DNA from: Strigamia acuminata
Taxonomy: Eukaryota > Arthropoda > Chilopoda > Geophilomorpha > Linotaeniidae
Direction of reading: 5' to 3'
Length of the DNA: 64,000 nucleotides
Assembly (NCBI GenBank): GCA_949358305.1
Contig: OX442319.1
Coordinates: forward strand, 1,860,001 to 1,924,000
In this document: positions 1 to 64,000 of the stretch, one piece after another
Layout of the letters: every line of letters begins with the position of its first letter
How positions within the stretch are numbered: position 1 is the stretch's first letter
Translations under genes and position numbers: made by a program
The notes under the pieces: model-generated
Databases searched by the model: none
What the model was told of the DNA's origin: nothing
What the model saw: the letters and a program-made list of their open reading frames with translations, nothing else

Positions 1-3000
1 TTCCTCGCCGCTCGCTGGTTCCGCGTTCCTACTCAGGGCGTCGACGTGGCCCATGAGTAATCCTGGTCGATGTATTGCTTTGAAATTATATTCCGAAAGC
101 GCCAACACCCATCTCCCGATTCGTGGCGTCAACTCCCGTTTCTTCAACCCGTACCGTACCGCCTCGCAATCTGTCACCACCGTAAACTCTGAGCCGTACA
201 AATACATCCGAAATTTCAATACTGCCCAAACTACCGCCATCAACTCGAGCTCCGTTGAATGATATCGCTTCTCGCATTCGGTCGTCGTTCTACTCGCGTA
301 GATAATCGGGTGCAGATCGTTTCCTTCGCCTCGCTGCATCAACACTGCTCCGATCCCGTCTTGTGATGCGTCCGTATGCACCTCGCACGGTCGTGTGTTA
401 TCGTAGATCTTCAACACGGGCTCCGCAATCAATTCTCCAATTAACCCCTGAAACGCCGCTTCACACTCAGTCGTCCACACAAACGTTTCGTTCTTGCGAG
501 TTAATTTCGTCAGCGCTCTCGTTTTTGTCGCATATCCTGCGATGAATCGTCGGAAATACCCACACAATCCCAAAAAGCTCCTTACGCCTCGTACGTCTTT
601 TGGCTTCGCAAAATTCTTGATCGCGCTTGTCTTCTCGAATCCTGGTCGCAGGCCGTCTTTCGTCAGTCGTAGCCCGAGAAACTGTACTTCTTCGCAGAGG
701 AAGTGGCACTTGCTCAACTTCAATGTGAGCTTCGATCTTCTCACCTCGATTAAGATCTTTCGCATCTTCTCGATTAACTCCGCGTTCGTTTTCGCACCCG
801 ATAGAAGATCGTCCATATATCTGCGCAGTACTTCGTATGGCAAATGTCCGAACGCCAACTCCATCACTCGATTGAAAACAAACGGCGCGTTTATCAACCC
901 AAACGGCATCCGTACAAACTGGTATTTGCCGTTCATTGTCGAAAATGCTGTCTTCTCTTGCGCTCCGGCCGTTAATTCGATCTGGTAGTAACCCGACGCC
1001 AAGTCGAACACTAGGAAGACTCGCCATTCGTGCGTCCCGTCGAGTAACTCATCCATCCTGGGGCACGGAAAGTGTTCCTTCACCGTTATTTCGTTGAGCG
1101 ACCTGAAATCAATACAAATTCTCCATTCGCCAGTTTTCTTGCGCACCATCACGATCGGACTGTTGAATGGACTCTTTGATCGCGTCACGAATCCTGCTCC
1201 TTCCAACTCGGCGACCATTTTGTCGATTTCTTTCTGTTGCGCCGCCGAATACTGGTATCGCCGCAAATTCGTTGGCCTTGTCGTTGTAACTTCGATTTCC
1301 ATCTTGAGATCTGGGAAACATCCGACCTTCTCCAAACTCGTAGCGAAGCAGTCTCGAAATTCGTCGTTGATCATCGTCAGCACAATTTCCGTCTCTTCTG
1401 GCGTCACCGATTTGCCCAAATTAATTTCGTCGGCCGTTATTCGCATCCTCGGACTCGCCTCGGTCGTCGCGACTTTCTTGACTTGTACTTGGTGCAACGA
1501 CGGTTCTTCTTCGGTGATTTCAACGTGTCCAAGCTTTCGACCTCGTGTGACTCGTACTTCTTCCGGTCCATCGTTGATTATTGGCATTATTGCCCGCTCG
1601 TTCTTTACTTCGATCAAGCCTTCCGGTACTTCTAATCGATCCGTCACCGCGCGTTCGTTTTCTACGTAAAACAACCCGTCTGATTGATTCTTCGCTCGTA
1701 CCGTCACCAAACTTATCGAGTGGGCTGGCACCACTTTGTTCTCGTCGATCACGAGCGCTCGCGGCTTTGCTGCAGTGATTTTCGGCTTGATTCTGGTAAT
1801 TCCTGCTTCGTCTTGCATCCCTTCCCTCGGTCTGAACGTTACGTATCCTCCATCGGACTGCATCGTGATCGTTGGGTGTTTCAAGAATGGCTTCCCTATC
1901 CAGACTTCCGTCGGCATCCTGGCGTCGTCGACCACGTAGAACTCGACATCCGCCAATTTCACGTTTGCGCTTTCTACATCACATCTCGTTCGCCCGCGGT
2001 AGCGACTTGCGTCTTGATTAAATCCCTCGATCACGAATTCGTAGTCCGGCTCCTCGATTTTCGTACGTTTCGCAAACGTCTTACTAATTAGACACACGGC
2101 GCTTTGCGTATCGATTCCCGCGCTGCATTTCTTTCCATCGACCCACATCATGGTCTCGAATTCTGGCTGCATCTCCTCGGCTTCGATCTTGTAAATCTTC
2201 TTCGTCTTAACGTCCAACTTGTCCTTCGATGGCTGCTTCCGCTCTTTCTTTGGCTCTGGGCACGTGTTCGCCATGTGCCCAAATCCGCTACAATTAAAAC
2301 ATTTTGTCCCGTTTGGGCACGCGTTCGATAAATGCCCTGACTCGTGACATTTAAAACACTTCAACTCGTTTGGACAGTCCTCCTTTCGGTGCCCCTTCTC
2401 GCCGCATTTGTAACACTTGATCATCGCGTTCCCGGTTGGCTTCGCTGTAGATGTCTTCACTTTTGTTTCGACGATCGCGACTTTGGTCCGCGCTTCCACG
2501 CTTCGCATCGTTCGGACGATTTCGGTGATATGTTGGTACTGGAGAAAATACATTGGCGCCGTGGCGGTCTTGAGTTTTAGCCCGTCCAACAAATATTCCT
2601 GTGCGTCCCCGATCGTCATTCCCAACTTTTCGCACGTGGCCCATTTCCGTCGTAAATAGGTTTCGGCCGTCTCGTCGTTCTTCTGCGGTGCCCGAATCAA
2701 CCTTTCTTTCTCGTCGTATGTTAGTCGTTGATCCGGAAAATTCTTCTTCAACTCGGCCTCCCACGCGTCAAATTTCCGTATCGTCGTTCCGGAATTTTCG
2801 TGCCATACCTTCGCCGGACCATCCAACGCCGCCGCCGCCGTCGTTACTTTGGTTGCGTTCGTCCACTTGTATTCTTTCGCGTATTCGTGAACGTCCGCTA
2901 ACCACTGCGTCGTTGTCCGCAACTCGTTCTGGTCTCCCGAAAATCGTGGCAGTTTCGGCGCGTTTTTCACTTCCTTCGGCTCTTTTGGCGCCTCTGGTTT

Positions 3001-3363
3001 CGTCTGCATCGCTAGCATCGTCGCCATCATTTGCTTCATCATCTCTTGTACTTGATCCGCACTAAATCCGCCGTTCGTCATCGCTTGTACCGGTGGGTTT
3101 TCTTCTATCTCCGGATCGTTGTCTTCTACTTTCTCTTCGTCTTTCTCTTCTTCTTCTTCGTCGTCTTCTTCGTCTACGATCCCTAGTTCCGTAGCTACCG
3201 CTGCTCGTAATGCGGTCAACATTTTGCATTTTATCCTCGGCGATGCAATGTTCCGCTCTGCTAATAGTGGTTTCAGATCTTTTACTCTTAACATCTCCCA
3301 CTCAACTCCGCTTGGAAATTCTCCACGCTCGATCTTCTCTACGACTGCTTTGATCTCGGCCAT
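1..3363 (-). CDS. gag-pol polyprotein of gypsy-type retrotransposon, C-terminus missing
   Basis: The ATG at 3363 follows an in-frame TAG, and the frame stays open to base 1. The gag part is helical and has a run of acidic residues (about 3120-3180). Three zinc knuckles of CX2CX4HX4C type lie at about 2240-2420. The protease motif is GIDTQSAV (about 2085-2110), with Gln where DTG/DSG is usual. Reverse transcriptase shows DFRSLN, FDLASGYYQIE, MPFGL, YMDD (about 800) and FLGL. RNase H begins at about 380 with HTDAS and continues with TELELMAVVWA and VVTDCEA. The protein makes the particle and copies the element RNA. The terminal integrase part lies off the window. Confidence 0.85.
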   Translation of the reverse strand, partial: MAEIKAVVEKIERGEFPSGVEWEMLRVKDLKPLLAERNIASPRIKCKMLTALRAAVATELGIVDEEDDEEEEEKDEEKVEDNDPEIEENPPVQAMTNGGFSADQVQEMMKQMMATMLAMQTKPEAPKEPKEVKNAPKLPRFSGDQNELRTTTQWLADVHEYAKEYKWTNATKVTTAAAALDGPAKVWHENSGTTIRKFDAWEAELKKNFPDQRLTYDEKERLIRAPQKNDETAETYLRRKWATCEKLGMTIGDAQEYLLDGLKLKTATAPMYFLQYQHITEIVRTMRSVEARTKVAIVETKVKTSTAKPTGNAMIKCYKCGEKGHRKEDCPNELKCFKCHESGHLSNACPNGTKCFNCSGFGHMANTCPEPKKERKQPSKDKLDVKTKKIYKIEAEEMQPEFETMMWVDGKKCSAGIDTQSAVCLISKTFAKRTKIEEPDYEFVIEGFNQDASRYRGRTRCDVESANVKLADVEFYVVDDARMPTEVWIGKPFLKHPTITMQSDGGYVTFRPREGMQDEAGITRIKPKITAAKPRALVIDENKVVPAHSISLVTVRAKNQSDGLFYVENERAVTDRLEVPEGLIEVKNERAIMPIINDGPEEVRVTRGRKLGHVEITEEEPSLHQVQVKKVATTEASPRMRITADEINLGKSVTPEETEIVLTMINDEFRDCFATSLEKVGCFPDLKMEIEVTTTRPTNLRRYQYSAAQQKEIDKMVAELEGAGFVTRSKSPFNSPIVMVRKKTGEWRICIDFRSLNEITVKEHFPCPRMDELLDGTHEWRVFLVFDLASGYYQIELTAGAQEKTAFSTMNGKYQFVRMPFGLINAPFVFNRVMELAFGHLPYEVLRRYMDDLLSGAKTNAELIEKMRKILIEVRRSKLTLKLSKCHFLCEEVQFLGLRLTKDGLRPGFEKTSAIKNFAKPKDVRGVRSFLGLCGYFRRFIAGYATKTRALTKLTRKNETFVWTTECEAAFQGLIGELIAEPVLKIYDNTRPCEVHTDASQDGIGAVLMQRGEGNDLHPIIYASRTTTECEKRYHSTELELMAVVWAVLKFRMYLYGSEFTVVTDCEAVRYGLKKRELTPRIGRWVLALSEYNFKAIHRPGLLMGHVDALSRNAEPASGEE

Positions 3364-3552
3364 TTCTTCTTCGTAATTCGGCTAACCCTCGTAACACGTG
3401 TTTATCCCAGCGAATCGTCTCTTGATTCCCGAACCGTCCACGCGCTATTTGCTACCCGAATTTCGCTTCTGCCGCCGAAAACAATCGCCTTCTACTTTCG
3501 TCTACTTTCGTCTACTTTATCGTCGCATCGAATTCGTCTATCCCACTTCTGA

Positions 3553-3815
3553 TGTAAACTTATTAAAGCTGACTCCAAATAAACAAAATGGCGGACCCGC
3601 TGGTCCGCGACGCACACACTAGCTTGTTAAATTCAAAGTGATCTTTATTACAAATTATTACATTTAAATATGAGACTGGTCAGCCCTGATTGGCTGACCA
3701 CAAGGAACAGCCCCCAATTGGCTGTCTACCCCCAAAACGTCTATCGGACATATTCGCGTATGTCCGCCCGCCCTCTGGCGACCGTTGTCGCCTGTCGAAA
3801 CCCCAAAACTCCACA
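3553..3815 (-). repeat. 5' LTR of the gypsy-type element
   Basis: On the minus strand it begins TGTGGAGT and ends GTTTACA, so it has the usual TG...CA termini. It contains a TATTTAAA-like TATA region and an AATAAA polyadenylation signal about 90 bases further on. Immediately downstream (3552 and lower) is TCAGAAGTGGGAT, the position of a primer binding site. The tRNA used was not determined. The partner LTR lies outside the window. Confidence 0.75.
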
Positions 3816-3984
3816 TTAGAATTATTTCGGTTTTACAATGAGTTGTTGTAATGAATGATTGCATTGTATGCAACCATGAATGAATTGTAAGAACAACAAT
3901 AAATTGATGAGTGTTTGTTATTATGTTATGAATGAAAAGATGTACGAGTGAATTCTTTCTCCAAATTATAAAACTGTCCCAACA
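3814..3984 (+). repeat. copia 5' LTR (first two bases missing or replaced)
   Basis: Matches 8365-8535 almost base for base from TTAGAATTATTTCGG to CCCAACA. The first two bases read CA, shared with the end of the gypsy LTR, instead of TG. Confidence 0.9.
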
Positions 3985-4002
3985 TGGGTTATGGGCCCCA
4001 GT
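3985..4002 (+). other. copia primer binding site (initiator Met tRNA type)
   Basis: Directly after the 5' LTR comes TGGGTTATGGGCCCCAG. It resembles the insect copia primer site, which pairs with an internal part of initiator Met tRNA rather than its 3' end. This supports a copia-type element in an animal host. Confidence 0.6.
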
Positions 4003-4116
4003 TACGTGATGAAAACTGCCTGGATAACAAGAAAGGTGCAAGAATTGAATTGACATTAAATCAAGTGATATTTTCGTGAGTTTTGAAATCTAAAAGACGA
4101 GTTGCAACGTTCGGAA

Positions 4117-4855
4117 ATGGCGGCCAAGTCTGATGTGCAGTCGGTTACGTACGTCGAGAAGTTGAATGGCAAGAACTATCCGTCGTGGGAGTACCGCGTG
4201 AGGACATTGCTTAGAGCAAAGGATGTCTGGACGGTCATTAAAGATGACCAACCAGTTGGGCGAAAGCGACGTGGATTTCAAAACAAGGCAAGACAAGTGG
4301 AATACAAACGATATCGAGGCGTTGAATTTGATTCTCCAAACGATTGATTCGGCACAGCTGAGACATGTTTTAAATAAAGACACAGCCAAAGAGACCTGGA
4401 CAGCACTGAAGACTGAAAACCAAGGCGATTTGGCAGAGCTGAAAGTCCAGAAAAGGGTCGAATTGGGACACATGATGATGAAGCAAGGTGAAACCATTGC
4501 AACATATTTGGACAAGATGGTCTCAATTCGGGAGGAATTAAGCTCAATTGGTGTAATAATTGAGGAACATGAACTGTGCGCACACATCTTACGTGGGTTG
4601 AGTGCTGAATATGCAAACGTGATGACAAGCTGTGATGTGGCCGGGACGAGCACATTGAAGTTACTCACGCTACGCCGTGCACTGTTGGCTGCCGAGATGC
4701 GGAAAAATAGCATCGAAACGACTGTAGACACGCGGATTGAAAGCGCCACATGGACAAGAGGAGCCAATAGGGGCAATGGACGGCGTCCTATGGCAGCTGC
4801 GAGCGGGAGTCGGGGATCCGGCGGTAGGGGTGGACCGAAGTGCTGGAATTGCTGA
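4117..4855 (+). pseudogene. copia gag, broken by a frame change and an in-frame TGA
   Basis: The start at 4117 has a good context (AAATGG) and reads a typical copia gag N-terminus (LNGKNYPSWEYRVRTLL). The similarity switches to the next frame at about 4240-4270 (DFKTRQDKWN onwards). That second frame is the pol frame and continues to a TGA at 4853-4855, which falls inside the CCHC zinc knuckle (CWNC, stop, then RIGHRYAEC). The TGA is followed by CGG. So gag has one frame change near its start and one stop in the knuckle. Whether the TGA is decay or a read-through site cannot be decided here. Confidence 0.75.
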
Positions 4856-7800
4856 CGGATTGGCCACCGGTATGCTGAATGCCGACAACCAGTGGATCCT
4901 GCCGCTGCAGCCGATTTTCGCGGACGTGGTCGTGGCCGAGGACGCGGTTTTAATCGAGGTTTCGGACGTGCGTGCAATCAAGGTGCAAATTTGGCCACAC
5001 AAGAGTCCAATGCAGTTAGTAGGGAACTGACTGACCTCGATTACGTGGTCGATTATGCGATGTCAACAAATAAATACAATTTTGGGGTTACAAACCCGGA
5101 CTGGAATTCGAATATTTGGTTCATGGATTCGGGAGCCTCATCTCATATGGCAAACAATGCTGAGTGTTTCAATTATCTGAACATGAACCGGGGTAAAGAT
5201 ATTTTTTTAGCGGACGGACGCAAGGTGCATTCAACTGGGCATGGATCAGTATTGTTGACCACATTGCTGGGCAACCAGAAGAGGTTGATACGTTTGGACA
5301 ACGTAAATTTAGTACCTTCTTTAAAGACTAACCTGTTATCAGTTGGGAGAATAATTGATCTAGGATTTCAAGTGTGTTTTGGCGATGGAATTTGCGAAGT
5401 TAAAACCTCAGATGGGATTAAAGTGTTTCAAGCACAAAAAGTTAATGGTTTATTTCAAGTCAACAGCGTCTCGAATGAAATGAGTGGACCACAGAGGATG
5501 AACATAGGAATATCATCATTGGCCCACCCTGATCAATTGCAGAGGTCTTCTGGGCGTTTATCAATAGTTACTTGGCATAGACGGATGGCTCATTTGGGCT
5601 ATCGCTCCTTAAAAGAACTTTGGAGTAGAGATATGGTAAAAGGGATGCATTTGAAGGATGCCAAGATACCCGAAATATGCGATAAATGCGCATTAGCTAA
5701 AAAGATCAGGGCTCCTTTTAGACCCACAAACAATATTACTGCAACTAAACCATTTGAGATGCTGCACGTTGACTTGTGCGGACCCTTTCGTACTGCATCA
5801 ACATTAGGGAGCAGATATATATTTACGATTGTTGATGACTTTTCAAGAGCGATTTTCACGAGATTTCTGAAGGAGAAATCACAAACTGTAGGTGAATTTG
5901 AAAATTTTTTGAAAATGTTTGAAAATAAGTTTGACGGCAAACTCAAGCGGTTGCGAAGCGACAACGGCACTGAGTTCTTAAATGAGAGATTTAAAACTTT
6001 ATTGGCGAAACGCGGAGTCCACCATCAGTTGACCGTTCCATGGACCCCCCAACAAAATGGCGTCGCGGAAAGAGCCAACCGGAAGTTGCTGGACGCGGCG
6101 AGGACTCTTTTGTTGGACTCGGGATTACCGACGCATTTCTGGCAAGACGCAGTTGAAACGGCAGGTTATGCGTGCAATAGATCTAAAATGCGGAGATTTG
6201 ACGTCGAGACACCAATCGAACGGTTGACAGGGCATAAGCCAGATGTAAGCAATATGAGGATCTTCGGATGCGTGGCTTACACGTGGATACTCAAACAAAA
6301 CCGTTATAAGTTGGAACCAACAGCCCGAAAAGCCATTTTCCTGGGATATCCGTTCCAAGTAGCAGGTTGGAAGTTTTATGATCCAGTTAAAGAGAAATAT
6401 TTTGTTGCGAGGGACGTCAAATTTAATGAGGAACTGAGGGGATCGACGTTGCTCACAACAATTGACCAGCCGCAATTGCAGGTTGATCAAAATTTGGATC
6501 AAGAGACACCACATGGGACAAGGCAAGTTCCAGTAGTTTATGACGAGGTTCCGACCCAACCAGAGTATAGGATGCCAGCGAGGACGGGTCAAATCGGACC
6601 GGAGCGACGTTATCCATTAAGGGCGAGAAGGCCCCCGGACCGATATGTTCCGTATGACCCGGGGCAAAGATTAAGACAAAGACGAGGTGCACAGACAAGC
6701 CCAGATCCAGACGTTTCAAATTTAATAAATGAAGCAAAAATTGCTGATGAGAAAGGCATTTTGATACCAAAGACTTATAAGCAAGCCATTGAGTCAGACC
6801 AATCAACCCAGTGGCAACGGGCCATGGAGAGGGAGATTCAATCTCATGCACAACAACACACCTGGGAGGTAGTAGACCGACCCAAGGACGCCAAAGTGGT
6901 CGGATCACGTTGGATTTATTCAGTGAAAACCAACCAACAAGGACAAGTAACACGCTATAAAGCGCGTTTGGTGGCCCAGGGTTATAACATTTATAAGGGT
7001 GTTGATTATGATGAGTCTTTCTCCCCAGTGGTCAGACTTGCAACAATACGACTTTTGATGGCATTGGCGGTGATGTATCATTTTCGGGTCAAGCATCATG
7101 ACGTCGAGACTGCTTACCTTCATGCCAAGCTGGGCCAGACTGTTTATATGGAGTTACCAAAAGGAATGGAAGTTCTTGGTGACAAGGTTTGCCTATTGCA
7201 AAAGGCAATATATGGGTTGCCACAGGCAGGCCGTGCCTGGCATAAGACATTGGAAGCAAAACTCCTGAAAGTTGGTTTCTTTAAGCATCCCACTGAACAA
7301 TGCGTTTATATTTACAGACATGGAAAGTCAACCATAATTATGGCAACTTATGTGGACGATTTACTGACCTTGGATAACAATAGTGAACTATTGGATCAAT
7401 TAATGGCCAGAATACGACGTCGCATCAAGGTGATAGATTTGGGCGAGATAAAGAGCTTATTAGGCATAAGAATAAACCAAGATATGAAGAAAAATCAGAT
7501 CACCTTGGATCAATCCAAATATATCCTGGAGCTGGCAATTAAGTTTGGTTTGGACCAAGCGAGGACTGTGAAAGTTCCAATGGAAGTGTCACAAAAATTG
7601 GATGCTCCGGATTACCCCTTGGGACCATCAGCTGGCGACAAGCCTTATAGAGAATTGATTGGCGCGTTACTTTACCTTGCTCAGGGCACGCGCCCTGATA
7701 TCGCGTTTCCGGTGTCTTTTCTCTCACAGTGGCTGAATGACCCCAAGGAAGCTCACTGGATTGCTGCGAAGAGGATTCTGCGCTACTTGATTGGGACTGT

Positions 7801-8320
7801 GAATTATCGTTTGAGGTACAAGAGTTCCAGTCAAGACTTAATTGGGTACACGGATTCGTCTTGGAATGCTTGCAATGCCGACGCAAAATCATTTGCGGGA
7901 TTCATCACTACATTGAATGGAACTGCGGTTACATGGCAAGCAAAGAAGCAGAGTTTAATCAGCTTATCATCTTGTGAAGCTGAGTTCTCGGGCCTGGTGG
8001 AGGTTGCCAAAGAAATAAAGTGGGTCAAAAACGTCCTCGAGGATTTGAAGTTGACGGTTGAGAGAAGACCCATAGTAATTTACTGTGACAACCAGCCGGC
8101 CATTGACTTAACCAAGAATCCGTGTTACCACGCAAGAACAAAACATTTCAATAGGAGAGTTGCTTTTATTAGGCAAGATGTAAATGAGGGAATTTACAAC
8201 GTGATTTATTTGCCAACTGACCGGATGCTCGCAGACATGATGACCAAGGCTGTTTCTGAAACAAAGTTAAAGCAAGCTTGTGAAGCAGTTGGATTAGTTA
8301 ATGTTTTGGATGAAAACTAA
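4856..8320 (+). CDS. copia pol polyprotein (protease, integrase, RT, RNase H)
   Basis: Open from the gag TGA to the TAA at 8318-8320. An RG-rich linker comes first. Landmarks by position: protease FMDSGASSH (about 5123), the GAG-pre-integrase zinc finger (HRRMAHLGY...CDKCALAK, 5574-5703), integrase Asp in HVDLCGPF (about 5764), Asp in RSDNGTEF (about 5955), Glu in NGVAERANR (about 6066), RT domain start (KARLVAQGY, about 6960), RT catalytic YVDD (about 7350), and RNase H YTDSSWNA (about 7847) and SLSSCEAEF. All catalytic motifs appear intact. As gag-pol is one frame, its expression depends on passing the TGA. The length is usual for copia pol. Confidence 0.9.
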   Translation, partial: RIGHRYAECRQPVDPAAAADFRGRGRGRGRGFNRGFGRACNQGANLATQESNAVSRELTDLDYVVDYAMSTNKYNFGVTNPDWNSNIWFMDSGASSHMANNAECFNYLNMNRGKDIFLADGRKVHSTGHGSVLLTTLLGNQKRLIRLDNVNLVPSLKTNLLSVGRIIDLGFQVCFGDGICEVKTSDGIKVFQAQKVNGLFQVNSVSNEMSGPQRMNIGISSLAHPDQLQRSSGRLSIVTWHRRMAHLGYRSLKELWSRDMVKGMHLKDAKIPEICDKCALAKKIRAPFRPTNNITATKPFEMLHVDLCGPFRTASTLGSRYIFTIVDDFSRAIFTRFLKEKSQTVGEFENFLKMFENKFDGKLKRLRSDNGTEFLNERFKTLLAKRGVHHQLTVPWTPQQNGVAERANRKLLDAARTLLLDSGLPTHFWQDAVETAGYACNRSKMRRFDVETPIERLTGHKPDVSNMRIFGCVAYTWILKQNRYKLEPTARKAIFLGYPFQVAGWKFYDPVKEKYFVARDVKFNEELRGSTLLTTIDQPQLQVDQNLDQETPHGTRQVPVVYDEVPTQPEYRMPARTGQIGPERRYPLRARRPPDRYVPYDPGQRLRQRRGAQTSPDPDVSNLINEAKIADEKGILIPKTYKQAIESDQSTQWQRAMEREIQSHAQQHTWEVVDRPKDAKVVGSRWIYSVKTNQQGQVTRYKARLVAQGYNIYKGVDYDESFSPVVRLATIRLLMALAVMYHFRVKHHDVETAYLHAKLGQTVYMELPKGMEVLGDKVCLLQKAIYGLPQAGRAWHKTLEAKLLKVGFFKHPTEQCVYIYRHGKSTIIMATYVDDLLTLDNNSELLDQLMARIRRRIKVIDLGEIKSLLGIRINQDMKKNQITLDQSKYILELAIKFGLDQARTVKVPMEVSQKLDAPDYPLGPSAGDKPYRELIGALLYLAQGTRPDIAFPVSFLSQWLNDPKEAHWIAAKRILRYLIGTVNYRLRYKSSSQDLIGYTDSSWNACNADAKSFAGFITTLNGTAVTWQAKKQSLISLSSCEAEFSGLVEVAKEIKWVKNVLEDLKLTVERRPIVIYCDNQPAIDLTKNPCYHARTKHFNRRVAFIRQDVNEGIYNVIYLPTDRMLADMMTKAVSETKLKQACEAVGLVNVLDEN

Positions 8321-8364
8321 TTGTAAATTTCATATGAATGTATTAAGTATTTAATATGGGCGAG

Positions 8365-8535
8365 TGTTAGAATTATTTCGGTTTTACAATGAGTTGTTGT
8401 AATGAATGATTGCATTGTATGCAACCATGAATGAATTGTAAGACCAACAATAAATTGATGAGTGTTTGTTATTATGTTATGAATGAAAAGATGTACGAGT
8501 GAATTCTTTCTCCAAATTATAAAACTGTCCCAACA
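8365..8535 (+). repeat. copia 3' LTR
   Basis: 171 bp starting TGTTAGAATT and ending CCCAACA, preceded by a weak purine stretch (ATGGGCGAG). It contains AATAAA at about 8449. It differs from the left LTR at one internal base (A/C in TGTAAGAMCAAC). Confidence 0.9.
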
Positions 8536-8780
8536 TATTTCTATGTCTGACCAGAAGTTTGGAGGCGGGAGAAGAACCCTTGAACTTTCCGCACTGGTCA
8601 CTCCGAAATTAAAAATTTGTATTTTGTTACTTGGTAGGAGTTTCGTCGGAAAAATTTGTCTCTTTGATTGACGATTTGGCTATCGAAGAAGTATGTCGAA
8701 TGATTTTTCCGAAGTTAAAACTGAAGCGGAAATTCCTGATTCGGAAGAACGCTTTGGTTGAGGTATCGTATCGATCTCTC

Positions 8781-9240
8781 TCACTTCGATTTCGCATGTC
8801 GTGCGCCCGTCGTGCCTCGATTCTGTGATTGTTTGCAGTGGTGGTGCACTTCCATTGATGGGCGAACACGATGCGGTTTGTGGATGTTCTTTGAGGCGGG
8901 AACACGATGCGGCTTGTGGATGTTCTTTGGCGCGGGAACACGATGCTGCTTGTGGATGTCCTTTGACGAAATGGGCGCTAACGTTGACAGTTTCCCGGCT
9001 GCATCTGATTGCCATTTCTTAATCGCATCAGTCGATATTACTAACTGGCGCAGTTCCGCCCATTTACTGTCGCATGCTTTCTCCAATCTCGATAAAAGTT
9101 CTTCCTTGTCACGACACTTTTTTGTTACTTTACATAGCCGCTCTTCTGCATCTTCTAGACTGTTGGTTAGAATCCGAGGACTTTGTTGTACCGGCTTCCG
9201 TGGCTTTTTCACGGAGCGTCGATCCGGAAGTTGAAGTGAC
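8781..9240 (-). other. unassigned open frame with 12-residue repeats
   Basis: The minus-strand frame is open from about 9240 to 8781. It would encode a charged, possibly coiled-coil stretch (EDAEERLCKVTKKCRDKEELL) followed by three copies of a 12-residue repeat (like NIHKPHRVPASK). No ATG begins it; it could be a terminal exon, with a possible acceptor at about 9235. The plus strand is also open over the repeat because the unit is 36 bp. I do not recognise the product. It may be part of an unannotated repeat rather than a gene. Confidence 0.25.
8864..8971. repeat. 36-bp tandem repeat, 3 copies
   Basis: Units start at 8864, 8900 and 8936, each beginning GAACACGATGCGG or a close variant and ending in TTCTTTGxxGCGG. 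The copies are about 90% alike. The period is a multiple of three, so frames stay open on both strands. Confidence 0.85.
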
Positions 9241-9996
9241 TGGATTGACCACTGGGAAGGAATTTTCTATTTTCTATTTGGAAATTCAAAGTTTTAATTT
9301 TAGAAATTTTCTATTACTGTACATTCTATTTTTGAATGTATATTTGTGAGAATTCGATTTTGAATTTACATTTGTTAGAATTCAAATTTTGAATGTATAT
9401 TTGTAAGAATTCAAATTCTGAATGTATATTTGTAAGAATTCAAATTCTGAATGTATATTTGTAAGAATTCAAATTCTGAATGTATATTTGTCCGAATTCG
9501 AATTTAGAATTACATTCAATTTTGTGAATTTCTTTAGTGGCGCCTAAAATTGACCGCAAGAACCTACGGGAAGTGAACATCAGCGCGGGCACTTTACTTA
9601 AATTCGACGTGAACGTCGAGGGCGAGCCACCACCGACCATCATCTGGTTATTCGGCGGCCAAACACTAAAGGAATCCGATCACGTGATGACCGCGAACGT
9701 GGAATACAACACCAAACTGATCTCGGCGACTAACAGCAGCGGCAAAGACACCGCCGTCGTCAAAGTGATTGTCCAGGACAAATCCCTCGCACCAGAAGGT
9801 CTCTTGAAGTGCCTGGCATCCACAAAGAGGGCTGCAAATTGAAATGGAAGAAACCCAAAGACGACGGGGGAACTCCGATCGAGTGCTACAAATCTAAAAA
9901 AAAGATGGGCCCGAAGACGGGAGTGTGGGTTCCGGTCCGACTCCGAGCTCTAGGATTTAGCGGGCCACTTCTCAAAACTAAATGGTTGATTCCAAA
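9198..9996 (+). pseudogene. fragment of a twitchin/projectin-type giant muscle kinase gene (FN3 tail, Ig, FN3 start)
   Basis: Two pieces match the FN3-Ig-FN3 layout of twitchin/projectin. At 9201-9261 the plus strand reads the end of an FN3 domain (DPEVEVTGLTTGKEF). From 9538, after a good acceptor (TTTCTTTAG), it reads an I-set Ig domain (APKIDRKNLREVNI to AVVKVIVQD, about 9540-9785) and then the start of an FN3 domain. The frame changes at about 9800, after which the neighbouring frame reads HKEGCKLKWKKPKDDGG and KTGVWVPV to about 9950. The sequence decays after that. Introns seem to be kept, so this is a genomic duplicate and not a processed copy. The functional parent gene is not in the window. 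Confidence 0.75.
9346..9510. repeat. 29-bp minisatellite inside the twitchin-like fragment
   Basis: About five to six copies of AGAATTCAAATTCTGAATGTATATTTGTA, given here as AGAATTCAAATTCTG plus AATGTATATTTGTA, with divergent end copies. It sits in what would be the intron between the FN3 and Ig pieces. Each unit holds the self-complementary GAATTC and AAATTT-like steps. Confidence 0.85.
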
Positions 9997-10015
9997 TAAA
10001 AGTTATTCTTATTAA

Positions 10016-11762
10016 AGGCAATTGTTAAAAGTCTAAACTAAATTGCAATTCTTGACTAGAGAATGGCAAAACAAAAGGTAGGTACTGCTCATTTATCGTC
10101 CGGCGGTTCAAATAAACAACCACAGCATAATTTCACACGTCGCGGGTCGCTTCTGTGGATGGGCTTCTCTTTCATACTTTAGTTTGGAAAGCTGATAAAC
10201 TTCATTCTGAACTTTACAATTCCTCCATCTCCACGGCCATTGAGGAACAGGATTTGTGATTTTTTTGGCCTGTAAGAGGATCGTGGAGGTGAAAAATTAC
10301 TCAAGTGTGATCCTGATTAGAAAGAGGATTGTAGACGTGAATTATTGCTTTCAATTCACGTCCGACGAGAAAGAGAACATCTTGTGACTGATAACCTGAA
10401 AAGTTTTATTTGTTTGTCTATTGAAATTAGAATAAGGAATTTTGTGATGTTTAATTGACTCCAGAAATGGAGCAATGTGATTGGTATTTAGTAATTAACG
10501 GTTTCGACTTGCCCAATTTTGTGGAATTGTGGAATTTCACACATCGTGATCTAGAATTCTAGATCTGTTTACATTTTCTCTGCTCAGTTGCAGCAGATGT
10601 TTTCTTTCTCGTCGGCCTGGTTTTATGCATCGTGGAAGTGAATTGTTACTGTTTCGTGATCGTGAGCTATGCCGCTCACAAGTCAGTCGAATTCGGCGGC
10701 CATGTAATTAAATGTTGTCAAATGCTACAATCGCACTTTCTAAGTCCGGTTCCGTAGCGTTTTGATTTATTTTGTGCGTGTCGCTCGAAGTGACTTATCC
10801 ACCAGGTTGCGTGTTTGCCTCATATACTGTATAGTCTTTTAAGTCCGGCTAGCTGACACTGGTCGATAGGTTCTGCACTGTCATCCTGAATGTCCGGCAG
10901 GTCCAGTAAGAACCACCGCAACCACGAGAATTAAAAGAACAAACTGCAGAAGAAATTCATGCCATTTAAATTGGAAACGGCAGATTCTCAAAAACCACAA
11001 GTCCAAATCCTTTTCTCAAGACGACATCGCGAATTTGCCCAAATTCACCAAATTAAGTCTTCCAACTTGGCTTTCACAATGAAAAAAAAAAAATTTGGCA
11101 TTGGATGTTGCGAGTCATGTGATCAGTTTCGAAAACTCGTTATAACAAGGGCTTGTGGGTATTACTGTGTACCTTGTCATTTTTAACAATTCATTGCATC
11201 AATAATTCGTTATATCACAATTCGTTATTGTGATTTTGAAATCACTACTCGTGTAGTGCTTTCCCGTTGCTGTCTACGTACGATAACTAGCAACGTCAAC
11301 AAGGCGTCTAGAAGACGTTTTATCAGATCCAGTCATCGCACAAAAAAAAATCCGTTTTACGTCTTAAACTATCACTTTTGCATTTAAAATTGGTTTTTCA
11401 TTTTTTTAAAAATAAACACATGAACTCAATTTTTTTTTTTTTTTTTTTACTAAAAAATGCATCAATTCTGCGCATCATATTCCATTGTTTGCACCGAATT
11501 AAATTTGTAATCTAAAAATGGTGGCGCATCATCGAATGTGACGCATGAAATATACTTTTAGGTCACTTTGAGGTAGTAATGTGATAATAATAAGAAAACT
11601 TCTTTATTTCACCAACTCACTAATGCTCAAAAGTCGCAGTAAAAATACAAACTTTAACTTCATTTCAATAAAGACAACTAGAAAAAGCATTGTGATTAAG
11701 TATGGAATCTCATCTAAAAGTACCGTACAGTTAGATAATATAAATATAACGTCAACTCGATT
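10016..11762. other. intergenic, no gene recognised
   Basis: Roughly 1.7 kb between the twitchin-like fragment and RPAP3. Only short open frames occur, none with a recognisable domain. It holds poly-A and poly-T runs (about 11340-11450) and ordinary AT-rich sequence. A self-complementary CTAGAATTCTAG lies at about 10551. No RNA gene could be identified by eye. Confidence 0.6.
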
Positions 11763-13738
11763 TCAAAGTTTCATTTGATAGAATGCCGCAAGACGATCAA
11801 TCTCATCTTCACTCTGCTCACTACACGTAACAAGATGACTAAAAAGCTTCTTCAATCCTAAAACAAGTAATAACAAAATTAAGAAATAAATAAATGAGAA
11901 AAACAAATAAAATGTAAAAATTACTTTTCTTATCTGCGTCAGAAAAGAACATGGCTAGAATATTAAAGCGCTTGACGCTCGTCAAACTTAGCAAAGGAAC
12001 GTAAACATCTTCCCCATCGACTATATAAAACTGTTCCATTATGTTGAGGAAATCCGAAACGACTTCGGCTTCGAGAAAATCGTCAAAAATCGACGCGTAC
12101 TGGTCGCACGGAATTTGCTGAATACGAAAAAGCGAAAATAAGTCGTTTTGATTAATTCATCGTTACAATAATTCACTTTTAGGTAGAAATATAATTTGTC
12201 TTTGTATTTTTTCAGCATTTTCCAGCTGGTTTGGAACTGATAGAGGTTCTGGGGCGACTGCGGGACAACGATTTCTTCGGATCGCAGCGTTTCCTCGTCG
12301 GATTTCAGCTCCAAATTGACAATTTGCTCCCTTTTCTCGACCATTTGCTGCTCCGGCATTTTGATTTTAGTCACGGTTTCTTGAATTTTCATCCTTTTCA
12401 TCGGTTTCTGCCAAATGTAATCAATTATTTTCGTGTTTTTAATGCGTTTTAGTTGGTTCCGGGACTCACTTTAGACCTGAGATGCGGTGGTTTAGAGATG
12501 GGTTTAATTAAGCCGGCTTTCTCCGAGCTGATTTCCTCGATCGTGATTTTCTTTGACGCCGACGCCTCGCCTTTCAATTTTGTTTCGTCGCATGAGGTAG
12601 TTTTCGTTTGAGTTAATTCACTCTTTTTCTCGGCTTCAATCGCTTCAATCTGTAATTACATTTTTTAAAAAAATTAAAATGATAAATTAGTTGATTTTTT
12701 TTTTTAAGTGATCAATTTTACTTTTTTGATTTTCATCAATTCGTCGTAAGCTTGTTTATTGCCCGCTTCAAGCTCTAGCACCTTCCTGAAGTCTTGTTTG
12801 GCCAACTCCAATTTATGCAACGCCAATCGCGCACTGCCGCGACGTTGGTACGCTTTTACGTAATTTTTATCGATATTTATGGCTAAATCACAGTCTTGTT
12901 CCGCGGCACCGTACCTACAAAAAAATCGTTTTAATGCAAAAATGATAAATTTCCCAATTTTTTTTCTGTTACATTTCTTTTTTCAACAGTGCGAGCGCTC
13001 TGTTGGCGGGTAAAAAAGCGTTCGTAGGGTCACTCAGCATGCCATTGGTATAGCATTCAATCGCGTGGTCGATTTGACCCAAACGGAAGTAATCATTTCC
13101 CTAAAATAATTACAAAAAATAATTAAAAATCACGTTATTTTTACATCAAGTTAATGCCGTCAACCTTTTCTTTATCTTGTAAAGCTTCTTCTTTCCTTCG
13201 AATAGTTTGGATGTCCTCTTCTTCCTCCTCGCTCACGTCATCTTCGCTGTCCTTTTTCTCACTCTTGTTGTCCAGAGCTTCGCACGCTTTATCCTTGAAA
13301 CAAATTGAATTTGTAAGTAAAGCTTTGATCAAGTTTTAGGGTTAAGTTTACTGCGTCGAAGTTGTCCCATGCTTTATAGTCGTAGGATGAAATACGTTTC
13401 GGTTTGTTTTCCTCTAGTTTTATCACTTGGTCGTTGTCTTTGGTCTTGTTTTTTTTGTTCTTGCTCACGACTTCGATTATTGATTTGCCTCCACGGCTGC
13501 CTCTGACGGCGGGCAACTAATTAAATAAAAATTTGTTTATGCATATTAATTATTTATTTAGTTTTAATTATATTTGTTTGTTTGTAAGTTTTACAGTTTG
13601 ATCCAAAGGTCCGATTTGACCTATTTCCTTCTCCTTTTTTGTCATGTCGTCCTTCCATTGGCCTAAATCACGCAGGAAAGTTTGTAATTCGTCGGCGTTG
13701 TGTCGAATTTGAGCTTGTGCTTGCACTAAGGGATCCAT
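11763..13738 (-). CDS. RPAP3: RPAP3 homologue (RNA polymerase II-associated protein 3; Drosophila spag)
   Basis: Nine exons: 13738-13595, 13516-13352, 13293-13165, 13100-12973, 12914-12722, 12649-12470, 12407-12177, 12117-11925 and 11857-11763, all with GT-AG borders and consistent phase, giving 485 aa. The N-terminus (AQIRHNADELQTFLRDLGQW) and SSYDYKAWDNFD are typical of RPAP3. Exons 3-5 encode a tetratricopeptide repeat array (GNDYFRLGQIDHAIECY onward). The last three exons encode the RPAP3 C-terminal domain (YQFQTSWKML, then LTSVKRFNILAMFF). RPAP3 is the HSP90/HSP70-binding arm of the R2TP complex, which assembles RNA polymerases, snoRNPs and PIKK kinases. An upstream in-frame ATG at 13756 would add six residues. 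It has a single TPR array, fitting invertebrate spag more than the two-array human protein. Confidence 0.93.
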
Positions 13739-14269
13739 CTTGGCATTTGTATTCATTATTGTAATCCAATGATGATGATGATGGCAGAGGTGTTACTAAA
13801 ACCTGGGAAATCCTGAAGTAAACTTTCTCTCTTTCTTATTATACTTTACATTAGTAATACATATACTTAGGCTTAAGGTAAAATTACATTTTTTTCTTTA
13901 TTACGTTAGTTTCATTTTTTTTATTCATATCATTTTACTTCTCGTACCGTATATTTATTTATTATTGTTATTGATCACGTTTTCCAAATACCTAGACTTC
14001 AATTCAGTCCAGACTAAAGTAAGTGATCGTTTTCAAGAAATGAAATAAAGCAATTAAAACTTATGTACCGGTATTTATAATATTAAATGTCACAGTGTAA
14101 TATTTATTACATTAGTATTCCGATGCAGAACAATTGAACAATTGATCGATTGCACGTGCCAAGGAAAAGCCAAGAGAATATTTTTGATTCAGCAAAATTC
14201 AAAAGATTCAGATGCTAAACAGAAATTATTTTTCGGGTCAATCTTCTTAATTATTTTATTCAGTGTTTT

Positions 14270-14657
14270 CAGCTTGAATAGCTGCGAGAATTTCTGCGGG
14301 ATCTCGACCTGGAACCCAAGCGTGTTCACAGATTAGAGGAATACATTCCTCTAATCTGTGAGCGTGTTTCTCTCGGTGTGTCTGGTGTTTTGCTGCGCGA
14401 GCGCTAACTCCTGGAACGGCTCCTGGAACACTTTCCCAAAGGTGACCTAGAACGGGATCTTGAAATGGATTTCTTGCGAGAACAACTTCTCCAGGCTGAT
14501 CTCAAACGGAGCCTGCATCCTCCTCATCGTGATGATCGTCGAATTCTACAAATGCAAAACCTTTTTTGAGGTTAACTTTGCAAATTCTCCGCCATCCTTT
14601 CAGATGTCGCGCTCGTTTATGACGTCATCCAAACCGCCAATATAAACACGAAATGCA
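14270..14657 (-). pseudogene. SR splicing factor pseudogene (SRSF4/5/6, B52 type)
   Basis: Read on the minus strand from about 14657, it gives an RRM with RNP2 (FRVYIGGLDD) followed by INERDI, then a TGA stop and a frame change. The RNP1 motif (KGFAFVEFDD) lies at about 14532-14558. After another stop and frame change comes an arginine/serine-rich tail (SRSRSRSPL, SRSRSRS, then RSRSKTPDTPR, and LGSRSRSRRNSRS at about 14280-14320). No introns are seen between RRM and RS parts, so it may be a processed copy. Several stops and frame changes show that it is dead. A perfect palindrome lies within the RS part. Orthology within the SR family is uncertain. Confidence 0.7.
14326..14361. repeat. perfect palindrome, 17-bp arms, 2-base loop
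   Basis: TCACAGATTAGAGGAAT, then AC, then its exact reverse complement. It lies inside the RS-coding part of the SR pseudogene. The tiny loop and perfect arms suggest a template-switch event, or a strong hairpin in RNA. Confidence 0.9.
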
Positions 14658-15349
14658 ACGAAAGTGATGTTGCTTCAGATTTCGAAGAATCTTCAATGCG
14701 AATGAGTGATGTCGATGTTTTTACTGTGCTTATCGTGGTTTTAAGAACGTCATGAGAAAGTGATTTTGGTCCATAATAATTTCTTACCGTTTCAACTGCA
14801 TCCTACATTAAAAAGTTTAGAAATGATCGTTTAGACCACGGGCCTTTTAATGAATTTATTTATTGTTCATCTGGTTTGTTTTGAAACATCAATTAAATGT
14901 GCGACTGTTTTTCATAAGATGTTATTAAATCAAAGTTGTGGCTGTGCTCACTACGCGTGTTCTGTCACTTTCATGAAAGTCTGAATGAGGCTGGTCGGCA
15001 TCGATTTAAGCAAATAAACTTTTGATAAAAAATATTGTTGCCAATCAATTTGCAAATCTTGTAATCTCATTTGCTTATTTGTAAAATATGAGTAAATGTC
15101 TACAGTAGAAAGAAAGAAAGAAAAAAATCTTTATTGTTTTAATTAACAAACATACATAATTTTTATTTATCTATAAAATTAAATTAAAAGTTTACAAAGG
15201 AAAAAATAAAATTCCATTCATTATATTAAATCTCAATTCCAAATACAGTCGTTTATAAACTAAACAATATTGAAAAAAAAATGAATCAAATGCATGAAAA
15301 CATCTAAAGACACATCCAAATGGCACTCGACAATTAACTAAATTCTAGT

Positions 15350-18300
15350 CTATTTCTGCGGCTTAGAGATATACCCGATGCTAACATAATAATTGAGAAG
15401 CGTAGTAATCATATTGCGGTCCACCTTTGGACACCGAATAACAGTGCCCTCCAGAGCGGTCAACGTGTTGTTGCTATCATAATCTGCAGTCCTCTTGGAC
15501 TGCTCCTTGTAATCATCTCGGTACTTGAGAGCAATGTACGGCAACAAAGGCAGCAAAGCGTTATCCTTAGACCGGACTTGTTCTTCCAAAGCATCCACCC
15601 ATTGAGAGGACGAAACTTGTTTGATGGGATATCCGTAATCTTTCAGATAACCGAGCATCTGCACCGTAGTTACATCCGTGCCCGGTAACGGTGCCAGGTG
15701 AAAAGCTTTGCCTAGACTCTGGGAAAGTCTCGTCACGTGGACGATGGCCCTGCTGACGTAATCGACGGGGATGAGCCACATCATGTCGTCCATGTCCGGA
15801 TAACACCCGACTTCGATGCAGCCCTTCACTAATCTCGACATGTAGTCGTTGGTGTTGGTGGCCCCCGTTCTCGCGTGCCCTATCACATAACCGGGACGTA
15901 AAATAGTGACCGGAAGTCCGCGGGACTTGGCGATCCAGACGAGCATTTCGCCGACCCACTTAGCTCGGGTGTATCCCATGTGGAAGAAACTGTTGGCGTT
16001 GTTCAAATTGTCCATCTCGTAGATGATTTTCTTGGTCACTGACGCGAGCACTACGACCGACGAGACGTAGTGGACCGGTTTCACCTTAAATAGACACGCC
16101 AGTCGAAGAATCTCTTGGGTACCCAATACCGCGCCGGATTTTAGTATCGAGTAGGGTTTGACGAAATTGACCGGCGCCCCGCAGTGATAAATGACGTCGG
16201 CTCGTTGACCCAGTTGGAAAAATTGGGTTCTCGATAAGCCCAATAAAGGTTTCTCGAGGTCTCCGAGGATAGGATGGATCCGAAGGGCGAACGAAGAGTT
16301 CCAAACTCCATATTTTTCCAAGTTTTCTTGGATTCTTCGGGAGCCGTCTTTGACGCTTTTTGCCCGGACGAGGCAATGGGCATGCGCCTTGGTCTGCTTC
16401 AATAGGTCGGCGAGGAGAAATGCTCCCAGAAAACCCGTTGCGCCGGTTATAAACAAATCTTTTGGGTTCCAAAGGGTCTCCACGTCCAGATACGCTCTTG
16501 CGGGATAAATGTCTTCGTCGAGGACGGCTTCTTCCTCGGGGACGAATGCCTCGCTCGAGATGTCTTGTCCGCTCAGAGCCGATTCGACTATCGGGCAAAG
16601 TCCCGCGATGGTGGGGTTTTCAAATAGATATTTAGCGGGCAGGTTCACTTTGAACGCTTCGGACACTTTGAGCATGAGTTGAATCGCTCGGAGAGAGTTT
16701 CCACCGACTTCGTAGAAGTTGTCCTCGATGCCGATGTTGCGGATTTGCAAAATTTCTTGCCAAAGATTCTGCATTTTCAGTTCGGAGTCGTTTCTTGCGG
16801 CCACCGTGTGACCGTTCGTCTGGGAAACGTCCGTGTCCGGCAATGGAAGCAATTTTCTGTCCACTTTGCCATTTGCTGTTTGCGGCATTTTGTTCAGAAT
16901 CATAAAAACCGACGGCACCATGTGACCAGGAAGAATGTCCAGCAAAAATTTGCGCATTTCTTGCGTGCTCGCCGATTTGTCTTTGTGGAAAACCACATAG
17001 GCCACCAATTTCTTGTCGCCTGCCGAAGGCTGAAACGCCGTGACCACAACCTCTTTCAAGCTCGGATACCGGGCCACGGCGTTCTCAATCTCTCCCAGCT
17101 CCACCCGGATACCCCTGATTTTCACCTGATGGTCAATTCTTCCCAAGATGTCCAAAGTTCCATCTGGACGGTACCGCACTAAATCCCCGGTTTTGTACAT
17201 CTTCTTCAGCCATGGATTCGATTTGCTGTCGTAAGTCCAGGCCAACTCATTGGGAAATTCATTGGCTTCCGTGAAAAGTCCATCCTTGTAAGGGTTGTCG
17301 ATGAAGCGTTCGCTAGTCAAGTCCGGTCTTTGCATGTATCCTCGAGATAAGCCGGAAGTGACGATATACAGTTCCCCCGGGATCCCAACGGGTACCGGTT
17401 GCATTTCAGCATCCAAAATATGAAATTGAGAATTTTCCAACGGTTTACCGATCGGCGGGTTTCGTCTGTAGTCTTTTTCCACCGGAAATATCACCACAGT
17501 TCCGCATTCCGTGCACCCATAGTGGATGAGGATCTCCTGCACTTTGGTCTGCTCGAAGATTTGCTGCACGAGTTGCTTGGTAACGGTCTCCCCAAACATT
17601 GCGACGCTGTAAACGGACGCGGGCACGGATTTGGTGCGGACGAGTTCGACCATTACCGATGGCACAGCGCCGATGTAATTCACCTGGTTGGCCGACGGGA
17701 TGATGGACGCTTCGAAAGCGTTTTTGGACACCACAATCACCTGTCCAAAGACCAACGGAAAGAACAACTCCAAAATACCGGGTACGTAGGATAAGGTCGT
17801 GGCGGCCAATTGGTACTTCAATTCGGGGCGTTTGTAGAGATCAGCACCTGCCAAGATGTTGGTTACAAAGTGACAATGCTCGACCATAACTCCTTTGGGT
17901 TTCCCGGTCGAACCGGAAGTGTATTGCACGTAAGCTATGTTGCTCGATTTCACTTGAACCTTCAAGTTGTCGGTAGACTTGTCCCGGTAGAGGCTTTTGT
18001 CGTCCAGAAGGACGATTTTAACGTTGTTGTCACTTGGTAAGCAATTCTTGACGCTCGTTTGACTGATGACGACCTTTGCTTGCGTGTTCTCCAACATATA
18101 AGCGATTCTATCTTTCGGGTAATTGGGGTCGATGAAGACGAATCCGCCGCCCGCTTTGAGAACGGCTACTATCGCAGCCACGTTGTCGATGCCCCTCTCC
18201 ATGCAAATTGCGACGAGAATCTCGGGTCCGATGCCCAATTCTTGCAGGTAGGACGCGATTTGGTTGGATTTTTTGTTGAAGTCCGAATAAGACATTTCTT

Positions 18301-19801
18301 CACGATCGTGGATGATGGCAACCTGGTTCGGGGTTTTTTCCACTTGCTGTTCGATCATGCGATGCACGACTTGGTCGATGTCGAATTTGCCGAAATCGTT
18401 GTTCCAATTGCGTAACTGAACCAGCTCTTTTTGCGTAAGTAGGTGGTACTTGGAAATCGGCTGGTCTGGAGACTTGAGAATGTTGCTTAACAACATTTTG
18501 AAATGTCCGACGACTCTCTCGATCGTTTCCATCAAAAACAGGTCGGGGTTGTACTCGAAATAGCCGGTCAGACCGTCGTCGGTGCTCGTCAGGTTCAAAT
18601 TCAAGTCGTATTTCGCCGCGGTCACGTTCAAGTTGATCCTGGAGAAACGAATTCCATTCAGCGGTCTCAACACGTAATCGTCGTCAAACGCGAACATGAC
18701 GTTGCATTCTTGCTGCGCCGGATTGCTTTCGCGCAACATCTTTTCCACGGGCACGTCGGCGAACTCTTCGACCGTCGAAAGCGAATTTCTCAGTTGTTTG
18801 ATCAGTTGGAGAAAACACGGATTCTCGACCAAATTCGCGCGCAAAACGACCGTGTTTGAAAAACATCCAATCAGCTTCTGCAATCCGGGTAGAAGGTGAC
18901 TACTCATGCGCGTGCCGATGCCGAAATCCACTTGACCCGTGTATCTCTGCAAGAGAACCGCAAAAGTGGCCAAAAGGACGTTGCCGACCGCCACGCCGTG
19001 AGTTTTAGCGAACGATTCGAGTTGGTTTTTCATTTCGTTGTCCAAATTGATGTAATGTCGCGAGCCCTTGTAACTCGGGGTCGGCGGGAGTGGGAAATCG
19101 GTCGGCAGTTGAACGGCGATGGACGCGGAATCCATGTACGTCTTCCAATCGTCGAATTTCTTGACGAGTTTCTCTCGCGGATATTGCTTGCGTTGCCACG
19201 TGGCGAACTCCGAGTACTGCATGCCCGGTGACGCGAGCGACGGCGTTTCGCCGTAGATCTCGCCCTCGTACATCGCGAACACGTTGCGTAAAAAAAGTCT
19301 CATGCACGATTCGTCGCAAATGGCTCGGTGGGTCGTGAAGAGCACGGCGGCCGAATTCTGCTGGATCTTGAAGATGCTCACGCGGACCAGGGGGCCATTG
19401 GTGATGTCTATTGGTCGTTCCGCGTCTTGCGACAGAGTTTGCAGCAGAGTTAAGTCGTCCGGTGGGTTCTTGAGCATGTTGACCATGTTGATTGACACGT
19501 CCATCTGCGGTTGCACGAGTTGGATGGGTTTTTGGCCGTGGACGCCGGTGAAGAACGTGCGCAGAGCTTCGTGGGAATTGATGGTGTCCTGAACACATTT
19601 TTCGAGAATTTTAGTGTCCAAAGGGCCGTCGATTGTGAGTGCTCGCGACACCAGGTGGACTGGGTGGTCGGGTGGTAAATGACCAATCGTCAGCTCTTGC
19701 TCTTGATTGAAGGACAGAGGAACTCGTTCGCCTTCTTTCACGTCCCGGATGTTGGGAGTCGAACCCCAAGCGCGTTTTGCATCCCACGACAAACTCCCCA
19801 T
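15350..19801 (-). CDS. NRPS-like C-A-T-R enzyme (condensation, adenylation, carrier, thioester reductase), 1483 aa
   Basis: One uninterrupted coding exon. The condensation fold is at about residues 25-445: FNQEQEL, NSHEALRTFF (76-84), the active-site region THRAICDE (157-164), YSEFATWQ (196-203) and IGCFSNT (311-317). The HHxxxDG motif has become HRxxxDE. Adenylation is at about 475-985: YTSGSTGKPKG (627-637), YGCTE (761-765), TGDL (871-874), HQVKIRG, and NGK with Lys979. The carrier motif GGNSL has Ser1036 as pantetheine site. The reductase has GATGFLG (1120-1126) for NAD(P)H and YTRAK (1277-1281) as YxxxK. The usual reaction is adenylation and thioester loading of an acid, then reductive release as aldehyde or alcohol. 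The position of the substrate-binding Asp235 of GrsA is Val673. The ATG at 19801 has a plausible context (AAAAGATGG). Product unknown; candidate for horizontal transfer. Base composition is richer in G+C than the flanks. Confidence 0.95.
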   Translation of the reverse strand: MGSLSWDAKRAWGSTPNIRDVKEGERVPLSFNQEQELTIGHLPPDHPVHLVSRALTIDGPLDTKILEKCVQDTINSHEALRTFFTGVHGQKPIQLVQPQMDVSINMVNMLKNPPDDLTLLQTLSQDAERPIDITNGPLVRVSIFKIQQNSAAVLFTTHRAICDESCMRLFLRNVFAMYEGEIYGETPSLASPGMQYSEFATWQRKQYPREKLVKKFDDWKTYMDSASIAVQLPTDFPLPPTPSYKGSRHYINLDNEMKNQLESFAKTHGVAVGNVLLATFAVLLQRYTGQVDFGIGTRMSSHLLPGLQKLIGCFSNTVVLRANLVENPCFLQLIKQLRNSLSTVEEFADVPVEKMLRESNPAQQECNVMFAFDDDYVLRPLNGIRFSRINLNVTAAKYDLNLNLTSTDDGLTGYFEYNPDLFLMETIERVVGHFKMLLSNILKSPDQPISKYHLLTQKELVQLRNWNNDFGKFDIDQVVHRMIEQQVEKTPNQVAIIHDREEMSYSDFNKKSNQIASYLQELGIGPEILVAICMERGIDNVAAIVAVLKAGGGFVFIDPNYPKDRIAYMLENTQAKVVISQTSVKNCLPSDNNVKIVLLDDKSLYRDKSTDNLKVQVKSSNIAYVQYTSGSTGKPKGVMVEHCHFVTNILAGADLYKRPELKYQLAATTLSYVPGILELFFPLVFGQVIVVSKNAFEASIIPSANQVNYIGAVPSVMVELVRTKSVPASVYSVAMFGETVTKQLVQQIFEQTKVQEILIHYGCTECGTVVIFPVEKDYRRNPPIGKPLENSQFHILDAEMQPVPVGIPGELYIVTSGLSRGYMQRPDLTSERFIDNPYKDGLFTEANEFPNELAWTYDSKSNPWLKKMYKTGDLVRYRPDGTLDILGRIDHQVKIRGIRVELGEIENAVARYPSLKEVVVTAFQPSAGDKKLVAYVVFHKDKSASTQEMRKFLLDILPGHMVPSVFMILNKMPQTANGKVDRKLLPLPDTDVSQTNGHTVAARNDSELKMQNLWQEILQIRNIGIEDNFYEVGGNSLRAIQLMLKVSEAFKVNLPAKYLFENPTIAGLCPIVESALSGQDISSEAFVPEEEAVLDEDIYPARAYLDVETLWNPKDLFITGATGFLGAFLLADLLKQTKAHAHCLVRAKSVKDGSRRIQENLEKYGVWNSSFALRIHPILGDLEKPLLGLSRTQFFQLGQRADVIYHCGAPVNFVKPYSILKSGAVLGTQEILRLACLFKVKPVHYVSSVVVLASVTKKIIYEMDNLNNANSFFHMGYTRAKWVGEMLVWIAKSRGLPVTILRPGYVIGHARTGATNTNDYMSRLVKGCIEVGCYPDMDDMMWLIPVDYVSRAIVHVTRLSQSLGKAFHLAPLPGTDVTTVQMLGYLKDYGYPIKQVSSSQWVDALEEQVRSKDNALLPLLPYIALKYRDDYKEQSKRTADYDSNNTLTALEGTVIRCPKVDRNMITTLLNYYVSIGYISKPQK

Positions 19802-19824
19802 CTTTTCTGTCGGATTCGATCAAA

Positions 19825-21135
19825 CTGAAAAAAAAAGAAAGAAAAAGGATAAATTTAAATTAAATAATCCGAGGCGTCGTGAAACCATGATTTTACACTT
19901 TTTTATGTCAATCAAAACGAAAAAAGCTCGGTTAATGAGATGAGTTAATCACTTAATATGCCGTTTGTTTTCTTAAGCGTGTCGAATGAAAATGAGAAAA
20001 TAATAAAAACAATTTAGAACGTGAAATTGAAGAAAGCTTCAAGGCCCGAGTTTTTACAAAAGACTTGCCAACTGCTCAGGTGAGACCACCCATTTGTTAC
20101 AAATGGGTGGTCAGAGGAGAAAGCAAAGTAAGGTTTTCAGGTAATTCAAGGAGAAAATAAATGGCACGATTTAGGTTTAGTTATACGACGTAAATTTTTA
20201 ACGAGTTATTTTAATCTCTATATTATTGTTGTTTTTTTAGTTGTTGAAATTTAAGTATATTTGCCTTTACCAAGGTAATGGTTGATTGCTTATTTTTTTT
20301 TAAATATTTTGATGGCCTAGTTATTTATAAACTTGAATAAATTGCGGAACTTGTTGTAACGTTGCTGCTACAGCTTTAAGTTTAATTACATCTATTGTGC
20401 TTAAAGGTCCATGAAAGACCTTGTTAGTGAAAAATGGCATTAAAACCTTGACTGACTTTCACTAAGTGTTTCTTATGAATAAATAGCGGTACTGCTTTTA
20501 TATAAAAAAAATAAATCGATTTTGGAAAGTAAATGTGAAAGGATAATTTTTTTATTTAAATGTTGACAAGCAACCCCCATTTTTTAATCGATATTTTTCA
20601 TCTAATTTCGATTCAAATCTTTTTCAGAATTTTATAATATTTTTATAATTTTATAAATTAAAAATTCTTCAATCCAAACTAAATTGACGGGTTAATAAAT
20701 TTTGAATATAGTCAAAATTAACTAAAATTTATAGTTAATAAAATAAAATGTGTCGATAAGCTTCATTTTGAAATTTGAAAAATTAGCATTTCTTCTAAAT
20801 AAACCAAATTCTTCGATAAAATTGTCCTCAAAATATAACTTAAGTTTCAAAATTAAAAAACTTCGCCTAAAATGATATTTTCTTCACTGCAATACATCCC
20901 ATTTAGTTGTTCCTTTTCCAAACTAATTTGTACAACACATTCATTTATTTTAGATATTTACTGAAAGAAAAACATCTAAATTAAGATTCCGTAATTTAAA
21001 TTTTTTTTAAATTCCTCAAAAATTATAACAATACAAAATAAAAGATGAAAAATTATTATAAAATCTTTAGAAAATATATGAAAACTGCTTACCTTTTTAT
21101 AAGTAATACCCAACGTGTGAAGGCTGGTGAAGAAA
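19825..21135 (-). promoter_or_regulatory. probable 5' UTR intron and first non-coding exon of the NRPS-like gene
   Basis: Upstream of the start codon the minus strand has a pyrimidine tract ending TTTTTTTTTCAG, directly before TTTGATCGAATCC and the ATG 23 bases later. A matching donor, ATAAAAAG followed by GTAAGC, lies at 21093/21092. A first exon from about 21135 to 21093 would lie about 30 bases below a TATA box. This predicts a 1.27-kb intron in the 5' UTR. No transcript data support it here. Confidence 0.55.
20084..20112. repeat. perfect palindrome, 14-bp arms, 1-base loop
   Basis: GACCACCCATTTGT, then T, then the exact reverse complement. It lies in the predicted 5' UTR intron of the NRPS-like gene. 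It is similar in form, not sequence, to the palindrome at 14326. Confidence 0.9.
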
Positions 21136-21158
21136 TGGCCGAACCAAAACTTTTCCTT

Positions 21159-21167
21159 CTTATATAG
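21159..21167 (-). promoter_or_regulatory. TATA box for the NRPS-like gene
   Basis: The minus strand reads CTATATAAG, a strong TATA element, about 30 bases above a predicted start site near 21133 and 65 bases above the predicted first-exon donor. Other genes in the window show no clear TATA box, so this would mark a regulated promoter. Confidence 0.5.
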
Positions 21168-24100
21168 TGTTTAATTCACAGGAAGAATGTAGCACGTGAT
21201 CTTTTTCGTGTCAAGCCTTAGATGAAATTGAAATTGTAGTTAAAAAGAATTTTGCTTGTTTCTCGAGGAAGGTTTTTTATGGTACTTACCAATCAAGGTT
21301 CTACTACGCATGACACCTTACACAGAAGCAATAAAATATAAAAATTGAAGGAGTCCATAACCCAATTCAGAACTGTAAAAAAAGAAAACAATTATCACTC
21401 GATATACAAACTTTGTCAAGCATTGAAACTAAAAATTAAACATTTCGTAATAAGTCACACTTTGTATTGATTTTTATGCAAAGTAAAGTAGCGTTTCTAA
21501 ATTTAAATGTGAAAAAGGGAACTATTTTTCTTTTGATTTCAGTTTAAGAAGGAAGTCGTTTTTGCAACCCAGTTGAAATTTCAAAATGCAAAAAGTAAGA
21601 GAAATACTTGTGAAATATTTAAAATGCTTAATCTCGATTTATTTTTAAAAATGGGTCACGAAAGTCGTCACAGACGGTCAAACTTGGATTTCAAGGAGAA
21701 GTTTTAAAACGACTTTATTTCACAAAAAAATAAAAACAAATACCGGTAGTTGTTTTGAAAAAAAAAGAGTTATTATTAGAAGTTTGTCTTTATTTATTTT
21801 TTATTCTTTTAATTAATGTGAATTGTTCGTATAAAAAAAATTTTATCCAATGTATAATAATAATTTTTTAGATTCGTGACATTTTTACCTTGAATTCTAA
21901 ATCTAGTTTACTGTATGGAAATGAAGAAATGACGAATATAATGATACATTTAATGGAGGATTCATGAGATTGTGCATGACTAACCTGATTGTTAAATACC
22001 AGAGTTGAAATACGACATTGAGCAAGTATACCGGTACACGAAAATTTGAAAATTATGTAATTTATGAACCCTGGTATGTTGTGCAAGGTTCACGAATGTT
22101 TTTGACTGAAAGATAATTAGGATAAAATTTCATCAAATTTTAGATCTTTACAAAATCTCAAAAAAATTAAAACATAACTCAAGGTTAGTAAAAAAATTAG
22201 CCAAAAATTAAAAAGTTTTTTATAAGTTACGTTACCGTAAGTTACCTTTAAACAAACCTCAAATTTGAATTTCCGTAGCCATTTTTATCCCATTCCAAAT
22301 TGTCATCTTCTGCTTCCGCTCGTGACGTACCTAAATGAGTGTCATAATTCCTTTAATTAATATTCAAAATTGTGAATCAATGTGATTGGTTGGTGTTAAA
22401 TTTGTAGAAAATTATCAAGTCGGTAATTAATTTGTAGAAATTTATAAATTTTGAGATAAATTGATTGAAGATTCATGAATTAGATAACAAAACTCGTAGA
22501 AAGTACCGTAATATCAATAACAAATTTGTTGGTCAGATCAGAGATGATTTTTAGTTTGATTTATAATGGAGACAATTTTTAATTTAATAGCCTAATCAGA
22601 AATTCAGATTGGAATTGGAGGCAATTTTTTAATTTTCCAAAGATTTGATGATCAATTTATTTGCGAAAATGATTAACAATTTTTTAGAAACGTATCAATT
22701 TAGTGGACGATTTTTAGAAACGTATCAATTTAGCAATTCAAATACAGAGCATTATCGACTTCGTAATTATTGCTGGAATAACTAACAGGGCTATTTCCAC
22801 GAAATAATCTTATCACACCCATAGTGTATTTCTATACTGTTCAAAAATGATTAGTTTGTCCTGGCTTATACTCGTGCTACTGTACTCATCAATAAACATG
22901 AGGTATTAATGATTTCACGCAGTATATATCTGCAGGGACTGCTTGTTTCAAGAAACCTGACATATTGCTCGATTAATTGTGACAGGATAGAAAGACCGTT
23001 TCGGTAATTTAGTACTTCGTAATTAGTACTCCGTATCAAACTTGAATATAATTAGAAATTTAAATATTTTATGCAGACGACTGGAAGTGGTTACAGATAA
23101 AATAATATCGCAGTAAGACAAGTCGGACATTGACACTAACGACAAGTTCAATGTTATTGATTAACAAAATTGATAATAACGCGACAACTTTATAAACTAT
23201 TTGCAGAAAAAAAAACATTCTGATGGAGATAAAGAGTTAATTCCAAAGATTTACTGAACTTGTAAAAAAAAAAATATTACACAACCTGTAGCATGGCAGT
23301 GCCATTTAAAGAAAATTCGTGGTCTATTTCCCGCCACCAAACATCTGGTTGAAAAAGGATTCAAAGGGAGCACAGTAGGCACAGTAGTAATAACTGCCGC
23401 AACGTAGAATTACGTGGAAAGGGGATTGTTTGTTGTGTTTTTAGTGCCATCTCTCGATGAGAATTGCTTTCTATTGTAGCTCATTGTTCACACACATTTT
23501 ACAAACAGTAGTAATTTTTTTTGCATTAAAATCGGAGGAAGTAGGGTCAGATGTGCCTACTACAAGTATAAACACCACAGCACCAACGTCCTTAACCCTA
23601 TCAGGGTTAATGTTATCAGTCCCGTATTAACCCCTGTGGAGGCCCTTATTAGGCCGTCGAAATCTTGGAGGCTCCCATCCTAATCTCGATCTCGGTCTCC
23701 CCCATTGAAATCTCACAAATTAGTCTATTTCCTTACATGTTATACGAATTAAATTTGTACAAAAATAAAATTACAAATAAATTACAAATAACTGAAATAA
23801 TTTTGGAAAATAAAAAACAAGATGAAAGTCCATTCGAACAGTGCTGGAAAAAAAAATTGGAAAATTTGTAAAATTTATTTGTATTTTTTCCTTCTGGTAT
23901 TATTAATATTAGAGAATCAGAATCAGTGAGTTAAGTAGTCGTCTGATGAGTCAGGTCAGGGCCACGGCCCTTTTATAAAGTCAGGGCCCAAAATCTTGAT
24001 AGCACTTCCTTCTGTGCATACAAAAGCATCAACTAATGGCTATTTTTTAATTTTAAATTTTTTTAAAATTCTTTTAGAAATTGTAACTTGTTTTTTTTTT

Positions 24101-25288
24101 TCTTCCAAGAATTAATAATGGAATTGTATGGAAGATATTGTTGAAATTTCCAGCGTAATTGGTTTAGTTTATCTAATTATTGGGTATAAGAACTAAAACA
24201 ATCTCATAATAGCAATACGTTTCACGTTTGTTATTACTGTATTGCGTATTTAATCGGTTTAGCGGGTTTTTATCGTTGAAGTTGTGGTTGTAGCACTAAC
24301 GCGACCTAGCGGTAAAATAAGCAATAGAAGGACGTTGCACGAGCGACCGGTATGCAAAATAGCTAACATGCGTACTGCAAGAGCTCAAAATCATGCATCT
24401 GAGCTAAATAAAATAAAATTTACAACAAAAATTTTAAATTGTGATATTTACAGCTAATGTTCGTTACATCTCATTGTGTAATTTAATAGTGAAGATGAGT
24501 CTAATAAAAATAATAAAATTGTAACCATCTGGCGGACAGCAGTAACTGCCCCATCAACGAGCAAAGCTGCAGTCCCGGAAGTGACCCCTGGGCTGGACCA
24601 ATGGGACGAAAGAAAAGCAAGCGGAAGTGGATGCGGCTTAGACAAGACCCAGCGTCGTGGATGGCCGCTAACTGACCATTTCCAATGTCCTTTTGCATGG
24701 CGAAGCGAAGAGTGTCTGCACTGCACACCTCAGGGCCCTAAATGGTCCGATGAGCCAAACGTAACCGTCCAACAAGGTAAATTGTGAAATGAAATGGTCT
24801 CTGATTTTGTGGTCACTGGTCAGGGTTAGTATTTGGTTGCATCAAAAACCATTCAAAAACTAAAGTCAAGTTTCTTTTCTTCGAAATTTTTCTCCTAACT
24901 ATCCCTAACATTTCTTTAAGTGTGACAGTTACAATAAACCCCACGAGAACGCGCCACTGTATTGTGACGTGCGAAACTCAAAGTTGGCAATACAGAAATG
25001 TGTTAGATGTGAATAAATATTTACATTTATGTAGGACAAATGAGAGGCCAATGAGAGGCCCATGAGCGATGAGCACTCGAGATAAAAAGTCCGGTACTTC
25101 GACAGTAGAATGTTCACTTTAAAGTGTTCTGGACAAATTACTCAAGAACACATCTATTATATGGATGGTTTATTGAACTAAATTAACTAGAAATGCGTGT
25201 AGAAGCCAGCCGATGTTCGGTACGGCTTATACCCGTGCCAATATAGCGATTTATATTTTAATCTGTCATTTCGCGATAGTTACCTTTA
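21168..25288. other. AT-rich spacer without recognised genes
   Basis: About 4 kb of AT-rich sequence with only short, low-complexity open frames. Notable items are a short palindrome TTAACCCTATCAGGGTTAA at about 23591, a TCTCGATCTCGGTCTC stretch near 23690 like one at the right end of the window, and a more GC-rich patch at 24500-24790. No domain or RNA gene was recognised. Confidence 0.55.
24500..24790. other. GC-rich patch in an AT-rich spacer, unassigned
   Basis: About 290 bp with clearly higher G+C than its surroundings and overlapping open frames on both strands, including a 90-residue minus-strand frame. None reads like a known protein, and start and stop signals are not convincing. 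It may be a fragment of a repeat family or a decayed gene. Confidence 0.3.
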
Positions 25289-25466
25289 CAGTCGAAACTC
25301 TTTATAACGAATCGCAATATAACGAATTATTGATATATATAATGAATACCTAAAAATGGCTGGTTTGGTTGGCTGGCCATAGAACACCATGTTAAAAAAT
25401 TTCGATATACCGGTAACGAATCGATTTTTCGGGTCCTTTGCGATTCGCTATAAAGAATTTCGACTG
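25289..25466. mobile_element. MITE with CAGTCGAAAC termini and TA duplication, copy 1
   Basis: 178 bp starting CAGTCGAAACTCTTTATAAC and ending in an imperfect inverse, flanked by TA on both sides. The same family occurs at 26775. Terminal sequence and TA target fit Tc1/mariner-pogo elements. It has no coding capacity. Confidence 0.85.
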
Positions 25467-26326
25467 TAATTAGAAATCGGGAAATTTAAAATATTTTCAT
25501 CTATGGCAATCGACGAATGAAAAACTGGTTGTGTAAACTACACAGTTGACGAACTAGCAATTTGTTTACAACACTTTTATTCAATTAAATTGGAAAATTA
25601 CCATGACTGCCGAAATGAGAAATATTATGAATGCAATTGAAAAAAAAATATTCGGCGAAAATAAAGATTATTTCCACCGAATATATGAAGGAAATAGCTA
25701 CGACATATTCTAACAACAGACTGTCCTCAAATAGAATATTAAATTTTTAAAAACTGAATTTTAAATTTTTATTACCATATCAACTTGTATATCTACAATT
25801 TGTAACCACGTTAAATGTTTGTAGACTTCTAAACATGCATAATACTTTTTTCTAAAACTACATCTAAATCAATGTTATGATATGACATTGTTCGATCTGA
25901 TCAAACAAAATGAAACAAAACAGAAAATAAAATCTGTGTAACTTGGATGGAATTGATTTTTTTCCCAATTTAAAAAAGCAAATAAATATTTGTCTTCTAC
26001 TAGCAGCGTCACTATTACAGTGTATACAATGAAATTACATCTAAATTAAATTACAATCACTTTGAATAAACCTTAATATAAAAAAAGACTATGATTTCAG
26101 AATAAAAATAAAAAGTAATATTAAAAAAATGCTACACACGAACTATATTAAAAATAAATTTGCCCAACTTGCTGGTCTTTCAACTTCCAGATGATTTCTT
26201 CAAGTCTTCTAGCCAGTTGCCTTATAAATCACACGGTAGCTTAAAATTCCTTGAACAAAAATTACTTCACACCAATTTTTTTTTGTGCCAATCATCTTCT
26301 AATTATGCCTATGGTGAAGCTAATTT

Positions 26327-29300
26327 TCAGAGTGTTTTTGCACGTTTCAGCAACTCTTCAGTGAATTTCTAAAACAAACGAGACAGACATTCATCAATTA
26401 TTGCAACACTAACTATCGGCTAAAATAAATTGACGTAATTAAACTGATTTATGTCATTCTTAAATCATGGGTTATTATTTCATCAAGTTAGCATCTACAA
26501 TTTGATAATGGATGGTTGATGACATATATGGCAAAAAATATCTAAAACAACATCTTCAGTGATGTTTGGCGCCATCAACCTTTATTATCACCTTTAAATA
26601 TGCACATACAAGATAGAAGTTTTTAAACATCAACAACATGGCATCCCACAATCTGGAGCATGTCAGTATAAAGTGAGTCTTTCCTGCATGACAAAAACCA
26701 GAAATTAATTGGCGATTTTTTAAAAAAAAAGAAAATTAGATGAAAAAACATTTGTTATAAGACTGTTCCAACTACAGTCGAAACTCTTTATAACGAATCG
26801 CGATATAACGAATTATCGATATAACGAATACCTAAAAATGGCCGGTTTGGTTGGCTGGCCATAGAACACCGTGTTAAAAAATTTCAATACAACAAATTCT
26901 CGTTATAACGAATCGATTTTTCGGGTCCCTTGCGATTCGTTATAAAGAGTTTCGACTGTATATTATTGTCCAATTCTGTTCAGCATGACAAATACAGTTT
27001 GAATTCACACAATGTTTGAGAATAGACAGGTACCGGTACAGCTTTATTTGAACAAATATTTTTTTACTTTTATTTCACTAGACGCATTCAAAGTTTTTGT
27101 TTTTACGGTTTTTACCGTTTCTATAAACAGAATGGACATAAAAACAGCCAAAAACCATAACCGTGACTGGAGTGGTTTATCAAAATGGCCGCCTCGAAAG
27201 TTAGATTGACAGATCAGACTTTCAAGTGTTGTAAACACTTTCAGGCGAAGCATCCACCTCCCAAAATGTGAGTAAATGCTAAATTATGTTTCAATAATGG
27301 GGCCACAACTAAAATTCGTTTGTTAGGTGAAAGACACTAAGACAGGAATTTTTATGCACCTTGTACTCGCGCGATCGCGACACAAAAACGATACAAAAAC
27401 GATACAAAATGCGTACAATTTTTTTTCCTTTTTATAAATGGCATCAACCGAAACTTTGAACGTACCTAATCTCATTTGTTTTGTAGCATTGTCAACACCA
27501 AAGTCTAATCTAGGCTTTTTTTCACACTTTAAAATTCTACTTTTAGATTATTATTTTTTTTAATAAATTCGAAATCTCTTGTTCCATTTAAAATAGACTA
27601 CAATCAGCCAATGCACTCCCGCTAGACCGGTAATAGGCAGGGCCACCAAAAAGAGCCCTGTCTAGACCTAGAGGAAGAATGTGTCTAGAAACAAGGGCAC
27701 CTGCTCTACAGTGCTTTCCTCTTTAGAAAGAGTTTTTACAACAAAACGTATTGTTTCAAATTAAAAAATTAATTAAAAAAAAAACTCTAGATTAGGCGAG
27801 TACATACACAAAAATTGTTTATTCAGAGTGATGGTGATGGGCATTTGTCAGGGAATAAATCAACGACTTGTGTTTAAATTAATTAACAGGTTGAAAAAAT
27901 CACGTTTCGGTTGCAATCAATGTTTCTAAAGATCAATTGTTGCTAATTCTAGGAACGAATATTTAATCTTTTTTACTAAATTTAAATTTCATATTCATTT
28001 TATGAAAATAATCGATAATAAAATGATTTATTTCTAGAAACTTGTTTCCCTCTTCTATATGCATGAATTAATATTTTAATTTTAACTTTATATGTTAAGA
28101 AAATAGTCTAAAATTTTAAACTGATTTTTAAAATTCAAAAAACTCATTTTAAAGTATGTAAACATGATATTGCTTACAGCAGCTCCAATTTATAGCAAAC
28201 TGTATCTGCTTTTAGGTTTCTTAAGTGGCACGAACAAGGGTTACAATCTTTCTAGTGAAAAATCCCAATTTTCCCCGGGAACACCACGCCACAGATGTGT
28301 GGTTATCGTAACACAGGGGTTGTCAAACTTTTTAACATTACCATCCATTTTTTAGAAAGGCAATCTATTGCAACCCACTTCATCCCCAGCGCAATTTTTG
28401 CAGTGACACTTATTGACTACGGTAGCCAAAAAAGTCATCCCGTTTGATTACCTTGACTTCCTAATTATTTATTTATTTCCAAACTCTGACACGTTGTTCA
28501 ACCTCATCTACGTGTTAGAAAGACGGAAGAACCCACCAGCAGGGCTGGACTGGGAAAAAATTTAGTACCGGTAAATCTGGACAGGTCTGGGCCATGGGAA
28601 CAAATTTATACCGAGAAATCTAGATAGATCGGGCCATCGGGAAGTTCCCGGTCTCCCGCCGGGCCAGTCCAGCACTGCACACCAATCTTAGGTTTGAGAA
28701 ACAGTTATTGTTGGATCCGGGTGACAATTGGAGAACTTATAGCATTCCATTTTTCTAATTAAAACATTTTGAAATTAATCAAATTCAAATTACCGTATTT
28801 TACCAAATAAGAGCCGCGGCTCTTATTGAAAACTGCCACTTTGAGCTGCGGCTTTAATTCGGGGGCGGCTCCAATTCGGGGGCGGCTCTTATTTTAAATA
28901 GTGGCCAATATCGTACTATTACGTTCATTGAACGTATATAGCCGCGGCTACTATTCGAGGGCGGCTCTTATATCAAGTCGCCTATCTCAGCCGCGGCTAC
29001 AATTCGAGGGCGACTCTTATTCGGTAAAATACGGTAAATCCTTTCCAGCAAAAAATGGTTAGAGTATTTTTGTGACGATTATCATATCAGGAAACTCTAA
29101 TTTAACAACCAAACACAAACAAGATAAAATGTATATTTACAATCACTTCCTCTCTTGATGATTTTGCATTTTCTAACTTCCCCTGAAACGTAAAATAAAA
29201 ACAAAATGTTAATAAATTAATAAAAGCACAAAATTGCTGTTTTTATAATTTACCAATAACCAATTCCGTCTCGCATTTTCCTCGTCTATGTCAAGCAACT

Positions 29301-32300
29301 CGTCAATATCCAACTCCACTTCGGAATCATCCTAAAACCAAACAAACAAGAAAAGAAATATTTAAAAATGACTCGCAAGATAGAATAAGAAAAGACGGCA
29401 ATTATTTTTGCACGCATTTGTGCTTGAGTCACTGAGTTCCTGTGACTCATAAGTCAGCTAATGAAACCAAAAACCCTTCTATAAATAATTTCATAAAAAC
29501 AATTTTAAAACAAAACACTTCGCACAAATTTTGTAAAGAAAATCAATGTAAAAATGCAAAGTCAGCCATTTGTCAACTCTTTTATTGCATTTTTTTTTAT
29601 TAGCCAAGAGTAACAAATTTAAAATTTTTTTTTTAATATAAAAAAAAAATAAATAGTTCAATTATGTGAGCAACACGCTCACTTTGTACCACATGTGTCT
29701 GGCTTTTTATTAACAAGTCCAGATGCGATAGGAAAATGATATGAAAACCTTGATGAAAGCGAGTAACTTCCTTTACAATTATTTTCTAACAAGTTGTTTA
29801 TTGAATCCTATGCTAGGACAAAGAACGAGTTTTATAAATTAGACACAAGGACAGTGGCCTTTGTCATTAGACATTCAATTAGTGATGTGCAGTTAATTCA
29901 AATACACTTAATTTAGTCATTTAATTCCGCTTTTTTTTCTGCTTTGTCATCAAAAGATCTAATTTATATTTATTTATCCTTTTATTGCTTAAATGCAAAT
30001 TCAGATTGCTAAAATGACTTTTAAGAATTGAAAAAAAAAATGTCTCAAATTGCTTAAATGTCAATTCAGATGAAGTAATGAATTTTTAATGACAAAATGT
30101 ATTTTCACATTAAAAAAAATGTTCTCACAAAGAAAATTCTACTGCGAAGTCAATAAATATAGTAATTACATATTTTCTTTCTCAAAACACACAATTTATT
30201 TAGCTGACCACACGGCCTCCCTTCCCCTCCTTTGGGAGGTAATGTCCTCCTTGTAAATTTTGTCCTTTGTCCTATTCATTCGAATTTGAAAATAAAATCC
30301 GAGTGACTTTCTACAAATTAACATTAAAAAAAACATTTTTGGTGATGAAATTTATCCACACGGCGAGAACATAAAATTCCATCATTATTATCTTTCGATT
30401 CAGTCGGAATAAATTTCACCACATTCCCACTAGATCCAGATAAAGGAAGTTATAAAACAGCGAAAAATTAATGAAATGCGTAATTTAACTTCCGAATCAT
30501 TACGTCCATTAATTTTCCCTTCTTTCAGACAGGAAAATGAATTGATTTTCTTTAACCTTTTATCGCGTTTTATTTTATGGGATGTTTGTTTTTAAAAACA
30601 AATTGCTATGGTGATTTTGGCCATCTTCCCAAACGATCCACATAATTTTCTTCAATTAATTAATTAATTCGTTCGAATGTGTGACATTTTACCTTGCAGC
30701 TGAAGAGATTCTGCAGCTGGTCATACACCCACATCTCGACCGAGAGTCGTTTTTTGATAAGACTCATTTGATGGGTTCCATACTTGGCCGTGAGAAATTT
30801 CTTTTTCCGCTCTTGGATCTCCACTTTCTCCGGTTCGAAATTCACGTGCAATCCATCCTTGTGTGATTTTGCTGGCGATCGGCTTTCCTTTCGTAACCCT
30901 GAGCTGGTCGTGCCTGATGAGGACGACGAGTAAGCCGACAATCCACACTCCATTTGCATGGCAGATTGCTCCTAAAAGATGAAACAAAATAGTGATCGTC
31001 TATAATTAATCGCTAGTTTTTTTCATGGTTTACGAGAAAATGTTGATAATCGTTTTTAACAAGGTATGAATGAGGCTGATCGTTCGTACACAAACACCAC
31101 TCTCGTTCTCTGATCCCCAAACCCCGAATAGAACCCTAGTGATGAAAATTACAACTATTTTTTGTAAGTAAATTACAATTTCTCTTATTTAAATGAAGTA
31201 AAATTCTATCTCGTCGATTTAATTTTTTTCTCCGAATGTGATAATTATATTACTGTTATTTCCAGTCATTAATTATGCACAGGTACTACATTTTTTTTTA
31301 TATTTTCAATGTTGAGAATTGGGTTGCCATCTAGTGATGGCTATTACAACCCGAAATAATTTTTTCATCAAGAATTTCCATTATGTTTTTAAAACTCTTT
31401 TAGAACTCTTTTCAAAACAAAAGATTGAAAAAAAAAATAATTACCATTTTTTTCAATTCACAATTACACAATTGTTATTGAAAAAAAGTGCAAAAATCAA
31501 TATTGTACAGCCGCATGCGCAGTAAGCACGCCGAACATGGCGATGTCGATCACGATGGTCATGTAACATCAAACTCGCACCGAGAACACATTTGGTTAGT
31601 GAATTTGCACTAGCCGACGATGGGCGTTTTCCCACTGTCACTAACCTATCTTTTGGTGCTGTCCGCAAGCGCCAGTTTGGGAATTGCACGAGAAAAACGG
31701 TCGAGCCGGCGCATTTTACCACAAGCACAGGACGATGATGTGAGTGTGTGCCTCAATGACTTCCAAGTCAGCGACAGAACCATAATACGAACTCAAGATT
31801 CACGATCAATGGGCGCGAAATACTTAAACGAAACCGAGATGTCTTCAAAAGAAGAATGCATGAAATGGTGTTGTGATACGAATAAATGCAATGTCGTTGT
31901 TTACGAAGAAAAGGTGCGTTTTGAACAAAATTGAGCGAAAAATATGAAAAAAAAATTGAAATTTATTTCTTTCTTTCTCTTTTTTTCAGAACAAAGGAAG
32001 TTGCTACATCTTCGATTGCAGTCCGATGGGAGACTTTAAATGCCAATTTACTGCCCACGAGCACTACACGAGCGCCGTGTTGCGTGTAAATCGCCATTCG
32101 TACGATCTGGACAAATGGGGAACGGAAGCGAAACACGAAGAAGAGTTAAGCAGATTAAGAAAAGACGAAGAAACAACAACTAATCCGACTCAACCGACCG
32201 TTGTTTCCACCACCACGGCACCGACGACGATGGTGACGCAACCGACCACCGTTGGACCGACGCAAATCGCGGCCACCAGTTTTGTGTCGCCGGTGTCGAC

Positions 32301-33520
32301 CGACAAAAAACCGCCTGGTGAGTGACTGAGAAATTACAAGTTTGTTTTAAGCATATTTTTGTCACCATGTTTGATTCTGTGAGTGTGCAATTGCAATTGT
32401 AATGTGTATAAATGTAGTGGAAAGAAAGAAAGAATGCGTATTAAATTATCAACTAAATTATCAAATGATTTGACTGTAGATATTTACTCAAATAATGAAA
32501 TAACACAAAGGTGTGCAGAATTGAGTGTAATACCGTATTTCTTCGATCCTAAGAGCCATTTTTTTTCATATAAACATCTCTAGAATTGCGGGTGCGTCTT
32601 GAATATTGGAATTAAAGCTTTTTTTCTGTTTGTGGTACGGTACGGTCTTACAATCGAAGAAATACCTTAATAGAAATTTTTAACTTGCAGAAATTGGATT
32701 GTTGTTAGAGGTTATGAATTCTGCCACTAGATGGTGCGCTGTATCAGTGGATACGATTGTAATTTGTAAATAAGAAAATTCTTCTTTTTATTGGTCGATT
32801 TTGGATTATTAGACAAATTTCGATTATTTTTTTCATGTTTTTTTGTATTTTTTTTATGTATTTTTTTTTTTTTTTCATTTTAGAGTTTGGATGAATTTAT
32901 CATTAACCTTTTGTCAGGTCGTTCCGCATTCAAGCTCACAGAGGTGAGCGAACCTCGTCACTTTTTTTTTCATTGACCAAAATTGCGTTTAAAAAAAAAT
33001 GGAAATTTTGTTTCACTCATGCCTCGTTTTGGTAAGCTTTGAAATGGAAATTTGCACAAATAAATATTTTGAAAGTAAACACTTGTTTGCTTGTAACAAC
33101 TAGTATAATATCTCGAGATTGTCAAATGTTGTTGACACAACCTGCGTCAAGAAATAAATATATAAAATCCGGGCAGGATATGTGGACATTTCTCGACATT
33201 TTTACACTGTCCGGGAAAAAGGAAGGACACCTCCCTTTGATAATGATGAAAATAACTAGTAAACATGCTGCAAACTCGGGAAATAGGCCTAAATTGGGAT
33301 GATGCAGTTTCTAAAAGGAAAAATAGATTCTTTTTTTTTTTTACAAATTGTTTTCATTTTTCCCATCGAGGGCCCCTTTTTTCCCGACTCTTTCCATTGA
33401 AACAATAATAGAATTAAATAGAATAAAAAAAAATGTACTCACAACACCGTAGAATCGCGAATAAATATTATTCTTGTAATCAAAACCCAGAAGTGGAGGT
33501 CTCCTTAGTTTATACGCCAT
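26327..33520 (-). CDS. PPP1R14-type protein phosphatase 1 inhibitor (CPI-17/PHI-1 family)
   Basis: Five exons joined by phase: 33520-33443, 30971-30693, 29331-29254, 29182-29141 and 26368-26327, giving 172 aa. The core LTAKYGTHQMSLIKKRLSVE with MWVYDQLQNLF is the PP1-binding helical domain; the Thr in FLTAKYG corresponds to the activating phosphosite of CPI-17 (Thr38). The acidic VELDIDELLDID follows, and the C-terminus ends in a helix (EELLKRAKTL). When phosphorylated, such proteins bind and block the PP1 catalytic site, notably in myosin phosphatase. The first exon (MAYKLRRPPLLGFDYK) lies inside an intron of the LRP11-like gene on the other strand. The last, 13-residue exon and the first exon rest on splice logic alone. 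The wide introns hold several MITEs. Family assignment is firm; the ortholog name is not. Confidence 0.82.
26775..26958. mobile_element. MITE with CAGTCGAAAC termini and TA duplication, copy 2
   Basis: 184 bp with the same termini as 25289-25466 and longer, better preserved inverted ends (CAGTCGAAACTCTTTATAAC and its inverse). TA flanks both ends. It lies in an intron of the PPP1R14-type gene. Confidence 0.88.
27080..27265. mobile_element. degenerate MITE related to the GCATTCAAAGTTT family
   Basis: The left end GACGCATTCAAAGTTTTT and interior GTTTCTATAAACAGAATGGA match the element at 40427, and the AAATGGCCGCC motif recurs inverted in the one at 52401. The right end is unclear (about CACTTTCAGGCGAAGCATCC). 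A short open frame inside with a strong ATG context (27185) is therefore probably element sequence. Confidence 0.5.
28541..28677. mobile_element. hAT-type MITE, copy 1
   Basis: 137 bp beginning CAGGGCTGGACTGGG and ending GGGCCAGTCCAGCACTG. The flanking 8 bases (CCCACCAG and CACACCAA) match at six of eight positions. A better preserved relative with a perfect 8-bp duplication is at 35142. Confidence 0.8.
28791..29036. mobile_element. MITE with TACCGTATTTTACC termini and AAGAGCCGCGGC repeats
   Basis: 246 bp. Inverted ends read TACCGTATTTTACC(A/C)AATAAG. The inside contains several copies of GGGGGCGGCTC and GAGCCGCGGC in both directions, so much of it can fold on itself. It lies in an intron of the PPP1R14-type gene. 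Confidence 0.82.
31511..31521. promoter_or_regulatory. NRF1-like promoter element of the LRP11-like gene
   Basis: CCGCATGCGCA lies about 100 bases before the start codon at 31620. This palindromic CG-containing element is a common core of TATA-less housekeeping promoters. Its function is inferred from position only. Confidence 0.35.
31537..31566 (+). other. upstream ORF before the LRP11-like start
   Basis: ATG GCG ATG TCG ATC ACG ATG GTC ATG TAA encodes nine residues, four of them Met, and ends 53 bases before the main ATG at 31620. If included in the transcript it would lower translation of the main frame. Confidence 0.45.
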
Positions 33521-36500
33521 GTTGTTAAATACTTTTCCTCATGTATCGGCTCGTGGGATTGAAAAATTGCGAGTAAAAAAAGGAGAAAAAAACTGATAAT
33601 TTGTTTGTCTGTTTGTAGATTCTCGACACTGCAGCCGGTTTCAGTTCGAATGTCGAAACACGAGCGAGTGTATCGCAATCTACAACGCGTGCGACGGAAT
33701 TCCACAGTGCAGCGATGCAAGTGACGAGAGCGTGGAGTTAGGTTGTCCTATGGGTGAGTGAATGGAATGGATGTTGGTTCGGTGTGTTGTGTGTGTCTGT
33801 TTGAGTGTTTGGCCTTATGCTCGCAGTTGTCAGCCAACCAATCAAAGGCTGAGAGAGAGGCGTGCACTGTGGGCTGCCTGTCTGCCGTGGGCTGAAAGGG
33901 GTCAACAGTCGTGAGAAAAGTTTAGTTTATTTTTTTCATTTTCTTTTGTTTCGTTGCAAATTTGCACAATTGTTGAGAAATGTCGAGATTAGGTTTAAAG
34001 GATGGAGAATTGGAGGTTTGGTGAGGTTTGTCCGTCTGGGTTTTTTGGGGAAAATTGTTTTGTTGTTGCGATGAAATTTGTGCTTTGATTTTGGCTCGCT
34101 GGAAAACAAGGTTTTAATTGTAGAGTTATTAGCTCATGCATCACAAAAGAATCTTCAGTTCTACATAAAGGCAACTACCGGTAAGAGGTGTCATTGCACT
34201 ATCTTGAATTAATTTTCAAAGGGGATTACGAAGAAATTTCTATTTCTAATTTGTGTTTGCCGAATTAAGGGATCACTGTATCAAATTATCACAACATTTT
34301 ATTTATCCATTTAAATGTTGGATTACTTTAAGTCGTACATGTATGTGTACATACTGGCCACATATGAAAATGGAATTTTGGGATCATTTTTAACATAAAA
34401 TAAGTTGAAAATTAAGTAAACTTGTAATTCCAACTGCTGTTTGAATAATGATTAGTATTTTTTAACATTTGTGTGGTTTTTACACAAATCTAATAAAATT
34501 TCAGACAATTTCTTGGGATTTAATTAAAATGGTGATAAAATTCATAGGCAATTTTCATGGAATTTTGGGATCATTTTTAACATAAAATCAGTTGAAAATT
34601 AAGTAAACTTGTAGTTTCAACTGCTGTTCGAATAATGGTTAGTATTTTTTAACATTTGTGTGGTTTTACACAAATCTAATAAAATTTCAGACAATTTCTT
34701 GGGATTTAACCAAAAAGGTGATAAAATTCATAAAATTAAATCAAATTACTTTAAAACTGATTAAAACCGAAGGTCCGCTCCATAAACAATTAAACATCGA
34801 ATAAAGTCCAATGTATGTGGTGTATTTGAGACCCTCCAATACAGCACTTAAAGCTATGTACAACTGACCATGACTGTTGTAATTTGTACAATTTGCTTTA
34901 GTTCAGGCTCTGTTTGGTGCAGTTGGTCTTGAAAATTTGCCAACCTCTTGTTTGTTGTAGACACAAATAATAATGACAAATAAAATTAGAACATGAAGGC
35001 ATTAGAGAAAACCACTCAAAAAGTCTCAGGTCGTCCCAATACAAAGCAGTAAAACTTGAACCCAAACAACACAGATGACACAACAAACACACAAAATCCG
35101 AAAGATCCTATACTAAAACTACTACAGAAACAGAAACAGATCAGGGCTGGACTGGGAACAAATTTAGTACCGGGAAATCTGGATGTTCGGGCCACAATTA
35201 ATAAAGTCGGAACGGGCCACAGTGGGTCACGGGCCAGTCCAGCACTGAAACAGATTGAAAGATGTGAGTAAATTAGGAAAAATGCAAAATTTTCTTTGAT
35301 TGTAATTTTGGCGCCATCAGATATGCAGTTGTTGTAAACAGACTATCAGTGCATTCAACGGCTTATTTCCGTTTTATTTCCACTAAAATGGCCTAGAGAT
35401 TGATTTTCACATGCTCAAAAATTGTAGGTTCTGATAAAAGTTAATTGAAATATCATAATAAAATCAACACATTTTAATTGCATTTTTAGAATAAATTTGT
35501 GAATATGACGCGAGTTGGTCTTGAAAGCACTTCCTTGTTTTGGTAGTGGGAAAGGATTGGTGTGTGAGACAACTTGATTGGGTTCAATAACCTGTTTCAT
35601 TTCATTGAATGACCCTCTCAAGGTCAAGTTGTCTGTATTCCTCTAAATCAGGTGTAAACTAATCCATATTTTATTTTAATACGTTTGCAAATAAATGTAA
35701 GCTCCACGCTAGGGTTGCAAGTTCACGCACATGCCTGTAACCGAATATGATCCGCTAAATCAATTTAGCTTTGCCCTCCTATGTAAATTAAAGGTGAACA
35801 CTGCAAAAGAACGGTGCAGAGATGGAGAAAGTTCAACAACCATTCATCCTTGACCTATCTCATTTAACGTCATATTTAAGAGCTACTGTCAGAAAATTAA
35901 ACAATAATTAAATTAACAATTAGAAAAATAAATAGAGATGTTACAGAAATAGGCCTATACGTATTTTTATTCTTAATGGTTGTATTCATTTAGAATTGTT
36001 TCATAACTAGGGTAACGACTCATGATATCATTTCATTGTTTTAGTAATACAATCATGAATTTATAAGAATATATATATATTTATTATAAGTTTATTTGTT
36101 ATATTTATATACAGTACTTAAACTTCTATTTCATATGCGTAGGAAATCCAAGATGGCTCCGAAAAAGTTGATTGTGTTTCTCCAGTTGTTAAAGCAATTG
36201 TTGAGTCGGTCAACAATGGCAACACTCACGAGGCAGACATCCTTATTGTGATAAATTCTTGATCTGTTGGCACAGAAAAACTTTCACAAAGTTGTGTATT
36301 AAATTCTATTAATTTAATTTCTATGTCAGAAAATTCTTAGATTTGAAGCCTTTTTAAGAGGATTGAGAAGTTAAATTTATAATATCATTTAAGTATCAGT
36401 ATTAATTGTAAGTGAGTATTAACATTGAGTATACAAAGAAAGAAGATGTAATTTTCTAACTGTGTGAAATTGTTATTTAGATTATTGAATTAAAAAATTA

Positions 36501-39500
36501 ATTCTTAACCTTACGCTTGACTCTGCCGAGTCATTTCAAGTTCCCACATTTAATTGTTGTTTACAATAACAACAAAGGTTTGTCATAATGACATTGAACT
36601 AGAAAATTCATAATTCCAGTAGTGAGGTAAAGAAAAGTTGCTATAATAGCAGCCTCTCTCGATTCATTCATTCATTCATTCATTTCTGTCGTAATATGTT
36701 CTATTATGTTATTTCAATGGTTAGTTTTGATGAGTTAAGTTGTAATTACGAAATTAAATGTTTACGTGTTATTACTTTCACTTTTTAAGCAGGAAATTTG
36801 AGATAATTTGCAAAGAAAAGTAGACATTCTTCCACCGCACTGACCCAAGTGCTTTGCCAAGCGTCTTGTTGATTCGAGGTTATTATTCCACTCAGTTGAG
36901 GGTGTACTAGCTGGGAAATAGACAAAAGGACCTTGCTGCTTACGAGTGTCATTAAGTCCCTCGTTTGGAATATCGTCATTTGGATTCTGCGTCACATATG
37001 CCATTAAGGAAGATAATTAGAGGAAAATAAGATCCAGTAAATGGCTAATCTGTGATTTAATGTTGACAAACGAGTTTGGTGGATTTTTTTTTGTTTGCAA
37101 GTGGTTTTCGTATCTTGAAGGAGGTAAGAAGGTTAAAAAACAAGGCGATAATTACAGTATCTAAATCAATTTTTAATAAAACTTACTGATGAGATATACA
37201 TATGGATCTTAAGTTGTACAAAAATAAAAATACAATTTTCGTTTAAGTGTATTTTAAGTTTAAATTTTGATTTATTATAATAATTATAATTACAAATAGT
37301 TTAATTTGAAAAATAGGACAGGAAATGATGTCATTTTTGTTTTAAAATTGAAGTAAAACACAAAATCAGCTATACTGAGTCTTTCACATATGAACATTCG
37401 AGTTCAGTTACGAACTTTCGGAGATAACATCTTCCAAATTTGTGTCAGCGCATAAAAGTTAGTTTGCCTGTCTAGCACTGTGGGTCAGCTGTAAAGATTG
37501 ACAATTGATGTTTTAAATGACAAATACAATCATTTAATGGTTTAATACAATTTGAAGCCTACATTTTTTTTTCAGTTGTCATATTAGGTCAAATTGTCAA
37601 TAGATTTGATTTGGTTGAAAATGCAATCTTGCGTAACAGAATATGCTACACCAGGTGTTCAGAATATTCTCTAAGTTATTGTTTTTCATTAAAAGTAAAA
37701 ACAATACAATATTTTTATAGAAAATAAAAGAAATGCGAACGATTGGCAAGTTCTGGCTGAGCAGACAAACGGACAGCCAAGTAAGCCATTGGTATAACCA
37801 GAAGTTGATGTATTGATATCGACTTATTCATCCATTTCAACTATGAGGATGTTTTTATTTTATTTTATAGTGACCTATTTGGTTCACTGCTGAATGAGGG
37901 AAAAAGTTTAGTGTTGTTTTTACAGATTGACTATTGTTATAGTTTTATTTCATTTCTTATCATTCAATCTCAAACATTATGTAAATGATGGCGTCTCAGT
38001 TGATTTCATCTCAACTCAATTCAATAGGTTATGTTTCAATAGGTTATTTGAGTGGCAAAAAAATAAATGCAGATTTCTAGAAATGTTATTGTTGTTTATT
38101 TAATTTAATTTAATTTAATTTAATTTAATCCCACTGTCATTTCTTGCTTCAGATATTCCAAGAAGAACCTCAAATGATGGGTCGTATAAATTAAAATCAG
38201 TGAATGAAGGTCAGGCAGGTTTACCAGATCAAGTCAATTTGGAGCCAATAAGAGGGTTGCAAACTCAAACTAACAATGGTAACAATAACTATGACCAGTA
38301 CGCGGCAAAGCAGTTTCAACATCAGCACCAACAGGAGAAATTTCAGAAGAAACATTTCGATGGCAAAGCCATAAACGGTAAATAACACTTCTAGCTTAGG
38401 CTGTTACGAAAAGTTTGCTTAAATAAATATATAGGGTATAATTGTAACAATGGCACTGCCAAATGAAAATCCTTTAAATCAGTTGGGCAAATTTTACTAA
38501 CCGTAACCGATTTGAATGCCTCTGCCGGTTTTAAAGTGAAATAATATCTTTTTAAACTTTAATTAGAAAATAATTTACCTTCTTCCGTATTTACACACAA
38601 AAATGGCGGTTTTTTGCCATCGAAGTCCAACTATGAGACCCAATTAAGCAACAGCAATTACAAACATCCTGCGTCACAAACTCGTGGGTAATTAAGAAAA
38701 TTAATTAATTGTTTTTCCATCTAAATTTAAATTTAACGTGGTTTTTAAGTAGACTCTACATGAAATCATACACACAAGGAAACGCGGATGATTCTCCAGA
38801 GATGGCTCAAGAACCTTATTTAGATCAAAATTATGATAATTCTGGAGTTGCGCAGAGAGAAAGTTGGCCACGAAACAAGGCTAACTTCAAAACTTATCAA
38901 AGACCACAAGTGTCCGGTTCAGGTGAGTTTGGGAGCATCCGATCCCGGACCATTTTTCCAGATCCGGCATTTCGGGACTTTTCCAAACAATTTTCAGACA
39001 GAAAAATTCCGTTTTTTACCGTTACGCTAATTCAAAACTCCGGAAATGGTGTTTTTAGCTCATTTTATATGAATTTAGCACGTTTTTCCAAAAAAATTAT
39101 TAGTACTGAAATTCCGGGACCTGAATTTGCTCTCGGTGGCCCTGAAAAGATGTACCATATTATTTATTATTATATTGTTTGTGTTGTAGGCGATCAGCGC
39201 AACCGTAATGCTGCTCAATCCCATTCCCACGCTCGATATGACAATAGAGGACAAGAACATAGAACATCTGCAGCCCAAATTGAACAGTATTATACACCGC
39301 AAGTAAATGATTATTCTAATAGGTAATGTAATAATTGTGAGTTTTAGTCGATGTACGGTGTAAATTGCTAATTATTTATTGTAATTTAGGGACAATTATC
39401 AAGATTCAGTACCATTGAAACCAATGATGAAAGTGGCTGAAAATGAACATTCAGAAGATTATGCAAAAAATAAACAAACGTGGCTTGGGAAAGAAAGCAG

Positions 39501-41402
39501 TCAAGAATCACATCATAAAGTTGAAGGTTTGAAAATACTCACAATTCTGATTTTTACGCGATAGATACGATGTATGTTCCATGTAAACCATGTAAACCAT
39601 GTCAAAAAAAAGAGAAACTACCGTATACCGTAAATCCTCTCATATTACGCGAGTGTTTAAATTGCAAAATCTGGATTTCCTCGCGCACAATAACAAAACA
39701 ACATTTTTTTCTTGATAAAAAAAATTCAAAATAAATCAAATTCAAATGTTGAATGAAATCAAAGTCAAATGTTGAATGAAATCAAATTCAAATGTTGAAT
39801 GAAATCAAATTCAAATGTTGAATGAAATCAAATTCAAATGTTGAATGAAATCAAATTCAAATGTTGAATGAAATCAAATTCAAATGTTGAATGAAATCAA
39901 ATTCAAATGTTGAATGAAATCAAATTCAAATGTTGAATGAAATCAAATTCAAATGTTGAATGAAATCAAATTCAAATGTTGAATGAAATCAAATTCAAAT
40001 GTTGAATGAAATCAAATTCAAATGTTGAATGAAATCAAATTCAAATGTTGAATGAAATCAAATTCAAATGTTGAATGAAATCAAATTCAACCTCTATTAC
40101 TTAATTTTAAAAAAAAATTAATTTTAATTTAATTGTAATTGCTTACTTTCAAAAAATGAACTTTTTCATCACTTATACTATTTCTTTACGACTTCCTTTA
40201 GTGCGCCCGCGTTCAATTAGAGATCCGCGCGCTAATCACAAAATCCATATTTTCCTGCACATTATTAGAGACCAGCAGTCTACGAGAGGATTTACAGTAG
40301 CTGCATTCAATTTGAGGAAACGGGATTCGGGGAAATGGACCGACTTCCTTAAATCAAACCCACATAAATAAAAAACGTGTAACATCAGAATTGGGTGTAC
40401 TGTTTTATGTAGCAAGACTTTATCAATAGGTGCATTCAAAGTTTATTTTTGCCGTTTATGGAGTTTCTGTTTACATCAGAATGGATACCTAAAACAGCCA
40501 AGACCATGTTGTCTTCGTCGGCCACATTTCGTTGCCCAAAACGGGGACGAAATGACCCTTAAGCAGCAGACTAAAACATACCTAACTATGAATACGTGCG
40601 ACATGATTTAGTTTGTGTGTCTGTTCATTTCGTTGGTGAGGGTTCGAGCTACAATTCGTTAGTTGATTAAATAATGGACATTTAATGACCATTTACTTGC
40701 AGGACTGAACTACACAATAAACAGATTCAAAAACGTTTATATTCAGTGTTGTTTATTAAAACACAGAAAGCAAAACTTTAAATGCACCTAATGTTCAAAG
40801 GAACTTTAATCATCCGTGATTATCTTGTTTATTTTTTAAAAATATTTTAGAACATATTTTTTCAACAGACGTTCAAATGTATCCGATAGACACATCTGAC
40901 AGAAAGGATGTCCAACTACAAGCAGGTACAAATTTTATATTTATTATTTTAATATTAATGTTGAATATCGATTTAACCGAAACTTGAAAAAGAAATAGAA
41001 GTTCTATATAGAATCCAGTTGGGAGTAGAGATAGAATTGGAAATTTTAAACTGACTCGTGAATGTGTTATTTGATTTATTTCTCATTCTAGCAACAATAT
41101 TACCAACCGAAAGTATCACTTCAGCTGCTGAAAAGGAAGCGCCGGTTGCTGCTGCGCATGACTCGCTTCCGCACTTACAATTGAATAAACAGCCGGTCAA
41201 CTTGGCTGAAGCCGATATACAAAATTTTCACCATCAGACTGAGACAAATGGTGCTGTTGTGGCCCTTACACTTGGTCTCACTTTAACAGGCGTGTTATTG
41301 GTGCTGGTGGGTTGTCGTTTGCGTGTCCGAAGACGTTTACGTCGAGGCAGATCACCATTTACGCACGATGCAGATTACTTAGTAAATGGAATGTATTTGT
41401 AA
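31620..41402 (+). CDS. MANSC and LDL-receptor class A domain membrane protein (LRP11-like)
   Basis: Eleven exons with consistent phase: 31620-31913, 31990-32317, 33619-33753, 37721-37780, 38153-38377, 38567-38687, 38750-38922, 39190-39322, 39390-39526, 40869-40925 and 41092-41402, giving 657 aa. A signal peptide (first about 23 residues) is followed by a cysteine-rich MANSC domain (VCLNDFQ, EECMKWCC, GSCYIFDC), a Thr/Pro-rich linker, one LDLa repeat with six Cys and the DGIPQCSDASDES calcium motif (residues about 211-252), a long low-complexity Asn/Gln-rich ectodomain, one TM segment (608-629) and a short basic tail ending DADYLVNGMYL. It is a type I cell-surface protein; the ligand is unknown. 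Human LRP11 also has MANSC plus LDLa. Exons in the middle part are weakly conserved and their borders are less sure. Its first exons interlock with the PPP1R14-type gene. Confidence 0.82.
32531..32669. mobile_element. small MITE with TACCGTATTTCTTCGAT terminus
   Basis: About 139 bp. Left end TACCGTATTTCTTCGAT, right end ATCGAAGAAATACC, inverted. It lies in intron 2 of the LRP11-like gene. It shares the outer TACCGTATT with the elements at 28791 and 45886, while the interiors differ. Confidence 0.7.
34371..34730. repeat. tandem duplication of about 187 bp
   Basis: The segment starting TGGAATTTTGGGATCATTTT at 34371 is repeated from 34558 with about 92-95% identity. It lies in intron 3 of the LRP11-like gene and appears non-coding. 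Confidence 0.88.
35142..35247. mobile_element. hAT-type MITE, copy 2, with perfect 8-bp duplication
   Basis: 106 bp, starting CAGGGCTGGACTGGG and ending GGGCCAGTCCAGCACTG, flanked by AAACAGAT on both sides (35134-35141 and 35248-35255). An 8-bp target duplication and CAG...CTG ends mark a hAT element. It lies in intron 3 of the LRP11-like gene. Confidence 0.92.
36662..36686. repeat. (ATTC)n microsatellite
   Basis: About five ATTC units (GATTCATTCATTCATTCATT). Intronic. Confidence 0.9.
38098..38130. repeat. (TTTAA)n microsatellite
   Basis: About six units of TTTAA directly before the pyrimidine tract and acceptor of exon 5 of the LRP11-like gene. Confidence 0.9.
39734..40092. repeat. 23-bp minisatellite, about 15 copies
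   Basis: Highly regular array of ATCAAATTCAAATGTTGAATG plus AA (23 bp), the copies nearly identical apart from the first one or two. It lies in intron 9 of the LRP11-like gene. Its uniformity suggests recent expansion, so length variation between individuals is likely. Confidence 0.95.
40427..40790. mobile_element. MITE with GGTGCATTCAAAGTTT termini
   Basis: About 360 bp with ends GGTGCATTCAAAGTTT and AAACTTTAAATGCACC, flanked by TA. Sub-sequences are shared with 27080-27265 (GCATTCAAAGTTTTT, AAACAGAATGGA) and with the 166-bp element at 52401. It lies in intron 9 of the LRP11-like gene. Confidence 0.78.
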
Positions 41403-42448
41403 TGTTAATTTGGAGTATCAGGACTGACAAGTGAGTTAATGGATGATTAATTGTAAGATATGCCTTATTCCTTGTAACGGTATCGATCGATGTGATGTTT
41501 TTTAAAGGGTGTTCAGTTGTAAAAAATGTTGATCTCAAAGTTTAAAGTGTAGTTCTAGTCACACATCTGTTGCAGTTTGTCATTCTATTTGTTTATTTAT
41601 TTATACTTTAATGTTCGTTGTTTTAAAGAAGTTATGTAAATTATTTACATTTTGTTGTTTCATGCATATCACGCCATTTATGGAGATTTTGAAATATTTC
41701 CATGGTGGCAGCTTAAATCATTTTAGTACATTTATTTCTGTGTTAGAAAAAAATTCAATGTTGATGATATTATTTTATTTTTACTTTTACAAAGATTTAT
41801 TTTTATTTATTATTTTTATCATAATCATGTTGTATATTCTTAATTTCTTTTTACTCTTAATTCCAAATGTAAATTGAAGTTTTTTTAAACAAATGCTGAA
41901 AAAGCAAATTCAATTTGTTAAAGTAATTAAAAACAACTTACTCAATTCTTCACTATTGCTGTAGTTTTTAATTAAATGAAGGGAGAAGAATCAACAACTG
42001 ACAATATAATTATTTATTTATTTATTTATTTATTGTGAGCACTCCAGTGGAGTAAGGGTTACAGAGAGTTAGGCACTTTTTTGTAAGTTGAAGATATGAT
42101 TATGTAGGCGCCTGTGGAAATGCCGGCAATGGAACTGGCATCGAAATCGGAGCAGTCAAAGTCCAAATGTCCAAATCGTCCAAACTCAAACAACAAATTT
42201 TTAAGCAGAGCTCAACGCCATCTACAGCCACTACTTAGAAGCTGTATTACTTTAAAATAAATTGTTTTTTTTATATTTTTTATTTAATTCTCATTCAGCG
42301 TCAAGAATTGATTTCATTTTTAGTTTTCTATCTGTTCGTAAATCCAACAAATATTAAAAACAACCAAAAAAAAAACTAGAATCCGCTCTGCTCGTGTTGT
42401 AAACCAACTACCGTCTGTCAGACGCAGGTGATTGATTAGTGGGGGAAA

Positions 42449-42472
42449 ATGGCGGCATGTCGCCGACTGTGA
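42449..42472 (+). other. upstream ORF overlapping the RXYLT1 start
   Basis: ATG GCG GCA TGT CGC CGA CTG TGA begins 8 bases before the RXYLT1 ATG (42457) in another frame and ends after it. Its ATG context (AAAATGG) is strong, so it could limit RXYLT1 translation or make it depend on leaky scanning. Confidence 0.55.
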
Positions 42473-44634
42473 AGCGAATAGCCTTTATTTTGTTCAGTGG
42501 ATACTTGATTCTCACTTGCTACACAGCATACATTCTCATATGCAGCAATTCACCCATTTCGAAGAGGAAAACAGATAAATTGTGGTCCTTGGCAGGTAAA
42601 CACGCTTATTTTACAAAATGCACTCAAATGATTGATGTTTACATTTTTAAAAATAATAATAAAAAGAAATAAATAATTAAATAAATAAAAATAGGTACAG
42701 GAGATGACGAATGGAATCCATGGGGAGAAGATTTGGAACGAGAAAAGAAGCTTAAAATATCCAATGCTGATATCCATAAAATAAAATGGTGGAGTAATAA
42801 AACGTTGGATTACGGAAGAATTTTGTCCAGAAATAATTCTTCGGAGATAAATGTGGAAATATGGGCAAAATCTGCTATAGGTAATTGCATTCTTAATATT
42901 TTAAAATTGTTTGATTGGAATCGTTTTTTTTTTTCAGGTTTGTACTTGTGGGAGCACATTTTAGGCGGAAAAGTAGAGAAGAAGATGAACGGCATTTGGA
43001 GTTATGGGTTCAAGAAAGTTGATAATATTAAATTCAAGTAAATTAAATTTGCAATAAAACGTGTGAAAAATGTATATCGTATATATTTTTTTTTCTTTTT
43101 CTTTTTTAAGGTTTCGCACAGGACCAGGAGTAATTCCCAGCAAAGTTCCAGCATCCGTCCATTACCTTGTTCTAACGTTGAACGGACGAGATGCCGACAA
43201 AATTTCTTTCGCTAAAATGTGGCTAGATTTTCTGCCGCAACTTCCAAATCTGCGTGGTGTCGCTGTGTTGCTGTTGGGCGACGAGCAATGTCAAAATGAC
43301 TGGATTCTTCCATACATGTCTGTAAATAAGGGGATAGTGAACGTCACTTTTCTTGTGTATGATAGTCCGTTAGTAGATCACGATCATTTTTTCCAATGGC
43401 CACTAGGTGTTGCTACGTAAGTTGTTTATTTAGGGATACATCGATTACGAGATATTTTCTGAACGTTAAAATTATCTGATATGGAAATTTTTAAATAGTA
43501 AAAAGTAATCCATATTTAAAATCCACATTTATCGCAATTGTAAATGTATTTTGGCTGAATTTCAATCAAATTTGCCAAATTTTTGATACATTTCGACAAA
43601 ATTTGCCAAATTGCTGATGAATTTCAACGAAATTTGCCAAAATTTTGATGAATTTCAATAAAATTTGTAACATTTTGGATGAATTTCAACAAAATTTGTA
43701 AAATACCTGTGAAATTTTATTTCTAGGTATCGCAATTTTCCAAAAGTAGAGGTAAAACATTTGGAATTGGAGGAACCGAGACCTTTTGTTTGTAACTTCG
43801 TGGGAACTGTGTACAAAAATTCGAGTCGCTCGAAAATGGTCGAAGGATTGAAGGAGAGAGAATTGCACAAGCAATGCGTCATCAAAACCCGTCAAGAGTA
43901 TAATACTTACTTTATTGTGTCTTAGCATATGTGATGATAAACACTTGAAAAGATGATTCAAATTGTAAAACTGCATTACAGAGTTTTTAGACAAAAACCC
44001 AATTTTTTAATTTCGAAAATGCATATTTTATTAAATTAAAAAAATGCATTTTTTTAAAACAAAATTTTCAGTTTTTAGTAGAAAAATGCATTTTTTAGAA
44101 GGAAAAACTGCATTATTGGCATATGTATTTAGACACTTAACAGCATACCGGTTATAATATAATTGAAAAAGATGAATTGCAATTAATGCTCAATTTTCTT
44201 TACCCAGTTGGATTCCGAACGAAACCAAAGAATCATTCGAAGCCTACTATTCGGCTCTTCGACTGAGCGATCTAACACTGAGTCCCGTTGGCCAAAACAC
44301 CGAATGCTATCGCTTGTTCGAAGCGTTGTCCCTCGGCTCCATTCCGGTTGTGGAGGACGTGATGACGTCCGGCAATTGCGGCAGCCAGGAATACTACCGC
44401 GGCCACATGACCGTTCCGGCTGCGCCGCTCCGACTCCTTAAACTATACGACGCGCCGGTCATCTATTTCTCCAATCTCGAGGAGTTGTGGATGATTCTGG
44501 AAAAGGAGTCGCTCATCTCGCCCGCGGAAAAAATCAAGCGACGGAAAAGTGCCGTGGACTGGTACGAAGAGTTCAAGATAAAAATGCGAGATTTGTTCGT
44601 GGTTACGCTGAAACGCAAATTATTCGGTTCGTAG
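42457..44634 (+). CDS. RXYLT1: ribitol-5-phosphate xylosyltransferase 1 (RXYLT1/TMEM5)
   Basis: Six exons: 42457-42595, 42695-42880, 42938-43037, 43111-43416, 43727-43897 and 44208-44634, total 442 aa against 443 in human. A short cytosolic N-terminus and one signal-anchor TM (about residues 6-28) make it a type II Golgi protein. The luminal part starts with DDEWNPWGED and ends in the catalytic GT region SDLTLSPVGQNTECYRLFEA with LGSIPVVEDVMTSGNCG, characteristic of the family. The enzyme adds xylose to ribitol phosphate on the O-mannosyl glycan of alpha-dystroglycan. All six exons share phase and good splice sites. A uORF overlaps the start. The gene lies about 1 kb after the LRP11-like gene on the same strand, with no sign of co-transcription. 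Confidence 0.93.
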
Positions 44635-46813
44635 AAGTTGGAACAGATGGTGCGGCTTTGGCTTAATTAATATTAGGCTCGATGAGCCTCTTGCTCAACT
44701 GTAAACTAAGGATTCGTGAAGATAGTTTGTGTATTTAGTGCGTAAATGTGAGTTAAATGCCAATTTTAAGAGATTAGGTGAAATATTCAAATAATGTTTA
44801 GATAGATTTTTGTAATCGAAGCTTTAGGTATTTAATTTATGATTTAAGAGTTTAATAATGCCAAAAACAAACAATGCAATTTAATTCACTTCCATTGTGT
44901 TAGTGTAGGAAGTAGATGTATTGGTACAATAATTGCCTTACAAATAATTACAATGCAAATGATTCGGTTTAATTAGTTGGCATTTCCTTCTTTTTAAGTG
45001 CCATACTATTGGTAGGAATTATGATTATGATTACAGTCTTTTCTGTTAAATGTATATTTTTCAATTAAAATAATACAAAGGCTATTTACACATTTGCTCG
45101 ATTTCAAGTTGAAATACTCACCATGTCCAGTCCAGCCGACAAAACTTAATTTGGTATTGTACATCGACAGAACCTACGCGAGTGAGATGGAGCCCTATGC
45201 GATATGTGGGGTCTTGGTAATTTTTCTGAAACAGCATCACAATCTCAAACAGCTTTCCCGATACCACTCTACACGTGGAACATTTGGAGACATCTAATTG
45301 AAAATGTTTGATGAGCGTAGAGAGATGTAAAGGATATAATTGATTTTTGCCCAATTGGTTGCTGGGATTTGTCGGCGCGAACAAAAAGCCGGTCTATTTG
45401 CTTCACTTTCTTCCAGTGGCCTCTTGAATTTTAAACACTAGAAAGTTGTTTACTTGGTCTTGCTCCTAGAAACACATTACCTATTTCTCTTATTTCAAAT
45501 TGAGGCCTTCCTTCCTTCCCTCTTTCCCCCTAACCACAGATACAATACATTTTGCAAGTGATATTCTGCTGCTTTTAATCCCAGCGGTGCCATGTTTTTC
45601 ATGTAATGAATGAATCGAATCGTGGAGTAATTGTGGGACAGCTTTAATTTTGAAATGTGTTCTAAATTGCAGCAAAAGTAAAGATATTCAACAAGTTATT
45701 AAACATGATGCATTTCTTGTACAATTGCGATATTCCCAGCAGAGGCACTTCAGAAATGAGGAGAATGATTAGGCACATTTGAAAAGTGTGTAGCAAGTTA
45801 CTAAAGCTGCAGGTGGAATTTTTTTCAAGCAGCAAGCCTTTCACCTGGCTTATTTTTGACTACATTTCTTTCACTTTCTTTATGATACCGTATTACCTCA
45901 CATAAAGCGGCATGCCGTTGGGCATGGGTTTAGCAGGTTTTTAAAATTTTGTCCAAAAAGTGTATATCGGCATGCCGATATAAAACGAAACATGCCGGTA
46001 TAAGTGAAAAACTTTTTTTTCTTGTTTTTTTTTCAACAGCCCAGATGAATAATTATATTGAATTTTGGGTCTGAAATTTAAGTTTTATTGATATTCTGAA
46101 GATTACTACTCAAATTTGGGAAATGTTTTACAAATTTCCTACATTTTGGACATCTAAAAATGATTTTTTTGGTTGTTTTGGCTAAATTCGTACTCACTTA
46201 CACCGGCATGCCGTTGTAAACGAGGTTTATCGGCATGCCGGTATAACTTAATGCGAGGTAATACGGTAATAATAGCGATTTTCATAATATTAATGGCGCT
46301 CTAAATCAAAACCATAGGCCTTGTGATCATATGTTCGTCAGCACCAACTAACTTGAGATGAGCCACAAACGTTTTGACTTTTGTGCTCAAAATGTTTGCG
46401 CTAACAATGTTTGTGCATCTTTAATATTGCCATCCTGTAATGTTTAAAGATTTAGAAAAACAAAACAAACGTGAGAAATCAAAATTTTGTACGACCTAAA
46501 CATCACTCAAAAATATGACTACTGGTAGGGCATTTCCCGAAGTTTTTTCATTCCCGGGTTTCCAGGACTAAATTGATGAAATCCGAGGATCCTGAGAAAG
46601 TTAAAATAATGCGTAAATTGCACGGAATGCAAGGAGGTCTAAAACTTCCTACCCAGTGTACAGTGTAGCACGGCCAGGGTTGCTACCTGGACAAGAAAAA
46701 CTTAGCATTGTCACGCGACTTTTAAACACCAACATCTTTTATTTTCTTTGTATAAATTAAAAGGAAAATTGTGTAATTTTTTTAAATTCGCACGAGAAAA
46801 TGAAAATAATTCA
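44635..46813. other. intergenic, one MITE, no gene recognised
   Basis: 2.2 kb between the convergent RXYLT1 and DNAJB11 genes. Apart from the MITE at 45886 there are only short random-looking frames. The first few hundred bases should be the RXYLT1 3' UTR. Confidence 0.6.
45886..46268. mobile_element. MITE with TACCGTATTACCTC termini and GGCATGCCG palindromes
   Basis: 383 bp with inverted ends TACCGTATTACCTC. Inside are at least five copies of CGGCATGCCG or close forms, itself a palindrome, arranged towards both ends. The interior is AT-rich. It is non-coding. Confidence 0.88.
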
Positions 46814-48441
46814 CTAATAACCACGTAATCCATTATATACATTATTTATCGATGTTTGGTCCAGTATTTTCTTGATGGCTGTTTGTGAGGGGAAATGTGA
46901 AATGTGAGTAATTTGAACGGGTGCGAGGAAAGATTGTAAATTACCAATCGTGTCTTGCTCGGTGAGATCCTTTTTAGGGAATTCGACATCAAACGTTATG
47001 TACAAAATGCCAAATAAATTATTGTTGTCGTAATTTGGCATCCCCTCTCCCTTTTTCCTCATCCTCATCCCGGGCCATGTGATTTTATCACGATTTATTT
47101 GGACCTATAAAACAAAAAATGATCGTTCTTAAACTTCCCACAGAAAAAATTAAACCTACCTTATGTTTATCCAAATGCAGCAGCTCCATTTGAAATCCCG
47201 TTAAAGCGTCGGATAATGTTATTGTAACATTCGTGTACAAGTCATCGCCGCGCCTTTCGAACCTCGGATGTCTATTTTAGAAACCAAATTGTGGACAAAT
47301 ATTTATTTCTATACTCAACGTATATACTTACGGAAGTGTACGGATTTTGAAATGCAAATCGCCAGGTTCACCATCAACATGTGGCTCTCCTTCGGCTACG
47401 AATCTATTCATGGCACCGTCTTGCATACCAGGCTCGATTTCAACTTCAAGAACTTTTTCTTCGTTTACCAATCTATTTTATATTTTAATTCAAAATCCTT
47501 CTCCAAATAAACCAAATTAAAATCATACTTCACGTTTGGGCATTCATCGCACACATTCTGCTGCATCATTTGAAATCTGCCGGGACCAAGTTGCCTGGTA
47601 ACCATTTCTTGCCGACAATTGCATTTCCGGGTCCCTTTAGCTGGTTTTATTGTCGGTTTGTTTCGCACAACCTAAATAATAACGATTGAATTCATTTTTT
47701 GAATTTTTTTTTTTCAAATTCAAAAATACTACGTACTTCAACGAAATTTCCACTGTATAATTCCTCTAACGTAACCGATATATCCATCACAACGTCAGCT
47801 CCGCGAGGTATTTCTCGATTCTGTTCTTTGTTTCCCGTCTGAAAAAAACCGAAATCGCCGAAAAAACTGGCAAATGGGTCGCCCGACCCGAATCCGGCAT
47901 CTTTTTTCAGACAATCTTCGCCGCATCGATCGTACAATTCTCTTTTTTCCGGATCAGATAGAACCTTCGAGAATTTAATAAAACATTAGGATATTTAGAT
48001 ACACGTTCACAGTCGAGTCATCGATACTTCGTAGGCTGCGCCGAGATCCTGGAACTTGTCTTGAGCATCGGGATCGTCTTTATTCTTATCAGGGTGAAGA
48101 TCTTTGGCGAGTCGTCGATACGCCTTTTTCACTTGATTCGTATTAGCACTCCGTGTGATTCCTAAAATCGCATAAAAATCTCTCCTACAAAAGCGAAAAG
48201 AAAGAAATAGAGTAAATCAATACAAAACAACAACAGCCACAGCTGAATGCCACATGTTTTCGGGAATGTTTCTTTAAGAATCATCTAGAATGTTAAAGTT
48301 GCTGTTTATTTTTAAAATTTACGAGAGAAAATGTGTTTAAATTTGGCGTGGAAACAATACTTACGAGCTAATTACTTCAGTAACGAGAAAAATTAGCGCA
48401 AACGTAATGAACACGCTTCGAAACCACCGCATCTCCGCCAT
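46814..48441 (-). CDS. DNAJB11: DNAJB11 (ERdj3), ER-resident J-domain co-chaperone
   Basis: Eight exons: 48441-48365, 48184-48028, 47964-47737, 47671-47529, 47472-47332, 47271-47160, 47104-46945 and 46878-46814, total 360 aa (human 358). A signal peptide ([20 protein letters not shown]) precedes a J domain with the HPD motif (LHPDKNK), a short Gly/Phe-rich stretch ([16 protein letters not shown]), substrate-binding domain I with the cysteine-rich insert ([17 protein letters not shown]), domain II ([13 protein letters not shown]) and the C-terminus YNGLRGY. The product feeds unfolded clients to BiP in the ER lumen. All borders are GT-AG with matching phase. Confidence 0.95.
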
Positions 48442-49076
48442 GCTGACACTTCCTCACAAGGCCCACGTAATGTTAACTGTTTAAACTGTTAATGAAATAC
48501 GATCCAAAATATTCTAATCCATAAAATCGATAAAAAAATTATAGAAAATTAAAATTCTCCTATACTAATCGAGTTAAATTTTAAAATTTAATTAGTTTTG
48601 ACCAGTAGGAATATACAGAAATCGAAACTCCCAAATCGAGGCAGCTTTCGTGAGAATTGAGTTACAATCACTATTACTAGCTGGCGCTGATACCAGGCTT
48701 ATCCCGCAGGATTTCTTGCAGTAATGTGGTTCTATTCAAAAAAATGCATTTTTAATATAAGAATTGCATTTAGTCGGCGCACATAGGGTATTCTCAATAT
48801 TGGCAGCCTTCTTCACAACTAGGTTTCTAATTAAACAAACATTAAATATTTACTGTTTAGTTATTTCCATTTTTTTGTTTCATTCGCAGCATTTTCCACG
48901 CAAACAAATGCAAAACAAGTGCATTTGTTCGTAAATAGGCTACATAGAAATATTTCTAATTTAAACTATTTTTCTGAATAATAATGACGTCACATTTATT
49001 TATTTATGAGCTCAAACACCCAGAGACTTTATTCAAAAAGTTAAACTACGATAAATTACAATATTTACTGGACGAT
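48442..49076. other. intergenic, no feature recognised
   Basis: 635 bp between the DNAJB11 start and the transposase-derived gene stop. AT-rich, no credible coding frame. No transposon terminal inverted repeat was found here. Confidence 0.6.
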
Positions 49077-50585
49077 CTAATCGAGGAACTCTCCAACTTT
49101 TTTCATTACGATAATATTTTCAAACCTACTCTCCAGAAAGTCTAAACTGTCAATCATTCGCGAACACCCACCACTTGTTCGATCGAGTCTCGCAGTTTCT
49201 CTCAAGCGAGCAATTGCAACGAGTGATTCGTGCGGCGTAAACGGAACGACGACATTTCCACTTTCGCTCTCGCTGCCGTTCTCTTCAACATTATCACAGT
49301 CACCGACATCGCAGTCGGAATCGGAAGTTACATTTTCATAATGGTCAACTTCCTCGAAACTAACGCGAGTTATTCGAGCCGCTTCGCAGAGATGCCGAAA
49401 ATCAGCCTCGATTTGAGAGTTCTCGCCAACTTGCTCGTTCAACTTGAGACTTCCACCCAACCCGCAAGCAACGAAGCAGTTGCTGATGCATTCCGGCGAA
49501 ACCTCCTCCCACGCAATTTTGATCAACTTCGCAGCGTCCAAAACATTCGTCCGTGCTGCAACTTGCGCCGAGTCGTCGGCAGCGTCCATCCGGACCAGCA
49601 ATTTCCTCACAAAATGTTTTCTGTACAACATTTTGAAAGAGCGGATTATTCCTCGATCCAGCGGCTGAAAACAACTCGTCGTCCTCGTGCTGGATGGCAG
49701 GAATCTTAGAGTCACGTTGGACAGGTCATCGAACGAAGGATGACACGCTCTACTGTCAACAAACACAACAATGTTGCGCTCGTCTTCCCTCATTTTCTCG
49801 TTCAATTCGCGCAGCCACTCGCGGAAAATGTCTCCCGTCATCCGCGCCGATTTATTCGCTTTCCACTTGATTCCCGGATTGACCACGCTCGGACTCGGCC
49901 TCGCGCAATCCCCGACGACGAGCGGCAGTTCCTTGCCCCCCATCGCGTTGCAGCACAAGCAAATCGTAAGTCTTTCTTTGGACATCTTGCCAGCGCTCCA
50001 ATTCTTCCCCTTTTCGATCAAAGTCTCGTCCGGAAGCGCTCGAAACAAAAGTCCGGTTTCGCCGAAAGTGTACACGTCGCGTAAACTGTAGTTTTGGATG
50101 ACGGAGACGGACGGGACACGTTCCGTCCAGTTGCGGCCTATTTGCGCATTGGTGGGCGCGTTTACTCGATTTGCCGCGCGAAATACGATGCTGTGGCGTT
50201 TTCGGAAGCTTTCTAGCCATCCGTTGCTGGCGGAGAAGTTGGTTTCGTCGGATAACGCGGCAAATTCGCGCGCTTTTTCCTGGATTAATGGACCGGTGAT
50301 GAGGTAGTGCTTGGCCCTCGCTTTCTGGAACCATTCCCACACGAGCTTGTTTATTTTGTCGTACACCGGCTTGCGTTTTCTTTTCACGTTGCTCGCTCCG
50401 TTCTCGTCCCATTCTTCCTGCAGCGTTTCCTTGTTTTTTAGGATGCGTGTGATTTGGGTTTTTCCACATTTGAATTTTTCGGCGAGTTTTCGATGGGATA
50501 AGCCCAGTTGGTTTTGCTTAATCACGTTGATACGATCTTCGAGCGATAATAATTCGTATTTCCTCTTCGTTATTGGAGAATCCAT
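49077..50585 (-). CDS. pogo/Tigger-type transposase gene lacking its first catalytic Asp, probably domesticated
   Basis: An intact single-exon frame of 502 aa. It has an N-terminal Psq/CENP-B-type helix-turn-helix (KRKYELLSLEDRINVIKQ, residues about 7-55), a second CENP-B/Tc5-type HTH (about 75-135) and a DDE superfamily domain. The first catalytic position is TFGETGL (Gly175), where families read NADETGL. The second Asp (VFVDSRACHP, Asp277) and third (FQPLDRGI, Asp310) remain. The C-terminus has an acidic tail (SDSDCDVGDCDNVEENGSES) as in CENP-B/jerky-like host proteins. No flanking TA-ended inverted repeats were seen. An open frame with a dead active site suggests a DNA-binding host protein rather than a transposase. 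Alternatives are a very young inactivated copy or a wrong reading of the first motif. Confidence 0.85.
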   Translation of the reverse strand: MDSPITKRKYELLSLEDRINVIKQNQLGLSHRKLAEKFKCGKTQITRILKNKETLQEEWDENGASNVKRKRKPVYDKINKLVWEWFQKARAKHYLITGPLIQEKAREFAALSDETNFSASNGWLESFRKRHSIVFRAANRVNAPTNAQIGRNWTERVPSVSVIQNYSLRDVYTFGETGLLFRALPDETLIEKGKNWSAGKMSKERLTICLCCNAMGGKELPLVVGDCARPSPSVVNPGIKWKANKSARMTGDIFREWLRELNEKMREDERNIVVFVDSRACHPSFDDLSNVTLRFLPSSTRTTSCFQPLDRGIIRSFKMLYRKHFVRKLLVRMDAADDSAQVAARTNVLDAAKLIKIAWEEVSPECISNCFVACGLGGSLKLNEQVGENSQIEADFRHLCEAARITRVSFEEVDHYENVTSDSDCDVGDCDNVEENGSESESGNVVVPFTPHESLVAIARLRETARLDRTSGGCSRMIDSLDFLESRFENIIVMKKVGEFLD

Positions 50586-51008
50586 CAGGTTTTACATTCA
50601 TTTATGAACCTTACCGGTATGCATTTTCGTGAAGAAACTGGAAATAAAAGATGGAAATTTAACAAATAAAATAACGTCGTTTTGTTATAAAATTTTCTGC
50701 TGAGGAATAAACAAAATTAATCATTAATTTTAAAATTATACATGAAAGTTGTAAATTGTCGGTCACCTGTTTGGCGTTCCCGCAATTGATTTTATAGTTG
50801 TCTGTGACAATTTATTGAAATAATTATACCGAGCACAACGCACATGCGTGTTGCCCTGACGTATCGACTTTCTAAGCAACGGCCATCTTCAGGTATAATA
50901 AGTGACACCATCTGGTGGTTGTATTAGCAATCTTTACAGTTTCTAAACCAATCAACTCGATATTAATTACACAATTCCTAACAATAATAACAACAAAAAT
51001 ACTAAAAA
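50586..51008. other. intergenic, no feature recognised
   Basis: 423 bp upstream of the transposase-derived gene. It should hold its promoter and the 3' end of the small minus-strand frame's transcript region; no clear motif was recognised. Confidence 0.5.
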
Positions 51009-51263
51009 TTAATTTATAATTTTCAATTTATTCAATATTTTTAAAACTTGAGGCTGAACGACTCCGGGCTGTTCTGAATACTGAACGGTTCTAGTGGGTG
51101 CGCCCTTCCGAGACTCCATAAAATAGGAAACTTTCGAAGGATACTCGCGCACTATTCGCGGAATTATACCTCGTCTAGCGAATTGATTTACTCGAATAAA
51201 ACTAAAACGGACGTATTTCTTTTTGCGTATATTTTTTGGTATGAAATCAAATCCGCAGCGCAC
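51009..51263 (-). other. small basic open frame upstream of PDAP1, unassigned
   Basis: 84 codons, basic (IRKKKYVRFSFIRV), ending QPGVVQPQVLKILNKLKIIN. It has protein-like composition but no ATG at its start; the first in-frame ATG gives only 36 residues (MESRKGAP). An upstream exon could supply the start, but none was found before PDAP1, 158 bases away on the other strand. It could be a small mitochondrial or nuclear protein gene with a shared promoter, or a decayed one. I do not recognise it. Confidence 0.25.
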
Positions 51264-51420
51264 TCTAGCGCAGTAAACACGCGGCTACTTTTGTCCGTGC
51301 GTGGTTGGCTGATGCAAGCGATAATGTGTAATCGTTCAGGCTGACGGGTCTAAGTTGCTTATTCACATTTCCAATTTTCGCTTTGTCAACATCGTGTGGT
51401 CAATTTTTTTATCTCTTACA

Positions 51421-52734
51421 ATGCCTAAAGGTGAGTTGATATACACAAATCAGATCGATCTACTCGATCCAATCGCTCGAATCACACAAACGGGTGAACG
51501 GAAGCGCAATATTGATACAATTTAGGAAATTCTGTTCATTTCAGGATCAGGAGGTGGCGGCGGCCGTGGGTATAAAGGGGGCCATAAGGGCCAGAGAAGG
51601 CATTTTACAAGTCCGGAGGAACTCGAAGCGATGAAAGAGAAAGAAGAGAGAGAAAGAGAATGGCGGGTAATGTGCAATTTTTAAAATTAAAATATATTCA
51701 TTCGTTAATTTTTTTTATATGAAAAATAATAATAATAATAATAATGTATAGGAACAACGAGGAGACGATTCGTCGGAAGAGGAGAAAGAAGCGGATGAAA
51801 ATAAATCCGAAACTGGTGGATCCGACGACGAGTCGAAGAAAAAAGTAGTCCTATTTTTATTTAATGGATTATAGGCGTTAACTGGACCGTTGCCGGTTTT
51901 TTTTAGGGCCCTAAAGGTGCCGAGGAATTGTTGGAGGTGGATAATCCCAATCGAATAGTCAACAAGACGAAGAAAATCAATCAATTAGATTTGTCAGCAG
52001 ATGCTAAACCTGAGTTATCTCGGAAAGAAAGGTTCGGAATTGGACGAGTTTGATGGTGGAATTCGTAATTTGTAATTGTGGGAAATTGTTTTTGTAGAGA
52101 GGAGATCGAGAAGCAAAGAGCCAAGGCGAATTACTTACGACTTCACGCCGAAGGGAAAACTGAAGAGGCTCGTGCTGATTTGGCCAGATTGGCCATCATT
52201 AAGAAACAGAGGGAAGAAGCTGCCAAAAAGAGGGAAGATGAAAAACTAGGTGATTATTAATTAATATACTAATCGTGTCATTAGAATTTTTATCTTGAGT
52301 TTTTTTTAATTTTTTTTTTTACTGGAAAAAGTTAGAAATTCAAGCAAAATCGAATTTCTGGTGAAAACATTTAGTTTTTAGGAGAAATTTTTACATTAGA
52401 TGCATTCATAAAGTCATGTTTAGCAGTTTAGTTGTTTTAATGTCGTGCACGTGCTCACTGCAATAGAAAACGGACTAAATCGGCCGCCATTTTTGAATTT
52501 AGATCGAGAAGAGCAGTTTTAAAAGCAGTTTCAATTTGTTGTTTAATAGATTACTTTATGAATGCACCCACTAATTTTCCACATTTTCATTAACCAAAAC
52601 TGAACCGAAAGTGTTGTAAACCGATATACACTAATAATGCGTTTGAAATGATTTTTATTGCAGCGAGAGAGGCGGCCAAGGCAGCTAAAACAGAAAGTCT
52701 GAACAAAGCATTGGGCAAAGGTCGGAAAACGTGA
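51421..52734 (+). CDS. PDAP1: PDAP1 (28 kDa heat- and acid-stable phosphoprotein)
   Basis: Six exons: 51421-51430, 51545-51666, 51752-51844, 51907-52031, 52098-52249 and 52664-52734, total 190 aa. The first exon holds only MPKG (last codon split). The Gly-rich start, [14 protein letters not shown], an acidic Ser/Glu segment, [13 protein letters not shown] and the long basic helix [20 protein letters not shown] match PDAP1 throughout. Human PDAP1 is 181 aa. It is a charged, largely disordered phosphoprotein linked to PDGF binding and RNA-associated functions; the exact role is unsettled. Intron 5 holds a MITE. Confidence 0.93.
52401..52566. mobile_element. MITE with TGCATTCATAAAGT termini
   Basis: 166 bp in PDAP1 intron 5. 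The ends TGCATTCATAAAGT and ACTTTATGAATGCA are exact inverses. Related to the longer element at 40427 by terminal sequence. Confidence 0.85.
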
Positions 52735-53180
52735 TATCACGGACAATACGCGCTGGTTATTTTATATTGTTATGTATGAGCTGCAACGATTGCATGTATT
52801 TAGGTAACAATTCACTTTAAAAACAAAATAATTGCTGACAACTAAATCTGTTCAAACAAAATGAATAAATACGAAAGTTAAACTATTCAACACAAATCTG
52901 TACGAACCTGAGTATTTTTTAATTGTATTTCCAACGATTCTTTGCAAACAAGAACAACAACTTTTTCATTCGGTTAGATTAAAATCGGTGGAAAAGTATT
53001 TGAAATCTTTTATCTATCTTTTATTTGATAAAAAGTTAAACGAAAACGACCGCGAGAGGGCGGTATGTTCTATGTAATGGCATCGACGGCTCGAGGTATT
53101 TTCGTCTCTGTTTCCACATCTTCCTTTCCAACTGCAAGATGAAGCGCAGAAGTCAGCGCTGGAATTAGCCATAATCTGTG

Positions 53181-53559
53181 ATGAAACGTTTCACCGCTAT
53201 TGTATTGTTTCGGTATAAACATGTGACCGTCTTTAGTGCGCTATCTACACTCGTTTGTTTTTCATTGGTCGTGGGATTACTCGTGCTAACACGACAAGCC
53301 AAATTACGGTACGATGCCATTCAAAAATTCCACCGATTGCAAGAATACGCGGGGCAGGTATAAAGGAAAACAAATATATATAAAAACAAATTTTTTTATT
53401 AATTATGTTTTTTTTTTTAAAAAGGTGAAAACTGTGTCCGAATCTTTGCAAGCGTTGGAAGAAAATGCTCAAGCTTTGGAAGATGATGTTAATCAATTGA
53501 AACAAATTGCACAAGAAAATTTAGACCTAACTGGGAGATCTACAGGTGGTCCCTCCTGA
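53181..53559 (+). CDS. small single-pass membrane protein with coiled coil, unassigned
   Basis: Two exons, 53181-53357 and 53425-53559, in phase, 103 aa. Residues about 14-38 (VTVFSALSTLVCFSLVVGLL) form a TM segment after a short basic N-terminus. The rest is a heptad-like helix (SESLQALEENAQALEDDVNQ) ending in a polar tail. The layout suggests an ER/Golgi or mitochondrial membrane anchor with a coiled coil facing the cytosol. A nine-codon uORF (starting near 53140, MKRRSQRWN) precedes it. I do not recognise the family. GT-AG borders and the strong membrane/coil pattern make it a likely real gene. Confidence 0.65.
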
Positions 53560-54134
53560 TAGTTTGTACTGATTAAACGGAACCGAAGACAAATTGTGTT
53601 CGTGACAAATGATGTCCAGTTTGCTTGTAAAATTGTTTTCAATTGGGAATTTTGTAATCCAGGTTTTTTGCGGTGCCAAAGTTGATCCAAACCAAATATT
53701 ATGTAAAGAAATATATATAATTTATTATTATAGTATTTTCTTATTTATTTATTCGAGATGCTATTGCGATTATAATGAATCATGACTTTAAAAAAAGTGT
53801 TTTTTGTTTTGTTTTGTTTTTTTAATTAGTATACGATAGGCAGCATTGTTTTCATTTTTTGGTTTTGTGCAAAAATTATATTAAACGTGGATTTAAAACG
53901 TTTTAATTTTTATTTAATCCTATCGAATTTGAAATTGTTCTGCGCCAATAATCTCCGTATTTCTTATGCAAAGATATTTCAATGTTTTGTATGGCCCAGT
54001 GTTGGAATTTACCGACGTCGTGGAGACTTTTCTTTTGCAAAATGGGAAGGTGAGTCTTTGATACGAGGAAATAAAAATTTCAAATGAAACCAAAATGTTC
54101 TGTTTTCCTAAGCGTTAAAAGACATGTTTATTTA

Positions 54135-54796
54135 TCACAATGATTTAGCAATATTCTGCGCTCTACTGTACACTTGAACATCCGCATCATCTGAAAATCA
54201 AAATAAATAACGACATGAAGAAAGGAAAACAAAATATTCTTTAAAACAAAACAATTTACCTTTTTCATCCGATTGCCTCCATTTTTCGTCAATTCCTTTA
54301 ACCACGCATTCTGCTTGTTCGCGTAATTTAATCCTCGCATTTCCCATTATACTACTCGAATATTCCACTATCATATCAAATTCCTCATCAGTAAACTGTA
54401 AATTATGAGGGATATAAATATTAAATATAAATATATATATTTTTTAATTAAACAAATATTTGTTACTGTTGTTTTGAACATGTGTTTCAGCAACCATGTC
54501 TGCCGAACTTTCATGAATTTCCAATTTGACTTATCCGTGTGCCAACAGTTTAAGTATTTAAGCGCTTCATCTTTGCCGGTAGTTGAAATATCGATCTCAC
54601 CACGCTTAGTTTGTCTTTTTCTTAGTTTATTTAGCCGAGTTTTTTCCCTCTTCTTCGTTAATTCTTCTTTACTTGCTTTACGTTTCATCGCGTCTTTTTG
54701 TTTTTCCGCCTGTCTATCATCGCACGCGGTTTCTGCAATTTCTTCATCTTCGTGGCCCGATTTACTCAATTTCGACCGATTTTTAGCTTTTCCCAT
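54135..54796 (-). CDS. C7orf50-like protein with WKF domain
   Basis: Three exons, 54796-54467, 54395-54260 and 54190-54135, total 173 aa. A Lys/Glu-rich N-terminus (KQKDAMKRKASKEELTKK) is followed by the WKF domain: ALKYLNCWHTDKSNWKFMKV and RQTWLLKHMF, then EEFDMIVEYSSSIMGNAR and a C-terminal helix (QVYSRAQNIAKSL). The human homologue C7orf50 is nucleolar and thought to act in ribosome biogenesis. The gene is head to head with IVD, with 102 bases between start codons. The donor after KTT was chosen because it keeps phase with the next exon. Confidence 0.85.
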
Positions 54797-54898
54797 TGAA
54801 ATCGGTAAAGACTTATAGCTAACACGTTGATTGTATACTTATTTTCAAAAATCACCTTTTCTTTCTAACCGCTTCAGACGTCACGTAGCCTTGAGAAA
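54797..54898. promoter_or_regulatory. bidirectional promoter of C7orf50-like and IVD
   Basis: Only 102 bases separate the two divergent start codons. The interval includes GACGTCACGT at 54877-54886, a CREB/ATF-like element, and no TATA box. Shared control is inferred from spacing. Confidence 0.5.
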
Positions 54899-57378
54899 AT
54901 GTGGTATGTCGTAAAAAAAAGCATGGCGGTCGCGATGTTAACGTGTAGTCGTTTTCTCGGCGATGCAGCTAAATGTGTACAATTATTTAGACTGACATGT
55001 GTCAGCGCCGTGCGCCATGCATCTTATTACCCCGTAGATGACCAATTGTACGGTTTAACCGAAGAACAGCAACAAGTATTTAATTATTTTCGATTTTTTT
55101 GCAAGATGGATTGAATGATTAATTTAATTTACAGCTAAGACAGATGACATTCCAGTTTGCGCAAAAAGAACTCGCACCAAAAGCCGCGGAAATTGATAAA
55201 ACCGACAATTTCGCCGACCGAAGAGTATATTACTTATCAAAAATAAAATTAAAAAAAATATTAATTTTTATTTGTTTGATTAGGAATTCTGGAAGAAAAT
55301 GGGGGATTTAGGACTCCACGGAATCACAGTATCGAGTACAGACTTTATTACTGCTTATCTATTAATATCACATTTATTTCACACGTACATGTTAATTAAT
55401 TGAACAGGTAAATACGGCGGGTCTGGCGGAACATATTTCGATCATGTGATAGCAATGGAGGAAATATCTCGCGCATCAGCAGCTGTTGGGTTAAGCTACG
55501 GAGCTCATTCAAACTTATGCATCAATCAAATCCATAGGAATGGAAGCGAAAAACAAAAACAAAAATATTTGCCAAAGGTTTTTATTCGTTTGTTTATATA
55601 TTTAATTTATTTTCTATTGATCTAGTTTTGTTTTCGCAGTTGGTTAGCGGGGAGCACATAGGAGCCCTAGCAATGAGTGAAGCGAATGCGGGATCGGACG
55701 TTGTGTCGATGAAACTGCGGGCTGATTTTAAGGGCGATCATTTTGTTTTGAACGGAAGTAAATTCTGGATCACGAACGGGCTCGATGCGGATGTTTTGGT
55801 TGTGTACGCAAAGACAGACCTGAGCGGAGCGCCGCAACATGGAATCAGCACTTTTATAATCGAAAAGGATTTCGAAGGATTCAAACCGGCGCAGAAATTG
55901 GATAAAATGGGCATGAGGGGTTCGCCAACGTGTGAATTGGTTTTTGACAATTGCAAGGTTCCGGGTATATTTTTAATCGATTTAACATTTTTTCTTATCG
56001 ATTGATTAAATTTGTTATAACAGTTGAAAACTTGATGGGTGAAAAGAACAAGGGCGTTTATGTGCTCATGTCTGGTTTGGATTTAGAAAGACTAATCTTA
56101 AGTGGAGGAATAATTGGGTAAAAAATTTAATTTTTATTTATTTGACTATAAATAATATAATAGTGATTGTTTTTGTTTTTATTTAAATTTAGGATAATGC
56201 AAGCGTGCTGTGATACTGCATTTGAGTATGTGCATATCCGGGAAGCGTTTGGTCAGAAAATTGGAGAATTTCAGGTTTTTAGAAACTGAAATGAAATTAG
56301 TTGTTTTGATTAATTTTTTATTTTATATTTTTTCTTTGTATAGATGATGCAGTCGAAAATAGCAGACATGTACACAAGTATGAGTGCGTGTCGATCGTAC
56401 CTGTACGGTGTTGCTCGGGCGGCGGATAAGGGACATTTTAATAACCGAGTAATCTAAGTTAACACATTTTACCGTTTACTGGAAAACTGAAACTGAATTG
56501 GTTTCAATTTTCTACGTTAAAACCAAACGTGAATATTTTTAAAACTGAATTCGAGCTGAATCAAATCAAACTCAATTTCAAGATGCCGATTTTATGCGAT
56601 AAAAAAATTGTTGAACTTACTAAAACGAATTTTAAGCACCAATTACGCCGTTATTTAGCAATACGAGTCGTAATTCACGCATAAAATCTGTTTAAAAACT
56701 TTTATAACTTTAATTTTTTTTACAAATCCGAGTTTATTTTGTTGGCAACTGAAACCTAACCGATTCTACAGTTCGCGCCCGGTATCTTGATGCTAAATTC
56801 GTACTGCGCATCCCATTCTGCGCAGACGATTTTCTAATTCCAGTTGTTATTTAGCAGCATTAAGCCTATTATTAGGCCTAATACTGCTAAAATAAAGTAA
56901 ATAACCAACATCTATTTTGTTTATTTACTTTAATTTAGCATTTTTAGGCCTAATACTGGAATTAGAAAATCGTCTGCGCAGAATGGGATGCGCAGTACGA
57001 ATGTAGCATCAAGATACCGGGCGCGAAGTGTAGTTTGGAGTTTTGAGTGCATTCCTCCAAACCAAACGCGAAACCGATTGTGATGTAACATTTGACTCTT
57101 TTACGTAGGATTGTGCCGGCGTCATTTTATACTGTAGTGAACGTGCGGTTGAAATCGCCTTGGAAGCAATTCAATGCATGGGTAAAATAATGGGTTGCAA
57201 CTGAAAATTGAATTTGTAATTGCAATTTGTTTAATATGTTCCAGGAGGCAACGGTTACATTAATGATTATCCAGTTGCGCGGCTTTTAAGGGATGCCAAA
57301 TTGTACACAATCGGCGCCGGGACAAGTGAGATTCGACGACTAGTGATTGGAAAATCCATTAATTCTGAATACACTTAA
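54899..57378 (+). CDS. IVD: isovaleryl-CoA dehydrogenase, mitochondrial
   Basis: Ten exons: 54899-55075, 55135-55224, 55284-55335, 55408-55577, 55640-55964, 56024-56117, 56193-56274, 56344-56448, 57109-57181 and 57245-57378, total 433 aa (human about 425). The N-terminus is a mitochondrial presequence. Acyl-CoA dehydrogenase motifs: [74 protein letters not shown] (the Glu placed as catalytic base in IVD), [12 protein letters not shown], and [20 protein letters not shown] with [13 protein letters not shown]. The enzyme oxidises isovaleryl-CoA to 3-methylcrotonyl-CoA in leucine breakdown and passes electrons to ETF. The exon 3 donor after VSS was chosen by phase. Intron 8 holds a fold-back MITE. 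Confidence 0.95.
56766..57034. mobile_element. fold-back MITE with about 78-bp inverted ends, copy 1
   Basis: Left end CTACAGTTCGCGCCCGG..., right end its near-perfect inverse; the arms agree over about 78 bases to ...GATTTTCTAATTCCAG. The inside repeats AGGCCTAATACTGCTAAA-type sequence in both directions. It lies in IVD intron 8. A second copy is at 62698. Confidence 0.9.
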
Positions 57379-58113
57379 ATTTAAGTTGATTTCACGTTTT
57401 ACGGCAAAGATATTAATGATCAATGTTTAATTATGTTAGATTCTGAGCGGTGTGTAATATGAATAGTGGGGGGCTTAAGAATTTTTATCTTTATAATTTT
57501 GATGCAAGAACCTGTATTTAATTCTCCGGAGGAATTAAGACTAATTATGATATCTAATTTCCTGTATCTATTGTGTAAGTGGATGCATGTAAGCTATTAA
57601 ACGAGTGAAGTTTGAATATTGATTTTGTTGTTTCTGTTATATAAGACTCCAAATTTGAAAATCTTTCTTTTCGTGTAAAATTTGGAAAGAATAAAATTAC
57701 ACAATTTTTGTGGAATGAAAATTTAAGATATCGGGGAGTGTTGTCATGAAGTTGCTATTAAATGCCACCAGGCCAAGCTGGTAAGCGCCAAATTTGAAGT
57801 TATTGGTCTTGATGTACGATTAGTGCGGCATTGTTTGGGACTGTTTCACTCTTAAACGATGCAATTTAATCAGATACAATAATTTTGTTTGTTTTCCAAC
57901 GTCTAGAAGCTGAAATACACCACTTTGTTGGGCTGGCTTACGTGATAATCGTTGGGTTTTTACAATTCCATTGTTATCTAGTTATGAGTAACAAATAATG
58001 CTGCGATAACACTATAAGAAATGCGTGTTATTTATTGTAGTATATTTTAGAAAAGGATACATTAAAGTGAAATACAGATCAGTTGCATTGATCATACTGT
58101 ATTTACGACACGA
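57379..58113. other. intergenic, no gene recognised
   Basis: 735 bp including the IVD 3' UTR and the promoter of the next gene. Only short frames; no TIR element recognised. Confidence 0.5.
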
Positions 58114-59453
58114 ATGTCTATTAATAAGAAGTGTTGCGCCTGCTTAGGACGTTATACAACGATACAAATAGCTGTCTTTACTCTGGTATTGTAATGGACG
58201 GAAATTGAAAATCAAGTTATTTGATACTAAATTTCTCATTCTTTCAATATTGAGAGATTGGTGTTGCTGTGGAAGGAAGTTTAGGAGGTTATCTTTTGCG
58301 AGGATATTTCTCTGGAAAAGAATATCCAGCACCCGTTGAATCTTTCCCAAAATGGCAACATGATGGTATACTATCAAATGTGATTTTTCACCTCATGAAT
58401 ACGATATTATACATTACCGTACTGTTTTCCTTTGTAGTAACGAAGATTTGTGGAGTTTTGCTTATCATTGCATCGATTTTCTATTTCATCGGATTTGTAT
58501 GTTTGATGCTTAGTTTTTTTTGGGTGAGATTTGATTGAAATTTATAAATAAATATGAAATTAATGCTTTATTTTATATTTATTTTTATTAATTATAGACC
58601 AACAAAGTTTATATATTTTGCTGGCTTGGATTTGCTCATGCTCAAATGAATTTTGGGATAATTTCTGTACTGATTTTAGTCATGAGTGGTGTAAGTTTAG
58701 TTTTATTACGTTTCTAGCAGTGCAACAAAATTCATCTTTCCTTAAGGACGGCTACAGTATAGTTCGATTATCATGTTTACATGTATTCAGTTATCTAGAA
58801 AACTGAAAATCTGAAATGAAAATCCGAATATTACTTTTCTGGAAAACTGATCATGTAAACAAACCAGTTTCCCAGAAAAGACACACTTATTCAGAAAACT
58901 AAATTGTAAACTGCATGTAAACACACGTGCATGCGTAAAAGTGCCGTACTGACCATAATATTTCGTACCCCTTATAAAAATGGCACCAATGGTAATTCAC
59001 ATGTGACGTCAAGTTTACCAGAAAACTAATATCATGTAAACGCAACGCCCACGGTTAACGGGATAAATAAAATCCAAATTTTCACTCACCGTATTTGGAA
59101 AACTGAAACCATGTAAACGTAGTAAGCGTAGTAAACGTAGTAGTTTACGTAGAATTTCTGAATAAAATCGGGAAAGGTGAGTCTTTCCATATGGATAAAT
59201 TCAAGTTGAACAATTGTTGTAAAGTGATCTTTTGTGCATTGTATTGCGAGACCTTATTTGCATATTATTTTCCTCTGGCAGCAGTACTTTAATAGAATAC
59301 TTGAATAAATGTTTTATTTCTCTTCATTTATTTCAGAATTATTATATTGCCGTTGTTTTGATTTACTACGTAGTGAATGTACGTAATTTACCACTGGACA
59401 AGAAAAAGTGTCATGAATTTTATTTTGTTTTCAGTTTGTTGTTTGGCTTATAA
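58114..59453 (+). CDS. four-transmembrane protein, family uncertain
   Basis: Four exons joined in phase 0: 58114-58185, 58257-58523, 58598-58690 and 59337-59453, total 182 aa. The Cys-rich start (MSINKKCCACLGRYTT) is followed by four hydrophobic segments: IQIAVFTLIGVAV, LYITVLFSFVV with CGVLLIIASIFYFIGFVCLM, WLGFAHAQMNFGIISVLI, and YYIAVVLIYYVVNV. A loop of about 25 polar residues separates the first two. This layout resembles small arthropod tetraspan proteins such as the DUF4728/LAPTM-like group, but no diagnostic motif was confirmed. Exon 1 and the 646-base intron 3, which is full of repeats, are the least certain parts. Confidence 0.6.
58755..59130. repeat. interspersed repeat with recurring GAAAACT / CATGTAAAC motifs
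   Basis: Within intron 3 of the four-TM gene, GAAAACTGA or GAAAACTAA recurs at least six times and ATGTAAAC at least six times, in both orientations (also TGTTTACATG). The pattern suggests a decayed MITE or several nested copies. Borders are not clear. Confidence 0.5.
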
Positions 59454-61120
59454 TCCGCGTGTTTTGCTGCGAAGAGGAATATATTGAGGCGGATGATTTT
59501 GGTTTGATCATAGGATAGAAGTAAAAATAAAAATATCTCGCAATAAACAAATTCACTGATTATGTTGTCACAAACTTCTGTTTGGTTTCGTAAATTCTAA
59601 GCACAGAACACAGATTCGTGATGGAGATAATTAGATGAGCAAACTGCGCTTGCATAAATGAAAATTTAACAGATAAGTAAAGGAATCCGTCTGACAACTT
59701 ACCAGAAGAAACAGATCGTCGCTTGCACGGCCTAATACCTCACAGGCACTCCACCTTTCGAAGGTCAAGGCCCAACCATGCTAACTACAAAAAATTACAC
59801 AAATAAGTTGTGCAGTTGGACTGGATGAGATAAAAGCAAAAATACTGTCAATAAAACTAGAAAAATCAATAAAGAGTTTGATGATTTTGTGCACCACGGC
59901 GAGGTATCGTGCCATTCAATCTTGCGGTTGTGTTTCCAGAGCCTTTACCTCAACAACTAACTTATCACATGACTGGAAAGGAATGGCAGCAATGTGGCCG
60001 AAAGGGCGTCATACAATGGCCACACCTGCCAATCACCAGCAAATGCTGGATGAGGTCAAGTTGGGAGTATTACGAACACGACTCGTCTATCTCTATTATT
60101 TATGCTTTACGCGCAATTTTTATCGGAAAATAGACTTTAATTTAACGCATACCACGTATTGATCGTGAATAGTAGGTAATAATTTATTTTTAACGGGTGA
60201 AAAGCATATTTCGCGAGCACATTCCATTATGCGGGTGTAAATTCTCCCAACATGGTCACGCTGCAAAACTCATTCCTCTCGCCGTATTCAAATAGAACTG
60301 AATGATGGGCGTCTGTAAGCGAACAAAATAACCCAAACCGGTGAAACACACGACGTTCATGGGATAATAACAAAAAAACACTACTGTTTAAAAACGCGAG
60401 GTAAGAAACTGTGCGTGGCATGATTGGTTTTGGCCTCGGGATTGATGCAGGTTTTATCCATCCGAGGAATGCGCCGATGCAGTTGTCAATATGGCGGATG
60501 CTCGCGATGAGTTTAGCTCCTGGGACATCTTTTCCTACTAATTCAACACGCCCGCGTGTTATTTCGTCAAACTGTGTAAATATATCGAAAGGTATGGAAT
60601 TGGATTTGAGTTTAAGTCATCTGCTTTAGATGAAACTAAGTTTATTCACCGTAAACAATGTAAATAATAACGATAATGTTCTAGGTTTGTTTGTTTATAT
60701 TTTGCTGTGGCAACATTACATCGATATATTTTCATTGAATAATTGAAGATTTTTTTAAAAAACATAGATATATTTATGTGAATCTTATTTCCTTTTGTTT
60801 GTGAGAACCCTTGAATTGGTTGTTTGGTGTTTTGCGCATGCGTGTGCTAATAGCCGTGGCGCGACTTTCCAGGTGCTAGTTGCAACTCAATCCGCGCTGT
60901 TATTTCTAAGCTGATTTGTAATCCCACAAATTAACTCGTAAGTTAACTGGATTAATTGACTTTAAACACTCGTGCACGTCGTGTAGACGTCAATGAATGA
61001 CTGATTTCGTTGGTTTTGTTTGCACGTTGCACCTGGTCACGAAAACGTGACCGGAGTACTCTAGTGTGCTGGAAATTCAAATTATTTATTTATTTATCAT
61101 TTTAATTTTCCTTTTGCAGA
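59454..61120. other. region before LATS, both-strand open frames, unassigned
   Basis: Contains two patches with better than random coding appearance. At 59880-60160 two plus-strand frames are open. At 60227-60605 the minus strand is open for about 125 codons (FDEITRGRVELVGKDV through GAFLGWIKPAS to SVTMLGEFTPA), with a possible acceptor (TTTACACAG) at its start but no ATG; the plus strand is also open here and includes ATGGCGGATGCTCGCG. Neither reads like a known family. They may be exons of an unrecognised gene or an old repeat. Confidence 0.3.
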
Positions 61121-61811
61121 CTGAAGAAAATAAGAAAGCGAGTCAACTTGCACCGAGTGCAATAATTGGAATTGGACGAGAATTGTGAATGTTTTGGAAT
61201 GGAAAATGCAACAGTGGCGATTTGTTCCGCGTTCGTGAGTAGATTTATCGGATGTGCACCGAGGATGTTGTGGTCCGAATTAAGCTATCGGTGAAAATTG
61301 ATGTTTGGCCTCGCCGAGACGACGCCGAGGAGAGAAATCGCCAAAACCGCGCCATATGAATCGCAAAGACGTCGATCGCAACAACCGCTTGCAGAATTCG
61401 CCACCAGCGAGCAGCACTTACGTGGGCAATAACAAGCAGATGCTGCAGGAGATTCGTGACAGTTTGATTCATTTGCGCAAAATTCAATCGGATTCGAACA
61501 ACAAAAACGATCAAAACATGCAGATCAAGACGGATTTGCAGGCCACGGTGATCAGTGGTGCGACGACGACGACCGTCCACGCGCCAAAGTCGCATTTGTA
61601 CCGACAGAAGGCGCTGGCTGAAATTAGGAACAGTCTTTTGCCTTTCGCCAACGAAAGCGGGCTGAGCAGTGGTGCGAGCACCGTGAGCACCATCAGCAGC
61701 ACGACGAGTGGAATTAGTTCGGCCAGTGGGCTCAGCAATGCCAGTGGGAGCAGTTCCCCCTGTCAAATAGCCGACCACAACGGGCTGGAGAGAAATCAGC
61801 TTTACGATGAT
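61121..61811 (+). CDS. LATS1: LATS/Warts kinase, first coding exon (gene continues beyond the window)
   Basis: A likely 5' UTR starts after an acceptor (CCTTTTGCAG) at about 61120. Coding starts at ATG 61356 and is open to 61811, where GATGAT is followed by GTAAGA, a strong donor (152 codons, phase 0). The stop at 61839 in the unspliced frame is then intronic. Two segments identify LATS: NNKQMLQEIRDSLIHLRK and KALAEIRNSLLPFANES, the conserved N-terminal LCD1-type blocks before the UBA domain, followed by a Ser/Gly-rich stretch. LATS is the NDR-family kinase that phosphorylates YAP/Yorkie in Hippo signalling. The UBA, PPxY and kinase exons were not found up to 64000, so intron 1 exceeds 2.1 kb. 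Symbol given at family level. Confidence 0.88.
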
Positions 61812-64000
61812 GTAAGAAATGCTGATAATAAGAAATGCTGATTATATTTATTTGATAATGTTGTAGTGACGAGTGTACGCACGAAACGGGTGGGAATTTT
61901 GATTTTTCTATTTTTTATTCTTTTTTCTTTGGAGTGAGAACAGGAAATTAGACGTTGTACTTGGGAGTGTTTGTGTGGGAAGTGACGGTGTCATGATTAC
62001 GGAGATTTTGATACTTTCTCCGACTTGGCACATTGACTTTTCACGTTGGGATTTGTAATTTTGTTTTTGATGTTTGCGGGATTGTTGGTATCGCTAGCCA
62101 GGACCGTGACAAGTTTATTACTAGATTAATTTGAACAATTTTAGGCGGCACACTATACTATTTTTTGTGAGAAATTGGATTTTTCAGCAAAACATGCTCC
62201 TTGTTGAGTGAAAAATAATGGTTTCGTGCCTTATGGATAATCCAGTAACTGCCTGGTCTCCAGGGATGGTCTCTCTAGGTGGGCACTCGGGCTTTAGGGG
62301 CGCCCAGTCTAGATACTTATCATCTAGGCTGGACAGGGGAGTAATTTTTATGTATTCAATCGTTTGTGAGCCTGGCAATTTGTCAGGTTTTATTAAGAGA
62401 TGAAACACAAATCATGAAATATTACTGGATGTACGTACTGGGTTATATCCTGAGCCCCGTTTTTGAAAAGAAATTATAATAAGAACATTTCAGTGATGTT
62501 TACAGGGTTATTGGTGTAGCTTGGAAATTCGATAACTGCAAAAACGCTCGGACTTGGGTGTCATGTCAGTGATGTTTTTCAGGGTTTTTGGTATCACTTG
62601 GAAATTCGATAACTGCAAAACGCTAATACTTGGTCTCATTCCAGTAATGTTTTGTTCATGTTTCGTCCAAGTTTCGGGCACGTTTCAGTTTGCCGGTCTA
62701 CAGTTCCCACACGTTTCAGTTTGCCCACTCGGTATCTTGATAGGAAATTCGTATTGCACATCCCATTCTGCATCGACGATTTTCTAATTCCAGTTGTTTT
62801 TCAGCAGTATTAATCAATATTAGGCCTAATAATGCTAAAATAAAGTAAATCAACAATAATAAACTCATTATTAAAAGTAATTTACAGCCGTAGTATCAAA
62901 ATATTTTTATTTACTTACCTTATTTTTAGCATTATTAGGCTTAATACTGCTAAATAATAAGTGGAATTAGGAAATCGTCTGTGCAGAATGGGATGTGCAG
63001 TATGAATTTAGTGTCAAGATATCGGGCGCGAACTGTAGAGGGGTGCCAGGTTCTCCATATGTTCCGTCTAGAGGGAGTTTAATGTAGTCTACATAAAATG
63101 TGTCCACTATGTAATCAGGCTTGCGAATAAATCGAATACCCAAATACACGAATACCCAAAGACTGGGGTGTCTTCATTTCGTCGCCGACCATTACTCCCT
63201 AGAAGGAGATTTGCTTAAAAAAAGTGGTAAGGTTAGGTTTGCGGGGGTCAAGGGGGGGCACTAGTCTCCCTTGTTAGGCATTCTTAGGAATACGAGAGGC
63301 GGATTCAGCCTAAAAACGGCGGCGACGAAATGAAGTGTCTTCCAAATACTGAATGTTGAAATAAATTTTTTCTTCAAAAGTTGATATTCGGTTACTGAAA
63401 GCCATTGTTTATTTAAAATAATGGATTTCAGTAACCAAATATTTGATCAATTAAAAGCACATTGCAGCGAGGTGTGACAGGTGGCGATTAGTTTAGTTTG
63501 ACTGAGTTTACACGAAAACTGAACGTAAGGAGAACGTTAGATGTTTATATCTAAATTCACACAATTTTTGACGAGATGTTTATCATTGCTGCTTAAGGTG
63601 TTCCAATTTATTTTATTTATTTTCCAACTTAATTCACTTTCGTTGCTCGTTTAAACTTGTTTGGTGTTCTTGGTCACCCGAGTGAAGTGAGTGATGCAAG
63701 CTGAACTTGACATTTCATTGTCGGAATAGCTCGACTTGAAATTCTTTTCGAATGATTTGATCTCAATAGATCTCGCGTCTTATAATCTCGGCCTCCGAGA
63801 TCTCGGTCCTTCTTAGTCTCAGAATCTTGGTATCGGCAAAACGAGATTTCATTATTACGAGATACAATAAAAAACGCACAACTCACGTTAGGAGTTATTG
63901 TAACTTGATTTGTACGTTTTTTATTGTTTTTTATTGAGAATAAATCTCATTTTTTGTCTCGGTCTCGTACGAGATCTTGTTTTGGGAGTCGGGATCTTCC
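61812..64000. other. LATS intron 1 (partial), non-coding with repeats
   Basis: 2.2 kb without a recognisable exon. Besides the fold-back MITE it holds a TCTCG-rich stretch (63770-64000: GATCTCG, GTCTCGGTCTCGTACGAGAT) that resembles sequence near 23690 and may be the start of another repeat cut by the window edge. A tandem echo of GGTxTTTGGTxTxxCTTGGAAATTCGATAA lies at 62510-62620. Confidence 0.5.
62698..63038. mobile_element. fold-back MITE, copy 2, rearranged left end
   Basis: The same family as 56766-57034. The right end (TCAAGATATCGGGCGCGAACTG) is well preserved; the left end starts CTACAGTTC and then holds about 25 unrelated bases before CGGTATCTTGATAGG. About 341 bp, in intron 1 of LATS. 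Confidence 0.82.

Follow-up and report, generated by a model that had tools for sequence, protein, structure and literature searches.

A single-coding-exon NRPS-like C-A-T-R gene of apparent cyanobacterial-type kinship in a centipede chromosome, with a condensation domain predicted to be inactive

A stretch of 64,000 nucleotides from the centipede Strigamia acuminata (contig OX442319.1, positions 1,860,001 to 1,924,000; hereafter, the window) carries one open frame that encodes condensation (C), adenylation (A), carrier (T) and thioester-reductase (R) domains in that order. We favor, with slightly better than even confidence, the interpretation that this NRPS-like gene is an old horizontal acquisition which was reshaped into a stand-alone A-T-R reductase and which would convert a carboxylic acid of a kind other than the usual alpha-amino acids into an aldehyde or alcohol. 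The kind of gene is ordinary for animals with horizontal gene transfer (HGT); the degree of its remodelling is unusual. The coordinates of the features are collected in Table 1.

The frame starts with ATG and runs uninterrupted through 1483 codons, with neither an internal stop nor a coding intron. All Pfam matches were above cut-off: Condensation at residues 26-462 (1.2e-78), AMP-binding at 484-822 (1.5e-69), AMP-binding_C at 904-979, PP-binding at 1011-1069 and NAD_binding_4 at 1118-1353 (2e-65). A frame of this length with this set of domains is not due to chance, and the description of a 1483-codon C-A-T-R frame free of coding introns in the initial annotation was borne out. We then considered the NCBIfam scores, taken from the 25 matching families listed of 106. 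The protein scored 357 bits against a cut-off of 317 for TIGR01733 (amino-acid adenylation) and 334 bits against 213 for TIGR01746 (thioester reductase). It scored 535 bits against a cut-off of 2500 for the AusA equivalog (NF047350), 569 against 1030 for the Lys2-type aminoadipate reductase equivalog (TIGR03443) and 154 against 1300 for NF041592, and its score for the MxcG equivalog was far under the cut-off. Since the domain order is above cut-off and the equivalog scores are far below, we assigned the protein to NRPS C-A-T-R proteins outside the MxcG, AusA and Lys2 equivalogs. Among the features of an NRPS termination module, the four domains in order, the carrier serine, the NADPH loop and the Ser/Thr-Tyr-Lys residues are present; the catalytic HHxxxDG of the C domain and Asp235 of the A domain are absent.

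Table 1. Features of the NRPS-like gene and its 3' neighbor (positions within the window)
Feature	Position	Strand	Basis
NRPS-like C-A-T-R gene, one coding exon, 1483 aa	15350..19801	-	ORF, Pfam and NCBIfam
Condensation domain (C), predicted inactive	18416..19726	-	HRAICDE at residues 158-164; 27/39 conserved positions kept
Adenylation domain (A)	16847..18352	-	A3, A8 and A10 (Lys979) intact; pocket code VPLGAFHTVK, Val673 at the D235 site
Peptidyl carrier domain (T)	16577..16789	-	GGNS, Ser1036 as predicted phosphopantetheine site; 7/7 conserved positions kept
NADPH thioester-reductase domain (R)	15353..16534	-	TGATGFLG loop from 1119; Ser1248, Tyr1277, Lys1281; 73/76 conserved positions kept
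Probable 5' UTR intron (GTAAGC ... TTTTTTTTTCAG)	19825..21092	-	Ends 23 nt 5' of ATG; by eye, then matrix ranking
Probable TATA-like element (CTATATAAG, 21159-21167) and first non-coding exon	21093..21167	-	By eye
Possible second upstream non-coding exon	21290-21371	-	Acceptor 21372 rank 2; donor 21289 second in a near-tie
Two AATAAA signals 3' of the stop	15130..15167	-	By eye
RPAP3-like host gene with short introns; 3' neighbor on the same strand	11763..13756	-	Ends by eye

HHxxxDG is the catalytic motif of C domains. In the centipede protein Arg159 replaces the second His of this motif, and the first His and the Asp remain. We compared this motif, by alignment column, with 269 C domains sampled from the proteins of both search lists described below. 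The second-His column held His in 250 of them, Ala or Ser in 19 and Arg in none. The ending ICDE was found in the query and in seven of the 269, which are exactly its seven nearest relatives; the shorter CDE occurred in eight, and the eighth reads HHILCDE. A non-canonical C subtype was also seen in the sample, with Pro at the first His in 17 of the 269 domains and Ala or Ser at the second in 19. When the positions conserved in at least 90% of the relatives were examined, the query was found to keep 27 of 39 and to have lost 12, the third lowest retention of 114, and two sampled C domains retain fewer. In addition, the C7 region of the query has a 6-residue deletion, and the C1 Trp and C6 His, which are found in all seven relatives, are changed. 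Because the domain has lost its catalytic His and other signature residues, no condensation is expected, and we predict that it is inactive, although one inactive-looking motif is no proof.

Given these losses, we considered what else the C domain might do. It may still work, if its catalysis is altered or its acceptor unusual, and couple the enzyme's own substrate to an acyl or aminoacyl group supplied by another protein or by CoA, after which a reduced amide would be released. The domain is near full length by its Pfam match, its fold is recognizable in the structural model, it keeps two residues of the motif, and the second His is likewise missing from the 19 sampled domains mentioned above; nevertheless, the Arg at this position, the C7 deletion, the changed C1 Trp and C6 His, the 12 lost positions and the lack of a donor module in the window all argue against catalysis, and we regard this explanation as unlikely. 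The glycopeptide X domain (HRxxxDD) recruits a P450. The C domain could similarly serve, without catalysis of its own, as a platform on which a partner docks, within a multi-protein route. It has HR for HH as X domains do and was retained despite its lost catalytic motif, but HRAICDE differs from HRxxxDD and no partner gene was noticed on a general reading of the window. We think a docking role in such a route rather improbable. A working C domain and a docking one are nevertheless the chief competitors of the reading that we favor.

The remaining domains were examined in the same way. Asp235 of A domains anchors the alpha-amino group of the amino acid. In the sampled A domains the D235 column is Asp in 338 of 342, Val in 2 and Asn in 2; the query has Val673 at this anchor, and its pocket code is VPLGAFHTVK. 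The initial annotation had noted neither this Val nor the altered motif of the C domain. The codes of the two sampled domains with V235, VDWVVSLADK and VDAVTSLADK, are presumably beta-alanine codes. A beta-alanine code was ruled out for the query, which has Pro, not Asp, after V235. The A domain keeps 61 of 67 conserved positions, the 11th lowest of 120; F672Y and D673V, both in the A4 motif, are among its six losses. Every one of the seven conserved positions of the T domain is kept, and the retention of the R domain (73 of 76, or 0.961) compares with a mean of 0.931 in the others. The decay thus appears to be selective, with the C and A domains losing conserved positions and the T and R domains at or above the mean of the relatives. 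Together, the intact frame and the conserved T and R domains suggest that the gene is in use. A model of the C-A-T part, of medium quality (mean pLDDT 66.7), resembles solved C-A modules, with Txo2 as the best match.

The nearest relatives were sought with the whole protein (4593 found, best 120 listed) and with the R domain (3200 found, best 120 listed), with 7990 candidates scored in each search. Among the best 120 of 4593, the top of the whole-protein list was formed by five proteins of 2104-2123 aa with 41-43% identity over 98-99%. Among the best 120 of 3200, the same five and two more headed the R list with 50-52% identity, as compared with at most 47% for the next rows. All seven are A-T-C-A-T-R proteins, and the two that have a source name are from Pantanalinema rosaneae CENA516 and Microcoleus sp. 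Pol7_A1. No eukaryotic protein was present among the named rows of the two lists (120 and 120), which were all bacterial; many rows had no source name, and the searched database does contain vertebrate proteins. We also scanned 84,980 species genomes with two peptide patterns and obtained 241 R relatives, of which 80 were retained. By title, 75 of these 80 are cyanobacteria. The best of the 241, from Leptolyngbyaceae cyanobacterium C42_A2020_001 (L001), had 50% identity and the next 46%. Its gene (L001:4841-11221) encodes, by reading, an A-T-C-A-T-R protein of 2126 aa. An isochorismatase-like frame, also by reading, lies about 0.5 kb downstream on the opposite strand, and reading the ORFs of 14 kb around the gene revealed no obvious partner enzyme. 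When genome and viral contigs were scanned with exact peptide patterns for close relatives, 3 stretches matched in one scan and 1 in another, none encoding a relative.

The seven cyanobacterial-type synthetases and the L001 protein have a second half that is collinear with the C-A-T-R of the query, and the seven share with it the C motif ending ICDE. However, the seven carry an A-T loading module and an intact HH[IM]ICDE, both of which the query lacks; with five of the relatives as queries, no A-T loading module or further NRPS piece was found in the window. Their pocket code is DLFNNALTYK, which we take to be an alanine code, in 14 of 14 A domains, as opposed to VPLGAFHTVK in the query. AusA-type A-T-C-A-T-R proteins are dipeptide aldehyde or pyrazinone synthetases with reductive release. 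The query has the C-A-T-R order and the predicted reductive release of the AusA type; it differs in having no loading module and in scoring far below the cut-off of NF047350.

Four trees were compared. In the R tree (70 rows: the query and 69 representatives of 163), the query and the seven relatives were joined at 100/98. A C-A-T-R tree built by a quick method (39 rows: the query and the first 38 of 41 clusters from 92 segments) joined them at an SH-aLRT of 99, and these two trees share the R data. In the tree of the C domain alone (61 rows; first 60 of 127 clusters of 269 domains), the query stood on a branch of 2.74 and was not grouped with the seven. In the tree of the A domain alone (61 rows; first 60 of 121 clusters of 342 domains), it stood on a branch of 1.54 within a 23-row starred set that contains the A domains of the seven, with no finer resolution. 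A constraint uniting the query with the seven was not rejected for the C domain (AU p 0.33) or for the second A domain (AU p 0.40). The R and C-A-T-R trees therefore point to kinship with the cyanobacterial A-T-C-A-T-R clade, and the A and C domains alone do not resolve it.

Horizontal acquisition, as proposed initially, is favored by the cyanobacterial-type kin and by the lists in which no named row is eukaryotic. The identity of 41-43% to the nearest kin, the host-like codon use and the probable 5' UTR intron make a recent transfer unlikely. An older transfer common to other animals may have occurred.

We also asked whether the gene belongs to an animal NRPS-like family, inherited vertically or shared since ancient times, of which the searched data contain no other member. 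Such a family is made conceivable by the many database rows listed without a source name and by published animal cases. So et al. (2022; PMC9151784) describe a bacterial NRPS that reached the ancestor of centipedes, called as HGT with syntenic support, and 32 of 65 myriapod HGT genes without introns. NRPSs are scattered over several animal phyla, having been reported in 7 of 19 screened. In the literature on the subject, to which Suring et al. (PMC10531068) belong, animal NRPSs include the nemamide synthetases of nematodes, a springtail ACVS, bdelloid clusters (described in PMC11258130), a schistosome NRPS and Ebony. In light of these reports, the surprise initially attached to an intronless C-A-T-R gene in an animal was only partly justified. 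The NRPS of the centipede ancestor (PMC9151784) is, as the present gene appears to be, a bacterial NRPS gene in an arthropod lineage. The other animal NRPSs likewise have NRPS machinery but are described as multi-module, beta-lactam or Ebony-like systems. A limited literature search found no published C-A-T-R animal gene with an inactive-looking C domain, and we do not claim that none is in print. The named rows listed are all bacterial, though eukaryotic proteins are in the database, and the nearest kin are of the cyanobacterial type with a common C motif; an animal family of this kind is thus, in our judgment, a poor prospect.

The gene form was examined upstream of the ATG. The 1,268-nt candidate 5' UTR intron, first spotted by eye, is bounded by the best donor (21092, rank 1/354) and the best acceptor (19824, rank 1/322) when a generic metazoan matrix is applied to 15350-22500 (-). 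The five introns of the RPAP3-like gene scored poorly on the same matrix (donors -3.6 to -1.6; acceptors -5.5 to 3.5), indicating that the matrix fits this host badly. The start codon has A at -3 and G at +4. Since the 5' UTR intron has apparently been retained, a retrocopy of a spliced gene is unlikely.

The G+C content in 1-kb bins was 0.49-0.51 over 16001-20000 and 0.41 in bin 15001-16000, as against 0.26-0.39 in the adjoining bins 12001-15000 and 20001-23000. The elevation over the flanks noted in the initial annotation is therefore real. However, host exons are likewise G+C-rich, so that the contrast is mostly one between coding and non-coding DNA and is a weak sign of foreign origin. By codon position, the G+C content was 0.527/0.354/0.643 in the NRPS-like gene and 0.518/0.376/0.509 in the host exons, for which 14 exon pieces (3,147 nt) served as the reference. 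The third-position value of 0.643 is near the top of the range of the host-exon pieces (0.37-0.65) but inside it. The RSCU of the gene correlated with that of the host exons at r 0.56 (3,147 nt only), with the pogo-type transposase at 0.65 and with the copia element at -0.13. The CpG ratio was 1.27 in the gene and 1.33 in the host exons.

The chromosomal setting was then considered. The gene at 11763..13756 (-), which we take to be RPAP3-like by family name, was read with five introns of 58-78 nt. On the other side, about 23-25 kb away, RXYLT1 N and C domains were found at 43067-44631 (E 4e-39 and 3e-50). As judged from its sequence, the host is an animal, since the window carries both RXYLT1 domains, a weak partial MANEC match, and gypsy-, copia- and pogo-type elements. 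A spliced animal neighbor and a eukaryotic gene form together indicate that the NRPS-like gene is integrated in the host. Repeats common to the gene flanks and the rest of the window, which would have pointed to a single chromosome, were limited to one 38-nt match (E 0.007) and two small palindromes.

These results bear on two further explanations. A decaying relic, a non-functional gene whose frame has so far stayed open, would account for the long branches in the C and A trees; but 1483 codons without a stop, T and R domains with conserved positions at or above the mean of their bacterial relatives and a host-like gene form make it very unlikely. An assembly chimera or contamination is scarcely credible in view of the 5' UTR intron and polyadenylation signals, the host-like codon use and CpG ratio, and the position of the gene between a spliced RPAP3-like gene and RXYLT1.

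We return to the interpretation that we favor, an old acquisition reshaped into a reductase. Its nearest known source would be a cyanobacterial-type two-module A-T-C-A-T-R synthetase in which both A pockets have the same code. The animal version would correspond to the second half only, C-A-T-R, in which the C domain kept its fold and is expected to carry out no condensation. We infer that Ser1036 receives its phosphopantetheine arm from the transferase of the host. With its ATP chemistry retained, the A domain would then adenylate a carboxylic acid, though not one of the ordinary alpha-amino acids, and pass it to the T domain, and the R domain would use NADPH to release an aldehyde, which might be reduced further to an alcohol. 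A-T-R chemistry is that of the Lys2/AASDH-type aminoadipate reductase and of carboxylic acid reductases. The query keeps the A-T-R parts of these enzymes intact but differs from them in retaining a C domain and in having NRPS terminal modules as its nearest kin. Overall, the enzyme would act in the manner of Lys2 or a carboxylic acid reductase, preceded by a silent C domain. The initial annotation had suggested a small aldehyde, an alcohol or a cyclic imine as the product. Because there is no loading module in the window and the C domain is without its catalytic His, a cyclic imine derived from a dipeptide is unlikely, and the reduction of one acid to an aldehyde or alcohol is the better fit.

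NRPS genes are known in animals, few of them with a function. Here, the replacement of His by Arg in the C domain and of Asp by Val in the A domain gives a clear prediction, namely an aldehyde made by an animal from an unusual acid. With the nearest source lineage indicated by the R tree, and by the C-A-T-R tree, into which the same R data enter, and with the carrier and reductase intact, the gene offers a testable case of reuse. We tentatively go one step further, with less than even confidence: the animal may have taken the second half of a cyanobacterial synthetase, silenced the C domain and rebuilt the pocket so that it no longer favors alpha-amino acids, to gain a single-gene reductase, driven by ATP and NADPH, for a signal, pheromone or defence aldehyde or alcohol, in which the dead C domain would be a scaffold or docking surface.

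Several other features of the window were recorded. Between the NRPS-like and RPAP3-like genes, at 14290-14650 (-), there is an SR splicing-factor-like fragment (an RRM end and an RS-rich stretch, by eye) with stops, which is probably a processed pseudogene. A lone Ig I-set piece at 9528-9839 (+), followed by a fibronectin-like stretch, is twitchin-like by eye and may be a gene fragment. A partial MANEC domain at 31960 is weak (24.6 against a cut-off of 25.5). Mobile elements comprise a gypsy-type retrotransposon at 1-3381 (-), with a long open frame, zinc knuckles, reverse transcriptase and RNase H, a copia-type retrotransposon at 4856-8320 (+), with an open frame of 1154 aa, and a pogo/Tigger-type transposase frame at 49077-50591 (-), with CENP-B_N, HTH_Tnp_Tc5 and DDE_1 domains. 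Finally, a tandem array at 39733-40090 consists of 15.6 copies of a 23-bp unit with 99% match, and this unit resembles that of the 29-bp array at 9323-9510.
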